A stretch of DNA of 64,000 nucleotides from an uncultured Pelagibacteraceae bacterium (GTDB lineage Bacteria > Pseudomonadota > Alphaproteobacteria > Pelagibacterales > Pelagibacteraceae). The notes beneath the pieces were generated by a model. It was not told where the DNA came from and made no database searches. It worked only from the letters and a program-made list of their open reading frames with translations. Where the stretch lies: NCBI GenBank assembly GCA_902577285.1, contig CACGYL010000001.1:1-64000 (forward strand), in the 5' to 3' direction. Each line of letters begins with the position of its first letter. The first letter of the stretch is position 1. This document shows, one piece after another, positions 1 through 64,000 of the stretch. The position numbers were made by a program, and so were the translations under genes.

Positions 1-39
1 AAATTGATAGAGCAATAGTTATGAAATCAATGAAATCTG

Positions 40-972
40 CTAGTTAATTTCTCTACTCACCTTAGTTTTTTTTTGTTTTACTTTATCTCTCCAAATTATA
101 ATCATTCCAGCAAACACAATTACGAAAACTCCTGGAAATAATTGTTCCCAAGGAGCTTCATTAAAAAATAACCAGCCCAAAACAAATGATGAAGGAATAC
201 CAAAATATTCAAACGAAGCCATCTTACTTGCAGAGATTAATCTGTAAGAATAGATAAAAAGTATTGCTGCAGTACCTCCAAGAATACCAGTCAATGTCAT
301 AAGAAAAAAATCTTGGGTACTTTTTATTTCTGCATGTCCAGTGGTCAATAAAAAGAGTACAACACCACCAATTACATTAAATATTAAAGTATATAATTGA
401 ATTTTTGCTGTTGAGTGACCATCAGGTATAAATTTTAAAATTATCACACTTAATGCCCAAGCTATCGCAGTTAGAATTGGAAATATTGAGTAAAAACTAA
501 ATATGTCACTTCCTGGCTGAACAATTAAAACAACTCCAAAAAAACCTATAAAAATTGCAGACCATCTATAAATACCAACCTTATCCTTTAAAAAAATTAT
601 CGATAAAATTACAATGAAAAATGGTGAAGAAAATGTAAGAACCATAGCAGTAGCAAATTCTAAGTTAATAACAGAAATAAATATAAATATATTCATTGAT
701 AAGAAAGCCAAACCTCTAAAAAAGCTTAAGATAATGAATTTATTGTTTAGGTTCCTAAAAACTGAAATGTACTCTTTAGTAAATAAAATAAGTATAAATA
801 AAGGGATTACCCCCGCAATATTTCTGAATACTGCTAACTGAATTACAGTATATTCATTACCCAAAAACTTTATTACAACCATATACATATCCACACATAG
901 TATTGCTAAGAGCATGGTAAATATTGCTAAATATGTTTTTTTTAAATCTGTTTTTTCTGAAGAAATATTCAT
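40..972 (-). CDS. EamA/DMT-family transporter
   Basis: 310-aa ORF, about 10 hydrophobic segments, internal EamA-like repeat. Confidence 0.85.
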   Translation of the reverse strand: MNISSEKTDLKKTYLAIFTMLLAILCVDMYMVVIKFLGNEYTVIQLAVFRNIAGVIPLFILILFTKEYISVFRNLNNKFIILSFFRGLAFLSMNIFIFISVINLEFATAMVLTFSSPFFIVILSIIFLKDKVGIYRWSAIFIGFFGVVLIVQPGSDIFSFYSIFPILTAIAWALSVIILKFIPDGHSTAKIQLYTLIFNVIGGVVLFLLTTGHAEIKSTQDFFLMTLTGILGGTAAILFIYSYRLISASKMASFEYFGIPSSFVLGWLFFNEAPWEQLFPGVFVIVFAGMIIIWRDKVKQKKTKVSREIN

Positions 973-1008
973 TTATAATTTTTTAAAATTGTATACTTTA
1001 TAAAAGAA

Positions 1009-2199
1009 ATGCAAAGTTTTAAACTTAACGAAACCGATATTCTATCCAATCAAGATTGGACGTTTCCGACTAATATTGCATACGGTCCAGGTAGATTGAA
1101 AGAAATAGGTGGTATCTGTAATAATTTAAATATTAAAAACCCTTTAATTGTTACAGATAAAGGTAGCACAAAATTACCATTTATAATTAATTTACAAAAT
1201 TATTTAAAAAGTTCTGATGTAAAATCCGATTTATTTTTTGATATATCTCCAAATCCAAGAGAAGATGAAGTTTCAAATGGTGTTAGTAAATTTAAAGATG
1301 GAAACCATGATGCTATAATTGCAATCGGTGGAGGCAGTGCCATGGATGGAGGAAAATTAATTTGCCTCACAGCAAACAATGACGTTCCATTAAGAGATTT
1401 TGAGTTTGAATTAACTCCACCTAACATTAGTAAGGATAACCCGTTCCCAAAAATTATAACTATTCCAACAACTGCTGGAACTGGAGCTGAAACAGAAATT
1501 TCAGCTATGGTTACTTATTTAAAAGAAGGCATGAAATTTTGTATGTGGCACCCAGATGTTAGACCTTCCTTAGCATTGTTAGATCCAGAACTAACTATTG
1601 GATTGCCAGCAAATTTAACGGCATGGACTGGTGCAGATGCTTTAATCCATGGTATAGAGGGTTATTGTGTTCCTGGTTTCAATCCAATGTGTGATGGCGC
1701 TGCTTTAGAAGGTTTATCTTTGATATCAAAATCTTTAGTCACAGCTGTAGAAGATCCTAGCAATATAGTTGCAAGAGGTGGAATGCATGTTGGATCTTGT
1801 TTAGCAGGAATTTCTTTTTTAAAAGGTTTAGGATTAGTACATGCTATTGCTCATATGGTTGGAGCCGAATACAATACTCATCACGGACTAACGAATGCAA
1901 TAATATTGCCTGTAGTTTTAAAATATAATCTACCAGGTATGGAAGAAAAAGTTAAAAGAATGTCAGAGGCTATGCAATTTAAAGATCATTCTGTAGATGC
2001 ATTTATATCAAACATTGAAAACATTCTTGATAGAATTAAAATTCCAAAAAGTTTGAGCGAAATTGGAGTCCCCGAAGATTGTGTTGATAGAATTGCTGAA
2101 AAATCAATGAAAGATCAAGCCTATGGACAAAATCCTAGAAAAGCAACTTTAGAAGAAATAAAGGAAATTACTCTAGCATCAATTAAAAAAGCTAGGTAA
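1009..2199 (+). CDS. Iron-containing alcohol dehydrogenase
   Basis: GGGSAMDGGK and HAIAHMVGAEYNTHHGLTNA motifs. Confidence 0.92.
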   Translation: MQSFKLNETDILSNQDWTFPTNIAYGPGRLKEIGGICNNLNIKNPLIVTDKGSTKLPFIINLQNYLKSSDVKSDLFFDISPNPREDEVSNGVSKFKDGNHDAIIAIGGGSAMDGGKLICLTANNDVPLRDFEFELTPPNISKDNPFPKIITIPTTAGTGAETEISAMVTYLKEGMKFCMWHPDVRPSLALLDPELTIGLPANLTAWTGADALIHGIEGYCVPGFNPMCDGAALEGLSLISKSLVTAVEDPSNIVARGGMHVGSCLAGISFLKGLGLVHAIAHMVGAEYNTHHGLTNAIILPVVLKYNLPGMEEKVKRMSEAMQFKDHSVDAFISNIENILDRIKIPKSLSEIGVPEDCVDRIAEKSMKDQAYGQNPRKATLEEIKEITLASIKKAR

Positions 2200-2211
2200 T
2201 AGTAAATTTTA

Positions 2212-3630
2212 ATGCTTGAAAATAAATCAGTTAAAGAAATTATTTCTTTAATTAAGAAAAAGGATGTTTCGGTAAAAGAAATAGTTGGCTTATATTTTGA
2301 AAGAATAAAAAAATTTAATTCATCTTTGAATGCTATTGTTTCAATTAAGGATGAAGAAGAAATAATTAAAGAAGCTGAGATTAAGGACAAAAATTTTGAC
2401 GAGAACAAGCCGTTATTTGGCTTACCTCTTGCCTCTAAAGATTTGCTAGATGTAGTTGGATTTCCAACCACTTATGGTTTTCCTGGATATAAAGATTATT
2501 TTCCAAAAAAAAATTCTATAATTGTTGACCGTCAAATAGATGCCGGTGGAATAATAATTGGAAAAACAAACACTGCTGAATTAGGAGTGGGCGCTCATAC
2601 AGCGAATAGATTATTTGGAATAACACCAAACATTTATGGAAATAGTCAATCATCTGGTGGATCAAGTGGTGGAGCTGGTGTTGCAGTTGCAGCAAATTTA
2701 CTGCCATTTGCTGATGGTACAGATATGATGGGTTCTTGTAGAACACCTGCTGCTTATGCAAATGTCTATGGTTTTAGACCAACACCAGGATTACTTCCCG
2801 ATTATAGAACAAATGAAAAAAAGAAAAATCTTCCGGTTATTTCAACACCAGGATGTCTTGCAAGAACACCTGATGATATGTCTATTCTTTTAGATGTCAT
2901 AGTTGGAGAACATAAAGAAGATCCAATTTCTTTCAGTTTAGATAATTCTTTCAGTGAGGTTAATTTAAGTGACCATGAATTTTCAAAAATAAAAATTGGA
3001 TGGTTATCTGACATGAATGGTAACTATCAATATGATCCTGAGATAATTGAAATATGTAACAAACAACTTAACAATCTTGAAAAGCATAAAGTTATAATTG
3101 AAAACTTAAAACCAAAAATAGATGCTAATAAATTATGGAATTGCTGGGGCACATTAAGAGCAAAAAGTATTTATGAGGATATTATTACAATGAATATCAA
3201 AGATGTTAACGAAATGACTCCACAGGCGTTATGGGAATACAATAAAGGTATCGAGCTCACAGAGGAAGATGTAAAATCTGCTCTTAACTTAAGAATTGAA
3301 TTATCAAATGATGTAAATAGTTTGTTTGGTGATTTTGATTTTTTAGCTTTACCATCTCAACAATCATTTCCTTTTGATAAAAATTTAAGACACCCAGAAA
3401 AAATAAATGAAAAATTAATGGACACGTATCATAGATGGATTGAAATACATATATTCGCTAGTCTTTTTTACTTGCCATCAATTTCTTTACCTATTGGTTT
3501 TAATAAAGATGGATTTCCAATAGGTATTCAAATTATAGCAAAAGAAAAAGAAGATTTAAAAGTGATATCTTTTGCAAAAAGATATGAAGAAATTTTTAAT
3601 TTTTCTAAAATTAAACCAAAATTAAACTAA
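2212..3630 (+). CDS. Amidase (amidase-signature family)
   Basis: Ser-rich GNSQSSGGSSGGAGVAVAA signature and catalytic Lys region ASKD. Confidence 0.92.
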   Translation: MLENKSVKEIISLIKKKDVSVKEIVGLYFERIKKFNSSLNAIVSIKDEEEIIKEAEIKDKNFDENKPLFGLPLASKDLLDVVGFPTTYGFPGYKDYFPKKNSIIVDRQIDAGGIIIGKTNTAELGVGAHTANRLFGITPNIYGNSQSSGGSSGGAGVAVAANLLPFADGTDMMGSCRTPAAYANVYGFRPTPGLLPDYRTNEKKKNLPVISTPGCLARTPDDMSILLDVIVGEHKEDPISFSLDNSFSEVNLSDHEFSKIKIGWLSDMNGNYQYDPEIIEICNKQLNNLEKHKVIIENLKPKIDANKLWNCWGTLRAKSIYEDIITMNIKDVNEMTPQALWEYNKGIELTEEDVKSALNLRIELSNDVNSLFGDFDFLALPSQQSFPFDKNLRHPEKINEKLMDTYHRWIEIHIFASLFYLPSISLPIGFNKDGFPIGIQIIAKEKEDLKVISFAKRYEEIFNFSKIKPKLN

Positions 3631-4523
3631 TGGTCAGACACAAACATCATTTTAAAATAGCTTTTGCGTTAGCAATAGCTGCTGGATCTTGGGGAGTTTA
3701 TTGGCTACCTCAAAGAATTTTAGAAGATGGGGGGCTTACTGGAGGTTGGGGAACAATTTCTCAAATGATGATCGGAATTTTATTACTTACACCCATCTCT
3801 TTGTGGAGAAAGTATAAAGGTCGTACATCTGGTTTAGAAATTCCTTTTGTTGGTTTTTTAACGGGCAGTGGTTTTATATGTTACGCATTAAGTTTCTTGC
3901 TTACAGATGTTGTACGAGCATTAATCATGTTTTACATGATACCTGTCTGGACGACTATTTTTGAAATATATTTTTTAAAAAAAAGACCAGGTTTAGAAAG
4001 AGTTTTAACTTTAAGCTTAGCACTAGGAGGTTTGTGGGTAGTTTTTAGTCAATCTAACATTATACCGTTACCACAAAATGCAGGAGATTGGTTGGCATTG
4101 GTAGGTGGTGTGCTATTTGGGGCTGGGTTAGTACGTTTAGAAATTTCCAAAACAGATGGTGTCTTTCCAGTAATCTTTTCTTTCTTTGTTTATGGGACAA
4201 TATTTAATATTTTTGCTGGCTTTATTTTAAAAGATTACTTAGGACCTATGCCACCGATTGAAGCTTTTACATCAATGTTTATTTTTTTAGTTCTTATTTC
4301 AGTATTTTATTTTATTCCTACCGGAGTAGTTATAATGTGGTCTCCATCTGTTTTAGGCGCAGGCCTTTGTGCAATATTATATTTAAGTGAAATAGTAGTT
4401 GGAGTTATATCAGCTGGAATTCTGACTGACGAAACATTTGGTTGGAGAGAAGTTGTTGGAAGTACAATGATTGTTGTAGGAGGAGTATTAGCTGTTGTTC
4501 TAGCACCAAAAGAAGAAAAATAG
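3630..4523 (+). CDS. EamA/DMT-family transporter
   Basis: 297 aa, multi-TM; start overlaps the amidase stop. Confidence 0.85.
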   Translation: MVRHKHHFKIAFALAIAAGSWGVYWLPQRILEDGGLTGGWGTISQMMIGILLLTPISLWRKYKGRTSGLEIPFVGFLTGSGFICYALSFLLTDVVRALIMFYMIPVWTTIFEIYFLKKRPGLERVLTLSLALGGLWVVFSQSNIIPLPQNAGDWLALVGGVLFGAGLVRLEISKTDGVFPVIFSFFVYGTIFNIFAGFILKDYLGPMPPIEAFTSMFIFLVLISVFYFIPTGVVIMWSPSVLGAGLCAILYLSEIVVGVISAGILTDETFGWREVVGSTMIVVGGVLAVVLAPKEEK

Positions 4524-5513
4524 ATGCTGTTTAAAGAAAAGTTTAAATCAAATTCAAAAATATTCTTAGATGGTGGAAATGGTTCCGAGATTGCAAACTT
4601 AGGAGGTGAGATGACACCAGCTTTTTCTGCATTAGCAACAATCACAGCACCAGAAATTGTAAGACAAGTTCATGAAAATTTTATGGATGCAGGCTGTGAT
4701 CTTATTACAGCAAATACTTTTAGCACTACAAGACACAATATGAATAGTATTAACAAAGGTAATGAAACAAAAGAGTTTATTGTTAGATCTGTCGATATAG
4801 CCAAAAAGGCAATTAAGAATAAGGGGAAAGAAAATATAGTTGGAATAGCAGGGAGTATGTCGAATTTTTTCTCACTGAAGGAAAATGAATTTGTTCCAGA
4901 TCCAAAGTACATACCTTCATTTAGAGAGGAAGAGAGAAATTATAAAGAGGCTGCTAAAATCTTAAAAGAAGAGGGAGTCGATCTTTTAATTCTAGAAATG
5001 ATATTAGATATAGATCACTCAAAAATCTTACTTAACTCTGCATTAGAAACTGGTTTACCTGTTTGGGTTGGACTTAGTTGCTGTATAAGCAAGTTTGATA
5101 ATAAGGTTATCGGAAGAAATTTTAGAGCTGAAAAAGAAAAATCACTTATTTATGATGAAAGTATATACAAAGAGCAACCAAAATTTATTCCTGATGATAA
5201 GATTGTTCTTTTAGATGATATTATGAAATCTCTAACAAATATCGGCGGAGATGTTTATGGTATTATGCATACTTGGCTTGTTGATGCCTTTGATGGATTG
5301 AAGGTGATTAAAAATAATTGGCAGGGTCCAATTATGTTTTATCCAGAGATACATAAGTTTGATACAAAAACACATAAGGCAACAGTGACATACGCTGAGG
5401 ATGAATTTGCTGATGAATGTGGAAAACTAATTGATGACCAAATTCAAATAATCGGAGGGTGTTGTGGTGTCACAGATAATCATCTCAAAAAATTAATTTC
5501 AAGGTATTCTTAA
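4524..5513 (+). CDS. Homocysteine S-methyltransferase family protein
   Basis: FLDGGNGSEI N-terminus, LSCC and GGCCGV Zn-binding Cys motifs. Confidence 0.88.
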   Translation: MLFKEKFKSNSKIFLDGGNGSEIANLGGEMTPAFSALATITAPEIVRQVHENFMDAGCDLITANTFSTTRHNMNSINKGNETKEFIVRSVDIAKKAIKNKGKENIVGIAGSMSNFFSLKENEFVPDPKYIPSFREEERNYKEAAKILKEEGVDLLILEMILDIDHSKILLNSALETGLPVWVGLSCCISKFDNKVIGRNFRAEKEKSLIYDESIYKEQPKFIPDDKIVLLDDIMKSLTNIGGDVYGIMHTWLVDAFDGLKVIKNNWQGPIMFYPEIHKFDTKTHKATVTYAEDEFADECGKLIDDQIQIIGGCCGVTDNHLKKLISRYS

Positions 5514-5521
5514 TTTTAATA

Positions 5522-6679
5522 TTAATTGTTAACTAAGTTTATCAACATATTAATCATATCAACTTTATAACTCTCTTTTGTTGCAGATTTTGTTTCTAAT
5601 ACTGAAAAAAATGCTGCGACTTTGCCGGTTTTAAAATTTGTTGCCAAAAACTGACCTCCATATCCAGAGTGTCCAATCATGTTACCTGATACCATTGTTG
5701 AATTTGAGTAATACAAATATTTATTTTTTGATAATTCCATGTATTTAGGTCCTAAATTTTTAATAGTTTTGTCTAAAAAAGAAGGTGATCCAACTTTTCT
5801 ATTTCCAACCCCCATACCTTTTCTTGCAAAAAGTAAACCCATTCTTAAAAAATCTCTTGTAATTAAACAACCACCACCAGACATCCATGGCATCCCATAT
5901 CTATCAGAGGCAATATATAAACCTTCTTCAAAGCCAGCAGCTTCAACTGCCGATAAAACCCAATCTCTTAAAGTTCTTCCACTTACCTTTTCTACAATTA
6001 ATCCAACTACATCAGTATTTGCAGATTTGTAAAATGCATATTGAGATCTATTTATTAAACTTTTGTTTTTAATTTTTTTGATTGTATTTAAATATTCTTC
6101 TTGGCTTAAATGATTTTTTAAATTTTTTGGTAGCCTCCAACCTCCAACAGGCTCATGTAAAAAGGAGGAAGAATATGCTTTAGTATAATCTTCGGTATAG
6201 GAATTTATAATATTCATATTCAAAACATCTTGTACTTTTGCATCAGCATAACCGCTTCCAATTTTAGGCAAATAATGTGAAACTTTTTTATTCAAATTTA
6301 TTGAATTATTTTTCACAAGTTCACCTACAAATAAGTTAACAAACATTTTAGTTATTGACATAATTGTCTGTGGTTGATTTTTTTTGAAATCTTTAGCGTA
6401 TTTTTCAAATAATATATTTTGACCTCTGCCAACGATTATTGAACAAAAAGATTTATTTTTGATCATTTTTTTTACCAAAGGTATTTTACCAATTTTATTA
6501 TTGGGTTTTGACTTTAGTTTTAATACTAGATCAGATCTTAGATAAAGACTGTACCTATTTATTTTATGTAAATTTCTGTAACCAAATCTTCTAGTTTTTG
6601 GAAGATTCCATAAAGCCTTATTATCTCTAATTGTATTTATTTCAGGATTTTTAACAGAGGCTAATTTTTTTATTTTCAA
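5522..6679 (-). CDS. Serine hydrolase (class C beta-lactamase-like)
   Basis: SITK (SxxK), YKSAN and GHSGYGG motifs. Confidence 0.85.
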   Translation of the reverse strand: MKIKKLASVKNPEINTIRDNKALWNLPKTRRFGYRNLHKINRYSLYLRSDLVLKLKSKPNNKIGKIPLVKKMIKNKSFCSIIVGRGQNILFEKYAKDFKKNQPQTIMSITKMFVNLFVGELVKNNSINLNKKVSHYLPKIGSGYADAKVQDVLNMNIINSYTEDYTKAYSSSFLHEPVGGWRLPKNLKNHLSQEEYLNTIKKIKNKSLINRSQYAFYKSANTDVVGLIVEKVSGRTLRDWVLSAVEAAGFEEGLYIASDRYGMPWMSGGGCLITRDFLRMGLLFARKGMGVGNRKVGSPSFLDKTIKNLGPKYMELSKNKYLYYSNSTMVSGNMIGHSGYGGQFLATNFKTGKVAAFFSVLETKSATKESYKVDMINMLINLVNN

Positions 6680-7128
6680 TATTTTAAAGATTTTTTTTGT
6701 TCGTATTTCTGGTGATATCCTTCTGCTTTACAATAATTTTTTTCCTTGGATATTTTTGTTGATACCTTACCATTTAATTTTTTGTTCACTTCATTTAATA
6801 CTTTTTCAGCAATCTTTTTTTCTTCATCAGTATTATAAAATATTTCTGATCTATATTGAATTCCTACATAAGTACCTTGTCGATTTACTTGAGTAGAGTC
6901 GTGTAATTCAAAAAATAGATTTACCATGTCCTCATATGATTTTTCTTTTTCATCATATTGAACTTTCACAACTTCAATATGGCCAGTGTCACCACCGCAC
7001 ACAGCTTTATAGGTTACATTGGGATCATCTCCTCCACAGTAACCACATTCGGTAGAGATTATACCTTCAATACCTTCGTACTTAGTTTCATCCCAAAAAC
7101 AACCAATACCGCCAATAAATGTCTTCAT
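6676..7128 (-). CDS. msrA: Peptide-methionine (S)-S-oxide reductase
   Basis: GCFWDE...GYCGGDDPNVTYKAVCGGDTGHIEVVKVQYD. Confidence 0.88.
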   Translation of the reverse strand: MKTFIGGIGCFWDETKYEGIEGIISTECGYCGGDDPNVTYKAVCGGDTGHIEVVKVQYDEKEKSYEDMVNLFFELHDSTQVNRQGTYVGIQYRSEIFYNTDEEKKIAEKVLNEVNKKLNGKVSTKISKEKNYCKAEGYHQKYEQKKSLKY

Positions 7129-7146
7129 TATTTCTTAATTTATACT

Positions 7147-8061
7147 TTAGTTTTTTAAAATTGAAATGGCTTTAATTTCATCAACTCCTATTCCACAACA
7201 GCCACCTATAATTTGAGCTCCATCTTTAATCCAAGTTTTTACTTCATTTAAATAATCATTTGGAGTCATATCATCTATAAATCTCCAGTGTGGTTTTTCA
7301 TAATATCCTTTATTTGGATAAGCTCCTAGAGCTCCATCAAAATTTTCTCTCGCAGTTTTTATTGCCTTACCTGTAGTTTTAATATCAGAGTGGGCTACTA
7401 AAATTGGACCGTTATGAATTTTTTTAAAATTATTTATAGATTTTTCAAAATTTTCATAGACGTGAGTATCAGAGTCAATTGTATCGTTGTACCCAAGCAT
7501 TATTTGATTTTGATCATTCGTTACACACGATACCGACAACCAAACTGGTATACTTATCTTTGTAGAACAGTTTAACATTGTTTCCACAATATCTGCTTGA
7601 GAAGACATAGCCTCTAAAATAATTAAGTCTACTCCTTCACCTGATAAAATTTTAAGTTGTTCATCAAAGCCAGGTATCATTGCTTTAACTCCTAGTTTGT
7701 AAAAATTACCAAAAGTTGAAACGCTTCCAGCAAGAGCAACATCTTTGTTTGAATTTTTAATTGCATCTTTTGCAACTTGAACACTTTTTTTATTAAATTC
7801 CTCTATTAAGTCTTCATAACCATACTGTCTCATCGATATAGGTGTAGTACTATATGTATTTGTAGTTATTACATCAGCACCCGCATTTATATAATCTTCA
7901 TGAATTTTTCTTACTAATTCTGGATTATCTACTGAGCATTTTCCACACCACATTTTTTCATCCATTTTAGCGCCATTCTTTTCTAATTCAGCACCCATTC
8001 CACCATCTAAAATAATAGTTTTTTTATTTTCTAATTTTTCATGAATTGATGAATAAGACAT
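7147..8061 (-). CDS. Homocysteine S-methyltransferase family protein
   Basis: LDGGMGAELEKNG and GGCCGIG motifs. The ORF track extends to 8157, but the family N-terminus begins at the internal ATG at 8061; the longer form would overlap the VOC gene. Confidence 0.86.
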   Translation of the reverse strand: MSYSSIHEKLENKKTIILDGGMGAELEKNGAKMDEKMWCGKCSVDNPELVRKIHEDYINAGADVITTNTYSTTPISMRQYGYEDLIEEFNKKSVQVAKDAIKNSNKDVALAGSVSTFGNFYKLGVKAMIPGFDEQLKILSGEGVDLIILEAMSSQADIVETMLNCSTKISIPVWLSVSCVTNDQNQIMLGYNDTIDSDTHVYENFEKSINNFKKIHNGPILVAHSDIKTTGKAIKTARENFDGALGAYPNKGYYEKPHWRFIDDMTPNDYLNEVKTWIKDGAQIIGGCCGIGVDEIKAISILKN

Positions 8062-8065
8062 AGTA

Positions 8066-8452
8066 TTATTCTTTGCTATTTGTGAAGGTGCAAATTTTAT
8101 TTCCATCAAGATCACGTACATAAGAATAATAAACTCCTGATCCTTCTGGTCGTTCACCTCCTGATCCTTCGCTAGTACCTCCAGCTTTTAGACCTATTTC
8201 GTGAAATCTATCAACAACAACTCTTGAAGATGTTATAAATGATATTTGTGTTCCATTTCCAAAAGTTGCTTCTTTTTTATTAAAGGGTTTTGTAATGTAA
8301 AATTCTATTTCGTTTGTATCTTTTTTTCCATATGCTGCATAATCGTTCTCAACAGTTTCGTTTCTTGATAGTCCAATGACTTCCAAAACTTCATCATAAA
8401 ACTTAATAGCAGCATCTAAATTATTTGTTCCCACCATTACATAACCAATCAT
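8066..8452 (-). CDS. VOC/glyoxalase-family protein
   Basis: 128 aa; MIGYVMVGTNNLDAAIKFYDEVL...YSYVRDLDGNKI. Confidence 0.88.
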   Translation of the reverse strand: MIGYVMVGTNNLDAAIKFYDEVLEVIGLSRNETVENDYAAYGKKDTNEIEFYITKPFNKKEATFGNGTQISFITSSRVVVDRFHEIGLKAGGTSEGSGGERPEGSGVYYSYVRDLDGNKICTFTNSKE

Positions 8453-8482
8453 CTCAACCTCAAATATCTTGAATATATTTTT

Positions 8483-9913
8483 TTAATTCCAGCCAGTAAT
8501 TGCCTTAACCTCTAGGTATTCAGTAAACCCCCAAAGTCCACCTTCTCGACCGTTACCTGATTGCTTAAATCCTCCAAAAGGTGCTCCAGTGTCTGCTCCT
8601 TGGCCATTAATATAAACTGTCCCTGCTCTTACTTTTCTTGCCACTCTTTTTGCTTTTTCTTTATCCTCAGTTTGTAAATAGTTACCTAATCCGTAAGACG
8701 TATCATTTGTTATTTTAATTGCTTCTTCTTCTGTATCAAATGGAATGATTGAGAGCACTGGACCAAATATTTCTTCTCTAGCGATTTTCATATCGTTGTT
8801 AACATCTACAAATATTGTAGGTTTGACAAAATACCCCTTATTAAGACCATTTGGTAGATCGGGCCCTCCTGCAGCTAAAGTTGCACCTTCTTTAATTCCC
8901 TCATTTATGAGATTTACAACTTTATCATATTGAACTTTGGATACTAAAGGTCCAATGTGATCACCTTTTTTAGATGCCACATCTACTTTAATTTTATTTG
9001 CTTCATCTACAGCTTCTTTTACTGCTCTATCATAAATTGATCTTTGAACTAGCATTCGTGTTGGAGCATCACAAGACTGTCCAGTGTTACTCATTATACT
9101 TCTTACTCCATCTCTCACCGCATCTGGATACGAATCCTCAAAAACTATATTTCCACCTTTACCACCAAGCTCAAGAGTTACCTTTTTAATTGTATCAGCT
9201 GCATTTTTTTGTATTAGTTTTCCTGCTCTAGTAGATCCTGTAAATGAGACCATATCAATATCGGGGTGGCCAGATATATGGTTTCCAACTACTTCTCCAT
9301 TACCATTAACTAAATTAAATACTCCTGGGGGAAAACCAGCTTCATCAATCATTTCTGCAAACAAAACTCCTGATACTGGAGCAATTTCAGATGGTTTTAA
9401 AATCATTGTACAACCAGCTGCTAGTGCTGGAATAACTTTAAGTACGATTTGGTTCATTGGAAAATTCCAAGGGGTTATTAGTCCACAAACTCCAATTGGC
9501 TCATATCTAATTTGGTTGTTTGATTTTGGATCAAACTGATGTTCAAAATTAAAATTTTTTAAAATATCTATTGTATTTCTAGATATATCTGCACCCATTT
9601 TAGTATGAATATCTGATGCAAAATCTAACGGTGCGCCCATTTCCATTGATTGTGCTTCAACCATTTCATTCCATCTTCTATTATAAATTTGATCAAATTT
9701 TTCTAATAATTTTACTCTCTCTTCTTTTGTAGTTTCTCTCCAAGTATCAAATGCAACTTTAGCAGCACTTATAGCTTTATCAGTATCCTCAATAGATCCT
9801 AAAGATATTACTGCAAAAGCCTCCTCAGTTGATGGATCAATTACATCAAAGTCATTAGGTTTGACTGGTGCAACCCATTTTCCGTTTATATAAAAATTTT
9901 TTTTTTCAATCAT
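8483..9913 (-). CDS. Aldehyde dehydrogenase
   Basis: PWNFP, GFTGSTRAGK-like, LELGGKGGNIVF, NTGQSCDAPTR motifs. Confidence 0.93.
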   Translation of the reverse strand: MIEKKNFYINGKWVAPVKPNDFDVIDPSTEEAFAVISLGSIEDTDKAISAAKVAFDTWRETTKEERVKLLEKFDQIYNRRWNEMVEAQSMEMGAPLDFASDIHTKMGADISRNTIDILKNFNFEHQFDPKSNNQIRYEPIGVCGLITPWNFPMNQIVLKVIPALAAGCTMILKPSEIAPVSGVLFAEMIDEAGFPPGVFNLVNGNGEVVGNHISGHPDIDMVSFTGSTRAGKLIQKNAADTIKKVTLELGGKGGNIVFEDSYPDAVRDGVRSIMSNTGQSCDAPTRMLVQRSIYDRAVKEAVDEANKIKVDVASKKGDHIGPLVSKVQYDKVVNLINEGIKEGATLAAGGPDLPNGLNKGYFVKPTIFVDVNNDMKIAREEIFGPVLSIIPFDTEEEAIKITNDTSYGLGNYLQTEDKEKAKRVARKVRAGTVYINGQGADTGAPFGGFKQSGNGREGGLWGFTEYLEVKAITGWN

Positions 9914-9934
9914 AATTGTACCTTAACATAAAAT

Positions 9935-10876
9935 TTAAATTTCATAACCTTTTTCTTCAGGTTGATTATCAATCAACTCCTCTGGAAAACCTTTAGCTCT
10001 AAAATCAATTTTATTTAGATCTTCCATTCTTTTTACTATCATTGATGACCAGGCTCTTGAGCCATATTTTTTTTGGCCATCTTTAAAAATTTCAACTATC
10101 TTTGGAGAAATTTCTAAAGGTGCATTTAATTTTTTTGCGAGTTCATCGAATAGTCCTGTATCTTTTAAAACAAGATCCATTGTAAAATTTATATTATAAG
10201 AGCCATTTAAAATGACTTGGCTCTCAGTTTCATGAACAAATGAATTTCCTGATGATACGGCAATTCCTTTATAAGCTTTTGCAAGATCTAGATTTGATTT
10301 TTTAGCCACTGTCCATGCCTCTCCAAGAGCAACCAAATGTGTGGAGGCCAAATAATTTGTAATTACTTTAAGAACAGAAGCAGTGCCTAATTCTCCTGTA
10401 TGTAATATTTTTCGCCCCATTACAGTTAAAGCAGGTAAAATCTTTTCGAATGCATCCCTTTCTCCGCCAACAAATATTGCTATATTTCCTGACGCTGCTC
10501 TATGGCATCCACCACTTACTGGACCATCTAGGGGTATTGCCTTTTTTTCAATTATTTTTTTACCAATCCTTTTTACCTCTGCCTCATCAGTAGTACTCAT
10601 TTCCAACCATATTTTATTTTCAGAAATACCTTCTAGAATTCCATTTTGACCCTCCATCACTTCTGCACAAATTTCAGGAGAAGGAAGACAAGTTATTATT
10701 AAATCAACCTCCTCAGCTAGCTCTTTAGCCGAGTTTGCAATTTTAGCTCCCAAAGCTTCAAATTGTTTTGTTAAATTTTTATCTAAATCTCTAACTGTTA
10801 AATTAAATTTATTCCTCAACAAACTCCCAGCTAGTTTTCCTCCAACATTTCCTAAACCAATAAAACCTATATTCAT
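9935..10876 (-). CDS. 3-hydroxyisobutyrate dehydrogenase-family NAD(P) oxidoreductase
   Basis: GFIGLGNVGGKLA Rossmann motif, DGPVSGG motif. Confidence 0.9.
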   Translation of the reverse strand: MNIGFIGLGNVGGKLAGSLLRNKFNLTVRDLDKNLTKQFEALGAKIANSAKELAEEVDLIITCLPSPEICAEVMEGQNGILEGISENKIWLEMSTTDEAEVKRIGKKIIEKKAIPLDGPVSGGCHRAASGNIAIFVGGERDAFEKILPALTVMGRKILHTGELGTASVLKVITNYLASTHLVALGEAWTVAKKSNLDLAKAYKGIAVSSGNSFVHETESQVILNGSYNINFTMDLVLKDTGLFDELAKKLNAPLEISPKIVEIFKDGQKKYGSRAWSSMIVKRMEDLNKIDFRAKGFPEELIDNQPEEKGYEI

Positions 10877-11739
10877 TAATTTACCTCCTCTTTCTTTTTA
10901 TATAATATCATTACGACACCAAATATTATTACTACTCCTCCAATAAATAATTCACTTGTTGGTTTCTCGCCTAATAAAAATATTGCTGCAAGCAATCCAG
11001 TCGGTGGTATACCCATAGTTACTATAGGTAACACTTTATATAACGGATTATTTTTTAGAACATAATAAAAGCATCCATAAGTTACAGGTTGCATAATAAA
11101 TCCTATGTAAAATGCTATTAACCAATGATTAAACTTAGCAGTTGATAAATATGATATGGTATCACCTTCAATTACTGCAGAAATTAAAATTAAAGTGGGT
11201 CCAGAAAATAATGCAAGCCATGCAACTAATGCTAAAGGATTAATTTCTTTACTCAAAGGTTTAACAATTACTTGACCAAGTGCCCATATTGCTGAACCTA
11301 GAATAGTAAGAGCGATTCCAAATATTTTTCCATCTAAATTAGGTGAGCCAGTTAAAATGTAAACTCCAATAAAGGCAACTCCTATCCCAATCAAAGCTCT
11401 TAAGGTTGGCTTCTCTTTCAACATGAAAAAAGCAAATATTACTCCAAATGGAACTTCTGTTTGTACTAATAATACTGCCGCTGATGCATCTATAAAATTT
11501 AAACCAGTATAGGTAATACTGTATTGCAATGTGTTTGCTATAAACGAAGCAAAAAAGATTTTTTTTAAGAAACCTTTTGGAATAGGAAACCACCAAATTA
11601 AAATAGAAGCAGCAAAAATAAATCTTAATCCCATTAGAAGTATTGGAGGAAAAGACTCAAAAGCAGGTTTCGCAATTACAAAACCAAAACCTAAAAAGAT
11701 AGGAACAAGTGATGCAACTAGAGTATCTTTAAAATTCAT
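10876..11739 (-). CDS. EamA/DMT-family transporter
   Basis: 287 aa, multi-TM EamA pattern. Confidence 0.85.
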   Translation of the reverse strand: MNFKDTLVASLVPIFLGFGFVIAKPAFESFPPILLMGLRFIFAASILIWWFPIPKGFLKKIFFASFIANTLQYSITYTGLNFIDASAAVLLVQTEVPFGVIFAFFMLKEKPTLRALIGIGVAFIGVYILTGSPNLDGKIFGIALTILGSAIWALGQVIVKPLSKEINPLALVAWLALFSGPTLILISAVIEGDTISYLSTAKFNHWLIAFYIGFIMQPVTYGCFYYVLKNNPLYKVLPIVTMGIPPTGLLAAIFLLGEKPTSELFIGGVVIIFGVVMILYKKKEEVN

Positions 11740-11799
11740 TCAATTCATTTAATATTAATGATTATTCTAGAACTTATGATATATTCACTTTTTTAAAAT

Positions 11800-12540
11800 A
11801 TGAATTCAACAAAAATAGAACCAAAATATATAAGTAAATCAAATCCACGAGTTGGCCTTATTGCTCTTGCAAGTGATTTTATGATTGAGAGAGATTTTAT
11901 TAATGTAATAAAGGATAGAGAAATTGATTTTTTTGTTAATAGAATAGAGTGTTATAATCCTTTAACCAAAGAAAATCTGATTAAAATGTCAGATAAAGTA
12001 ACCGATGTTGCAAAAGATATTCTTCCAGACCAAGATATAGACTGTGTTGTCTATGGATGCACTTCAGGAACAATAGCTGCAGGATACAATTCAATAGAAC
12101 AAAAGGTAAAAGCAGCAAAACCAATGGCTGAGGTTACAACACCAAGCACCGCTGCTATAAAAGCTTTAAATAAATTAAATATACGCAAGCTTTGTTTATT
12201 TACTCCATACAGCAAAAAACTAAATGATGATGTTATAGAATATTTTAAATCTGAAGGATTTGAAATAACCTCAAATTCTTATTTTGATATAGAGTCAGAC
12301 TACGATATTGGTAAAGTAGATCAAAATTATTTGTATGATGTGTTGTCTAAAATAGATTTAAATGGCGCGGAAGCATTATTTGTATCTTGCACAGCTTTAC
12401 CTGTACTTCCAATAATTGATAAACTTGAAAAAAAATTAAATTCAATTGTTTTATCAAGTAACCAGGCTTTAATCTGGGATACACTTGTTAAAATAAATAA
12501 AGATAATCAAGTTGAGGGTTTTGGAAAATTATTCAGATAG
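11800..12540 (+). CDS. Asp/Glu racemase superfamily (maleate isomerase/arylmalonate decarboxylase/EutA-like)
   Basis: Two catalytic-Cys motifs, VVYGCTSGTIAAG and VSCTALPVLPIID. Confidence 0.8.
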   Translation: MNSTKIEPKYISKSNPRVGLIALASDFMIERDFINVIKDREIDFFVNRIECYNPLTKENLIKMSDKVTDVAKDILPDQDIDCVVYGCTSGTIAAGYNSIEQKVKAAKPMAEVTTPSTAAIKALNKLNIRKLCLFTPYSKKLNDDVIEYFKSEGFEITSNSYFDIESDYDIGKVDQNYLYDVLSKIDLNGAEALFVSCTALPVLPIIDKLEKKLNSIVLSSNQALIWDTLVKINKDNQVEGFGKLFR

Positions 12541-12546
12541 AAAATA

Positions 12547-13716
12547 ATGTCATTTAGTGAAGAGGAATATCAAAAAAGATTAAAAAAAGTAAAGTCAATG
12601 ATGGAAAAAAAAGGCATTGAACTTTTAATTTCTCACGACACTAATAATATGAACTATTTGACTGGTTATGATGCTTGGTCTTTTTATTATGCTCAATGTG
12701 CAATTGTTCATATAAATGCAGATGAACCTCTTTGCTTTGTAAGAGCACAAGATGCTGGAGGCGCTTATATAAAAACTTATCTTAAAGATGAAAACATAAT
12801 TGTGTATGATGAAAATTATATTCACACATGGCCAAAACATCCCTACGATTATTTAGTAAAAATAATTAAAGACAGAAAATGGGATAAACTTTCGATTGGT
12901 GTTGAAATGGATGCCCATTACTTCACAGCTTTCTGCTATGAAAAGATAAAACAAGGTTTACCAAACGCAAAAATTAAAGATTCAGAACGTTTAGTCAACT
13001 GGGCGAGATTTGCAAAATCTGATGCAGAAATAAAATATATGAAAAATGCTGCATTGATTTCAGAAAAAGGGATGAAAACTGCAATGGAAGTAATTAAACC
13101 TGGTGTAAGGCAATGCGATGCTGTTGGAGAGATACAAAAAACTTTATTTTATGGAACACCAGAGTTTGGAGGAGAATATTCGAGTATTGCAACACTTCTT
13201 CCAACAGGAAAGGGAACTTCAGCTTCACATTTAACTGCTACTCAAGATAAGTTTGTAGAGGGGGAAGCAACAATTGTAGAGTTATCTGGAGTTTACAAAA
13301 GATATCATGCTCCAATGGCAAGAACTGTTTTGTTAGGAAAACCCAATCAACTAAAAATTGATACGATGAAAAAGACTATTGAAGCTCTAGAAGCTGGAAT
13401 TAAAGTAACAAAAGCTGGAAATACTGCAAATGATGTTGCCCAAGCATTTTGGGGAGTTTTAGACAAATATGGAATAGAGAAAAAGTCCAGAACAGGTTAC
13501 TCAATTGGTATTGGTTACCCACCTGATTGGGGTGAACATACTTTGAATATATATAAAGATGAAATGACAGAATTAGTTCCAAATTCTTGTTTTCATATGA
13601 TAGCTGTAATGCAATTTGGTGATTGGGGAGTTGAAGCATCAGAATCTATAAGAGTTACTAACAATGGATGTGAATTATTTTGTAATTATCCAAAAGAGTT
13701 ACATATTAAGAGTTAA
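12547..13716 (+). CDS. M24-family peptidase-like hydrolase, DoeA (ectoine hydrolase)-like
   Basis: NMNYLTGYDAWSFYYAQ N-terminal signature and pita-bread C-terminal domain. Confidence 0.75.
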   Translation: MSFSEEEYQKRLKKVKSMMEKKGIELLISHDTNNMNYLTGYDAWSFYYAQCAIVHINADEPLCFVRAQDAGGAYIKTYLKDENIIVYDENYIHTWPKHPYDYLVKIIKDRKWDKLSIGVEMDAHYFTAFCYEKIKQGLPNAKIKDSERLVNWARFAKSDAEIKYMKNAALISEKGMKTAMEVIKPGVRQCDAVGEIQKTLFYGTPEFGGEYSSIATLLPTGKGTSASHLTATQDKFVEGEATIVELSGVYKRYHAPMARTVLLGKPNQLKIDTMKKTIEALEAGIKVTKAGNTANDVAQAFWGVLDKYGIEKKSRTGYSIGIGYPPDWGEHTLNIYKDEMTELVPNSCFHMIAVMQFGDWGVEASESIRVTNNGCELFCNYPKELHIKS

Positions 13717-13761
13717 TTAACTGTTGCAAATAACATAACTAAATGTTTTAAAAACTATCTT

Positions 13762-14847
13762 ATGTCAAAAAAAGCTGATTTCGTAAAATTTGATAAAGTA
13801 GACAAAAGTTACGACGGTAAAGTGTTAGTAGTAAAAGATCTGAACTTAGATATTGAAGAAGGCGAATTTGTAACAATGCTTGGACCTTCTGGTTCAGGAA
13901 AAACCACATGTCTAATGATGCTTGCTGGTTTTGAAACTCCAACTAATGGAGAAATATTTTTAGATAACAATCCAATTTCAAATATTCCACCACATAAAAG
14001 AGGGATCGGAATGGTTTTTCAAAATTATGCTTTATTTCCTCACATGACAGTCTTTGAAAATTTAGCATTTCCGTTAAAGGTTAGAAAGATGTCTCAAGAG
14101 GATATAGAGAAAAAAGTCGACAAAGCTTTATCAATGGTCTCACTGGGTGGATTTGCAAACAGAATGCCAGGTCAACTGTCAGGTGGTCAACAACAAAGAG
14201 TAGCAGTTGCAAGAGCATTAGTTTTTGATCCTGCAGTGGTATTAATGGATGAACCTTTAGGCGCCTTAGATAAAAATTTAAGAGAAAGTATGCAATACGA
14301 AATTAAACACATTCACGAAAGTATTGGTGTTACAGTTGTTTATGTAACTCATGATCAAGGTGAGGCTTTAACAATGTCAAATAGGATTGCGGTATTTAAT
14401 GATGGCAAAGTTCAACAACTATCAAGCCCTGATAAGTTATATGAGGAACCAGTTAACTCTTTTGTTGCAGAATTTATTGGAGAAAATAATACTTTTGGTG
14501 GAGAAGTTTCGGAAATTTCAAATGGAACATGTAAAGTGAAATTAGAAAAGGGTGAAATAATTGCCAATCCAATTTCTGTTAAATCTGTTGGAGAAAAAAC
14601 TACAGTATCAATTAGACCAGAACGAGCTTTGATAAACCCTAAAGATAAAATGGATAATAATCAAAAAGGAAAAATCGAAGAGGTGATTTATCATGGGGAT
14701 CATACTAGAGTTAGATTAAATTTACTTGGTAATTCAGAATTTATATTGAAAGTTCCAAATAGTTCTCAAAATTTAGATATAAAACTTGGTAATGAAATTA
14801 ATATTGGCTGGAATAGTCATGACGCTAGAGCTTTAGACCCAAAATAA
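13762..14847 (+). CDS. Polyamine-type ABC transporter ATP-binding protein (PotA-like)
   Basis: GPSGSGKTT, LSGGQQQRVAVARAL, DEPLGALD; TOBE-like C-terminus. Confidence 0.93.
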   Translation: MSKKADFVKFDKVDKSYDGKVLVVKDLNLDIEEGEFVTMLGPSGSGKTTCLMMLAGFETPTNGEIFLDNNPISNIPPHKRGIGMVFQNYALFPHMTVFENLAFPLKVRKMSQEDIEKKVDKALSMVSLGGFANRMPGQLSGGQQQRVAVARALVFDPAVVLMDEPLGALDKNLRESMQYEIKHIHESIGVTVVYVTHDQGEALTMSNRIAVFNDGKVQQLSSPDKLYEEPVNSFVAEFIGENNTFGGEVSEISNGTCKVKLEKGEIIANPISVKSVGEKTTVSIRPERALINPKDKMDNNQKGKIEEVIYHGDHTRVRLNLLGNSEFILKVPNSSQNLDIKLGNEINIGWNSHDARALDPK

Positions 14848-14945
14848 CCTAAATTATTAGATTTTCGCCAAAATCACCTGTTGACTCTTATATTCTATGT
14901 TGCTGTACTCGTTTTTTATAAAAAAAACGTTTAAACGGAGGATAA

Positions 14946-16064
14946 ATGAAAAAATTAAGTAAATTATTACTTGCTTTAACATTTGCAGTTTCTGTATCTA
15001 CATCCGCTTTTGCAGTAGTTGTTGCATCATGGGGTGGAGCATACACAGAAAGTCAAAAGTTAGGATATGGTGATCCAACATCGAAGGCATTAGGTATACC
15101 AATCGAGTGGGTTGACTATTCAGGCGGACTTTCAGAAATTAAAGCTCAAATAGAAGCAGGAGCAATCACATGGGATATTATAGACGTATTCGCTTACGAT
15201 ACTATTAATGGTTGTGATGAAGGAATTTTTGTTGAATTTGATTTTGACAAAGACTTTCCACCAGCACCAGATGGTACGCCTGCAAGTGAAGACTTCTTCA
15301 CTGATATGCCAAGTAAATGTGCGGTAGGAAATATTTTATATTCTTGGAACTATGCTTACAACAGTGATTTGTTAAAAAGCACTCCAACGACTTTAAAAGA
15401 TTTCTTTAACACAAAAAGATTTCCAGGAAAAAGAGCTATTTACAAAAGTGCATTAACTAACTTAGAGATTGCATTAGCAGCAGATGGCGTAAAAATGGGT
15501 AAAGGTGGAGAATTTATCTACAAAAAATTAGAAGAGCCAGGATATGTTGACAGAGCAATGAATAAAATCAAAGCACTATGTGAGGATCCAAATGGCGGAT
15601 GTGTATTTTGGTCAGCTGGAGCTCAACCACCAGAATTATTAATGAGTGGTGAAGTTGTAATGGCAACTGGTTGGAATGGTAGATTTTTCAATGCAGCTGT
15701 TGGAGAAGGTGCTCCAATAGTTCAAGTTTGGGACGGACAAGGTCTTGACTATGAATATTTTGCATTAGTTAAAGGTGGACCAAACCAAGAAGATGCTATG
15801 AAGGCTTTAGCAATGATGACAAGTACTGAGATGTTAGCAGGAAGTGCAAAATACATTGCATATGCACCATGGAGAAAATCATCAATTGCAGTTATGGAAG
15901 CAGGCGAGCCTTGGTATAAAGATGGAAAAACTAATATGGTTCCACATATGCCAACAGCACCAGCTAACCTTAAAAGATACTTCTTAGTAGACGCTGAGTA
16001 CTGGGCTGATAACGGTACAGAGCTTGGTGAAAAATGGGAAGCTATGAAAGCTAGCATTAAATAA
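14946..16064 (+). CDS. Extracellular solute-binding protein (PotD/PotF-like)
   Basis: Signal peptide MKKLSKLLLALTFAVSVSTSAFA; ...VASWGGAYTES; strong SD cggagg. Confidence 0.9.
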   Translation: MKKLSKLLLALTFAVSVSTSAFAVVVASWGGAYTESQKLGYGDPTSKALGIPIEWVDYSGGLSEIKAQIEAGAITWDIIDVFAYDTINGCDEGIFVEFDFDKDFPPAPDGTPASEDFFTDMPSKCAVGNILYSWNYAYNSDLLKSTPTTLKDFFNTKRFPGKRAIYKSALTNLEIALAADGVKMGKGGEFIYKKLEEPGYVDRAMNKIKALCEDPNGGCVFWSAGAQPPELLMSGEVVMATGWNGRFFNAAVGEGAPIVQVWDGQGLDYEYFALVKGGPNQEDAMKALAMMTSTEMLAGSAKYIAYAPWRKSSIAVMEAGEPWYKDGKTNMVPHMPTAPANLKRYFLVDAEYWADNGTELGEKWEAMKASIK

Positions 16065-16099
16065 TTAAAGTTTTAATCACTTTAATTTTATATTATATT

Positions 16100-16130
16100 A
16101 AGGGCGGTCGCATTGACCGCCCTTTTTTTT
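16100..16130 (+). terminator. Rho-independent-type terminator/attenuator between SBP and permease genes
   Basis: AAGGGCGGTC-GCATT-GACCGCCCTT stem followed by a T8 tract. Confidence 0.88.
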
Positions 16131-17384
16131 ATGAGCTCAGAAACAGGAAAAATTTTAACAACAGATGGAATTCCTTTAGAGGAAAGTCTAAAACAGGCAG
16201 AAAAAAAAAATAAAATTAAGGCTTTTCTATTAGTTGCACCGTTATTATTATTTTTGATTATTACATACATGATTCCTATTGGTGATATGTTTTCAAGAAG
16301 CATAGACGATAAGATGGTTACTAATATGCTTCCCAAAACTTATAAAGCAATGGAGAATTGGGATGGAAAAGAATTACCCCCAGAGGAAGTTTTTGAAGCG
16401 TTTTACCTAGACTATAAAATTCTTGTTAAAAATAAAACCGCAGGGAAATTACAGACACAGCTAAACTATGAAAAAAATGGTTTTAAGAGCGTTTTAAAAA
16501 AACTTGCTAGAAAACAAAAGAAATTTGAGGAGGGAAATTACAAAGAACAAATAATGAAAGTTCATAAAAGATGGAGAAATGTTGAATATTGGAGAGCAAT
16601 TAAAAGAAGAGCTCCATCTTATACATATTCAAAATACCTTAAAGGTGTAGACATGTACTCTAATGAAGATGGAAAAATTGTTCAAGTTTCTGAGGATAGA
16701 AGAATTCATAGAATATTATGGATAAGAACAGTGGAGGTAGCTTTTTTTGTTACTTTATTTTGTTTTTTGATGGCTTACCCAATTGCACATTTATTGGCAA
16801 CTCTACCAATGAAATATAGTAATTTGCTGATGATCTGCGTCCTTCTTCCTTTCTGGACATCTTTACTAGTAAGAACTGCAAGTTGGATGATTTTGTTACA
16901 GCAACAAGGAATTGTGAATGATTTCTTTGTTTGGACAGGTCTTGTTGCAGACGATAACAGACCTGAGATGATGTACAATAAAACTGGAACTTACGTAGCA
17001 ATGACCCAAATACTTTTACCTTTTATGGTTTTGCCTTTGTATAGTGTCATGAAAACGATCTCTCCAAGTCTTATGAGGGCTGGTAAGTCTTTAGGCGCAA
17101 CTCCAGCGGTTGCATTTTTTAAAGTTTATTTTCCACTTACAATTCCAGGAATAGGTGCAGGTTGCCTATTAGTATTTATTTTAGCAATTGGATATTATAT
17201 TACGCCAGCACTTGTTGGAGGTGCATCTGGAACACTTATTAGTAATCAGATAGCATATCATATGAAAAGTACTTTAGATTGGAGTTTTGCATCTGCAATG
17301 GGCCTGATGCTTTTAACGGGTGTGTTAGCAATATATTGGATTTATAATAAACTTGTTGGAGTTGATAACATCAAATTAGGTTAA
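16131..17384 (+). CDS. ABC transporter permease (PotB-like) with large extracytoplasmic insertion
   Basis: The ORF track starts at a TTG (16113) inside the terminator hairpin; the likely start is ATG 16131 (MSSETGKIL). TM helices and permease EAA-like region (SLGATPAVAFFKVYFPLTIPGI). Confidence 0.88.
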   Translation: MSSETGKILTTDGIPLEESLKQAEKKNKIKAFLLVAPLLLFLIITYMIPIGDMFSRSIDDKMVTNMLPKTYKAMENWDGKELPPEEVFEAFYLDYKILVKNKTAGKLQTQLNYEKNGFKSVLKKLARKQKKFEEGNYKEQIMKVHKRWRNVEYWRAIKRRAPSYTYSKYLKGVDMYSNEDGKIVQVSEDRRIHRILWIRTVEVAFFVTLFCFLMAYPIAHLLATLPMKYSNLLMICVLLPFWTSLLVRTASWMILLQQQGIVNDFFVWTGLVADDNRPEMMYNKTGTYVAMTQILLPFMVLPLYSVMKTISPSLMRAGKSLGATPAVAFFKVYFPLTIPGIGAGCLLVFILAIGYYITPALVGGASGTLISNQIAYHMKSTLDWSFASAMGLMLLTGVLAIYWIYNKLVGVDNIKLG

Positions 17385-17386
17385 TT

Positions 17387-18241
17387 ATGGCATTACCAAA
17401 ATATACAGAACCACATTATAGAATTTGGCATTACTTTTATTTATTAATTTGTGGTTGTGTCTTTTTCTTTTTGATAGCTCCTTTATTTGTAATTTTTCCA
17501 TTATCTTTCAATGCAGAAGAGTTTTTGGTTTTTTCTGATGGAATGAAAAGATTGGATCCTGATGCATTCTCATTGAGATGGTATAAGGATATGATTTATG
17601 GAACAAAAAATCCATGGGGTTTAGCTGCAAGAAATAGTTTTATAATTGCAATCTTTGCAACATTGGGATCAATTATTTTAGGTACTCTTGCCGCATTAGG
17701 TTTAAGCAGCAGACATATGCCTTACAAAGGTTTGATAATGGCAATTTTAATTTCACCAATGATAGTTCCGCTAATTATTTCTGGAGTAGCGATTTTCTTT
17801 TTTATGGCAAAGGTAGGTTTGGCAGCTACTCATTTAGGTATTATACTGGCACACATTATTCTTGGAACACCTTTTGTAGTAATAACTGTAACTGCAACAC
17901 TTTCAGGTTTTGATCATAGCATTACACGTGCGGCCTCAAGTCTTGGAAGTAATCCATATAATACATTTATGAAAATTACTTTACCTTTGATATTACCCGG
18001 AGTTATTTCTGGTGGTCTTTTTGCTTTTGTGACCTCTTTTGATGAGGTCGTCGTTGTATTATTCTTGGCTGGCTTAGATAATACTACAATACCAATTCAA
18101 ATGTGGACTGGACTAAGAGAGCAATTAAGTCCGACGATTTTAGCTGTAGCAACCTGTTTGATTATATTATCAGTATTGATTCTGTTAACCGCTGAACTTT
18201 TAAGAAGAAGATCTGAAAGATTAAGAGGAATTAATAGATAG
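17387..18241 (+). CDS. ABC transporter permease (PotC-like)
   Basis: 284 aa; ASSLGSNPYNTFMKITLPLILPGV EAA motif. Confidence 0.9.
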   Translation: MALPKYTEPHYRIWHYFYLLICGCVFFFLIAPLFVIFPLSFNAEEFLVFSDGMKRLDPDAFSLRWYKDMIYGTKNPWGLAARNSFIIAIFATLGSIILGTLAALGLSSRHMPYKGLIMAILISPMIVPLIISGVAIFFFMAKVGLAATHLGIILAHIILGTPFVVITVTATLSGFDHSITRAASSLGSNPYNTFMKITLPLILPGVISGGLFAFVTSFDEVVVVLFLAGLDNTTIPIQMWTGLREQLSPTILAVATCLIILSVLILLTAELLRRRSERLRGINR

Positions 18242-18242
18242 T

Positions 18243-19367
18243 TTAATCTACAGTCTCAATTACTGTAGCTATTCCCATTCCCAAACCAATACACTGAGTA
18301 GATAGAGCATATTTTTTATTTTCTCTTTTTAATAAATCAGCTGCTTTACCAGTAATTCTTGCACCTGTTGCACCAAGTGGATGGCCAAGAGCAAGAGCTC
18401 CACCATCTAAATTAACTTTATCTTTATCTATACCTAAATCTTTAATACACGCTAATGACTGAGAGGCAAAAGCTTCATTCAATTCAACAATATCAATTTG
18501 GTCAGCTGACAAGTTGGCCCTCTTTAAAGCTTTTTTTGAAGCGCCAATTGGACCAAGGCCCATGTAATCAGGGTCACAGCCCTCGACAGCAGTAGAGATT
18601 ATTCTTCCCAAAATATTTAAATTATTTTCTTTTGCATAATTTTCCTCACAAATTAAAGTTGCCGCAGCACCATCTGTTAAAGGTGATGAAGTTGCAGCTG
18701 TAACTGTTCCATTTTCATCAAAAGCAAGTTTTAATCCATCTAATTTTTCCATTGTACTATTTGGTCTAATGTTTCCATCTGTATCACAATCACCAATTGA
18801 TACTATTTCATTCTTAAAATTCCCTTTGGTCTGAGCTTCGTGTGCTTTTTGATGACTTGATATAGCAAACTCCTGTTGTTCAATTCTTGAAATGTTATAC
18901 TTTTTAGCAACATTTTCTGCAGTTGTTCCCATTGAAAAATAAACATGTGGATTATCTGTTTTACTTTCAGGGTAGGGGATTGGTTCAAAACCAGTATTTA
19001 CTCTTGTCATACTTTCTACTCCCCCACAGACAAATACTTTTCCAGCACCTAATGAAATTTTACCAGCTGCGATATGAATAGCTTCCATTGATGAACCACA
19101 CCATCTATCCACTGTCATACCAGAGGTTTTAACATTCATCCCACTTAGAAAAGTAGTTAACTTTCCAATATTAAAACTTTGTTCTCCTGTTTGAAATGCA
19201 CAACCAACTACAATGTCCTCAATGTCATCTTTTTTAACATTTGATTTTGATACTAAATCTTTAATTACTTCTGCTAATAGATTAACTGGTTTTGAGTCAA
19301 TTAAAGCTCCCTTTCTTGCCATAGTAAAAGGTGATCTTGAAAATCCTGCTATTACTGGTTTAAACAT
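18243..19367 (-). CDS. Thiolase / acetyl-CoA acyltransferase
   Basis: DRWCGSSMEA, NLDGGALALGHPLGATGAR, CIGLGMG motifs. Confidence 0.93.
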   Translation of the reverse strand: MFKPVIAGFSRSPFTMARKGALIDSKPVNLLAEVIKDLVSKSNVKKDDIEDIVVGCAFQTGEQSFNIGKLTTFLSGMNVKTSGMTVDRWCGSSMEAIHIAAGKISLGAGKVFVCGGVESMTRVNTGFEPIPYPESKTDNPHVYFSMGTTAENVAKKYNISRIEQQEFAISSHQKAHEAQTKGNFKNEIVSIGDCDTDGNIRPNSTMEKLDGLKLAFDENGTVTAATSSPLTDGAAATLICEENYAKENNLNILGRIISTAVEGCDPDYMGLGPIGASKKALKRANLSADQIDIVELNEAFASQSLACIKDLGIDKDKVNLDGGALALGHPLGATGARITGKAADLLKRENKKYALSTQCIGLGMGIATVIETVD

Positions 19368-19382
19368 AATTTAAGTATAAGG

Positions 19383-20549
19383 TTAATCAGGAAATGGTAA
19401 AGAAGTTATAATGCCTTTTCTATTTTTTCCATTAAAAGTGTTTATAAAAACTTCATTCCCTATATCCCAAAAATCTCTACTTATCATTGATAAACCTATA
19501 TTTTTCTTTATTCTCGGAGAATAAATTCCTGAAGCAATTTGACCAATTTTTTTATTGTTTTTTGAGTATACCGGCAAAGGAACTCCTGTTGGTTTGCAGG
19601 GATCGCCATCAAAAATTATTCCTCTCATCTGTTGTGTTATTCCTTCAGATTGAATCTTTCTCAAAGCATCTTTTCCAATAAAATCATGATCATCTTCTTG
19701 TTTACAATATTTCTCAAGATTGCATTCCAATGGGTTATTTTCTCTGGTGAAATCATTACCATAGGACATAAGTCCTGCCTCAATTCTATCAATTAAGTTT
19801 GGACATCCAGGAGATATATTAAATTTTTGACCATGATCCCAAATAATATTCCAAAGCTTTTCACCAAGTTCAATTTCATTAAAATGAGTTTCAAATCCTT
19901 TAAAATAAATTTCAAAACCATCTTGCTTACTATATCCAGACCTTGCGATTATTTGTTTTGTGCCCAAAAAGTCAAAAACTTTAAAATTGAAAAATTTTAA
20001 TTTTTTTATGTCTTCACCAAATATTGAAATCAGTAGGTCTTCAGATTTAGGACCTTGAATAGCTAATGGATAAACATCTGGTTCTACTATTTCAACATTA
20101 TATCCAGAACCTAATGCAATTCCTTTTGCCCAAAGCAGAATATCTGAGTCAGCTATTGAAATCCAAAACATGTCATCATCTAGTTTTAGTAAAACTGGAT
20201 CATTAATCATTCCTGCAGTCTCATCTATTATTGGGATATAAAAACATTTTCCAGTTTCCATTTTTTTTATAGAGCGAGGTGTCATTTTTTGCACAAGCTT
20301 TGCTGAGTCAGGACCTGTAATTTGTACTTGTCTTTGACAAGATACATCCCAAACTTGAACCTGCTCTCTTAAATGCCAGTAATCTTCCTCAACTGTATTT
20401 TTAAATCCTTTCGGTAACAACATGTGGTTTACAACAGTAAAATCTGATACACCAAGTTCTTCAACCTTGTTTGTAAATGGAGTACGTCTTATACGTCTTG
20501 ACATATTTAATTTAATATTTTTTTTATTTATTAAATTTTCTCTACTCAT
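19383..20549 (-). CDS. GcvT/aminomethyltransferase-family protein, DmdA (DMSP demethylase)-like
   Basis: RRTPFTNKVEELGVSDFTVVNHMLLPKGF...QVWDVSCQRQVQITGPDSAKLVQKMTPR resembles Pelagibacter DmdA from memory. Confidence 0.75.
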   Translation of the reverse strand: MSRENLINKKNIKLNMSRRIRRTPFTNKVEELGVSDFTVVNHMLLPKGFKNTVEEDYWHLREQVQVWDVSCQRQVQITGPDSAKLVQKMTPRSIKKMETGKCFYIPIIDETAGMINDPVLLKLDDDMFWISIADSDILLWAKGIALGSGYNVEIVEPDVYPLAIQGPKSEDLLISIFGEDIKKLKFFNFKVFDFLGTKQIIARSGYSKQDGFEIYFKGFETHFNEIELGEKLWNIIWDHGQKFNISPGCPNLIDRIEAGLMSYGNDFTRENNPLECNLEKYCKQEDDHDFIGKDALRKIQSEGITQQMRGIIFDGDPCKPTGVPLPVYSKNNKKIGQIASGIYSPRIKKNIGLSMISRDFWDIGNEVFINTFNGKNRKGIITSLPFPD

Positions 20550-20550
20550 T

Positions 20551-20886
20551 TTATTTTGACCACCATACAGTGTAGCTGTTTTTTGAAATTATGATTGGTA
20601 TATGATATTTTTTATTATTATCTTCCATTTTAAATTTAATATTTATTTCAGAAATAATTCTTTTCTCAGAAAAATAACCCCCAATTTTGCAAATCATTTC
20701 ATATTCACACTTGGTATCATCATCACTTAGATCAAACTCTTTATGTATTCTACCTCCATCATCAGATTTAGTTTCAAAAAAAATTTCTTTATCTCCATTT
20801 TTTTTTATTTGATAAATTATTACATCGATATCTCCAGCATGAGATCCATTTGTGGCGTCTAATAAGTGTGATGAAAATATTGCCAT
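20551..20886 (-). CDS. Transthyretin/HIUase-like protein
   Basis: SSHLLDATNGSHAGDIDV N-terminus, DDGGR, YHIPIIISKNSYT C-terminal strand; lacks terminal YRGS. Confidence 0.7.
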   Translation of the reverse strand: MAIFSSHLLDATNGSHAGDIDVIIYQIKKNGDKEIFFETKSDDGGRIHKEFDLSDDDTKCEYEMICKIGGYFSEKRIISEINIKFKMEDNNKKYHIPIIISKNSYTVWWSK

Positions 20887-20887
20887 T

Positions 20888-22630
20888 TTATTCTATTGAC
20901 GACTTCTCTCTTTTACTTGCAACTGCAGAGACTATTGGGCTTAGTACTGGTTTTGCTTTGACATTTACACATGCAGGTTTTCCACTTTCCATTGCCCTTT
21001 TAAGCGCCGGTGCTAGCTCTTCTCTTTTATTAACTAATTCTCCATACCCTCCAAAACCCTCAAATATCTTATGAAAAGGGATGTCTCGAAAATCAGTTGC
21101 AACGCTTTTCCCACTTTTAAATAACCTCTCTTGTTGTTGCCCTATTGAGGCCAATCCACCATTGTTATCAATTACAACAGTAATGGGTTTTTTTTCATAA
21201 AATACACTTTCAATAGACATACCTCCTGATAAAAACGCACCATCTCCACTGATAAGAACAACATTTGAGTCTGGATTGTGATTTTTAGCAGATAAAGCAA
21301 ACGAAACCCCAACACCTAACATACTAAATGTTCCAGGATGTAAGATACCTTTTAATTTTTTACCTTTTGCACCAGCAATATTAATTGCAATCTCTGACCA
21401 GAAATGGGTATTTCCTCCATCTATAACTAGCCAGTCATTTTCACCCATTGCTTCTTGGACATCTAATGAAAGTTGTAGAGGATGAATTTTACCACCATTT
21501 TTTTTTGATGCCTCAGCCTCAATTGCTAAATCTTTCAAAGATTTATCTACCCATTCTTTTTTCTTTTTTTTATTTTCTTCGAACCAAGTTGTATCTAAAT
21601 TCCATTTATTATTTTTCTTTAAATTAGATAATGTATCTAAAAAAACACCAGGATCGCTTAGTAAACAAAAATCAGCTGCTCTATTAAGTTCGATTTCCTC
21701 ATGGGAGCCATTAATACATATCAACTTTGTTGATTTTGGTATAAAGGGTGGATTTCCAAAATTCATTTGATTGTCTAAACGAGCTCCAATAACAAGTACT
21801 AAATCAGAATTTTGTAGTGCATATTCTGAGGGAGGATATTGGTGTATATCAGCTAATCCCATATAAGCATTTGCTTCCTCACCTAATAATTTTTGATGAT
21901 ATGGAACATTAAAAATTGGTATATTTAAATTATTACCAGCTGCTTCAAGATTTTTTTCTGAATGTGACCACCAAATTCCATGGCCACCTATTATAATTGG
22001 TTTTTTAGCATTACTAGCAAATTCTAAAACTTCTGATAGAGAATTTGGATCTGGCCAAGCTTTAGCTAAAGGTTTAGCTTTGTGAGAAAATGGTCTTTCT
22101 TCTAACCCTACTTCTTCAGCAAATGATGAAAACATAATATCTACTGGAAGACTAAGATGAACAGCTCCTGGATAACCGTTGGTAGCAATGTGATATGCTT
22201 TGTCGACAAATTCTCTTATTCTTGTACCATCGGTAATGCTCGCACTGTATTTAGTTAAAGGAGCTGCAATTGAAACATCATCTATTTCTTTAAAACCACC
22301 CGAACCTTGCCTTTTAAGACTACTAGAACCTGTAATATAAATAACAGGACTTCTCTCACCCCAAGCCTCCATCATAGAGGGAACTGCGTTAGTAAATCCC
22401 TCTGGTCCAACTAAGCATACTGATGGTTTACGAGTAATTCTTGTATTGCCATCTGCTAAATGACCTGCAATTTGTTCATGAGGTGTATTTATCACTTCAA
22501 TTTGACACTCAGCAAATCCTTCAATTGCTGGATTACAAAAACCTCCTGCAAGAGTAAAAACTTTACTAATTCCCTTATCTTTTAAAGCTCTAGCTAATAA
22601 CGCTCCACCTCTAATTTTATTCTCACTCAT
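20888..22630 (-). CDS. ThDP-dependent enzyme (acetolactate synthase/2-hydroxyacyl-CoA lyase-like)
   Basis: HEQIAGHLADG catalytic Glu region, GDGAFLSGGMSIESV...VVIDNN ThDP motif. Confidence 0.88.
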   Translation of the reverse strand: MSENKIRGGALLARALKDKGISKVFTLAGGFCNPAIEGFAECQIEVINTPHEQIAGHLADGNTRITRKPSVCLVGPEGFTNAVPSMMEAWGERSPVIYITGSSSLKRQGSGGFKEIDDVSIAAPLTKYSASITDGTRIREFVDKAYHIATNGYPGAVHLSLPVDIMFSSFAEEVGLEERPFSHKAKPLAKAWPDPNSLSEVLEFASNAKKPIIIGGHGIWWSHSEKNLEAAGNNLNIPIFNVPYHQKLLGEEANAYMGLADIHQYPPSEYALQNSDLVLVIGARLDNQMNFGNPPFIPKSTKLICINGSHEEIELNRAADFCLLSDPGVFLDTLSNLKKNNKWNLDTTWFEENKKKKKEWVDKSLKDLAIEAEASKKNGGKIHPLQLSLDVQEAMGENDWLVIDGGNTHFWSEIAINIAGAKGKKLKGILHPGTFSMLGVGVSFALSAKNHNPDSNVVLISGDGAFLSGGMSIESVFYEKKPITVVIDNNGGLASIGQQQERLFKSGKSVATDFRDIPFHKIFEGFGGYGELVNKREELAPALKRAMESGKPACVNVKAKPVLSPIVSAVASKREKSSIE

Positions 22631-23794
22631 TTAGTAATTTACCTTATTAATAGTATTCTCTATTACTATCTCAGAAGTTACTTCATTAATATCATTTAAA
22701 CCAACCAACCCTAGTGTTGTGCTAACTTCTTCTTTTATAATCTCAACTATTCTCCTTAATCCTTTTTTTCCATCAGCTCCCATTGCATACATAACAGGTC
22801 TTCCAATCATTGCATAATCTGCACCAAATGCTAGCGCTCTTACTATATCGCTTCCACTTCTTATTCCACTATCAAAGATTAAAGGAAAATTACTTCCAAC
22901 TGATTTTCTAATCAAAGGAAGCATATTTATTGCTGCTGTGGCACTGTCTAATTGCCTACCTCCATGATTTGAAACTTGAATAGCATCCGCACCAGCTTCT
23001 TTTATTTTTATTGCGTCATCAGGAGACATTACTCCTTTAACAATAAGTTTGCCTTTCCATTTATCCCTTACTCTTTTAAGTGTGTTCCAATCAGTAGAAC
23101 CTCTACTTTCTTTTCTTTTAAAGATTCCATCTCCACTTTTCGATGTTACATAATTCATTGGCTTAGGAATTCCACTTATCAAAGTTGATAGAGACCAAGT
23201 CGGATGACTTGCAAAATCAAAAAATTGTTTTGGACCTATCTTAAAAGGATAAGAGAAACCATTTTTATCATCTCTAGTTCTTCTAGATAAAACTGGCACA
23301 TCTACAGTTAAAATTGCTACCTCATAACCAGTATTTTTTGCTCTTTCCAAAAGTTCCATCACGAAATTCTCATCTTGAAAAATATATAACTGCATCCACG
23401 AATGACCCTCTGAGAGTTCATACATCTTTTCTAATGTTGTGGTTGATGCCATAGAGACACAAGTTGGAATATTATTTCTTGCACTTTCAGCGGCTAACAT
23501 AGAGTCTGCTCCTGGCCAAGACAAATTAGTCATTCCCATAGGAGCAAAACCAAAAGGAAAATTAAATTCGTATCCTAATAACTTTTTTTTAAGAGATCTT
23601 TTTTCAACATTTCTTAAAACTTTGGGCTCTAATCTAATTTGGTCTAGAGCTATACTGTTGATTTCAGCAAGCTTCTCATCTCCTGATGCTCCGTCAATAA
23701 AATCAAAAACTAATTTGGGAAGACGTTTACGTGATAGTTCTCTTGCATCTTTTATGCTAAAGATTTTTTGACTTGGTAAAATATTATCACTCAT
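22631..23794 (-). CDS. FMN-dependent alpha-hydroxy acid oxidase/dehydrogenase
   Basis: VSNHGGRQLD, DSGIRSGSDIVRALAFGADYAMIGRP motifs. Confidence 0.93.
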   Translation of the reverse strand: MSDNILPSQKIFSIKDARELSRKRLPKLVFDFIDGASGDEKLAEINSIALDQIRLEPKVLRNVEKRSLKKKLLGYEFNFPFGFAPMGMTNLSWPGADSMLAAESARNNIPTCVSMASTTTLEKMYELSEGHSWMQLYIFQDENFVMELLERAKNTGYEVAILTVDVPVLSRRTRDDKNGFSYPFKIGPKQFFDFASHPTWSLSTLISGIPKPMNYVTSKSGDGIFKRKESRGSTDWNTLKRVRDKWKGKLIVKGVMSPDDAIKIKEAGADAIQVSNHGGRQLDSATAAINMLPLIRKSVGSNFPLIFDSGIRSGSDIVRALAFGADYAMIGRPVMYAMGADGKKGLRRIVEIIKEEVSTTLGLVGLNDINEVTSEIVIENTINKVNY

Positions 23795-24479
23795 TGTTAA
23801 TTTTAATATATTCTTTTAAGTTAAATTGTTTATTTTGATTAACAAAATAAGCATTATGACCTTTTCTAGAAGAATAAACCTCTGTTGGTTTTCCGTCAAT
23901 AAAAAGTACTGCAACACCATCATCAACAGCAACACCATCTGGTAAAGTTTTGTTTTTAATATTTTCTCTATATTTTTCTGCTCTTTTTGAGTCTGAATAA
24001 TGTGGTGTAAAACTTCCGTTTAATAATCCAATGCCATTCATAGATTTAAATCCAGGTCCATCTGAGTCAGTCAGAAAACAATCAAACCAACATGCAGCAC
24101 CAGCACTTACACCTGATAGAATTATACCTGAATTGTAAACTTCTTTTAAAAGCCCAATTAAATTATTTTCTTTCCAATATTTGAGCATGAATTTTGTATT
24201 TCCACCACCTACATAAATTGCATCAAGATTTGAAAGCCAATTTTCAAAACCTTTTACGCTAGAGATAAGATTAAAGTGAGATATGTTTAAATCTAAATCT
24301 TCAAATCTTTTGTAAAATAATTTGGTTTTATTTGAGTCATCGTTACTTGCAATAGGTAAAAATCCTAATGAGGAATTTTTTTTGTTAATATGCTTTAAAA
24401 TGAATTGGTCTTGATCATTATCTTGGTTGTGAGTAAAACCTCCACCTCCGATAGTAATTATTTTTTTTTTGATCTTCAC
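23787..24479 (-). CDS. Peptidase E (S51)-like
   Basis: IYVGGGNTKFML, SGVSAGAACWF nucleophile elbow. Confidence 0.85.
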   Translation of the reverse strand: MKIKKKIITIGGGGFTHNQDNDQDQFILKHINKKNSSLGFLPIASNDDSNKTKLFYKRFEDLDLNISHFNLISSVKGFENWLSNLDAIYVGGGNTKFMLKYWKENNLIGLLKEVYNSGIILSGVSAGAACWFDCFLTDSDGPGFKSMNGIGLLNGSFTPHYSDSKRAEKYRENIKNKTLPDGVAVDDGVAVLFIDGKPTEVYSSRKGHNAYFVNQNKQFNLKEYIKINNE

Positions 24480-24504
24480 TAATTATATTTTTAACAATTT
24501 GAAT

Positions 24505-25722
24505 TTAAATACCAGGCCAAGGTTTAGGTTCATGGGGTATATTTCTGTCTATACCTCTTACTATTTCTCCCTGTTCATCATACATTGGTAATTTACAGAT
24601 TTGACCTTTATGTAATTTTCCATCAGTGCATTTGACATCAACTATATCGCCTGGTCCATTTTCATTATTGTTGAGGCGCACTATACCAACACCACAAACT
24701 TGATAAGGTGACCATGTGCTAGATGTTATTTTACCAATCTCTTCTTCATTTAATTTAATACTCTCTCCCTTAATTGCAGTTCCAGACATAACCCGAATTC
24801 CCCAAGTCTTACATTTTTTCTCCGATGACATAAGTGCCTCTTTTCCAATAAAATTCTCTTTATCAAAATTTATAAATCTTCCAAGTCCAACTGAAAAAGG
24901 ATTGGTATTTTTTGAAAAATCTTGTCCAGCAGACAAAAGTCCAGCTTCAATTCTTCGACATCTAAATCCTGGTGTAGCTACCAAAATCATACCTAATTTT
25001 TTTCCTTCCTCAAGAATATAATCTCCAACTTTCTCTGTTTCATTTTCAGGTCTAAAATAAATTTCCCAACCAAGTTCATTAGTAAAACCACTTCTGCTTA
25101 CTATTACTTTTTGATCTAAAATTTGTAATTCTTTCCAATCAAAATATTTCCAATCATTTTCTGTAAAACCATTACTTAATTTTTCAAGTAGTTTCATGGA
25201 CAAAGGACCTTGAACCTGGCTTACCCAAACATTTGGATCATCAATTTCTACATTAAAATTTTTAGAATGCGCTTTATACCAAGAAAATAGATCACCATCT
25301 GCTTGCGCAAACCAATATTTATCTTTATCAATTCTTAAAAGTATCCCATCCGTAATCATCCCGCCATCATGATAGCAAGCAAACTGATACGAACATCTTC
25401 CCACAGCAATTTTTGAAATATCTCTAGGAAATATTTTTTGTAAAAATTTAAGAGCATCTGGTCCTGATATTTCAAATGGGTGTTCTCCCGTATGCCTAAA
25501 AATAATTTCTCTCCTTGCCTTCCAATACATTTCCTCAGGACTAACATTAGATAATTTTTCAAGGGTTAATCTCCCTGCATAATTTGAATATTCCGGGTCA
25601 TACGGCAATTCCTGATAAGTTAAGGGGTGAACTTGAATTGATCTTGCAAGTTCTAATGAATTTGAATTTTCAAGGCTAACAGGTTTTACAGTAAACCTAT
25701 ATTTATTGATTAAATCATTCAT
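24505..25722 (-). CDS. GcvT-like (aminomethyltransferase/DmdA/LigM superfamily) protein
   Basis: ISGPDALKFLQKIFPRDISKI, VQGPLSMKLLEKL, RIEAGLLSAGQDF...NFIGKEAL. Confidence 0.85.
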   Translation of the reverse strand: MNDLINKYRFTVKPVSLENSNSLELARSIQVHPLTYQELPYDPEYSNYAGRLTLEKLSNVSPEEMYWKARREIIFRHTGEHPFEISGPDALKFLQKIFPRDISKIAVGRCSYQFACYHDGGMITDGILLRIDKDKYWFAQADGDLFSWYKAHSKNFNVEIDDPNVWVSQVQGPLSMKLLEKLSNGFTENDWKYFDWKELQILDQKVIVSRSGFTNELGWEIYFRPENETEKVGDYILEEGKKLGMILVATPGFRCRRIEAGLLSAGQDFSKNTNPFSVGLGRFINFDKENFIGKEALMSSEKKCKTWGIRVMSGTAIKGESIKLNEEEIGKITSSTWSPYQVCGVGIVRLNNNENGPGDIVDVKCTDGKLHKGQICKLPMYDEQGEIVRGIDRNIPHEPKPWPGI

Positions 25723-25834
25723 TATTTTTTAGATAATCAGAATACATCAATAAAACAAATAAAAAATGTCCATTTTGACTGTTGCTATATAAGTAGCTAA
25801 TTGTTACCTTTTATTTTTTTAAAGAGAGGAAATT

Positions 25835-27322
25835 ATGAAAAACATTTTAAAATTGATATCAATTTCATTGGTATCACTATTTGTGACATTTTCATTTGCC
25901 AATGCATCTAGTGGGGTTTTCAAGCTATCTCATGATCTTGGTTTTGGAAAAGATACAAATTTAGATGCAATTACTAAAGGAAGACTATTTCAAGTAGTGA
26001 TAATGACTCAAAATCGTCTTGTTAGAAAAGATCTTAAAGGAGTTACTTCTCCTGAGTTAGCTACTGACTGGTCAGGTAACGCAGATGCAACAGAATGGAC
26101 TTTTAACTTAAGAAAAGGTGTTAAATTCCATGACGGATCTGATTTTGATGCAGAGGATGTAAAATACTCTTTAATGAGAGTTAAAGATCCTGAGATTGGT
26201 TCGCCTGCTAAAAAAAGCATGAGTGCAGTAACAGACATAGAAGTTGTTGACTCACACACAGTAAAAATAAAGTTGAATACATCATTTGCAGATTTTCCAC
26301 TTTTATTAACTGATTATAGATTAAGAATGATACCAAATGGATCAGGTGATACTATTGGAAAAACAGGTATTGGAACTGGACCGTTTATAGTTGATAAATT
26401 CGATGCTGAGGGAACAACAATTCTTAAAGCAAACCCAGATTATTGGGAAGGAGCACCAAAACTTGCTGAGGTACATGTAATTGCTATCCCAGATGGTCAA
26501 GCTAGAATTCAAGCTCTACTTACTGGTCAAATAGATATGAATAGATATGTTCCATTCAATCAGAAAAAAATATTTGATGGTAATTCAAAATTTAACGTTT
26601 CAGTTATACCAACAGGAAACTGGAGAGGTATGGTAATGAGAACTGATGTTGCACCTTTTGATGATCCTAGAGTAAGAAAGGCTGTTAGAATAGCTGTAGA
26701 TAGACAAGAATTAGTTGATCTAGTTATGGCTGGAGCAGCAACAGTGTCTTGTGATACCCCTGTTGCACCATCAGATCAATATAGAATGAAAAAAAGTTGT
26801 CCACCACAACCAGCTACAGCAAAAAAATTACTAAAAGAAGCTGGATATCCTGATGGTATTGATATGACAATTCACGTATCTACAAAAGAACCAACATGGC
26901 CAACTATTGCTGAAGTTTTGCAACAACAGCTTGCAAAAGCTAATATAAGAGCAGATATTCAAATGACACCATCAAAAAGTTATTGGAACGAAACTTGGAT
27001 GAAAAAGGCTGTTGCAATGACACGTTGGAATGAAAGACCAGCAGATAGTATTTTGCACGAGGCTTATCACAGCGAAGCAAAATGGAATGAGTCATATTAT
27101 AAAAGTGCATCTTTTGATAAGAATTTAGCTGAAGCAAGAGGTGAGTTAAATTTTAGCAAAAGAAAAGCAGCATATATTAATGCTCAAAAAACATTATGGG
27201 AAGAGTCTGGAACAATGATTCCTTACCATGTGTCTAGACTTGTTGTGACGTCTTCTAGAGTGAAAAATCTTGACGAAGTTGAGTATTTTTCAATTAGATG
27301 GCACACACTAAGTGTCCAGTAA
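25835..27322 (+). CDS. Peptide/opine-type ABC transporter substrate-binding protein (SBP family 5, DppA-like)
   Basis: Signal peptide; WTFNLRKGVKFHDGSDFDAEDVKYSL motif. Confidence 0.92.
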   Translation: MKNILKLISISLVSLFVTFSFANASSGVFKLSHDLGFGKDTNLDAITKGRLFQVVIMTQNRLVRKDLKGVTSPELATDWSGNADATEWTFNLRKGVKFHDGSDFDAEDVKYSLMRVKDPEIGSPAKKSMSAVTDIEVVDSHTVKIKLNTSFADFPLLLTDYRLRMIPNGSGDTIGKTGIGTGPFIVDKFDAEGTTILKANPDYWEGAPKLAEVHVIAIPDGQARIQALLTGQIDMNRYVPFNQKKIFDGNSKFNVSVIPTGNWRGMVMRTDVAPFDDPRVRKAVRIAVDRQELVDLVMAGAATVSCDTPVAPSDQYRMKKSCPPQPATAKKLLKEAGYPDGIDMTIHVSTKEPTWPTIAEVLQQQLAKANIRADIQMTPSKSYWNETWMKKAVAMTRWNERPADSILHEAYHSEAKWNESYYKSASFDKNLAEARGELNFSKRKAAYINAQKTLWEESGTMIPYHVSRLVVTSSRVKNLDEVEYFSIRWHTLSVQ

Positions 27323-27330
27323 TAATTTTT

Positions 27331-27362
27331 GTTTTACAGGCCTTTAATAAGGCCTGTAAAAC
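27331..27362 (+). other. Perfect 14-bp intergenic hairpin downstream of dppA-like gene
   Basis: GTTTTACAGGCCTT-TAAT-AAGGCCTGTAAAAC, no strong U-tract; candidate mRNA processing/stability element. Confidence 0.8.
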
Positions 27363-27404
27363 CTCTTTCATTTCTAAATAAATAATTTAAAATTTAAAAT
27401 TCTT

Positions 27405-28361
27405 ATGCTTTTTTTAATTATAAAAAGAATTTTGTTAGGTTTTATTACCTTATTTATTGTTTCTATAATTACGTTTGTAGGCACAGAAATTTTACCAGGG
27501 GATGCATGCACTACTTATTTAGAAAGACAAGCTTTTGGTGAGCAATTAGAAGCTTGTTACAGAAGACTTGGTTTAAATGTTCCAGCTTATGAGAGATATG
27601 TATCGTGGGCATTAAATGCTATTCAAGGAGACTTCGGTTATTCTTTAAGTGGAGAGATGCCAATCAAAGAAGTTTTGGGACCTAGAATTAAAAATTCACT
27701 TGTATTGGCATCAGCTGCAATTTTTATAGGTATACCAATAGCCTTAATTTTAGGAATTATTACTGCTCTGTGGAGAGACAAGTTACCTGATGTTGCAATA
27801 TCAACAGTAACCATATTTGCTATGACTATTCCAGAATTTATAAGTGCTACTTTGTTGATCTTAATAATTGCAATATGGTTAGAGTGGTTACCCGGTATAG
27901 TAATAGTTCCAACAGATGTCTCTTTCTTAGAGTTGCTGCCAAATATAATTTTACCAGTGGTTGCTATAGCTATGATTATGACAGCTCATATGGCTCGAAT
28001 GGTAAGGTCAAGTGTAATTCAAGTAATGGCAAGTGAATATGTTCAAATGGCAATTCTTAAAGGAGTTCCTTATTGGAAAATGGTTTTCAAACATGTTTTA
28101 CCAAATGCATTATTACCTGCGATTAATGTCGTAGCCTTGACTATTGCATGGCTTTTAGGTGGAGTTGTAGTAACCGAAGTTGTATTTAATTACCCTGGTC
28201 TTGGAAGACTAGTAATTGAGTCAATTTCAAACAGAGATTTACCAACAGTTCAAGCATTAGCAATAATTCTTGCATCTATCTACGTAAGTATAAATTTATT
28301 AGCTGATCTATTGACACTAATACTTAATCCTAGATTAAAAACTTTACAGATAAGAAAATAA
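27405..28361 (+). CDS. Dipeptide-type ABC transporter permease (DppB-like)
   Basis: GDFGYSLSGEMPIKEVL, MARMVRSSVIQVMASEYVQMAILKG motifs. Confidence 0.93.
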   Translation: MLFLIIKRILLGFITLFIVSIITFVGTEILPGDACTTYLERQAFGEQLEACYRRLGLNVPAYERYVSWALNAIQGDFGYSLSGEMPIKEVLGPRIKNSLVLASAAIFIGIPIALILGIITALWRDKLPDVAISTVTIFAMTIPEFISATLLILIIAIWLEWLPGIVIVPTDVSFLELLPNIILPVVAIAMIMTAHMARMVRSSVIQVMASEYVQMAILKGVPYWKMVFKHVLPNALLPAINVVALTIAWLLGGVVVTEVVFNYPGLGRLVIESISNRDLPTVQALAIILASIYVSINLLADLLTLILNPRLKTLQIRK

Positions 28362-28362
28362 T

Positions 28363-29256
28363 ATGAAATTGGATAATATTTACAAGGAGGAGAAGAAAAG
28401 TGCTATTGCAAAACTATCTGAAATTATAATTACAATGGCTTCAAGACCATCTGGACTTATCGGTCTTAGTATTTTAGTTTTTCATATAATTCTTGCATTT
28501 ATAAGCCCTTATATTGCTCCTCATGATTTTAAAGCTATTGATCCAACATTAATGCTTCAGGCTCCTTCAGCTGAGTATTGGTTTGGAACTGACGATCTTG
28601 GAAGAGATGTTTTTACGAGAACAATTTTGGGAGGAAGAACAGCTCTCACAATAACTTTCTTTGGATCATTAATAGCATTACTGTGGGGTGGTCTTTTAGG
28701 AATATTTTGTGGATTGGTTGGAGGAAAAATTGACGATGTAGTTATGAGAATTGTAGATGCATTCCTATCTATTCCATGGATATTAGCAATGTTATTAATT
28801 GTATCTTTGTTAGGGACATCTACTGAAGTATTGATACCTGCCTTAGGATTTTTTTATGGTAAAGGAATTGTAAGAGTTGCAAGAGCAGCAACACATGATG
28901 TTATCGCAAAAGACTTTATAGTCTCTGCAAAAGCGAGGGGACATAGTAATTTTTCAATTATTTGGAATGAAATAATTCCTAATGTAAGAGACGCAATATT
29001 AGTTGAAGGTGCAATGCGATGGTCATGGATGTTGCTTGGATTTAGTTCTCTATCTTTTTTAGGTTTTGGGGTTAGTCCTCCAACTCCAGACTGGGGATTA
29101 ATGATATCAAATGCAAGAGGGTTGATGTCTTTTGCTTATTGGGCAGTAATAGCACCAATTGTTGGATTAAGTAGTTTAATTATAGGTATTAATTTAACAG
29201 CAGACGCTTTTGCAAAAGCTTTAGGAATAGATAGATCAACTAAAGCTCCCGTTTAA
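28363..29256 (+). CDS. Dipeptide-type ABC transporter permease (DppC-like)
   Basis: YWFGTDDLGRDVFTRTILGGRTAL motif. Confidence 0.93.
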   Translation: MKLDNIYKEEKKSAIAKLSEIIITMASRPSGLIGLSILVFHIILAFISPYIAPHDFKAIDPTLMLQAPSAEYWFGTDDLGRDVFTRTILGGRTALTITFFGSLIALLWGGLLGIFCGLVGGKIDDVVMRIVDAFLSIPWILAMLLIVSLLGTSTEVLIPALGFFYGKGIVRVARAATHDVIAKDFIVSAKARGHSNFSIIWNEIIPNVRDAILVEGAMRWSWMLLGFSSLSFLGFGVSPPTPDWGLMISNARGLMSFAYWAVIAPIVGLSSLIIGINLTADAFAKALGIDRSTKAPV

Positions 29257-29258
29257 TT

Positions 29259-31283
29259 ATGACTGATATAATTCAAAAAGTAAAAAACTTATCTATTGGA
29301 TTTAGAAGTAAAAAAGGCGATGAAATCTTAATTTTAAAAAATATAAGCACAAATATCAAAAAGGGTGAAACAGTTGGAATAGTAGGGGAATCTGGTTCAG
29401 GAAAAAGCACATTAGCATTAGCAATGATGGGATATGTTAAACATGGACTTTATACCATCGGAGGGGAATGTCAGTTTAATTCGTCAAATCTACTGAAAAT
29501 GAAAAGTAAAGATCTAGAAAAAATTAGAGGCAGAAAGATAGCAATGATCCCACAAAATGCAGGTCAAGCATTGACACCAAATTTAAAAATAGGTTATCAA
29601 ATTGATGAAGCTTTGCAATTACATTCTGATTTAAATGAAAAAGAGAGAGAAAAAAAAATTTCAGAACTATTGAATAAAGTTAGACTTCCCTCACCAGAAA
29701 CAATTGCCCTTAGATATCCTCATGAACTTTCAGGAGGACAACAGCAAAGAGTTGCTGTAGCTATGGCTTTAGCTGGAACTCCGGATTTACTTCTTTTAGA
29801 TGAACCAACAACTGGACTAGATGTAACAACTCAAGCTCATGTATTAGAACTTCTCAATTTTATTGCAAAAGATACTGGAACATCTATGGTTTATGTGAGC
29901 CATGATCTTGGAGCTATTGCTCAAGTGAGTGATAGAATTATTGTTATGTATTCAGGAGAAATTGTTTTAGAAGGCCCTTCAAGAGATATCCTAAAAAGAC
30001 CCATTCATCCTTATACTCATGGATTACTCAAATCTATCCCAAAATTATCTTTAGCTGGCCTTCCTGAGTCAATGCCAGGTAGTCAACCTCAACCAGGTAC
30101 AATTCAAAGTGGTTGTAGTTTTTTTGATAGATGTAATTTTTCAGATGAGAATTGTAAAAATAATTCTCCTCAATTAGAATTTTTAAAAGACTTAAATACT
30201 AGTGTTAGATGTTTTAATTATGAAAAACTTATAAATGAAAATCAAGTAAGCCAAACAGTTAATAAAATTAAGAATAAATCACAAGATAAAGAAATATTAA
30301 ATTTATCAGAAGTATCTATTAGTTATGCTAAACAAAAACTTTTAGATCAAATTTTCAATAGAATTTCTGATGACAACCCTACAGTTAAAGACATTAATAT
30401 AAATATCAAAAAGGGAGAGACGATAGCGTTAGTAGGAGAGTCAGGAAGTGGAAAATCAACAATTCTCAAATCAATTGCTGGTCTACTTAGAACTAAAGAT
30501 GGTCTAATAAGGTTTGATGAAAATAGAAATTTATCATCTGATTTGAAAGAAAGAGATCCAAATGATTTAAGAATTATTCAATTAATATTTCAAAATCCAG
30601 ATGAGTCTTTGAATCCAAACCACACAATAGAAGAAATTATTGCACAACCATTAAAATTATATTTTGGATTAAAAGGTGAAGAATTAAAAAAAAATATTAT
30701 AGACCTATTACAAAAAGTAAGACTTGGAGAATTTTATACCTCTAGATATCCAAGACAACTATCTGGCGGTGAAAAACAAAGAGTAGCGGTTGCAAGAGCT
30801 TTTGCTGCAAAACCAGATATTATTTTATGTGATGAGGTAACATCTGCTTTAGATGTTTCCGTGCAAGCTGCTGTATTAAATTTATTACAACAACTAAAAG
30901 AAAATTTTGGAACGACATATATCTTTGTATCACATGATTTAGCTGTTGTCAGAGCAATTAGTGATAGAGTAGCAGTCCTTTATCAAGGAAGACTTTGTGA
31001 AGTTGGACCTTCAAATGATGTTTACAGGTTTCCATCTCACCCTTATACAGAAGTTTTGTTGGGCGCTGTGTTAGAGCCAGATCCAGACATAAAACCTAAA
31101 TTAGTTGCTGAGGATATTGTTGAAGAGAGACCTCCCGAAAAAGGCTGCAGTTTTCAAGGCAGATGCTCCAGAATTGTTGGAGATATTTGTAAGAAAGAAA
31201 TACCACCATGGCAATTAACAGATAGTGGTAACGCTATCAGATGCCATATACCTATTAAAGAATTACAAAAAGAACAATTTTAA
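29259..31283 (+). CDS. Fused DppD-DppF-type ABC ATPase with two nucleotide-binding domains
   Basis: Two Walker A (GESGSGKS) and two LSGG signatures in 674 aa. Confidence 0.93.
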   Translation: MTDIIQKVKNLSIGFRSKKGDEILILKNISTNIKKGETVGIVGESGSGKSTLALAMMGYVKHGLYTIGGECQFNSSNLLKMKSKDLEKIRGRKIAMIPQNAGQALTPNLKIGYQIDEALQLHSDLNEKEREKKISELLNKVRLPSPETIALRYPHELSGGQQQRVAVAMALAGTPDLLLLDEPTTGLDVTTQAHVLELLNFIAKDTGTSMVYVSHDLGAIAQVSDRIIVMYSGEIVLEGPSRDILKRPIHPYTHGLLKSIPKLSLAGLPESMPGSQPQPGTIQSGCSFFDRCNFSDENCKNNSPQLEFLKDLNTSVRCFNYEKLINENQVSQTVNKIKNKSQDKEILNLSEVSISYAKQKLLDQIFNRISDDNPTVKDININIKKGETIALVGESGSGKSTILKSIAGLLRTKDGLIRFDENRNLSSDLKERDPNDLRIIQLIFQNPDESLNPNHTIEEIIAQPLKLYFGLKGEELKKNIIDLLQKVRLGEFYTSRYPRQLSGGEKQRVAVARAFAAKPDIILCDEVTSALDVSVQAAVLNLLQQLKENFGTTYIFVSHDLAVVRAISDRVAVLYQGRLCEVGPSNDVYRFPSHPYTEVLLGAVLEPDPDIKPKLVAEDIVEERPPEKGCSFQGRCSRIVGDICKKEIPPWQLTDSGNAIRCHIPIKELQKEQF

Positions 31284-31336
31284 AATATTAAATTTATTAT
31301 TTTAAAAAATATTTATTTATGCTTAAATAATATTTT

Positions 31337-31900
31337 ATGAAAAATAATTCTACATTAATAAAAAATTTACTTTCAGATTATAGAATAAATGTCTTTTTTC
31401 AAAATATTTCTTTAATGTTGATTGGTACATTAATTTTAGCATTTTCATCAAAAGTACAAGTGCCATTCTGGCCAGTACCAATGACTATGCAAACATTTGC
31501 AGTATTTATAATTGGAATGACATATGGTTCTAAATTAGCTTTCTTTACACTTATACTTTATTTATTCGAGGGAGCTATTGGACTCCCAGTTTTTGCTAAA
31601 GGAGGAGGATTACTTTATTTAACTGGACCTACTGCAGGATATCTTTATGGAATGACAATCGCAGCAGGGGTTATTGGTTATTTAGCTGAAAGAAATTTTA
31701 ACGACTCATACTTTAAAAGTTTAATTTCACTACTAATTGCAACTTCAATTATTTTTATAGTTGGGGTGGGTTATTTAGGCTCAGTTATTGGATATGACAA
31801 GGCACTTGCTGGTGGTTTATATCCTTTTTTACCAAGTGAACTGTTTAAAATTTCACTAGCTGTTGCAATTATTCCTTCAATTACAAAATTTATTAGATAA
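31337..31900 (+). CDS. bioY: Biotin transporter BioY family
   Basis: VQVPFWPVPMTMQTFAVFIIGMTYG and GGGLLYLTGPTAGYL. Confidence 0.9.
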   Translation: MKNNSTLIKNLLSDYRINVFFQNISLMLIGTLILAFSSKVQVPFWPVPMTMQTFAVFIIGMTYGSKLAFFTLILYLFEGAIGLPVFAKGGGLLYLTGPTAGYLYGMTIAAGVIGYLAERNFNDSYFKSLISLLIATSIIFIVGVGYLGSVIGYDKALAGGLYPFLPSELFKISLAVAIIPSITKFIR

Positions 31901-31916
31901 TTTTTTAGAGCTATTT

Positions 31917-31950
31917 AACGGCTTTAAGTTGCTCTTAAAGTAGTTTTTTA
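31917..31950 (+). terminator. Probable terminator after bioY
   Basis: CTTTAAG-TTGCT-CTTAAAG stem followed by TAGTTTTTTATT. Confidence 0.6.
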
Positions 31951-31971
31951 TTATAAGCATTTATTCTCATT

Positions 31972-34194
31972 ATGAAAATTAATAAAGTAGTTGTAATAGG
32001 TTCAGGGACGATGGGGAGTGGAATAGCTGCTCAACTATGTAATGCTAATGTCCCAGTAACATTATTAGATTTAACAACAGAAATATCTGAAAAGGCTAGA
32101 GAAAGAATTCTAAAATCAAGACCTCCTTTATTAATAGATAAGTCAAAAATAAATAATATTAATGTTGGTAACATAAATGATAACTTTAATGAAGTTAGTG
32201 AGGCTGACTGGATTGTTGAAGCTGTTGTAGAAAGAATTGATATCAAACATAATATTTATAAAAAAATTTTTAAAGAAAGAAAAAAAGGGTCAATTGTATC
32301 CTCAAATACATCTTCTATTCCAATCAAAGTACTTTCGGAAAAACTTTCAAATGAAGAAAAAAAAGACTTTTGTATAACTCACTTTTTTAATCCAGTCAGA
32401 TATATGGATTTATTAGAAATTGTAAAAAATGAAAATAATGATTTAGAACAGATAAATTCACTTAAAAATTTTTGTGAAAAAGATTTAGGAAAAGGAACTT
32501 TAATTTGTAACGATACGCCAGGCTTCTTAGGAAATAGGATAGGTGTCTATGCTATGCAAGTGGCAATGACAGAGGCTTTTAAAATGAAATTAACAATTGA
32601 AGAAGCGGATGCAGTTTTTGGTCGACCAATGGGAATACCAAAAACAGGTGTTTTTGGACTTTATGATTTGATTGGTATTGACTTAATGGCTGATGTTTTA
32701 AAAAGTTTTATAAAAGAACTTCCTGAATCAGATGATTTTCAAGTTGTTGCTAAAGAAATACCACTTGTAAAAAAACTTATCGAAACTGGTTACACAGGAA
32801 GAAAAGGTAAAGGTGGATTTTACAGAATGAATAAAACTGATGGTAAAAAAGTTCTAGAGGGTATCAATTTAGAAACTGGTGAATATTCATTATCACATAA
32901 GTTTAATTTAGGATCAGAAAAGATGGATATTGTTAATTTAATCAATAGAAAAGATAAATATGGAGAATATGCTTGGTCTGTAATCTCAAAAATTATTAAA
33001 TATTCATCTTCATTGGTTCCAGGGATAACTGACAAATTTAATGATATCGATGAAGCAATGAGACTAGGTTTTAACTGGTCTAAAGGACCTTTTGAAATGC
33101 TAAAAGAAATTGGAGTAAAAAATTTCTTTGAGAGAATAGATGCTTTTGAAAATAACAAGTTTCTTGAGGATTTATCGAAAAGTAAGGATGAAAACTTTTA
33201 TGGAGAAAGACAACAATATACTGATCTAGAAACCCTTGGAAAAATTAAGCCGAGAGCAATCAAATTAGATAAAAACAATTCAGCTGAAATCTATAGATTT
33301 AATGATTTTAACATAGTTGAATTTACCACAAAAGCTAATGCACTAGATTATGACTCAATGGATAGTTTAAAAAATGCAACTGACAAACCCCTTATAATTA
33401 TAAATGAGGCAATGCAGTTTTCTGCTGGAGTAAACTTATCTTATACAATGAATTTTGCAGATAAAGGTGATTTCAAGTCTATCGAGAAGTTTGTTAAATA
33501 TTTCCAAGAAACCTGTAAACATTTAAAGTATTCGAAATTTCCTGTTGTGTCAGCTCCATCTGGTTTAGCATTAGGTGGTGGTTTTGAAGTTTTATGTCAA
33601 AGTAATTTTGTAGCTTCTCATACAAATATTGTTGTAGGTCTAGTAGAAACAATGGTCGGATTAATACCAGCCGGTGGTGGATGTAAGGAAATGTTGTATA
33701 GGTGGTCTCAAACCGATGAAGCAAAAAATGATCCTGATTATGCACCTCTTAAAGTATTTGATATTATTGGTTACGCAAAAACCGCAACTTCTCCAATTGA
33801 AGCTGAGCCATTAAAATACTTAAGACCGGAGGATAAAAAAATAATGAGTAGAAATAGTTTATTATCAGTTTCAAAAGAAATTATTAAAAATAACAATGAT
33901 TTTACTCCTCCAACTGAATGTACCTTTAAACTTTCAGGAAAAAATGTTTACGAAAAAATGGTAAGAATGTTAGAAAAATTATACAATGAAAAAATTATTC
34001 TTGATCATGGAATGGAAGTTGGAAAAGAGTTAGCCAAAGTTTTGAGTGGTGGTGAGACTAATTTAGAAAATACTCTATCTGAGGATGATCTATACAAATT
34101 GGAATTAGACGCTTTTATGAGGCTAATAGAGACAGAAAAAACTCAAGATAGAATTAAACATACATTGAAAACTGGTAAACCTTTGGTAAACTAG
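31972..34194 (+). CDS. 3-hydroxyacyl-CoA dehydrogenase / enoyl-CoA hydratase bifunctional protein (FadB/FadJ-like, domain order reversed)
   Basis: VIGSGTMGSGIAAQLCNANVPVTLLD Rossmann N-terminus; crotonase-like C-terminal part GLALGGGFEVLCQSN. Confidence 0.9.
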   Translation: MKINKVVVIGSGTMGSGIAAQLCNANVPVTLLDLTTEISEKARERILKSRPPLLIDKSKINNINVGNINDNFNEVSEADWIVEAVVERIDIKHNIYKKIFKERKKGSIVSSNTSSIPIKVLSEKLSNEEKKDFCITHFFNPVRYMDLLEIVKNENNDLEQINSLKNFCEKDLGKGTLICNDTPGFLGNRIGVYAMQVAMTEAFKMKLTIEEADAVFGRPMGIPKTGVFGLYDLIGIDLMADVLKSFIKELPESDDFQVVAKEIPLVKKLIETGYTGRKGKGGFYRMNKTDGKKVLEGINLETGEYSLSHKFNLGSEKMDIVNLINRKDKYGEYAWSVISKIIKYSSSLVPGITDKFNDIDEAMRLGFNWSKGPFEMLKEIGVKNFFERIDAFENNKFLEDLSKSKDENFYGERQQYTDLETLGKIKPRAIKLDKNNSAEIYRFNDFNIVEFTTKANALDYDSMDSLKNATDKPLIIINEAMQFSAGVNLSYTMNFADKGDFKSIEKFVKYFQETCKHLKYSKFPVVSAPSGLALGGGFEVLCQSNFVASHTNIVVGLVETMVGLIPAGGGCKEMLYRWSQTDEAKNDPDYAPLKVFDIIGYAKTATSPIEAEPLKYLRPEDKKIMSRNSLLSVSKEIIKNNNDFTPPTECTFKLSGKNVYEKMVRMLEKLYNEKIILDHGMEVGKELAKVLSGGETNLENTLSEDDLYKLELDAFMRLIETEKTQDRIKHTLKTGKPLVN

Positions 34195-34198
34195 CATT

Positions 34199-34420
34199 AT
34201 GGCAAATAGACCAACAAAAAAACAAGTAGATAACGCCACAAAGATATTGATATCTTGGAAGAAAAAAATGCCATTTTATTATGCTGCAGCTATTATAATT
34301 GCTTTTATAATAATTCTATTTTCTTCAAATTCGAATAAAGAGCTTTCTATGCATCAACAAAATATCATTGATTTTAAAAAAGCAGCTGAATTTATTCATA
34401 GAAATAGCTCGAAAAATTGA
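34199..34420 (+). CDS. Small single-TM protein of unknown function
   Basis: 73 aa, one TM (FYYAAAIIIAFIIILF); tight spacing with both neighbours. Confidence 0.6.
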   Translation: MANRPTKKQVDNATKILISWKKKMPFYYAAAIIIAFIIILFSSNSNKELSMHQQNIIDFKKAAEFIHRNSSKN

Positions 34421-35373
34421 AAGATAAAAATAAAAAACCAATCCAACCAGTAAGTGGAACAAAAGTACCTAGATACGCAGGACCATCGACATTTGCCAGA
34501 TTGCCTGAATTAAGAGATGTAGAAAGTTGTGATGTAGCAATTGTGGGAGTGCCTTTTGACTCTGGAACAAGTTATAGACCTGGTGCAAGATTTGGACCAC
34601 AGAGTATACGACAAGCATCAAGGCATTTAAGAACAAATTATCATCCAAGCTATGATGTTGAGCCTTTCAAAGTGCAGCAAGTTGCAGATGCCGGAGATAT
34701 TGCATGTAATCCGTTTAATATTGATGAAGCAATTAAACAAATTGAAGTTGGTGCTACGGATTTATTAGATAAAGTGGGTGGAATAATTAGTTTAGGTGGG
34801 GATCATACCATTGCAGTTCCATTGCTAAGAGCAGCTAATAAAAAGAATAATGGACCGGTATCGTTAGTTCATTTTGATGCACATTTAGACACTTGGGATA
34901 CTTATTTTGGAGCTCCATATACTCATGGAACTCCTTTTAGAAGAGCACGTGAGGAAAATTTATTTTTAGATGATGCTTCCATGCATGTTGGTATACGTGG
35001 TCCACTTTACAGCAGAGATGACATAAAGAATGATGAGAGTTTTGGTTTTAAAATAATTCATTGTGATGAATTTCAAACAGAAGGAACTGATAAAATTGCA
35101 GAAAGAATAAAAAAAAGAGTAGGAGATAATGCTTTATATTTATCTATTGATATAGATGTATTGGATCCTGCATTTGCTCCAGGGACAGGAACGCCCGAAA
35201 TCGCAGGTATGACAACAAGAGAAATGGTAAATGTTTTAAGAGGATTATCAGGTTTAAATCTTATTTCTGCAGATGTTGTAGAAGTTTCTCCGGCATATGA
35301 TCATGCTGAAGTTACTTCTCTTGCAGCTGCTACCATTGTTTACGAATTAACAAATTTATTTGCAAAATCATAA
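34417..35373 (+). CDS. Agmatinase/ureohydrolase family
   Basis: GGDHTIAVPLL, HFDAHLDTWD, SIDIDVLDPAFAPGTGTPE; TTG start overlapping upstream stop. Confidence 0.92.
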   Translation: MKDKNKKPIQPVSGTKVPRYAGPSTFARLPELRDVESCDVAIVGVPFDSGTSYRPGARFGPQSIRQASRHLRTNYHPSYDVEPFKVQQVADAGDIACNPFNIDEAIKQIEVGATDLLDKVGGIISLGGDHTIAVPLLRAANKKNNGPVSLVHFDAHLDTWDTYFGAPYTHGTPFRRAREENLFLDDASMHVGIRGPLYSRDDIKNDESFGFKIIHCDEFQTEGTDKIAERIKKRVGDNALYLSIDIDVLDPAFAPGTGTPEIAGMTTREMVNVLRGLSGLNLISADVVEVSPAYDHAEVTSLAAATIVYELTNLFAKS

Positions 35374-35393
35374 ATAAAGGATAGTTTGCGCGC

Positions 35394-36827
35394 ATGATTG
35401 AAAAGAAAAAATTTTATATTAATGGTTCATGGGTTGCATCAAAAAATAAAAAAGATATCCAAGTAATTAATCCTGCAACTGAAAAAAGTTGTGCAGTAAT
35501 TTCATTAGGGGGCAAAGAGGATATTAATGATGCAGTATTAGCTGCTAAAGAGGCTTTTAAAACTTGGGGATTTTCCTCAAAACAAGAGAGAATTGAATTA
35601 TTGGAAGACTTTTATGTACTTTATAAAAAAAGATGGAGCGATATTACAGATGCAATTATTCAAGAAATGGGCGCGCCAAAAGATTTTGCCTCAAAACTTC
35701 AAACAGGAACAGGTGCTAGCCACACAAAATCTTTCATTCGTTATTTAAAAGAGTTTGAGTTTGAAAAACCACTTGGTGAACACGCTAAAAATCAAAGATT
35801 AATTTATGAACCAAAAGGTGTTTGTGCATTAATTACTCCTTGGAACTGGCCTATAAATCAAGTTACTTTAAAAGTAATCCCTGCTTTAGCATCTGGCTGT
35901 ACTATGATTTTAAAACCTTCTGAATTAGCTCCATTATCTGCAATGATTATTGCAGAATTAATCGATGAAGCAAAGTTTCCAAAAGGTGTATTTAATTTAG
36001 TAAATGGAGACGGCGCAACTACCGGTGATGCATTAACAAGTCATCCTGATGTAAATATGATTTCATTTACCGGCTCTACAAGAGCAGGAGCATTAATATC
36101 ACAAAATGCTTCTAAAGATTTTAAAAGATTAAGTTTAGAATTAGGGGGAAAAGGTGCAAATATTATATTTAAAGATGCAGATTCAGAGGCTATTGAGAGA
36201 GGTGCTTTTAGATGTTTTAGAAATTCTGGGCAATCCTGCAATGCACCTACAAGAATGTTAGTTGAAAAAACAATTTATGACGATGCTATTGAAAGACTAA
36301 AAAAGTATGCAAGTGAATTTAAAGTAGATGATCCAAATAAAGAAGGTGAACATATAGGTCCTGTAATTTCAGAAGTCCAATTTGATAAAATTCAAGGTTT
36401 AATCCAAAAGGGAATAGACGAAGGAGCAAAGTTAATTGCTGGGGGCACAGGAAAACCTGAAGGATTAAAAGATGGTTATTATGTAAAACCTACAGTATTT
36501 GCTGATGTTAATAATGATATGGAAATTGCAAGAACGGAAATTTTTGGTCCAGTTTTATCTGTTATTCCATTTGAAACTGAGGAAGAAGCTATCCAGATTG
36601 CAAATGACACTGATTATGGATTAACAAATTATATTCAAACTCAAGATAATGATAAGGTACAAAGGGTTGCGAGAAAACTTAGATCTGGAATGGTAGACGT
36701 TAATGGGGCAGGTATTGCGGTTGATGCTCCCTTTGGAGGATTTAAACATTCTGGAATTGGCAGAGAAGCTGGAAAAGAGGGTTTGCTTGAATTTTTAGAA
36801 GTTAAATCTGTTGGTGGTTGGAATTAA
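35394..36827 (+). CDS. Aldehyde dehydrogenase
   Basis: PWNWP, LELGGKGANIIF, NSGQSCNAPTR; clearly paralogous to 8483..9913. Confidence 0.93.
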   Translation: MIEKKKFYINGSWVASKNKKDIQVINPATEKSCAVISLGGKEDINDAVLAAKEAFKTWGFSSKQERIELLEDFYVLYKKRWSDITDAIIQEMGAPKDFASKLQTGTGASHTKSFIRYLKEFEFEKPLGEHAKNQRLIYEPKGVCALITPWNWPINQVTLKVIPALASGCTMILKPSELAPLSAMIIAELIDEAKFPKGVFNLVNGDGATTGDALTSHPDVNMISFTGSTRAGALISQNASKDFKRLSLELGGKGANIIFKDADSEAIERGAFRCFRNSGQSCNAPTRMLVEKTIYDDAIERLKKYASEFKVDDPNKEGEHIGPVISEVQFDKIQGLIQKGIDEGAKLIAGGTGKPEGLKDGYYVKPTVFADVNNDMEIARTEIFGPVLSVIPFETEEEAIQIANDTDYGLTNYIQTQDNDKVQRVARKLRSGMVDVNGAGIAVDAPFGGFKHSGIGREAGKEGLLEFLEVKSVGGWN

Positions 36828-38011
36828 TTCAAAGACTTATTTTTTATACCATCTAAAAAACTAATACATTTTTTTATTTCATTAAGTTTTATAAATTCAT
36901 CAATCTTATGCGCTTGCTTAATGGATCCTGGGCCACACACAACTGTACTTATTCCTATTTCTTGAAATAACCCTGCTTCGGTTCCAAAAGAGACTACTTC
37001 TCTCGAATTATCTCCAGTTATGCTAGATACAAATTCACATGCCTCAGAATTTGAAATTCTATCAAAACCAGTTATCTCACCAATGATATGTTTTTTTATA
37101 CTGGATTTTGGATATATCTTTTTCATTTCTGGCAAAAGAGTCTCTTTAGTAAATTTATCTATTTCATGATTTAAAAAAATTCCATCTTCTTTCACAACAG
37201 GTCTCGTTTCCCAGTTTACATGACATTTGTCAGCAATTACATTATGAGCAATTCCACCAAATATTCCACCAACTTGCAAAGTTGAATATGGAGGATCAAA
37301 GATAGAGTCTTTTAATTCTCTCTCTTTCAATTTTTCTTTTAATTCGAGAAGTTTATTTACATATCTTGCAGCAAATTCAACTGCACTTACACCTTTGTCT
37401 GGTTCCGAACTATGTCCAGCAAGACCTTCAAAGTAGGTAGTATATTCATAGCATCCTTTATGTGCATCAATAATTTTCATATTTGTTGGTTCACCAACAA
37501 TACAAATACAATCTTTAATGCCTCTTTTTTTCAGTTCTGTAATCAAAATTGGTGCACCCTTGCATGCTGTTTCTTCATCAAAAGTGAGTGAAAAATGAAT
37601 ATCTCTATCCAAATTTGATGAAGAGAAAATTGGTGCGTAAGCTAATGCACATGCAATAAAACCTTTCATATCACACGATCCTCTACCAAATAATTTATCT
37701 TCCTTGATTGTTGCATCAAAAGGGTCTGTTGCCCAACCTTTTGAAACTGGAACAACATCTGTGTGTCCAGATAAAATAATAGGTTTTTTATTACTTTTTT
37801 TTTTTGCTTTTAAAGTTGAGAAAAGATTTACTCTTTTTTTTTCCTCATCATAAGTTTTAAAAGAAATAGCCCCTAAAGAATTTAATATATCATCACAATA
37901 ATCTATAAGTTGGTTATTATCTTCACCAGATACTGTTTTAAATGCAATTAAATCTTTCAGAATTCTTATCGAATTATTATATATATCCTCTAAATTATTT
38001 CCTGTACTCAT
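36824..38011 (-). CDS. Acetylornithine deacetylase/ArgE-family M20 hydrolase
   Basis: LSGHTDVVPV, GRGSCDMKGF, TFDEETACKG. Confidence 0.88.
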   Translation of the reverse strand: MSTGNNLEDIYNNSIRILKDLIAFKTVSGEDNNQLIDYCDDILNSLGAISFKTYDEEKKRVNLFSTLKAKKKSNKKPIILSGHTDVVPVSKGWATDPFDATIKEDKLFGRGSCDMKGFIACALAYAPIFSSSNLDRDIHFSLTFDEETACKGAPILITELKKRGIKDCICIVGEPTNMKIIDAHKGCYEYTTYFEGLAGHSSEPDKGVSAVEFAARYVNKLLELKEKLKERELKDSIFDPPYSTLQVGGIFGGIAHNVIADKCHVNWETRPVVKEDGIFLNHEIDKFTKETLLPEMKKIYPKSSIKKHIIGEITGFDRISNSEACEFVSSITGDNSREVVSFGTEAGLFQEIGISTVVCGPGSIKQAHKIDEFIKLNEIKKCISFLDGIKNKSLN

Positions 38012-38036
38012 CAGTTATTAATTATATATTAAATTT

Positions 38037-38378
38037 ATGAAAGAACAAATAACATACGATACATATGATAAAGTAGACATTAGGGTAGGAACAGTAATAT
38101 CAGTAAAAAAAAATGAAAAAGCTAGAAAACCATCACTAGTTGTTGAAGTAGATTTTGGAAAAAAAATAGGGGTTAAACAATCATCTGCACAGATAACTCA
38201 TTATTACAATGAGGAAAACTTAGTTGGAAAACAAGTTATAGGAGTTTGTAATTTTCCTGAAAAAAATATAGCAGGTGTTGTTTCTCAAGTTTTAATTCTT
38301 GGCTCCATTGATAAGGATGGAAAAGTTGTCCTTGTTCATCCATCTCAAAACGTTGAAAATGGTTTGCCTGTAGCATAG
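38037..38378 (+). CDS. csaA: CsaA-like tRNA-binding domain protein
   Basis: DIRVGTVISV...GVKQSSAQIT...VIGVCNFPEKNIAGVVSQVLILG. Confidence 0.88.
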   Translation: MKEQITYDTYDKVDIRVGTVISVKKNEKARKPSLVVEVDFGKKIGVKQSSAQITHYYNEENLVGKQVIGVCNFPEKNIAGVVSQVLILGSIDKDGKVVLVHPSQNVENGLPVA

Positions 38379-38380
38379 TA

Positions 38381-38971
38381 ATGCATCCTGAATTGCTGTC
38401 TCTTTGTTTATTTATGTTTGTGACAAGCTGTTCGCCTGGACCAAATAATATTGTAGCGTCACATTCAGGATTTAATCATGGGTTTAAAAAAACAATTCCT
38501 TTAATGTTAGGGGTGATTTTTGGTTTTACATTCATGTTGGCAGTTATAAATTTTGGCTTAATAAATATTTTTAAGCTTTATCCTATTATTCAAAAAGGTT
38601 TAATATTTACTGGTACAGCATTTTTAATTTATTTGTCATATAAGATATCATTCTCCAAATCTTCAAACGAAAATGAAAAATTAAGACCCGTAAATTTTAT
38701 GGAAACTTTTCTTTATCAATTTTTGAATCCAAAAGGTGTGATAGTTGCAATAATTGCGGTTTCAACATATGTAGAATCAGGTAGCAATTTCATTTCTTAT
38801 TCAATTTGGTTATTAAGTATTGCTTTCATATTTGCAGTTATTAGTATTATTTTTTGGACAATAATTGGAAAATTTATGAGGAAATTCGCGACAAATGAGA
38901 AATTTATTAAATGGTTTAATTATGTTATGTCGGCACTCTTACTAAGCTGTATAGCAACTTTTTATTACTAG
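38381..38971 (+). CDS. LysE/RhtB-family amino-acid exporter
   Basis: TSCSPGPNNIVASHSGFNHG N-terminal signature. Confidence 0.88.
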   Translation: MHPELLSLCLFMFVTSCSPGPNNIVASHSGFNHGFKKTIPLMLGVIFGFTFMLAVINFGLINIFKLYPIIQKGLIFTGTAFLIYLSYKISFSKSSNENEKLRPVNFMETFLYQFLNPKGVIVAIIAVSTYVESGSNFISYSIWLLSIAFIFAVISIIFWTIIGKFMRKFATNEKFIKWFNYVMSALLLSCIATFYY

Positions 38972-38975
38972 TATT

Positions 38976-41651
38976 ATGAAGCCTGGAAATCAAAATTCGT
39001 TCAACTCACTAAAAGAAATTAATATAAATGGGAAAAATTATTCTATTTATTCTTTAAAAGAGGCTGAAAAAAATGGCCTAGAAGGCATTAATAAATTACC
39101 AAAATCAATTAAAGTTTTACTTGAGAATCTTCTAAGATATGAGGACAATATCACTGTAAATAAAAATCAAATATTATCAATCAAAGATTGGCTAAATACC
39201 AAAAAATCAAAAACCGAAATTGCATATAGACCTGCAAGAGTACTTTTGCAAGACTATACTGGTATACCAGCTGTTGCTGACCTTGCCGCGATGAGAGATA
39301 CAGTCAAAGAAAAAAATAAAGACCCGAATAAAATTAATCCGCTTTCCTCAGTAGATTTAGTAATTGATCATTCTGTTCAAGTGGATAAATTTGCAACAAA
39401 GAATTCATTAAAAGAAAATGTTGATATCGAATTTGATAGAAACTTCGAAAGATATTCCTTTTTAAAGTGGGGACAACAAGCCTTTAATAATTTTAGAATT
39501 GTTCCACCCGGAACTGGGATTTGCCATCAAGTAAATTTAGAATATTTATCAAAAGTAGTATGGAATGAAAAGTTTGAAAAAAAAGAATATTTGTTTCCTG
39601 ATACACTAGTAGGAACTGATAGTCATACGACAATGGTTAACGGTTTATCAGTACTTGGTTGGGGAGTAGGAGGAATTGAGGCAGAGGCAGGGATGCTAGG
39701 TCAACCAATATCTATGTTGATACCAGAAGTCATTGGATTTGAAATGAAAAATAAACTTCCCGAAGGTACAACTGCAACTGACCTTGTGTTAACAGTTGTA
39801 AAAATGCTAAGAGACAAGGGTGTCGTTGGAAAATTTGTAGAATTTTATGGTGAAGGTCTCAAAAATTTAACACTAGCAGATAGAGCAACTATTGCGAATA
39901 TGGCTCCCGAATATGGTGCAACATGCGGATTCTTTCCAATAGATGAGGAAACTTTAAAATACTTAGAATTTTCTGGAAGATCTAAAGAAAATATTCAGAT
40001 TGTAGAACAATATGCAAAAGAACAAAATTTATGGGCAAGTGATGATATGGTATTTACCGATACTTTGTCTTTAGATATGTCTACAGTAGTCCCAACAATT
40101 TCAGGACCAAAAAGACCTCAAGATAAAGTACTTTTAACAGATGCCTCCAAAAATTTTATAAAAGTCTTTGAAGATGTATGTAAAAAAACTGAACCTACTA
40201 TTGCAAAAGTTAAAAACGAGGATTTTAAAATAAAAGATGGTGATATATTAATTGCAGCTATTACTTCATGTACAAATACTTCAAATCCTAATGTGTTAAT
40301 TGGTGCAGGATTATTAGCTAAAAATGCAATAAATAAAGGATTAGCAGTTAAACCATGGGTTAAAACTTCACTAGCTCCTGGATCACAAGTGGTTACAGAC
40401 TACTTAAACAAAGCTGGTTTAAGTAAATATTTAGATAAATTAGGCTTTAACTTAGTTGGTTACGGATGCACCACTTGTATTGGTAACTCTGGACCTCTAC
40501 CAGATAATATCACTGAAGCAGTTAAAGAAAATAATTTATATGCAGTATCAGTTTTATCTGGCAATAGAAATTTTGAAGGTAGAATTTCACCACTGGTTAA
40601 AGCAAACTATCTTGCTTCTCCACCTTTAGTAGTGGCTTATGCAATTGCTGGATCAATGAGAATGGATTTATACAAAGACCCTCTAGGTAAAGATAGCGAT
40701 GGTAAAGAAGTCTACTTAAAAGATATTTGGCCAACAAATAAAGAAATAGAGGATACTCTTATTGAGTCTTTAAACCCTGAAATGTTTGTAAACAGATATT
40801 CAAACGTCTCTAAGGGACCAGAGCAATGGCAAAAAATTAAAGTTGATAAAGGCAGTATTTACAATTGGGAAGAAAACTCAACTTATGTAAAAAAACCGCC
40901 ATTTTTTGAAAATTTGCCGGATGAACCTGAGGGCTTTAAAGCAATAAAAGATGCGAGACCTCTATTAATATTAGGGGATATGGTTACCACAGATCATATA
41001 TCTCCTGCGGGAAACATACAAAAAGAAAGTCCAACAGGAAATTATTTTATGAAGCACCAAATTTTGCCAAAAGACTATAATTCCTATGGATCAAGAAGAG
41101 GCAATCATGAGGTAATGATGAGAGGGACATTTGCTAATATAAGAATCAAAAATGAAATGGCTCCTGGAACAGAAGGTGGCTTTACAAAATTATATCCTGA
41201 AGAAAAAGTTATGCCTATCTATGATGCAGTAGTAGAGTATAAAAAAAGAGAGGTTGATTTAGTTGTATTTGGAGGAAAAGAATACGGAACTGGTTCCTCA
41301 AGAGATTGGGCTGCAAAAGGTACAAAACTATTGGGTATTAAAGCTGTAATTGCAGAAAGTTTTGAGAGAATTCATAGATCAAACCTTATTGGAATGGGAG
41401 TTTTGCCCTTACAATTTATTGATAATATGAATAGACAAAATCTAAAATTAAAGGGCTCAGAGCTAATTTCAATATTAGGTTTAGAAAAAGGTATAAAACC
41501 AGGCGATCACTTGGAAGTAGAAATTAAATACTCTACAGGTGACATCAAAAAAATAAAAACATTGTGCAGAATAGATACTAAAAATGAGTTAGAATACTAT
41601 AAGAACGGTGGTATCTTACATTATGTTCTAAGGAATATGATAAATGGATGA
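38976..41651 (+). CDS. acnA: Aconitate hydratase A
   Basis: 891 aa; ITSCTNTSNP, YGCTTCIGNSG, GSSRDWAAKG motifs. Confidence 0.97.
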   Translation: MKPGNQNSFNSLKEININGKNYSIYSLKEAEKNGLEGINKLPKSIKVLLENLLRYEDNITVNKNQILSIKDWLNTKKSKTEIAYRPARVLLQDYTGIPAVADLAAMRDTVKEKNKDPNKINPLSSVDLVIDHSVQVDKFATKNSLKENVDIEFDRNFERYSFLKWGQQAFNNFRIVPPGTGICHQVNLEYLSKVVWNEKFEKKEYLFPDTLVGTDSHTTMVNGLSVLGWGVGGIEAEAGMLGQPISMLIPEVIGFEMKNKLPEGTTATDLVLTVVKMLRDKGVVGKFVEFYGEGLKNLTLADRATIANMAPEYGATCGFFPIDEETLKYLEFSGRSKENIQIVEQYAKEQNLWASDDMVFTDTLSLDMSTVVPTISGPKRPQDKVLLTDASKNFIKVFEDVCKKTEPTIAKVKNEDFKIKDGDILIAAITSCTNTSNPNVLIGAGLLAKNAINKGLAVKPWVKTSLAPGSQVVTDYLNKAGLSKYLDKLGFNLVGYGCTTCIGNSGPLPDNITEAVKENNLYAVSVLSGNRNFEGRISPLVKANYLASPPLVVAYAIAGSMRMDLYKDPLGKDSDGKEVYLKDIWPTNKEIEDTLIESLNPEMFVNRYSNVSKGPEQWQKIKVDKGSIYNWEENSTYVKKPPFFENLPDEPEGFKAIKDARPLLILGDMVTTDHISPAGNIQKESPTGNYFMKHQILPKDYNSYGSRRGNHEVMMRGTFANIRIKNEMAPGTEGGFTKLYPEEKVMPIYDAVVEYKKREVDLVVFGGKEYGTGSSRDWAAKGTKLLGIKAVIAESFERIHRSNLIGMGVLPLQFIDNMNRQNLKLKGSELISILGLEKGIKPGDHLEVEIKYSTGDIKKIKTLCRIDTKNELEYYKNGGILHYVLRNMING

Positions 41652-42285
41652 AGAAATAGAAATAATTAATAGAAATACAAGAATTGAAAAATTAAAAAAT
41701 TTTTTAATCTCAAAAAGAAAACAAATAATTTCTTTTTTGATATTGATAGTTTTAATATTAATCAGTTTTTTTGGTTACCAAGAGTTTAATACAAGAAATA
41801 AAGAAAAATTAGCCAATAAATTTAACATGTTAGTTACAAATTTTGACAATGGACAAAAAAATATAAATAATGAATTAATTGAAATAATAAATGAAAAAGA
41901 CAAAACTTACTCACCATTAGCATTCTTCTTCTTGCTGGATAATGATTTAATAACGTCTAAAGATGAAATTAACTCATTTTTTGATCTTATTATAAACGAC
42001 GTGTCTGTTGAAAAAGAGATTAAAAATTTAACCATATATAAGAAAGGGCTATTTAATTCAGAATTTGTTCAAGAAAATGAATTATTAAGTATTCTGAATC
42101 CTATTATAAAATCAGAAAGTATGTGGAAACCTCAAGCATTGTATTTAATGGCAGAATACTATTTATCAAAAGATCAAAAACAAAAATCTAAAGATTTTTT
42201 TGATCAAATATTAAATATAGAAAACATAAGTCCAAAAATTAAACTAGAAGTCCAAAAAAGGTTGCGTTCAGAATTCGGTGAGTAA
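41644..42285 (+). CDS. TPR-like membrane-anchored protein (YfgM-like)
   Basis: N-terminal TM and helical repeats; immediately upstream of BamB-like gene. Confidence 0.6.
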   Translation: MDEEIEIINRNTRIEKLKNFLISKRKQIISFLILIVLILISFFGYQEFNTRNKEKLANKFNMLVTNFDNGQKNINNELIEIINEKDKTYSPLAFFFLLDNDLITSKDEINSFFDLIINDVSVEKEIKNLTIYKKGLFNSEFVQENELLSILNPIIKSESMWKPQALYLMAEYYLSKDQKQKSKDFFDQILNIENISPKIKLEVQKRLRSEFGE

Positions 42286-43549
42286 AAGATTTCTATACAT
42301 ATTAATTTTCATATTTTTAATTAGCTGCAGCCTCTCAAAAAAAGACAAAGACATAAATGATGGATCAATAAATATATTTGAAAAAAATGAACCAATTAAA
42401 AAAGAACTAAATACTGATTTAAAAATAAAATCTCTAACTAAGTTCAAAAATAAACCATTTCAAAATAACAAGACTAATAGTAACGGAAATATTAATTTCG
42501 ACACAAATTTCAAAAAAATATCAAGTAATAAGTTTAGTAAAATAAGAAAATTTGATTCTTATCAACCTGAATTATTTTTTACTAATTTAGGTGAAATAAT
42601 ATTTTTCGATGGAAAGGGTACAATATTTAAATTAAATCAAAATTTTAAAGAGGTTTGGAAAATAAATAATTACAATAAAAAAGAAAAGAAACTTAATCCA
42701 ATTTTATATTTTGCGCAGATTGATAACACTTTGATAGTAAATGATAATCTGTCGAAAGTATATTCAGTTGAGTTAAATACAGGAAAAATTTTATGGTCAA
42801 GATACAGCAGCTCATCATTTAATTCTGATATAAAAGTATTTAAAGATAAATTTTATACAATTGATTTTGATAATGTTATAAGAGCCATATCCTCAAAAAA
42901 TGGAAATGAAATCTGGAGTTTTCAAACGGAAAATTCATTTATTAAATCAGAAAAAAAATTGTCAATTGTTATTAAGGATGAAATTGTTTTTTTTGTAAAC
43001 AATTTAGGAGATATAACTGCACTTGATGTCAACAATGGTAGTCTAGTATGGCAAACCCCTACTCAGTCTAATATGATATACGAAAATGCCTTTAGTCTCG
43101 AAAATTCAGATTTAGTATTTGAAAACAATACTATTTATTTTTCTAATAACAAAAATGAATTTTTTTCTATAGACGCTAGAACAGGAACTATAAAATGGGC
43201 TCAGTCAATAAATTCAAGTTTAAGACCAACCATTATCGAAAATTTAATTTTTACGGTATCAAATGAAGGTTATTTTTTTGTTATAGATGACCCAACTGGC
43301 AATATCATAAGAATTACTGATGTATTAAAAAACTTTAAAGATAAATCTGAGATTAAACCAATTGGGTTTATACATGCTAAAAATAAAATTTATGTTTCAC
43401 TTAGCAATGGAAGAATCGTAACCATTAATTCAACAACAGGTATTCAAGAAAAAATAACCAAAATTAATAATTCAAAAATATCTAGACCTTACGTTCTTAA
43501 TAACAATATGTATTTAATAAAAGATAATGCGCTAATTAAAATTGAGTAA
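42278..43549 (+). CDS. BamB-like PQQ-repeat lipoprotein
   Basis: Lipobox-like LISCS; repeated GxxxW PQQ motifs (NTGKILWSR, NGSLVWQ, RTGTIKWAQ). Confidence 0.78.
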   Translation: MSKRFLYILIFIFLISCSLSKKDKDINDGSINIFEKNEPIKKELNTDLKIKSLTKFKNKPFQNNKTNSNGNINFDTNFKKISSNKFSKIRKFDSYQPELFFTNLGEIIFFDGKGTIFKLNQNFKEVWKINNYNKKEKKLNPILYFAQIDNTLIVNDNLSKVYSVELNTGKILWSRYSSSSFNSDIKVFKDKFYTIDFDNVIRAISSKNGNEIWSFQTENSFIKSEKKLSIVIKDEIVFFVNNLGDITALDVNNGSLVWQTPTQSNMIYENAFSLENSDLVFENNTIYFSNNKNEFFSIDARTGTIKWAQSINSSLRPTIIENLIFTVSNEGYFFVIDDPTGNIIRITDVLKNFKDKSEIKPIGFIHAKNKIYVSLSNGRIVTINSTTGIQEKITKINNSKISRPYVLNNNMYLIKDNALIKIE

Positions 43550-43977
43550 TGTTCTTAAAAATTCTTGAAAAATTAGGAAGAAAAAAAGTAGTTTTAGATA
43601 GAGGCCCCTCACATCCAGAGTTTGATAAAGCAAAACCTTGGATGAATAGGTACTATATTCTATTCAGACATAGGCCAAAGTGGTTTCCATTTAATATTCT
43701 TATTCATGAAATGTTAGATGATGATCATGGTGATGGCGTCCATAACCATTTATTTCCTTATATCACAATCATTTTAAGAGGAGGGTATTGGGAAACATTA
43801 AAAACAGGAAAGGTTTGGCGAGCACCTGGATATATAGGATTTAGGTCAGCTAACAATTTCCATAGAGTAGACTTGGAGCCAGGAACTAGACCAATGACTA
43901 TATTTTTAGCAGGTCCATATGGATTTAGAAAAGGACCAAGATCAGAATACGGAATAGATTTCAAAACAAAAAAATGA
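43549..43977 (+). CDS. Cupin-like conserved protein
   Basis: HEMLDDDHGDGVHNHLFPYITIILRGGYWE. Confidence 0.65.
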   Translation: MFLKILEKLGRKKVVLDRGPSHPEFDKAKPWMNRYYILFRHRPKWFPFNILIHEMLDDDHGDGVHNHLFPYITIILRGGYWETLKTGKVWRAPGYIGFRSANNFHRVDLEPGTRPMTIFLAGPYGFRKGPRSEYGIDFKTKK

Positions 43978-45032
43978 ATTTAAAAAAATCTTTTCTAAAA
44001 TACTGTGAAGATAAAGAATTAGAAATAAATGAAAATCAAATAAATATAGTCATGAAATTAAATGAATATTATAATCTTAATTTTAATCGATCTCTTATAG
44101 AAAAAATATTCAAAGATAAAAAAAATAAATTAGGTTTATATTTAGTTGGAGATGTTGGTGTAGGTAAGACCATGATTTTAAACTTTTTTTTTGAAAATTT
44201 GAAAGAAAAAAAATCAAGACTACACTTCAATGAGTTTATGGTCAAATTTCATGACTTTATATTTGAAAATAAAAAAAATGGAAATAATAAAGGGTTAGAA
44301 AAATTTGTTAAAGGTTTAAGTGACCAAACAAAAATATTATATTTTGATGAATTTCAAGTTACAAATATTGTTGATGCAATGATTTTGGGCAAATTATTTG
44401 AAAGAATATTTGATCAAAATATCAAAGTTATTTTTTCATCTAATATTAAAATTAAAAACCTTTACAAAAATGGATTACAAAGAGATCAATTTATTCCTTT
44501 TTTAAAAATTCTAGAAAATAATTGTACAGAATTAGAGCTCAATATTGATGAAGATTATAGAACCACTAAAAATTCAAATTTAAATCGATTTTTATTCCCA
44601 ATAGATAAATCATCAAATTTTAAGTTCAATAAATCTTTTAGAAAAGCTACAAAGAATAAAAAACTAACCACCATGTCATTGGAGGTAAAAGGGCGAAAAT
44701 TAGAATTTGAAAAATTTTATGAAGGAGTTCTAAAGGTAACTTTCGAAGAAATTTGTAACAGAAATCTTGGATCTGAAGATTACATTCAAATTGCAGATGA
44801 AAGTGAACTTATCTATATTGAAAACCTTCCTAACTTTAATGAGAGTAACTCTAACCAGCAACAAAGGTTTATCACTTTTATCGATATTATTTATGAAAAA
44901 AAAATACCATTGATGATCAAATCTGAAGTTGAATTAGAATCACTCCAGTCCGCTGATAGCCTGAACGAACCATTTAAAAGAACCAAAAGTCGATTGTATG
45001 AACTAACATCAAAAAATTTTATTAATTTATGA
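43974..45032 (+). CDS. zapE: AFG1/ZapE-family ATPase
   Basis: GLYLVGDVGVGKTMILNFFF Walker A; LYFDEFQVTNIVDAMIL. Confidence 0.9.
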   Translation: MNLKKSFLKYCEDKELEINENQINIVMKLNEYYNLNFNRSLIEKIFKDKKNKLGLYLVGDVGVGKTMILNFFFENLKEKKSRLHFNEFMVKFHDFIFENKKNGNNKGLEKFVKGLSDQTKILYFDEFQVTNIVDAMILGKLFERIFDQNIKVIFSSNIKIKNLYKNGLQRDQFIPFLKILENNCTELELNIDEDYRTTKNSNLNRFLFPIDKSSNFKFNKSFRKATKNKKLTTMSLEVKGRKLEFEKFYEGVLKVTFEEICNRNLGSEDYIQIADESELIYIENLPNFNESNSNQQQRFITFIDIIYEKKIPLMIKSEVELESLQSADSLNEPFKRTKSRLYELTSKNFINL

Positions 45033-45448
45033 AACAAGAATTTTATTATCTTAAAATAAATACCAATGGTCAAAAACTTTATGAATTTACTGAAGACACT
45101 ATTAGATGGATTTATAATAATAAATTTAAAAATGGAATTATTAATTTAAGCATTCAACACACTAGTGCATCATTAATTATTCAAGAAAATGCTGACCAAG
45201 ATGTACAAAAAGATCTCATTAATTATTTTGATAAATTGGTACCTATGGATAATAGGTTGTATTCCCATACTACTGAGGGAAAAGACGATATGCCTGCTCA
45301 TATCAAATCTGCTTTAACCAATAATCAAATTTCTTTAAGTATAAAAGATAGTGAATTACTGCTTGGAACCTGGCAAGGTGTTTATTTATTTGAACATAGA
45401 CTACAAGCAACAACAAGAACTATAGTTCACCATTTTTTTGGAGACTAA
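45029..45448 (+). CDS. YjbQ-family protein
   Basis: LSIQHTSASLIIQENADQDV...YSHTTEGKDDMPAHIKSAL...LGTWQGVYLFEHR. Confidence 0.93.
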   Translation: MKQEFYYLKINTNGQKLYEFTEDTIRWIYNNKFKNGIINLSIQHTSASLIIQENADQDVQKDLINYFDKLVPMDNRLYSHTTEGKDDMPAHIKSALTNNQISLSIKDSELLLGTWQGVYLFEHRLQATTRTIVHHFFGD

Positions 45449-46869
45449 TTTTTTTTCTTAATTGATTGAAAAGCCCTCAAAGCATCAGCCCTAGCTCTTT
45501 CATGAATAACAATTGGCATAGGATAATCTGAACCTATAATAGTATTTATTACTTCTTGATATTTTCTTTCCATCTCCCAAGGTTTATGAATAAATTTTGT
45601 AGGCACTTTATTTAATTCAGGAACCCATTTTTTTACATATTCTCCTTGTTTATCGAATTTTTCACCCTGTAGAATTGGGTTAAAAATTCTGAAATATGGA
45701 GCAGCATCAGCTCCACATCCCGCTACCCATTGCCATTGAGCAACATTATTTGCTTCATTAAAATCAAGTAGACAATTTCTGAAATATTTTTCTCCTTCTG
45801 TCCAATTTATTCTTAAATGTTTAACTAGAAATGATCCAACAACCATTCTAATTCTATTATGCATCCAACCCGTTTCATATAATTCTCTCATTCCAGCATC
45901 AACAATAGGATAGCCGGTCATTCCTTTTTTCCATGCATTTAAAAATTTAGCATTATTAACCCACGGGAAATTATCAAATTCTTTTCTTAGATTTCCCTTT
46001 AGCATTTCTGGAAAGTAATTAATAAGACTATGTGAAAACTCTCTCCAACCAATTTCATTAGTGTATTTTTTTACACTTATATTTTTAGACTTTAATTTTT
46101 TACATTTCTCCCAGATATCACCAACATTAATCTGTCCATTTCTAATATATGGAGAAAGTTTTGATGTTCCATTAATAGAAGGAAAGTCACGGTCCACACC
46201 ATAATTTAATATTTTTTTATTTACAAAGTTATCTAAGTATTCATGAGCCTTACTTTCTGAAGGTATCCAGTATTTCTCAAACTTCATATACCATTTTGAC
46301 TTAGGTAAAATCTCTTCAGATTTTATTTGTTTTTTAAATAGCACTTCTATCTTTTTACATTTTTTGATCTTGTTTATTTTATCTGGAAGTCTTTCTAAAT
46401 AATATTGCTCTGCATTTCTCCAAAAAGGACTATAAACTTTAAAAGGCGTTCCATCATTTTTTGTAATTTTACTATATTCATTTAGCACATTCCCTTTAAA
46501 AAATTTAAAATCAATTTTTTTATTAGTTAAATCTTTTCCAATTTTTTTATCTTTATCTAATTCAGTAGGTTCATAAACTTTATTCCAATAAATAGAAATT
46601 TTATTATTAGATTTTAATTTAGAAAAAAAATTAATTTCATCATCTTTAATTATTTCTAATCCAATATTAAATTTTTTTAAATCAGAACTAAAACTTTCAA
46701 GAGATTTACTTAGCCACCACTTTTGTGCCTCTCTTTTATTATCAAAAATATTATTATTAAAAATGAAAACTGCAGTTACAAGGTCATGATTATTTGTAGC
46801 ATAAGTTAATGCATCATTATTGTTTATGCGAAAATCATCTCTTAACCAAACAAGAGCCTTGTTAGACAT
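45445..46869 (-). CDS. phrB: Deoxyribodipyrimidine photo-lyase
   Basis: WLRDDFRINNNDAL; WMHNRIRMVVGSFLVKHL; NNVAQWQWVAGCGADAAPYFRIFNP. Confidence 0.95.
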   Translation of the reverse strand: MSNKALVWLRDDFRINNNDALTYATNNHDLVTAVFIFNNNIFDNKREAQKWWLSKSLESFSSDLKKFNIGLEIIKDDEINFFSKLKSNNKISIYWNKVYEPTELDKDKKIGKDLTNKKIDFKFFKGNVLNEYSKITKNDGTPFKVYSPFWRNAEQYYLERLPDKINKIKKCKKIEVLFKKQIKSEEILPKSKWYMKFEKYWIPSESKAHEYLDNFVNKKILNYGVDRDFPSINGTSKLSPYIRNGQINVGDIWEKCKKLKSKNISVKKYTNEIGWREFSHSLINYFPEMLKGNLRKEFDNFPWVNNAKFLNAWKKGMTGYPIVDAGMRELYETGWMHNRIRMVVGSFLVKHLRINWTEGEKYFRNCLLDFNEANNVAQWQWVAGCGADAAPYFRIFNPILQGEKFDKQGEYVKKWVPELNKVPTKFIHKPWEMERKYQEVINTIIGSDYPMPIVIHERARADALRAFQSIKKKN

Positions 46870-48007
46870 TTGATAACTTTTCTGATCCTTTGGAAAGAAG
46901 TTTGTTATATAATTTTATGTCTGTATCACCTTCGCATCCAATCAATAAAACATTTGCATTCATATCTAATTCAAGATCTTTTTTAATTTGTTCGTTATTG
47001 CAACTTACGTTTAGACTAATTACAGCAGGTGCTGAACATTCGCCCGCAATAATTTTGTCATCTCCAAAGTATCCTTTGGCCAACATTGCAACTGATAACG
47101 GAATGTCGTCATCAGGAATACTTAAACAATTATTTACTGAATTCTTAAGAATTTGCCATGGGACCAATGATACCTCTCCACATGACATTCCACCCATGAT
47201 ACTTTCTTTTTCAATTTCAACTTTTGTAAGTTTGCCAGCATCAATACTTTTCAATACACAATCTGCATTTTCTGGCTCAATAACAATAATCTTAGGAATT
47301 CTTTTAAAATACCTTGCAACACCTGCTATTACTCCAGATGCCATACCTCCAACACCTGCTTGTAAGAAAATATGCGTAATATATTGATCAGTTTGTTTTG
47401 ATATTTCTTCAATCATTACGGAATACCCAGCCATCGTAAGTTTTGGAACTGTGAGATAATTTTCCCATGCCACATCTTGCACAATTTCCCAGCCATTTTT
47501 TTTAGATTGTTTAATGCACTCATTTAGAGAGTTTTCATAATTTCCTTCAACTTGAACTACATCAGCACCAAGTTTTCTCATTTCATCAGCACGTGTATCA
47601 CTAACAAATTCACTTATGAAGATTTTACAGGCAATTCCCAATCTTTTTGCTCCCCATGCAACTGATTTGCCATGATTCCCAGCGGTTGCAGTTGCCACAA
47701 CTACATTTTTGTTTCCAGAAGAGACTTGCTCTACAGCATAAGCGCCACCAAGAGCTTTAAATGATTTGAGGCCAAACCTTTTTGATTCATCTTTATAAAA
47801 AATATTTTTTAGCCCTAGATTTTTTGAAAGTTTGTTTAAATTAAGAAGAGGGGTAGGAGCATAAGTTTCCCAATTGGATATTGTATTATATGCTTTATCA
47901 ATTGCACTTTTGTCCAATACATCTAATATTTTTTCTCTACTAAATGAATAATTATTGTTTTCTATAAATGATGAAAATTTTTTAATCTGTCTATAGTCAA
48001 TAGACAT
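46862..48007 (-). CDS. Diaminopropionate ammonia-lyase-like PLP enzyme
   Basis: KDESKRFGLKSFKALGGAYA PLP-Lys motif; TATAGNHGKSVAWGA; LQAGVGGMASG. Confidence 0.82.
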   Translation of the reverse strand: MSIDYRQIKKFSSFIENNNYSFSREKILDVLDKSAIDKAYNTISNWETYAPTPLLNLNKLSKNLGLKNIFYKDESKRFGLKSFKALGGAYAVEQVSSGNKNVVVATATAGNHGKSVAWGAKRLGIACKIFISEFVSDTRADEMRKLGADVVQVEGNYENSLNECIKQSKKNGWEIVQDVAWENYLTVPKLTMAGYSVMIEEISKQTDQYITHIFLQAGVGGMASGVIAGVARYFKRIPKIIVIEPENADCVLKSIDAGKLTKVEIEKESIMGGMSCGEVSLVPWQILKNSVNNCLSIPDDDIPLSVAMLAKGYFGDDKIIAGECSAPAVISLNVSCNNEQIKKDLELDMNANVLLIGCEGDTDIKLYNKLLSKGSEKLSNV

Positions 48008-48010
48008 ACT

Positions 48011-49336
48011 TTAACAATCTAAGGTATTAGATCTTTCCCATTTTGTAATAGGTTTAAGTTTGTTAAAATTTTCTTTTAATTTAAAACTTTTAATTTCAGA
48101 ATTTTTTAATTTTAAATAACTATTTAAAACATCTTTTCCAAAGGCATTTTTTAAGACGGTATTTGAATTCAACATATTAAGTGAGGCTTCTAAAGTATTT
48201 GGTAATTTTTTTAAATTTGGATATTTTTTATGATCTGTATACATATTACAAAATAATGGTCTACCTGGATTTATTTTTTTTCTGATACCGTTTATACCTG
48301 CTGCCAAAACCCCCGCTTGTAATAAATATGGATTTGCTGAGCCATCCATTAGTCTTAGTTCAAATCTTCCTGGATCAGGAACTCTTATCATATGAGTTCT
48401 ATTGTTTCCCGTATAAGAAATACTACTTGGAGACCAAGTCGCCCCAGAAGTTGTTGGCGGTGCATTTATTCGTCTGTAACTATTTAATGTTGGATTGAAA
48501 AACGCTGATAAAGAACCTGCATTTTTAATTATGCCACCTAAGAAATTATATGCCAATTTACTTAGACCCAACTTATCGTTTTTATCTAAAAATATATTTT
48601 TTTTCTTTTTCCAAAGTGAAATATGAGCATGACATCCGTTCCCTGTAAGTTTTTCAAAAGGCTTAGGCATAAACGTAGCTCTGAGACCATGTTTTTCAGC
48701 TAATGTCTTTACCATAAATTTGAAGAATGTATGTCTATCTGCTGTAGTTAAACAGTCAGTATAATCCCAGTTCATTTCAAATTGACCATTTGCGTCTTCA
48801 TGATCATTTTGATACGGGTTCCACCCCATTTCAATCATGCAGTCACATATTTCCTTAATTAAATCATATTGTCTCATTAGGGATGATTGATCATAACAAG
48901 GTTTAGATTGTGTATCTCTTTGATCAGCTATTGAACTACCATCAGGTGAAATAAGAAAATACTCACATTCAACGCCAGACTTCATTGAATAGCCCTCATT
49001 AGATAGTGCTTTTATTTGGTTTTTTAACATTACTCTAGGAGATGCATCCACAGGTTTACCATCCATCCACAAGTCTGAGGCAAGCCATCCCACTTCTTTA
49101 TTCCATGGTAATTGAATTAAACTATCTGGATCTGGTATTGCAAACATATCAGAGTCTGCTGGTGACATATCAAGCCATGCTGCAAATCCTGCAAAACCCG
49201 CACCAGTTTTTTGCATTTCTTTTATTGCACGTGCAGGTACTAATTTTGATCTTAATACACCGAATAAATCTACAAAACTTATTAAAAAATATTTAATTTT
49301 CTTTGATTTAGCAATATTCGATAAATTTTTAGGCAT
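48011..49336 (-). CDS. Glutamine synthetase-family ligase (GlnT/type III-like), second copy
   Basis: NGCHAHISLWKKK; NRTHMIRVPDPGRFELRLMDGSANPYLL; DHEDANGQFEMNW. Confidence 0.87.
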   Translation of the reverse strand: MPKNLSNIAKSKKIKYFLISFVDLFGVLRSKLVPARAIKEMQKTGAGFAGFAAWLDMSPADSDMFAIPDPDSLIQLPWNKEVGWLASDLWMDGKPVDASPRVMLKNQIKALSNEGYSMKSGVECEYFLISPDGSSIADQRDTQSKPCYDQSSLMRQYDLIKEICDCMIEMGWNPYQNDHEDANGQFEMNWDYTDCLTTADRHTFFKFMVKTLAEKHGLRATFMPKPFEKLTGNGCHAHISLWKKKKNIFLDKNDKLGLSKLAYNFLGGIIKNAGSLSAFFNPTLNSYRRINAPPTTSGATWSPSSISYTGNNRTHMIRVPDPGRFELRLMDGSANPYLLQAGVLAAGINGIRKKINPGRPLFCNMYTDHKKYPNLKKLPNTLEASLNMLNSNTVLKNAFGKDVLNSYLKLKNSEIKSFKLKENFNKLKPITKWERSNTLDC

Positions 49337-49375
49337 TCATAAATATACTACGAATTATTTGATAACTATCAATAA

Positions 49376-50695
49376 CTATTTCTTTTCAATTCCTGGTATC
49401 CAGCTAGTTCCAGCCAAAGGGACTCTCGCCATTGCTGCAGCTTCAACAGTTAATGCACATAAATCTTCTGGCTCTAAATTATGAAGACTATTTTTTCCAC
49501 AGGCTCTAGCTATTGTTTGCGCTTCAAGAGACATTACTTTTAAATAATTTGAAAGTTTTCTACCTGCTTTTTTTGGATCTAGTCTTTTCATTAAATTTGG
49601 ATTTTGAGTTGAAATTCCAGCAGGATCATTTCCTTCATGCCAATCATCATATGCTCCAGCTTTTGTTCCAAGTTTTTCATATTCTTTTTCCCACTTAGGA
49701 TCATTATCACCGATTGCAATCATTGCTGCACTACCAATTGATACTGCATCTGCACCTAAAGCAAGAGCTTTTGCAACATCTGCACCATTTCTAATTCCAC
49801 CAGAAATTATTAGCTGAACTTCTCTGTGAGAATTTAAATCATGTAATGCATCTACAGCAGGTCTTATGCAGGCCAAAGTTGGTTGCCCAACATTTTCAAT
49901 AAATACCTCTTGAGTAGCAGCTGTACCACCTTGCATACCATCTAGTACAACAACATCTGCACCTGCTTTAACAGCTAAAGCAGTATCATAATAAGGTCTA
50001 GCTCCTGCAATTTTTATAAATATTGGAACTTTCCATTTTGTAATTTCTCTCAATTCTAAAATTTTTATTTTTAAATCATCTGGACCAGTCCAATCTGGAT
50101 GACGACACGCAGATCTTTGGTCAATTCCTTTTGGTAAAGTTCTCATCTCTGCAACTCGATCATCTATTTTTTGTCCTAGCAACATTCCTCCACCACCTGG
50201 TTTTGCTCCCTGTCCAATTACCACCTCAATTGCATCCGCCTTCCTCAAGTCATTTGGATTCATTCCATATCTTGAGGGCAAAAGTTGATAAACTAAATTT
50301 TTAGACTGACCTCTTTCTTCTGGTGTCATTCCTCCATCTCCAGTAGTTGTAGATGTGCCAGCTTCACTTGCGCCTCTACCTAACGCTTCTTTAGCAGGAC
50401 CTGATAGAGCGCCAAAGCTCATTCCCGCAATTGTAATTGGTATATCAAGTTCCAAAGGTTTTTTGGCGTATTTAGTTCCTAATTTTACATTTGTAGTACA
50501 TTTTTCTCTATATCCTTCTAGTGGATATCTAGACATTGAAGCACCCAAAAATAATAAATCATCAAAATGTGGAAGTTTTCTTTTTGAGCCTCCGCCTCGG
50601 ATGTCATAAATTCCTGTTTCAGCTGCTCTTCTAATCTCTGAATTAGTGTATTCATCAAAAGTCCAAGACTGACGTGGGTGAGTTTTATTTTTCAT
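49376..50695 (-). CDS. GltB2-domain (FMN) glutamate-synthase-like protein, GlxD/MgsC paralogue without Fe-S cysteines
   Basis: IGQGAKPGGGGMLLGQKIDDRVAEMR, GADAVSIGSAAMIAIG; motif GAYDDWHEGNDPAGISTQNP. Confidence 0.88.
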   Translation of the reverse strand: MKNKTHPRQSWTFDEYTNSEIRRAAETGIYDIRGGGSKRKLPHFDDLLFLGASMSRYPLEGYREKCTTNVKLGTKYAKKPLELDIPITIAGMSFGALSGPAKEALGRGASEAGTSTTTGDGGMTPEERGQSKNLVYQLLPSRYGMNPNDLRKADAIEVVIGQGAKPGGGGMLLGQKIDDRVAEMRTLPKGIDQRSACRHPDWTGPDDLKIKILELREITKWKVPIFIKIAGARPYYDTALAVKAGADVVVLDGMQGGTAATQEVFIENVGQPTLACIRPAVDALHDLNSHREVQLIISGGIRNGADVAKALALGADAVSIGSAAMIAIGDNDPKWEKEYEKLGTKAGAYDDWHEGNDPAGISTQNPNLMKRLDPKKAGRKLSNYLKVMSLEAQTIARACGKNSLHNLEPEDLCALTVEAAAMARVPLAGTSWIPGIEKK

Positions 50696-50697
50696 AA

Positions 50698-51390
50698 TTA
50701 ATAGTTAGATACATTATCAATATTAAAATTATATAATTTTCTTGCTGATCCATATCTTTTAAATTGCTCTGGTTTGATATTTGACCCAGCTTTTTTTAAA
50801 AGTTCTTTCAATTTAGTTTTATGCTGTTTATTCATTTTTTTTTCTTCACAATCTGCTCCTAAAGATTTTACTTTTCCTTTCACGTATATATTTGTTTCAT
50901 ACAAGCTATCACCTAATGCTTCACCTGCATCACCACAAACAACTAGATTTCCAGATTGTGCCATAAATGCAGACATATGACCAACAGATCCTTTTACTAT
51001 TATATCAATACCTTTCATTGATATTCCGCATCTTGAACTTGCATTACCATCAATAATTAAAGTTCCGCCATGAGCAGTTGCCCCTGCAGATTGTGATGCA
51101 TTTCCTTTTACATGAACTTTTCCAGACATCATATTTTCAGCTACTCCAGTTCCTACATTTCCATCAACTATAATATTTGCATTTTGGTTCATACCTGCAC
51201 AATAATATCCTACGTGACCTTTGATGGTTACATCAATATTTTCTGTAAGACCTGCACAGATAGCATGATTACCTTCAGGGTTTGATACTACAAAGTCTCT
51301 TTTATTTTTTTTTCGATCAATATTTTGAAGTTTTTCATTCACAGATCTTAATTTTAATTTCTTTAAATCAAGTATCATTATTTCCCCCAA
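50698..51390 (-). CDS. GXGXG-domain glutamate-synthase-like protein, GlxC/MgsB paralogue
   Basis: Repeated beta-helix pattern (GHVGYYCAGMNQNANIIVDGNVGTGVAENMMSGKVHVKGNA). Confidence 0.87.
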   Translation of the reverse strand: MGEIMILDLKKLKLRSVNEKLQNIDRKKNKRDFVVSNPEGNHAICAGLTENIDVTIKGHVGYYCAGMNQNANIIVDGNVGTGVAENMMSGKVHVKGNASQSAGATAHGGTLIIDGNASSRCGISMKGIDIIVKGSVGHMSAFMAQSGNLVVCGDAGEALGDSLYETNIYVKGKVKSLGADCEEKKMNKQHKTKLKELLKKAGSNIKPEQFKRYGSARKLYNFNIDNVSNY

Positions 51391-52256
51391 GAATAAACGA
51401 TACCTGGTTCAGGTTCAAAAATTTTTGCATTATTTACATTTGGTAAATGTGCCATCGCTTGAAACTCTGATGAAATTGCTACATAGTCTTTTGTTTCAGC
51501 GATAACAGCAGGCTTGCATGCAATCTCATCTCTTAGAACTGCAAAACCACTATGTGTTCCTGCAATAAAAGTATAAAACCCATCCAAATCGCTTAAGCCT
51601 TTATTTAATGTTTGTTTTAAATTTCTTTGTTTTAAACTATCTGAAATATAACCAGCTGCTACTTCAGTATCATTATCAGAATTAAATTTTGATCCATTCT
51701 TTTTTAATTTTCTTCTTAGATTATTATGATTAGACAAAGATCCGTTATGCACTAAGCATTCATCTTCACCTGTAGAGTAGGGGTGCGATCCATCAGTTGT
51801 AATTGCACTTTCTGTAGCCATTCTTGTATGGCCAATAGCATGAGTTCCTGAGAAATTATCTAGATCAAATTTTTTGACAACATTACTTGGTTTGCCAACT
51901 TGTTTAAAAATTTCGATAGATTTTCCGTAACCGACTAAAGATATTCCCTTAAAACCCTCTAAAATAGGTAAAATTTTACTTGGTTTTTCAGTAGATTTTA
52001 AAATTACGTGGTCTGAATTTTTATCTAATTTAGTTAATATTATTTTTTTTTTAATCTCTTTTCTAAATTTTTCAAAACTCACTTCATTTAAACAAATTGA
52101 GTACTTGTAGATTTTATTTTTATTTTTGTTGTATATGGCAAAACCTGCACTATCAGGACCCCTAGACTCCATACTGATTAACATTTTAGAAAGCATTCCA
52201 CCTAAGGATTTTTCAAATTTTTTAGATTTTAAATAAATTCCAACAATGCCACACAT
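51378..52256 (-). CDS. Class II glutamine amidotransferase, GlxB/MgsA paralogue
   Basis: MCGIVGIY Ntn-Cys; AIGHTRMATESAITTDGSHPY; LVHNGSLSNHNNLR. Confidence 0.9.
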   Translation of the reverse strand: MCGIVGIYLKSKKFEKSLGGMLSKMLISMESRGPDSAGFAIYNKNKNKIYKYSICLNEVSFEKFRKEIKKKIILTKLDKNSDHVILKSTEKPSKILPILEGFKGISLVGYGKSIEIFKQVGKPSNVVKKFDLDNFSGTHAIGHTRMATESAITTDGSHPYSTGEDECLVHNGSLSNHNNLRRKLKKNGSKFNSDNDTEVAAGYISDSLKQRNLKQTLNKGLSDLDGFYTFIAGTHSGFAVLRDEIACKPAVIAETKDYVAISSEFQAMAHLPNVNNAKIFEPEPGIVYSWGK

Positions 52257-52264
52257 AAAATATT

Positions 52265-52423
52265 TTAAAGTAGTGATAATAATTGGTCTTTATAGTAAAG
52301 CACATTGACTATAACAATGATAATGATTGCGGCATAGACACCATATTTAGCTTTAGGCCATGCCAATCTTGCCATTTTACTTGGTGTTTTATTTATTTGA
52401 TTTTCTTTATCTTTTTCTTCCAT
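52265..52423 (-). CDS. Small single-TM protein, 52 aa (below ORF-track threshold)
   Basis: Manual translation: MEEKDKENQINKTPSKMARLAWPKAKYGVYAAIIIIVIVNVLYYKDQLLSLL*; fills the gap between Amt region and GlxB-like gene. Confidence 0.6.
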   Translation of the reverse strand: MEEKDKENQINKTPSKMARLAWPKAKYGVYAAIIIIVIVNVLYYKDQLLSLL

Positions 52424-52430
52424 GATTGTT

Positions 52431-52458
52431 TAAGGGCGCATAATGTAATGCGCCCTTA
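52431..52458 (-). other. GC-rich intergenic hairpin between two small-protein ORFs
   Basis: TAAGGGCGCA-8 nt-TGCGCCCTTA, 10-bp perfect stem, no U-tract. Confidence 0.75.
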
Positions 52459-52469
52459 TAAAGATTTAT

Positions 52470-52703
52470 TTAACCATCAGTTATGTTACTTTTCCAAGCA
52501 TTTGAACTAGGTCTTTTTCTAGCAAGTTTTTCAAGTTTATCGCTTTCTTGTCTAGAACTGATAACTGTCCAACCTATCCAAATTATAACAAGTATTATAA
52601 CTAAGATCCCTTCAGATCCCGCTCCTGGAAAAATTGGACCAGCCACTCCATCTGCTTTGCTTGCAGCAGTTAAATGATCTATCCAATTATTTACTGTAGC
52701 CAT
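52470..52703 (-). CDS. Small single-TM protein adjacent to Amt transporter
   Basis: 77 aa, TM segment GILVIILVIIWIGWTVI; SD-like aaaggagg upstream. Confidence 0.72.
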   Translation of the reverse strand: MATVNNWIDHLTAASKADGVAGPIFPGAGSEGILVIILVIIWIGWTVISSRQESDKLEKLARKRPSSNAWKSNITDG

Positions 52704-52714
52704 GTTTTCCTCCT

Positions 52715-54115
52715 TTAACTACTTGAAGAAGCAACAGTTTTTTCATCTTCTTTTGCTTCCTCCATTATTTGATAGTCCAATCCTGCTAACTCAACTTCTC
52801 TAGGAATTCTAAGTTTACCCATCCCATTAAGAACTTTAGCAATAATCCAACCAGGAATCATTCCTAGAACAAAGAACATAACTATTGCTCCAACAAACAT
52901 TCCTAATGGATTTATAGCAGCATAAGTAGATCCATCCCACATTTCACCAACACCATAACCTGACGAAGGATATCCATTGAGGACAAATCCACATATTACA
53001 AGACCGGCGAACCCTGCATACCCATGTACTGCAACAGCTCCGACTGCATCATCGATTTTAAATTTACGCTCAACCCAATAATGCATTTTATAAGCTATAA
53101 CCACACCAATCATTCCTATAATCAAAGATTGAATAGGATGGTATAAGTCATTACCTGCTGATGCACATATTATACCAGCTAGTCCACTTGAATATGTCCA
53201 AAAAGGATCACCTTTTGATATTACATATCCAGCTAACAATCCTCCAGATAATGACATTAAAAAGTTCATGGTGATACCACTTAATGTCGTTGGAGTTAGA
53301 TATATATTTGTGGCGGTAAAGAAGGTTACACCTTCCATACCATACTCAGGTCCAAGGTCATAAATTGGAACATTACAAGCGGCATAAAATCCCCAAAAAC
53401 CAGTATAAATTAAGAATAATCCTACTGTTACTAACCAAGGGTTTCTTGGTCCTATATTTCTAGGCTCACCACTTGATGAAAATTTTCCAATTCTTGGTCC
53501 TAAGACAACGAGTACACCTAAAGCAAATCCACCTGCAACTGCGTGAATTACTCCTGAGGCATAAGCATCATGATAACCAAGTAGCTTCAACATCCATCCG
53601 TCGAAGTGCCATCCCCAAGATGCATCTATACTCCAGAAAACTGAACCAATAGCAATTGCCAAGATGCCGAATGCAAAAGTTGTAATTCTTTCTATTACCG
53701 CACCTGAAACAATTGAGGCTGCTGTCCATGAAAATAATAGGAATGCCGCCCAGAAAACTCCCATTATATGATCATTCAAAGTAACCGCCATTAGTTCATT
53801 AGTTGGATTGGCTAAATCATTTCCACCAAAACCTCCACCTAGAACAAGGCCTGTACTTTCTGTCATTATGGAAGGAGCTAATCCAGGTCCTGTTGGAAAA
53901 GCCCAATAAATCCACCAACCAAATAAAAACCAAGTAACTGTTACCAAAGGTATCAGCATTGTATTTTTCATTAGAGTATGTTGATGGTGTTTGTAACGCG
54001 AAGCGCCAACCTCATACATACAGAATCCCACGTGTATCAGAAACATTAATACTACTGTTGTCCAATAGTAAAATTCCGTAAATATGGTTTGTAACGCATC
54101 TAATTGACTAGTCAT
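52715..54115 (-). CDS. Ammonium/methylammonium transporter (Amt family)
   Basis: GVIHAVAGGFALGVLVVLGPRIG; AVAVHGYAGFAGLVICGF; multi-TM. Confidence 0.93.
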   Translation of the reverse strand: MTSQLDALQTIFTEFYYWTTVVLMFLIHVGFCMYEVGASRYKHHQHTLMKNTMLIPLVTVTWFLFGWWIYWAFPTGPGLAPSIMTESTGLVLGGGFGGNDLANPTNELMAVTLNDHIMGVFWAAFLLFSWTAASIVSGAVIERITTFAFGILAIAIGSVFWSIDASWGWHFDGWMLKLLGYHDAYASGVIHAVAGGFALGVLVVLGPRIGKFSSSGEPRNIGPRNPWLVTVGLFLIYTGFWGFYAACNVPIYDLGPEYGMEGVTFFTATNIYLTPTTLSGITMNFLMSLSGGLLAGYVISKGDPFWTYSSGLAGIICASAGNDLYHPIQSLIIGMIGVVIAYKMHYWVERKFKIDDAVGAVAVHGYAGFAGLVICGFVLNGYPSSGYGVGEMWDGSTYAAINPLGMFVGAIVMFFVLGMIPGWIIAKVLNGMGKLRIPREVELAGLDYQIMEEAKEDEKTVASSSS

Positions 54116-54247
54116 TTCAAACCTCCAATAGTTTTACATTATAGAAACTTTAATTAATGTGATGATGACATCAATGAATAATTATTAAGCATTTAAGCCA
54201 ATAATTAAGACTTAACAACTTGTAGTATATATAAATTTTTAGTGATT

Positions 54248-54652
54248 CTAAAATTTTCTATAAGCTTTTTTAAGATCTACTAACGGATGATTTGGAGACA
54301 TTTGAAATTTTACCAATAATTCTCTTGCAATCATATCTCTATCTTGTTGGTTGTTTGGTAATTTAATTTTTTTAGGAATAGTTACCCAACCATTTGCGTT
54401 TCTATCAAACACTGCTGGTCTATCTTCTTCATATCCCATGTGAACATCTTCTAACCAATTTAAATCGTCCCATCCCATTGCTTCGATATATTTTTTTAAG
54501 AATGGTGTAATTCTTGAATAGTCTGGAAGTAAGTTTACATCATAACGATAGCCAATTGTTTGACCTATCATTTTTTCTCTAGCAGTCTCCTTTTTCTTAC
54601 CTAATTGGCCTTTTATTTCTTTTTTTGCTTTTTTATTTTTCTTTTTAGGCAT
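54248..54652 (-). CDS. Uncharacterised protein within methylamine cluster
   Basis: 134 aa, Lys-rich N-terminus; sits 2 nt after mgsC in the same operon direction. Confidence 0.72.
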   Translation of the reverse strand: MPKKKNKKAKKEIKGQLGKKKETAREKMIGQTIGYRYDVNLLPDYSRITPFLKKYIEAMGWDDLNWLEDVHMGYEEDRPAVFDRNANGWVTIPKKIKLPNNQQDRDMIARELLVKFQMSPNHPLVDLKKAYRKF

Positions 54653-54654
54653 AA

Positions 54655-56049
54655 TTAAATTTTATGAAAGTCATCAACCCCAACAGTATGGTTTGTTCCA
54701 GAAAGTGGTACTTTTGCTAGCGCAGAAGCTTCCATTGTTAAAGCCGCTAAATCCTCAGGTTCTAGCGAGTGAATATTAGTTTTACCACATGCTCTTGCTA
54801 ATAATTGAGCTTCTAAAGTCATTGTGTGAAGGTAATTATAAACTCTCAAAGCTGCATCATCAGGATTTAATCTTTTTCTAAGTTTAGGATCCTGTGTTGC
54901 AACACCAACCGGACAACGACCTGTGTGGCAGTGATAACAATGACCTGCTGGAACTCCCATCTCTTTCTCAAAATTAGACTCAGGAATTTCTTTATTACAA
55001 TTTAATGCTATCATTGCTCCAGTTCCTATAGCAATTGCATCTGCACCTAAAGCAAGCGCTTTAGCCATGTCAGCACCATCTCTTACACCGCCTGCGTATA
55101 TCAGTGTTACTTTTCCAGTTTTGCCAACATCATCGATTGCTCTTCTTGCTTCTCTAATAGCGGCTATACCAGGAATTCCTGTGTTTGCTGCTGCTATGTG
55201 AGGACCCGCACCTGTTGATCCCTCCATACCATCTAGGTAAATTGAGTCAGGATCACATTTTGCTGCCATACGAACATCATCATAAACTTTTGCTGCTCCA
55301 AGTTTCAATTGAATTGGAACTTTATTTTTTGTTAGTTCTCTTAGTTCTTGAACTTTTAATGCTAAATCGTCTGGACCTAACCAATCAGGGTGTCTAGCTG
55401 GAGATCTTTGATCAATACCTGCAGGCAATGATCTCATTTCTGCTACTTGGTCAGTAACTTTTTGACCCATTAAGTGACCACCCATTCCAACTTTTTGACC
55501 TTGTCCAATAAATACTTCTATTCCATCTGCGAGTTGGGCATGATGAGGATTAAAACCATATCTTGATTGAATACATTGGTAATACCATTTTTCAGAATAT
55601 CTTCTTTCATCTGGAATCATTCCGCCTTCACCAGAACATGTTGCACTTCCTGCCATCGTAGCACCCCTAGCTAATGCAGTCTTAGCTTCATAAGATAGAG
55701 CTCCAAAACTCATTCCTGTAATATAAACTGGAATATCAAGTTCAACTGGATTTTCACATCTTGGTCCTATAACAGTTTTAGTTTCACATTTTTCTCTATA
55801 ACCTTCGATTACAAATCTTGTAAGTGTGCCAGGCAAAAATACTAGATCATCAAATGTAGGAATTTTTTTCATTAGCGCCATACCACGCATTCTGTATCTA
55901 CCTAGTTGCGCTTTTATATGTATGTCGTCTATTACTTCTGGAGTAAATATTGAATTATAACCTAATAAACTTTTATTTCTTTTTGAAAATTCACTTTGAC
56001 CATTGCCATTAGAATGACCATTTGTTTTTCCATTTTTCTTTTTTGCCAT
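54655..56049 (-). CDS. mgsC: N-methylglutamate synthase subunit C-like (FMN glutamate synthase domain)
   Basis: HCYHCHTGRCPVGVATQDP Fe-S motif; IGQGQKVGMGGHLMGQKVTDQVAEMRSLPAGIDQRSPARHPDW; context with gmaS. Confidence 0.85.
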   Translation of the reverse strand: MAKKKNGKTNGHSNGNGQSEFSKRNKSLLGYNSIFTPEVIDDIHIKAQLGRYRMRGMALMKKIPTFDDLVFLPGTLTRFVIEGYREKCETKTVIGPRCENPVELDIPVYITGMSFGALSYEAKTALARGATMAGSATCSGEGGMIPDERRYSEKWYYQCIQSRYGFNPHHAQLADGIEVFIGQGQKVGMGGHLMGQKVTDQVAEMRSLPAGIDQRSPARHPDWLGPDDLALKVQELRELTKNKVPIQLKLGAAKVYDDVRMAAKCDPDSIYLDGMEGSTGAGPHIAAANTGIPGIAAIREARRAIDDVGKTGKVTLIYAGGVRDGADMAKALALGADAIAIGTGAMIALNCNKEIPESNFEKEMGVPAGHCYHCHTGRCPVGVATQDPKLRKRLNPDDAALRVYNYLHTMTLEAQLLARACGKTNIHSLEPEDLAALTMEASALAKVPLSGTNHTVGVDDFHKI

Positions 56050-56903
56050 TATATAGCTCCTTTTTTCTCAGTTGGTTCTAATGCGTCATAATTCCAAAGT
56101 TTTTTACCTGCAACGACTTTAGTCATTTTAGAAACATCAAAATTTTCGCCAATTTCAGCGACTTTAAGTTTTCTTTTTAACCAATCTATATCACTTTTTG
56201 TCATAGGTGACTCAATCGCATCACTTCCATATGATCCAATTTTTCCCCCAACATAGATTGTTCCGTCATACATAGAGTCTCCAAGGTTTATACCTACATT
56301 ACCTAAAACTACAATTCTTCCTCTTTGCATCATAAATCCTGTAAAAGCGCCAGCGTCACCACCAATTATTATTGTTCCACCTTTTTGGTCAATACCTGTT
56401 CTTGCACCAACACTTCCTTTGCAAATTAAATCTCCACCTCTTACAGCTGCCCCAAAACATGATCCTGCATTTTTTTCTATTACTACTTTTCCAGCCATCA
56501 TATTTTCTGCACACGACCATCCAACTCTTCCATTAACTCTTACAGTGGGACCATCTATAGAACCAACTCCAAAATAACCCAAACTTCCTTCAAAAATTAA
56601 GTTCAATTTATTTAAAATTCCAACACCTAAACTATGTTTTCCTTGAGGGTTTTTTATTACAATTGTTCCATATCCTTGACTCATCAATTCATCTATTTTT
56701 TTATTTGCTTCTTTGCAATCCATATCATTTACATCAAGCTCAGTTCTTTTATTAAAATCTACATCGTATGTTCCCCAGTAATAAAAGTTTTCTGCTTCAT
56801 CTGGGTTAAAAAATTTTTGTTGCGTTTTTCCTGTAAGAACTTCTGTATGAAGCCCCATAGATTGAGCTTTTGTTTTTTTCTCAGTTGTTTTTAAATTTGC
56901 CAT
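56049..56903 (-). CDS. mgsB: N-methylglutamate synthase subunit B-like (GXGXG domain)
   Basis: GRVGWSCAENMMAGKVVIEKNAGSCFGAAVRGGDLICKGSVGARTG. Confidence 0.85.
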   Translation of the reverse strand: MANLKTTEKKTKAQSMGLHTEVLTGKTQQKFFNPDEAENFYYWGTYDVDFNKRTELDVNDMDCKEANKKIDELMSQGYGTIVIKNPQGKHSLGVGILNKLNLIFEGSLGYFGVGSIDGPTVRVNGRVGWSCAENMMAGKVVIEKNAGSCFGAAVRGGDLICKGSVGARTGIDQKGGTIIIGGDAGAFTGFMMQRGRIVVLGNVGINLGDSMYDGTIYVGGKIGSYGSDAIESPMTKSDIDWLKRKLKVAEIGENFDVSKMTKVVAGKKLWNYDALEPTEKKGAI

Positions 56904-57835
56904 ACTTTTACCTCTCCATCAAATGGATCATAAGTATCTATTTCATGTGGAAGAACAGATCTGATTGCTATTTCTTCTGATCCCATAGCAACTAAATCAT
57001 CTGACTCATATAAAACTAATGGTTTTGCTGCCATAGTGTCTTTAGCCATTCCAAGTGAATTTTTTGTTGCTACAAAGTAAGTGAACACTCCGTCGAGTCC
57101 AGATAAACTATCTTTCATACCTTCTTCGAGTGTAGCCCCATTTCTCATTTTTTCTGCCAAGTACACTGCAATCAATTCAGAGTCACACTCAGACATAAAT
57201 CTCATGCCTTTGTTTTCTAAAATTCTTCTATTATTCCAATAGTTAGTTAATTGACCATTATGTACAACTGAAACATCACTAAAAGGGTAGCCCCAAAATG
57301 GGTGCGCAGATTTAATGTCTACACCAGACTCTGTTGCCATCCGAGCATGTCCAATTGCATGAGTACCAACTAAATCACCTAAATTGTATCTATCACAAAC
57401 AGCTTTTGCATTGCCTAAATCTTTTATAACTTCCAGAGATTTTCCCATTGAAAGGATCTCAACTCCAGGAATGCTTTCTATTTTTTGAGAAAATTCAAGT
57501 AAATCTCCCTTGTCATAGTCAATCTCATATCTTAGAGAATAGGGTAGTGTTCTTTCTTCTTTTACAATCTTCGCTCCCATTTGAGAAATATAACTATCTA
57601 CAATTTTTTTTCTTTCATCATAAACAGATACATCCTCCATCACTGATGAACTACCTTCACCAACATTTTCACCAACCTTAAATCTCATGATAAAGTTTTG
57701 ACCATCCGTATCTCCATAAAGAGCATAGCCAGTAGAATCTTCACCTCTGTGTTTTAATGCTTGAAGCATCCCTTGAAGCTCTTGACCAACGTTTGAAGAT
57801 TTTCCTCTATGAATAAGACCTGCAATTCCGCACAT
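56891..57835 (-). CDS. mgsA: N-methylglutamate synthase subunit A-like (class II glutamine amidotransferase)
   Basis: Ntn MCGIAGLIHRG at internal ATG 57835; the ORF-track extension to 57925 would bury the catalytic Cys and overlap gmaS. Confidence 0.87.
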   Translation of the reverse strand: MCGIAGLIHRGKSSNVGQELQGMLQALKHRGEDSTGYALYGDTDGQNFIMRFKVGENVGEGSSSVMEDVSVYDERKKIVDSYISQMGAKIVKEERTLPYSLRYEIDYDKGDLLEFSQKIESIPGVEILSMGKSLEVIKDLGNAKAVCDRYNLGDLVGTHAIGHARMATESGVDIKSAHPFWGYPFSDVSVVHNGQLTNYWNNRRILENKGMRFMSECDSELIAVYLAEKMRNGATLEEGMKDSLSGLDGVFTYFVATKNSLGMAKDTMAAKPLVLYESDDLVAMGSEEIAIRSVLPHEIDTYDPFDGEVKVWQI

Positions 57836-57858
57836 TGTTTTCTCTCCTATAATTTTTC

Positions 57859-59328
57859 TTATGGCAAGCAATCCAAATAAGTATCGAGATCCCATTGGGT
57901 TGTTGCACCAAGAAATCTTTCCCACTCATCATTTTTATACCAATGAAATATTTTATACATTTCATCTGGCATCGCTGATTGAATAACTTTATCTTCAGCT
58001 AAACGATCCAATGCTTCACCAAGACTCAATGGTAATTTTTTAACATTTTTTCCAGCTTTTTGAGCTTCATAAATATTTCTAGATTCTGGTTTTCCAGGGT
58101 CAATATTATTTTTAATTCCATCATCAAATGCTTTTAATAAACCCGCTCCCATTAAGTATGGGTTATGCATAGAGTCAACTGATCTATACTCAAATCTTCC
58201 TGGAGCTGAAACTCTTAAACCACAAGTTCTATTTTGGTATCCCCAGTCAGCATAAACAGGTGCCCAGAAGCCTTGGTCCCATAATCTTCTATAAGAATTT
58301 ACAGTAGATGATCCAATTGCAGTAAGAGCTGGCAGGTGTTTCATTACACCACCAATTGATTTTAAACCAATTTTTCCTGGTAGCTGAACATCTTTGGTAT
58401 CAGGCATAAATGTATTTTTTCCACCCTCAACATAAGTAAATACCTCATCCATACCTGGTAAAGATTTGTGACCTAGTTTATTTACTTTATCTTTTCCACC
58501 AGTCCATAAGGACATGTTAGTATGACAACCACTTGCAGAAACACCCATGAATGGTTTGGTCATAAAGCAAGCGATCAAATTAAATTCTCTTGCAACCTGA
58601 GCACAAATTTGTCGATACGTAGATAATCTGTCTGCATTTCTTAAAACATCATCATATGTCCAGTTTAATTCTAATTGTCCTGGCGCATCTTCGTGATCTC
58701 CTTGGATCATATCAAAACCCATAGCTCTCGCGTATTCCATAACTCTCATAAATACAGGTCTTAAAGATTCAAATTGATCTATGTGATAACAATAAGGTTT
58801 AGAAAAACCTTTTCCTGTTGGAGTTCCGTCCTCATTTCTAGTTAACCACATCATTTCTGGCTCAGTTCCAACTCTTAGTTGGTAACCATGTTTTTTCTTA
58901 AATTCTTTAGCGATTATTCTTAAATTTCCTCTGCAATCAGACGTAAGATGTCCACCAGGATTTTCTCTTTCTTCTCTGTTTCTAAAACAAGTAACAAATA
59001 CACGAGCTACCTTTTTATCCCAAGGCAATTGACAAAAAGTCTCTGGATCTGGAATACCTACAAGTTCTTTTGCTTCAGGTCCATACCCAATATAGTTATT
59101 GTGACGATCTAAAAATAAATTTGCAGTTGCTCCATAGACTAATTGAAAACCTTTTTCACAAGTTCTTTCCCAATGATCTGCAGGGATTCCTTTTCCTACA
59201 ACTCTACCTGTTACTGATATAAATTGAAAAAAAATATAATCAATTTTAAGTTCGTTTATTTTAGCTCTTACCTGCTTAACCAATTTGGCTCTACCTGGTT
59301 GATTAACATGCTTTTCTAGATCAGTCAT
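57859..59328 (-). CDS. gmaS: Gamma-glutamylmethylamide synthetase-like glutamine synthetase-family protein
   Basis: GS motifs (ASGCHTNMSLWTGGKD, NRTCGLRVSAPGRFEYRSVDSMHNPYLMGAGLL) directly upstream of mgsABC. Confidence 0.83.
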   Translation of the reverse strand: MTDLEKHVNQPGRAKLVKQVRAKINELKIDYIFFQFISVTGRVVGKGIPADHWERTCEKGFQLVYGATANLFLDRHNNYIGYGPEAKELVGIPDPETFCQLPWDKKVARVFVTCFRNREERENPGGHLTSDCRGNLRIIAKEFKKKHGYQLRVGTEPEMMWLTRNEDGTPTGKGFSKPYCYHIDQFESLRPVFMRVMEYARAMGFDMIQGDHEDAPGQLELNWTYDDVLRNADRLSTYRQICAQVAREFNLIACFMTKPFMGVSASGCHTNMSLWTGGKDKVNKLGHKSLPGMDEVFTYVEGGKNTFMPDTKDVQLPGKIGLKSIGGVMKHLPALTAIGSSTVNSYRRLWDQGFWAPVYADWGYQNRTCGLRVSAPGRFEYRSVDSMHNPYLMGAGLLKAFDDGIKNNIDPGKPESRNIYEAQKAGKNVKKLPLSLGEALDRLAEDKVIQSAMPDEMYKIFHWYKNDEWERFLGATTQWDLDTYLDCLP

Positions 59329-59395
59329 ATTCCCCCTTAAGAATTTTTAGACCAAAAAGTTAACTGAAAATAAAACATCTGTCTACTTAGATAAA

Positions 59396-60721
59396 TTAAC
59401 TCCAAGGAAACGGACTATTAGATGTTGGGTGCAATTCCCCTTTCTCGTAACGGTTGAATCTAAAAGGTTTTAATAAATCACTTTCTGTTCCAAGAATTTC
59501 TTTTGCGACTAGTTCACCAACCCCAATCATTTTGTAACCATGGTTAGAATCTGCAATCATATAAACGTTTTCTAAAAATCTATCAAATATTGGAAATGAG
59601 TCTGGTGTCATACATCCTAAACCGCCCGAAGGTCCTTTTCTATATAAATCTGATTTTCCCTCAAACCTTTTTTGACAGTGAGCTAAAGCTGAACACCACA
59701 TGTCATTAAAAGCTTCAGTTGTTTGGTATTCAGGCGACTCTATTCCATAAGGATCAACATTCACTTCGTCAAAATGTTTATCTACAATGTAAGGTGATGT
59801 TCCACCCTGTACACCAAGACCATCAATATCAGGTTTGTAATATATTCCCCAAATTTTATCTGTGATTAATTTTTTAGTTTTGTCTGAATATAAAGGAGCA
59901 GTTGAGTCAACATGAATTACTGGTGGCTGCTCACCGTTATTCATTTTTAAAAAATCAGCTTCGACACCAATTACACCTTCTTGAAGCATCCAATATTTCC
60001 ACATGTCAGTTTCATGCATCTTTCCATCTTTACCTTTGATGTGAGCAGTTTTTGGAAGTTCTAGCATATTCCAAAAATCTCTTGCCCATGGGCCTGCCCC
60101 TACAACTACTTGTTCGCATTCAATAGTTCCTTTGTCTGTTTCAACACCGGTTACAGCTTTACTGTTACTTCCTCTTTTAAAACCTGTTACTTTAATCCCT
60201 TTAACTACTTCAACACCATTTGAAGTAGATTTATTTTCAAGTGCTTTAATTGAATCTTTGTTAAAGGCATATCCACCTTTTTTTTCATGAAGAACAGAGG
60301 TTATCCCTTTTGCCTGCCAATCATCGAACATACCTTTCATGTAGTTCATGCAATCTTTTTCGCCTTCTATAAATTCAGATTCATAACCAATTGCTTTTTG
60401 TTGTTCATAAATTGTAGCAACATCTTCGTGCATAACTTCTGGAGAAATCTGTAAATAACCAACTGCATTATATTTAAATGCTTTAGGGTCACTCTCCCAA
60501 ACAGAGACTGAATGAGCCATTAATTCTCTCATAGCAGGTTGAAAATAATTATTTCTTACAACTCCACAAGCAATACCACTTGCTCCTGCTGCGGTATCTT
60601 TTTTTTCTAATACTACAATATCGCCTGGATTTTTATATGTTTCAGATAATTTCCAAGCAGTACTTAGTCCGTGAATTCCTCCACCAACTATTACTACTTT
60701 AGCTTTTGTCGGTAATGACAT
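59396..60721 (-). CDS. FAD-dependent oxidoreductase, sarcosine oxidase beta (SoxB)/MgdA-like
   Basis: VVIVGGGIHGLSTAWKL, VVGAGPWARDF, GGLGCMTPDSFPIFD, NHGYKMIGVGELVA. Confidence 0.83.
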   Translation of the reverse strand: MSLPTKAKVVIVGGGIHGLSTAWKLSETYKNPGDIVVLEKKDTAAGASGIACGVVRNNYFQPAMRELMAHSVSVWESDPKAFKYNAVGYLQISPEVMHEDVATIYEQQKAIGYESEFIEGEKDCMNYMKGMFDDWQAKGITSVLHEKKGGYAFNKDSIKALENKSTSNGVEVVKGIKVTGFKRGSNSKAVTGVETDKGTIECEQVVVGAGPWARDFWNMLELPKTAHIKGKDGKMHETDMWKYWMLQEGVIGVEADFLKMNNGEQPPVIHVDSTAPLYSDKTKKLITDKIWGIYYKPDIDGLGVQGGTSPYIVDKHFDEVNVDPYGIESPEYQTTEAFNDMWCSALAHCQKRFEGKSDLYRKGPSGGLGCMTPDSFPIFDRFLENVYMIADSNHGYKMIGVGELVAKEILGTESDLLKPFRFNRYEKGELHPTSNSPFPWS

Positions 60722-60818
60722 AACGAAACATTATTTTTTGGAAAAAGTTAAATATATAATTTTTTTTATATATAAAATTTAGAAATAAAAAATTATACAA
60801 CCTTAAATTAATAAACTA

Positions 60819-61169
60819 TTAAAAACTTAAATTTTTAAGAGTGGACAAATAATCGTTAAATTCCTCAATAAATGAGGCGCTTGGTTTGATATGTTTTTTC
60901 CTTTGATCCTCTGAAGTTTTCTCTAAATAAAAAAACCCTTTTTCACACGCTTCATTAATAATTAAAGCAGATTTTGGTCGTGAAGTTTTAAATAATTTTG
61001 TTTTTAATTCTTCGACAGATAAATTTTGTTTTAATTTAAATGCAGACATTACAAGCAGCATCATATGATAGTGTGAAGGTGATTTTCTAAAAAAGTAGTT
61101 ACTAGAAGTATGAGAAAGCTTCATTTGATCTTCCCAAAATTCTAATAGATCTTTTGTTGATTTAGGCAT
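60819..61169 (-). CDS. Probable MarR-like winged-helix regulator
   Basis: 116 aa; LSVEELKTKLFKTSRPKSALIINEACEKGFFYLEKTSEDQRKKHIKPSASFIEEFNDYL resembles MarR HTH-wing. Confidence 0.5.
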   Translation of the reverse strand: MPKSTKDLLEFWEDQMKLSHTSSNYFFRKSPSHYHMMLLVMSAFKLKQNLSVEELKTKLFKTSRPKSALIINEACEKGFFYLEKTSEDQRKKHIKPSASFIEEFNDYLSTLKNLSF

Positions 61170-63508
61170 TATGATCTAACTTTTGTTTTCTTAGGATCGT
61201 AATGAGGAAATCCTACAATTTTAGCTGGAATTCTTTTTTGGTGACCATCTATTTTTCCAATTTCAACTTCATTTCCTATTTCTGAATGACCTACATCTAT
61301 TCTGCATAAGGCAATATTTTTATTTAGTGTTGGTGAAATACACCCACTTGTAATTACTCCAACTTGAGATCTTCCAATATGTACACAGTCTCCATGGTTT
61401 GCTTGTTCTTTACCAATCAATTCTAACCCAACTAATTTTTTTTGAGGGTTTTCTTTTCTTTTAATTAGGTTTTCTCTTCCTATAAAATCTTCCGTTTTAG
61501 ATTTTAATGGTACAGAAAAACCAATCCCTGCTTCAAAGGGATCTTGTTGTCCATCAAATTCATTACCAAATAATATTAAACCAGCTTCAATTCTTAAAAG
61601 ATCTAAAGCAGCAAAACCAGCAGGTATCAAACCTTCGTCTTTACCTGCTTCCATTACTTTATCCCAAACAGTTGGTGCATCGCTTGGGTGACACCAAATT
61701 TCAAAACCAAGCTCACCTGTATAACCTGTTCGTGAAACAATTAATGGTATTCCATTTAATTCTTCTAATCTGCAAATACTAAATCTAAACCATTCCAATT
61801 CAGATATAGAGGGCTGTGTGGGAGGTGTAAAAATTATTTTTTCTAAAATTTTTCTACTTTTTGGTCCTTGTAAAGATAGGTTATTTATTTGGTCTGTAGA
61901 ATTTTTTATATGAACTTTATAATTTTTCTTTTTTGCTTGTTCTTTAAGCCATTCCCCACCATACTCATCTCCACAAACCCATCTAAAACCATGATCACTA
62001 AGTTTTAATAAAGTACCATCATCAAACATGGTCCCATTTTCATAGCACATTGCTGAATAAACAATTTGGCCTACTGAAAGTTTTTTAACATTTCGAGTTA
62101 AAGTGTAATTCATTAATTCTTCAGCATCAGGACCAAGAATTTCAAACTTTCTTAAAGAAGATAAATCAATTAAAACAGCTTTCTCTCTACAAGCATTATA
62201 TTCATTAATAACCCCATGTTTTGTATAATCATTTGGTAACCAAAAACCTCTAGCATCAACAAAGTTTCTAGTTAGTTTAGAAGTTCTTTCGTAAAACCCT
62301 GTGTTCCTTGTAAGTTTATTTTCTGCGTCTGTTTTCATTCTAAATCCATAAGATTTTGTAAATTCTTTACTTTTTTCATAAGTTCTAACAAAAATATCAG
62401 TAGGGTTCCATCCATTACAGCTATCAATATCACTAGGACAAGCTGTTGTACCACAGGTTAAATCTTTAAGTGCTTTAAAAATTACATAATCACCTGGTCT
62501 TGCATATGACTCGTCAGAGGTTACTGAATTTAGACCGCCAGCAGATGTATTAAAAAAAAGATTTATCGCCTGCCAACCTTTTTTTTTCTCTACACCATAT
62601 TTTTCCATAGAGTCATTTAAATTATCAGAACAATTTGCATGGCCAAAATATCCTGAGTCTTCATAATATTTTGAAGTACAGGCTAAGTTGAATGTATCAT
62701 GTATACCAACGGTATCTCTTATCACTTCTATTAAAGGTTCATGATCAGTGTCATAAAATTTTGAATATAGCCCTGGACCAGGAAAAGTATGACCCATAAA
62801 AGTTCTTGTTGTTTGCCAATCAAGACCTCTCTCCAAACCTTTTTCTAATTTAGCTGTATCATAAGCAACAAAGTCCGAACACTGTCTTCCTGTTGGTGTT
62901 ATAATTTGAATGTAATCACCAGCTTTGACTTGATAGCCAGTTGCAGTTTTTCTATCAATATTTACTTCATGATCTGGATCATAAATTGGATCTGGTATTA
63001 ATGAAAATTCTTTATCATTATTTTTAATTTTAGCTCTTTTTATTATTATTGTTAAATCTGATGGTGGATTTTGATCATGAACAAGCATGTCATCTGCAGG
63101 CGCTGCAAATATGCAATAACATTTATCTTTAGATTTTAAATTTATTTTTTCACCAGCTTTAGTATTTTTATCAAATAATATTGCTGACTTAGCTTTTTCA
63201 ATTTTTAAATTTCTTTTGTTTAGTTGAAGCAAAGCCTGCATAGAACTTTCTTCTCTTTTAAAAAGTATTTTTTTTATTTCAGAAGAATTTTTATTTTCTT
63301 TTAAATTTAAAAGACCTAATTCTGAGTTTCCGTTTTTATCGAAAGAATTGATTTCGCAAATTTGATTTCCTTCATTATTAATTATTTGAATTTCGTCATC
63401 AGGAAAAATTTGAATTCCAGTAATTCCACCAGCATTGACAATATATCTTTCAACTCCAGGTGGTAGTACATTTAAACCAGGTTCTTTTATTGCTAAACTA
63501 GTTTGCAT
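61169..63508 (-). CDS. tdm: TMAO demethylase-like protein: DUF1989 domain + GcvT/tetrahydrofolate domain
   Basis: DUF1989-like block (YQVKAGDYIQIITPTGRQCSDFVAYD...GHANCSDN...CGTTACPSDIDSCNGWNPTD) fused to GcvT-like C-terminus; adjacent tmoX. ORF track begins at TTG 63529; ATG 63508 (MQTSLAIKE) preferred. Confidence 0.82.
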   Translation of the reverse strand: MQTSLAIKEPGLNVLPPGVERYIVNAGGITGIQIFPDDEIQIINNEGNQICEINSFDKNGNSELGLLNLKENKNSSEIKKILFKREESSMQALLQLNKRNLKIEKAKSAILFDKNTKAGEKINLKSKDKCYCIFAAPADDMLVHDQNPPSDLTIIIKRAKIKNNDKEFSLIPDPIYDPDHEVNIDRKTATGYQVKAGDYIQIITPTGRQCSDFVAYDTAKLEKGLERGLDWQTTRTFMGHTFPGPGLYSKFYDTDHEPLIEVIRDTVGIHDTFNLACTSKYYEDSGYFGHANCSDNLNDSMEKYGVEKKKGWQAINLFFNTSAGGLNSVTSDESYARPGDYVIFKALKDLTCGTTACPSDIDSCNGWNPTDIFVRTYEKSKEFTKSYGFRMKTDAENKLTRNTGFYERTSKLTRNFVDARGFWLPNDYTKHGVINEYNACREKAVLIDLSSLRKFEILGPDAEELMNYTLTRNVKKLSVGQIVYSAMCYENGTMFDDGTLLKLSDHGFRWVCGDEYGGEWLKEQAKKKNYKVHIKNSTDQINNLSLQGPKSRKILEKIIFTPPTQPSISELEWFRFSICRLEELNGIPLIVSRTGYTGELGFEIWCHPSDAPTVWDKVMEAGKDEGLIPAGFAALDLLRIEAGLILFGNEFDGQQDPFEAGIGFSVPLKSKTEDFIGRENLIKRKENPQKKLVGLELIGKEQANHGDCVHIGRSQVGVITSGCISPTLNKNIALCRIDVGHSEIGNEVEIGKIDGHQKRIPAKIVGFPHYDPKKTKVRS

Positions 63509-63548
63509 AAATAATTTAAATATGCCCAAACTATATTAAAGTATCAAC

Positions 63549-63566
63549 AAATTTATATATAAATTT
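63549..63566. promoter_or_regulatory. Perfect 18-bp palindrome in divergent tdm/tmoX intergenic region
   Basis: AAATTTATATATAAATTT. Confidence 0.5.
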
Positions 63567-63595
63567 TATATATACATTTGTATCTATTTTGCTTG

Positions 63596-63624
63596 TTGAC
63601 TGTCTCTTTAATAGAGAAGATAAT
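63596..63624 (+). promoter_or_regulatory. Sigma-70-type promoter for tmoX
   Basis: TTGACT-N17-GATAAT; spacer holds inverted repeat TCTCT-TTAAT-AGAGA. Confidence 0.65.
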
Positions 63625-63655
63625 TTAATTCTTAATATTAAGGAAAGGGGAAATA

Positions 63656-64000
63656 ATGAGAAAAATAATATCTCTACTATCAGCTTTAGTGATTTCTCTT
63701 GTAAGTTTTGCAGGAATTTCTAACGCAGCAGATAGTAAAAAACCGATTGTTATCCCAACTCATAACTGGTCAAGCCAAATTGTAATGGCATATGTTATTG
63801 GTGGAATATTTGAAAGCATGGGTAACAATGTAAAATATGTAAATGCTGACTCACAGGCAGTATACGAGTCAATTAGAATTGGAGACGTAACTATATCTCA
63901 CGAAGTGTGGGAATCTGCTTTTGGTAAATCATTCACAACTGCTTTAGATAAAGGTGGTTTATTAGATATGGGTGATCACGAAGCAAGAACTCTTGAAGAT
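63656..64000 (+). CDS. tmoX: TMAO-binding periplasmic protein TmoX-like (OpuAC family), truncated by window end
   Basis: Manual translation MRKIISLLSALVISLVSFAGISNAADSKKPIVIPTHNWSSQIVMAYVIGGIFESMGNNVKYVNADSQAVYESIRIGDVTISHEVWESAFGK; SD aggaaagggg. Confidence 0.82.
   Translation, partial: MRKIISLLSALVISLVSFAGISNAADSKKPIVIPTHNWSSQIVMAYVIGGIFESMGNNVKYVNADSQAVYESIRIGDVTISHEVWESAFGKSFTTALDKGGLLDMGDHEARTLED

Follow-up and report, generated by a model that had tools for sequence, protein, structure and literature searches.

A conserved marine alphaproteobacterial gene cluster carrying a sister of the demethylase DmdA, with a possible role in the breakdown of a methylated compound

Introduction

The DMSP demethylase DmdA passes a methyl group to tetrahydrofolate, and the MttB family of methyltransferases is known for quaternary amines. 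In the mandelate pathway, an FMN-dependent mandelate dehydrogenase is paired with a ThDP-dependent benzoylformate decarboxylase. Glycine betaine demethylation by MtgBCD has also been described (PMC12478193). SAR116 bacteria are treated in the literature as bearing dmdA (PMC4304780, PMC12262181), and a 2020 PeerJ study took a protein of the SAR116 strain IMCC1322 as a DmdA "eco-ortholog" (PMC7487153).

Here, we analyzed a 64,000-nucleotide stretch of DNA (the window) from an uncultured Pelagibacteraceae bacterium of the SAR11 group, which contains a gene cluster that resembles each of these systems in part. The cluster combines known enzyme families in a new way and does not represent a new enzyme class; the operon is undescribed. 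As in the mandelate pathway, an FMN oxidase adjoins a ThDP enzyme; however, that pathway lacks the demethylases, importer, and HIUase-like protein of our cassette, whose ThDP protein is nearer to the group of 2-hydroxyacyl-CoA lyase (HACL), oxalyl-CoA decarboxylase, and acetolactate synthase (ALS). SAR116 versions of the cassette carry a protein of the MtgB/MttB family (PF06253), and methyl groups would go to folate as with MtgBCD, but MtgC and MtgD were not recognized in the cassette, SAR11 has a GcvT protein in that place, and the FMN, ThDP, and HIUase-like proteins accompany it.

Results

Layout of the locus

Seven minus-strand open reading frames, separated by gaps of at most 25 bp, make up the cluster (Table 1), with the S51 and FMN frames overlapping by 8 bp. 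An ABC importer with a family-5 solute-binding protein (SBP5) is encoded on the plus strand (25835-31283) and diverges from the cluster 112 bp away. An earlier reading made without database searches (the sequence-only reading) had described just such a tight one-strand gene set opposite a peptide-type importer, and all seven frames were recovered. A Pfam search gave a high-confidence family for every cluster gene. The divergent spacer measures 112-141 bp in 69 SAR11 loci, and an Rfam search of the window's own spacer returned no match above the gathering score and no known RNA element.

Table 1. Features of the cluster and of the divergent importer, in window positions
Feature	Position	Strand	Remarks
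Thiolase	18243-19367	-	Acetyl-CoA C-acyltransferase type; Pfam Thiolase_N/C; TIGR01930, 417 bits
GcvT-A	19383-20549	-	GCV_T + GCV_T_C; NF009133 (DmdA), 530.5 bits vs cut-off 410; core gene
HIUase-like small hydrolase	20551-20886	-	Pfam Transthyretin, 67.8 bits; always adjoins the ThDP gene
ThDP enzyme	20888-22630	-	Pfam TPP_enzyme N/M/C; core gene
FMN-dependent 2-hydroxyacid oxidase/dehydrogenase	22631-23794	-	Pfam FMN_dh, 395 bits; core gene
S51-family hydrolase (peptidase E/cyanophycinase-like)	23787-24479	-	Pfam Peptidase_S51, 134.8 bits; GTG start
GcvT-B, predicted GcvT-fold folate-dependent methyltransferase	24505-25722	-	GCV_T + GCV_T_C; GCV_T, 145 bits
Intergenic region between the divergent units	25723-25834		Likely site of both promoters
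SBP5, family-5 solute-binding protein	25835-27322	+	SBP_bac_5, 292 bits
Dpp/Opp-type permeases, two	27405-28361, 28363-29256	+	Open reading frames
Fused double ATPase	29259-31283	+	Open reading frame

Conservation and distribution

We scored 83 loci from SAR11, 6 from a family labeled f142, 15 from SAR116 (our f110), and 3 from Rhodobacterales. A scan of genome contigs yielded only close SAR11 kin (80 loci), and the distant relatives came from a separate genome search. The order FMN-ThDP-HIUase-GcvT-A, with constant strand, was kept in 79/83 SAR11, 6/6 f142, 14/15 SAR116, and 2/3 Rhodobacterales loci. Because this arrangement recurs in four families of Alphaproteobacteria whose flanking genes differ, it is not a product of chance, and the synteny across SAR11 that the sequence-only reading had named as its check was borne out decisively, there and in the other three families. 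SBP5 is linked to the core in 70 of the 83 SAR11 loci, 10 of the 15 from SAR116, and 2 of the 3 from Rhodobacterales, and orthologs of the permeases and ATPase accompany it in the latter two groups, at 53-66% identity in most loci; the importer is the probable carrier of the pathway substrate. The S51 hydrolase, found in SAR11, SAR116, and Rhodobacterales cassettes, is conserved and yet fast evolving. Within SAR11 the cassette is patchy (ThDP ortholog in 11/37 same-genus genomes) and occurs as a block. A search for plasmid-borne relatives found none.

Other parts of the gene set first listed were less constant. A thiolase ortholog occurs in 11/11 cassette-positive SAR11 genomes and in 3 of about 29 cassette-negative ones, while f142 genomes have thiolase with or without the cassette; thus, thiolase is probably associated with the cassette in SAR11 only, and it is possible that thiolase and BioY are accidental neighbors. 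FadJ was rejected as a pathway member: it is a SAR11 core gene, present in 14/14 SAR11 genomes of the same genus that we checked, whether or not these carried the cassette. GcvT-B proved to be lineage specific. It occurs in the cassettes of SAR11 and f142, forms a clade of its own (100/100), and falls under every curated NCBIfam cut-off, both for its best match, DmdA (188.6 vs 410 bits), and for the GcvT models (153.2 vs 300; 111.2 vs 235.85). Most SAR116 loci have in its place an MttB-family methyltransferase (PF06253, 386.2 vs 25 bits) that scores below the pyrrolysine equivalog (328.9 vs 525). In two cassettes from Rhodobacterales (G732 and G1061), both GcvT-B and MttB are missing beside the core, and a second demethylation is therefore not universal. 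What stood of the original gene set was the core four with S51 and the SBP5 importer.

GcvT-A and DmdA

GcvT-A exceeds the cut-off of the NCBIfam DmdA equivalog model NF009133 (Table 1), as does its IMCC1322 ortholog, with 633 bits. It shares the GcvT fold with DmdA, is 48% identical over its full length to both the SAR11 enzyme (Pelagibacter, PDB 3TFH) and the Rhodobacterales enzyme, which are 43% identical to each other, and keeps the equivalents of E204, Y206, and the NDP motif. The label "DmdA-like" given to it from the letters alone was too loose: by score it passes as DmdA, but the phylogeny places it elsewhere. All 24 GcvT-A rows group together (98/95) in a clade that lies outside that of SAR11 and Rhodobacterales DmdA (96/83) and is its sister. 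V32, K39, Q63, and Q190 are present in 24/24 GcvT-A orthologs, whereas 15/15 DmdA rows have Y32, A/T39, and E63. Tyr32, a putative pocket-loop residue, is invariant in DmdA and even in more distant paralogs. Residue 197 is Trp in SAR11 DmdA and Tyr in GcvT-A. Since it is also Tyr in Rhodobacterales DmdA, this position does not exclude DMSP for GcvT-A, and we rejected W171/W197 (from PMC7487153) as a diagnostic marker of DMSP specificity.

Apart from GcvT-A, the host genome encodes a true DmdA (G000:C9:7844-8947) that matches the solved Pelagibacter enzyme with 668 bits. Genomes of SAR11, f142, and Rhodobacterales likewise hold another DmdA-level gene besides GcvT-A, from which we would expect GcvT-A to have a distinct function. 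In IMCC1322, the cassette GcvT-A is the sole DmdA-level gene, and published claims of "dmdA" in SAR116 therefore very probably rest on it. No dmdB, dmdC, or dmdD was recognized in the cassettes that we examined from SAR11 and SAR116; among possible dmd-type acyl-CoA genes, an enoyl-CoA hydratase occurs only in f142 and in one further locus (G980), which also has an acyl-CoA dehydrogenase.

ThDP, FMN, and HIUase-like proteins

Among solved structures, the ThDP protein is nearest to oxalyl-CoA decarboxylase and HACL (best 200.9 bits), although it scores far below the equivalog cut-offs of both HACL (242 vs 600) and oxalyl-CoA decarboxylase (214.6 vs 557). An acetolactate synthase-like model outscores the HACL model and is also far from its cut-off. 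The ThDP motif and catalytic Glu are present (GDGAFLSGG...DNNGG and PHEQ, invariant), alongside motifs that are invariant and specific to the subfamily (GPEGF, FKEIDD, DGGNTHFW) and a conserved C-terminal tail (SPIV...SIE), and orthologs outside SAR11 are 64-81% identical. Judged by sequence, this is a distinct, highly conserved subfamily about equally far from the ALS-like, HACL, and oxalyl-CoA decarboxylase models.

For the FMN protein, (S)-mandelate dehydrogenase is the top match among solved single-domain proteins (251 bits). Aligned with spinach GOX, the FMN protein keeps the equivalents of Tyr129, Lys230, His254, and Arg257. Tyr24 is a carboxylate-binding residue in glycolate oxidase; the window protein has Phe there, an observation that counts against the pathway proposed below. 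By analogy, an FMN oxidase with a ThDP enzyme acting next would fit the mandelate pathway no worse than alpha-oxidation.

The HIUase-like protein resembles 5-hydroxyisourate hydrolase in its fold and in its catalytic-type His/Arg/His residues, which are kept in an alignment with E. coli HiuH and also against solved HIUases. It differs in scoring below the HIUase equivalog TIGR02962 (66 vs 87.45 bits) and in its C terminus, where YRGS is missing from all cassette members and nearly all have a WxS-type tail. With this altered tail, and with neither urate oxidase nor OHCU decarboxylase in the cassette, a purine/urate pathway was rejected. None of the candidate 2-hydroxyacids considered gives this protein a natural role. 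The S51 protein belongs to its family but scores below the NCBIfam PepE cut-off (43.5 vs 156 bits).

Discussion

With a probability of roughly 45%, we read the cluster as an operon with which marine Alphaproteobacteria break down a methylated, likely onium compound (a sulfonium or quaternary ammonium) that arrives as a peptide- or amide-like conjugate. We infer the following steps and their order. The conjugate would be taken up by the SBP5 importer, or in some genomes by a TRAP or second SBP5 system, and the S51 hydrolase would cut an Asp-type or amide bond. Methyl groups would be transferred by GcvT-B (MttB in most SAR116) and by GcvT-A, which, like DmdA, would use tetrahydrofolate as the acceptor. 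The FMN enzyme would turn a 2-hydroxyacid into a 2-oxoacid, the ThDP enzyme would break the C-C bond adjoining the oxo group, and the HIUase-like protein would hydrolyze a labile product; the remaining skeleton may be finished by thiolase in SAR11 and by enoyl-CoA hydratase in f142, both of them acyl-CoA enzymes. Demethylation and cleavage of an imported methylated compound had already been suggested by the sequence-only reading, and with linkage conserved this logic gives the best reading, apart from its lyase chemistry.

That lyase chemistry was alpha-oxidation, in which the ThDP enzyme, as a 2-hydroxyacyl-CoA lyase, would shorten a CoA thioester ahead of beta-oxidation by thiolase and FadJ. 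Although its nearest solved relatives are of this kind, and although in G980 the ThDP-HIUase pair sits among acyl-CoA enzymes (thiolase, 3-hydroxyacyl-CoA dehydrogenase, acyl-CoA dehydrogenase, and enoyl-CoA hydratase), the low HACL score, the higher score of the acetolactate synthase-like model, the presence of FadJ without the cassette, and the fact that neither a CoA ligase nor a 2-hydroxylase was seen in the cassette make it unlikely. The idea that unrelated housekeeping genes lie together by accident holds for FadJ and possibly for thiolase and BioY, but for the cluster it has next to no probability, contradicted as it is by a core that is syntenic across four families whose flanks differ and that, patchy within SAR11, occurs as a block.

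GcvT-A could instead be a second, divergent DMSP demethylase, the only DmdA of SAR116, in an operon for DMSP or its conjugates. Its score, its closer identity to both DmdA types than theirs to each other, the Tyr197 of Rhodobacterales DmdA, and the literature on SAR116 all favor this; we find it doubtful given the separate clade, the other DmdA-level gene alongside in three lineages, the Val in place of DmdA-invariant Tyr32 in 24/24 orthologs, and neighbors that are not DMSP enzymes. A related proposal concerns DMSHB (4-dimethylsulfonio-2-hydroxybutyrate), an intermediate of DMSP biosynthesis, or a conjugate of it. GcvT-A would demethylate it and the FMN enzyme would yield 4-methylthio-2-oxobutyrate, followed by ThDP decarboxylation or transamination to methionine; by established chemistry and inference, a DmdA-sister demethylase, a 2-hydroxyacid oxidase, and a ThDP enzyme would match the molecule stepwise, and a class IV aminotransferase adjoins one SAR11 cassette. 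We consider it quite improbable, as it leaves the HIUase-like, S51, GcvT-B, and MttB proteins unexplained, and a literature search on DMSHB turned up, in titles and abstracts, no mention of bacteria using it as a nutrient.

Among SAR11, SAR116, and f142 are streamlined bacteria, abundant in the surface ocean, that seldom keep useless genes; a conserved operon of six to eight genes with its own importer in such hosts therefore suggests a substrate available in seawater. The gene set is common to several dominant ocean bacterial groups, and in the cassettes scored it includes a DmdA sister that passes the automatic DmdA test. Just short of an even chance, in our view, is that this is a widespread, unrecognized ocean pathway for an abundant non-DMSP methylated phytoplankton metabolite, its demethylase counted as DmdA, so that SAR116 DMSP demethylation would be nonexistent as annotated and dmdA surveys would overcount. 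If GcvT-A is not active on DMSP, statements about SAR116 DMSP demethylation and metagenomic dmdA counts need revision, and the question can be tested directly, since IMCC1322 has already been grown in culture and the proteins are unremarkable in size.

Mycosporine-like amino acids, ergothioneine, betaine lipids, arsenobetaine, and gonyol were dropped as substrates, as none explains the gene set, and the titles and abstracts found for homarine and for further marine N-methyl pathways already described held no matching gene set. The TRAP DctP proteins of SAR11 and SAR116 cassettes share about 68% identity, which suggests an organic-acid-type substrate for the pathway. Variant cassettes carry additional enzymes of 2-hydroxy- and 2-oxoacids, namely Ldh_2 in one locus (L146) and the class IV aminotransferase in the SAR11 locus mentioned above (L150). 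Two loci (G980 and G426) retain the ThDP and HIUase-like genes alone, and the chemistry of this pair may therefore not need a methyl group.

A conserved gene cassette in SAR11 and other Alphaproteobacteria

The sequence-only reading had placed seven genes on one strand, divergent from a peptide-type ABC importer. We found all seven in the window (thiolase, GcvT-A, HIUase-like protein, ThDP enzyme, FMN 2-hydroxyacid oxidase, S51 hydrolase and GcvT-B), at spacings of 25 bp or less with one 8-bp overlap; Pfam backs the family of every one, and an ABC importer with a family-5 solute-binding protein (SBP5) does run the opposite way. The source genome (Pelagibacteraceae, SAR11) is 58% complete. Locus comparison bore out the conserved linkage: the one-strand block FMN-ThDP-HIUase-GcvT-A recurs in 79/83 SAR11 loci, 6/6 loci of family f142, 14/15 of SAR116 and 2/3 of family f24, and several of the few SAR11 and SAR116 loci without the full block lie at contig ends. 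Up to contig limits, cassette order was unchanged in 80 SAR11 loci of other genomes, with occasional insertions at the edges. Family f24 is probably Rhodobacterales, given a very high-scoring roseobacter-type DmdA among other signs.

Whole-genome searches covering samples of Alphaproteobacteria and Pseudomonadota genomes recovered ThDP enzyme orthologs outside SAR11, at 64-81% identity, in f142 (33 of 100 genomes of its order), SAR116 (22 of 61), f24 (3 of 246) and f82; none at this level was found outside Alphaproteobacteria among the sampled Pseudomonadota genomes. Of 37 SAR11 genomes from the window's own genus, most of them incomplete, 11 yielded the ortholog.

The thiolase's place in the set held only in part, and its linkage to the cassette is intermediate. 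Orthologs occur in 11/11 cassette-positive SAR11 genomes (those with a full or partial ThDP ortholog) and 3 of about 29 cassette-negative ones, a count that leaves out one genome (G031) whose GcvT-B and S51 genes lie where a contig ends and in which absences are uncertain because many genomes are incomplete; f142, however, has a thiolase irrespective of the cassette. FadJ was rejected as a member, being present in 14/14 same-genus SAR11 genomes with or without the cassette.

Locations of the cassette, its neighbors and related genes
Feature	Location	Remark
Cassette	window 18243-25722	minus strand
GcvT-A	window 19383-20549	DmdA-like
GcvT-B	window 24505-25722	
SBP5 ABC importer	window 25835-31283	
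FadJ	window 31972-34194	
EutA- and DoeA-like genes	window 11800-13716	both below equivalog cut-offs
Host's other DmdA-like gene	G000:C9:7844-8947	
GcvT-A of IMCC1322 (SAR116)	G273:C1:78317-79420 (L144, L178)	633 bits, DmdA model
Locus with the ThDP-HIUase pair, f24 genome G980	G980:C1:71001-91000 (L172)	beside beta-oxidation set
GcvT-B-like C-terminal fragment, G980	L172:14955-15299	52% identity
Asparaginase II-like gene, G426	L147:11058-12128	precedes ThDP-HIUase pair
Desaturase- and isomerase-like genes	L162:12543-14436	after cassette
242-aa ORF, SAR11 genome G024	L150:13417-14145	opposite strand, between GcvT-B and S51
DmdA-like paralog	G441:C1:761158-762252	

Partner genes differ among lineages

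The S51 hydrolase and an SBP5 importer ortholog (about 55-58% identity) also accompany SAR116 and f24 cassettes. Those of f142 have another kind of SBP5 importer, together with a homocysteine S-methyltransferase-family protein, an enoyl-CoA hydratase and an OsmC protein. GcvT-B turned up in none of the SAR116 loci, and 9 of 15 link an MttB-family protein (PF06253, 386 bits). LysR regulators are linked in SAR116 and f24. Two SAR11 loci (L078, L150) and three SAR116 loci are adjoined by a TRAP DctP protein with roughly 68% identity. Among the loci compared, L146 alone adds an Ldh_2 and L150 alone a class IV aminotransferase.

In the stretches read from G980 and G426, the ThDP-HIUase pair is all that is present of the block. 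The G980 pair neighbors a thiolase, 3-hydroxyacyl-CoA dehydrogenase, acyl-CoA dehydrogenase and enoyl-CoA hydratase, and a GcvT-B-like fragment also lies at this locus. The asparaginase II-like gene of G426 might take the place of the S51 hydrolase. Two SAR116 genomes (L162, L174) carry fatty-acid-desaturase-like and sugar-isomerase-like TIM-barrel genes, and the 242-aa ORF of G024 resembles an amino-acid-type binding protein. In many SAR11 loci, ectoine-utilization-like genes (EutA, DoeA) lie past the Pot-type ABC importer adjoining the cassette.

Proposed pathway and its alternatives

From the observed gene families and linkage, we infer as the most economical reading (probability roughly 0.45) that a substrate, presumably an onium compound (sulfonium or quaternary ammonium), would be imported and undergo amide hydrolysis, after which a methyl group would pass to folate, the 2-hydroxyacid would be oxidized to a 2-oxoacid, and ThDP-dependent cleavage and then hydrolysis would follow in that order. 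Of the catalytic residues typical of 2-hydroxyacid oxidases, the FMN protein lacks only Tyr24, replaced by Phe in the window protein, and the HIUase-like protein keeps the His/Arg/His of HIUase but not YRGS. The ThDP protein retains the cofactor motif and catalytic Glu, and has invariant motifs and a C-terminal tail of its own. Alpha-oxidation at the CoA level, in which it would act as a 2-hydroxyacyl lyase, seems improbable: it scores 242 against a HACL cut-off of 600, as well as 269 versus 587 (acetolactate synthase-like) and 215 versus 557 (OXC), and by sequence it belongs to no named family. A route through 4-dimethylsulfonio-2-hydroxybutyrate, itself an onium 2-hydroxyacid, is more doubtful still.

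The cassette might instead be the operon of a second DMSP demethylase, which we consider unlikely. GcvT-A exceeds the cut-off of the NCBIfam DmdA model (530 versus 410 bits), and at 48% identity to each DmdA group it is no more distant from them than SAR11 and f24 DmdA are from each other (43%); it could therefore act on DMSP. However, GcvT-A scores 385 bits against the solved Pelagibacter DmdA (3TFH), versus 668 for the host's other gene. In a PMSF maximum-likelihood tree of 58 sequences, midpoint-rooted for drawing only, the 24 GcvT-A proteins form one clade (UFBoot 98/SH-aLRT 95), sister to SAR11 and f24 DmdA (96/83), and GcvT-B proteins form their own (100/100). Judged from these relationships, GcvT-A is not DmdA by descent. 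At 3TFH positions 32, 39 and 63, DmdA has Y, A/T and E (15/15 DmdA-clade rows), whereas GcvT-A has V, K and Q (24/24); by analogy with the GcvT fold, position 32 would lie in a pocket loop. Position 197, the counterpart of a residue that published work put forward as specific for DMSP, fails to separate the two. The enzyme families are known; what is new is how they are combined and the clade sister to DmdA, and we found no description of the gene set in open-licence literature, represented mostly by titles and abstracts.

Published dmdA genes of SAR116 and SAR11

dmdA has been ascribed to SAR116 (PMC4304780; PMC12262181), and in one evolutionary study (PMC7487153) the DmdA eco-orthologs include ADE38317.1, a protein of 'Ca. 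Puniceispirillum marinum' IMCC1322. Given that the cassette GcvT-A is the sole gene above the DmdA cut-off in IMCC1322, as in six further SAR116 genomes with the cassette that were scored, ADE38317.1 is probably this gene, and the published SAR116 dmdA is very probably the same. This applies to cassette-bearing SAR116, since G805, also of SAR116, carries a DmdA-level gene (508 bits) that is not part of a cassette and falls with DmdA in the tree. Four aminomethyltransferases are described from cultured SAR11 (SAR11_0246, 0666, 1265 and 1303; PMC3160333); GcvT-A and GcvT-B are probably not among them, because complete SAR11 genomes, G012, G267 and G357 among them, gave no ortholog of the cassette's ThDP enzyme. 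A further DmdA-like paralog group (the G441 gene of the table, L194-L201 and others) scores about 380 bits, below the cut-off; SAR116 and f24 commonly carry it, and similar-scoring paralogs occur in SAR11 genomes.
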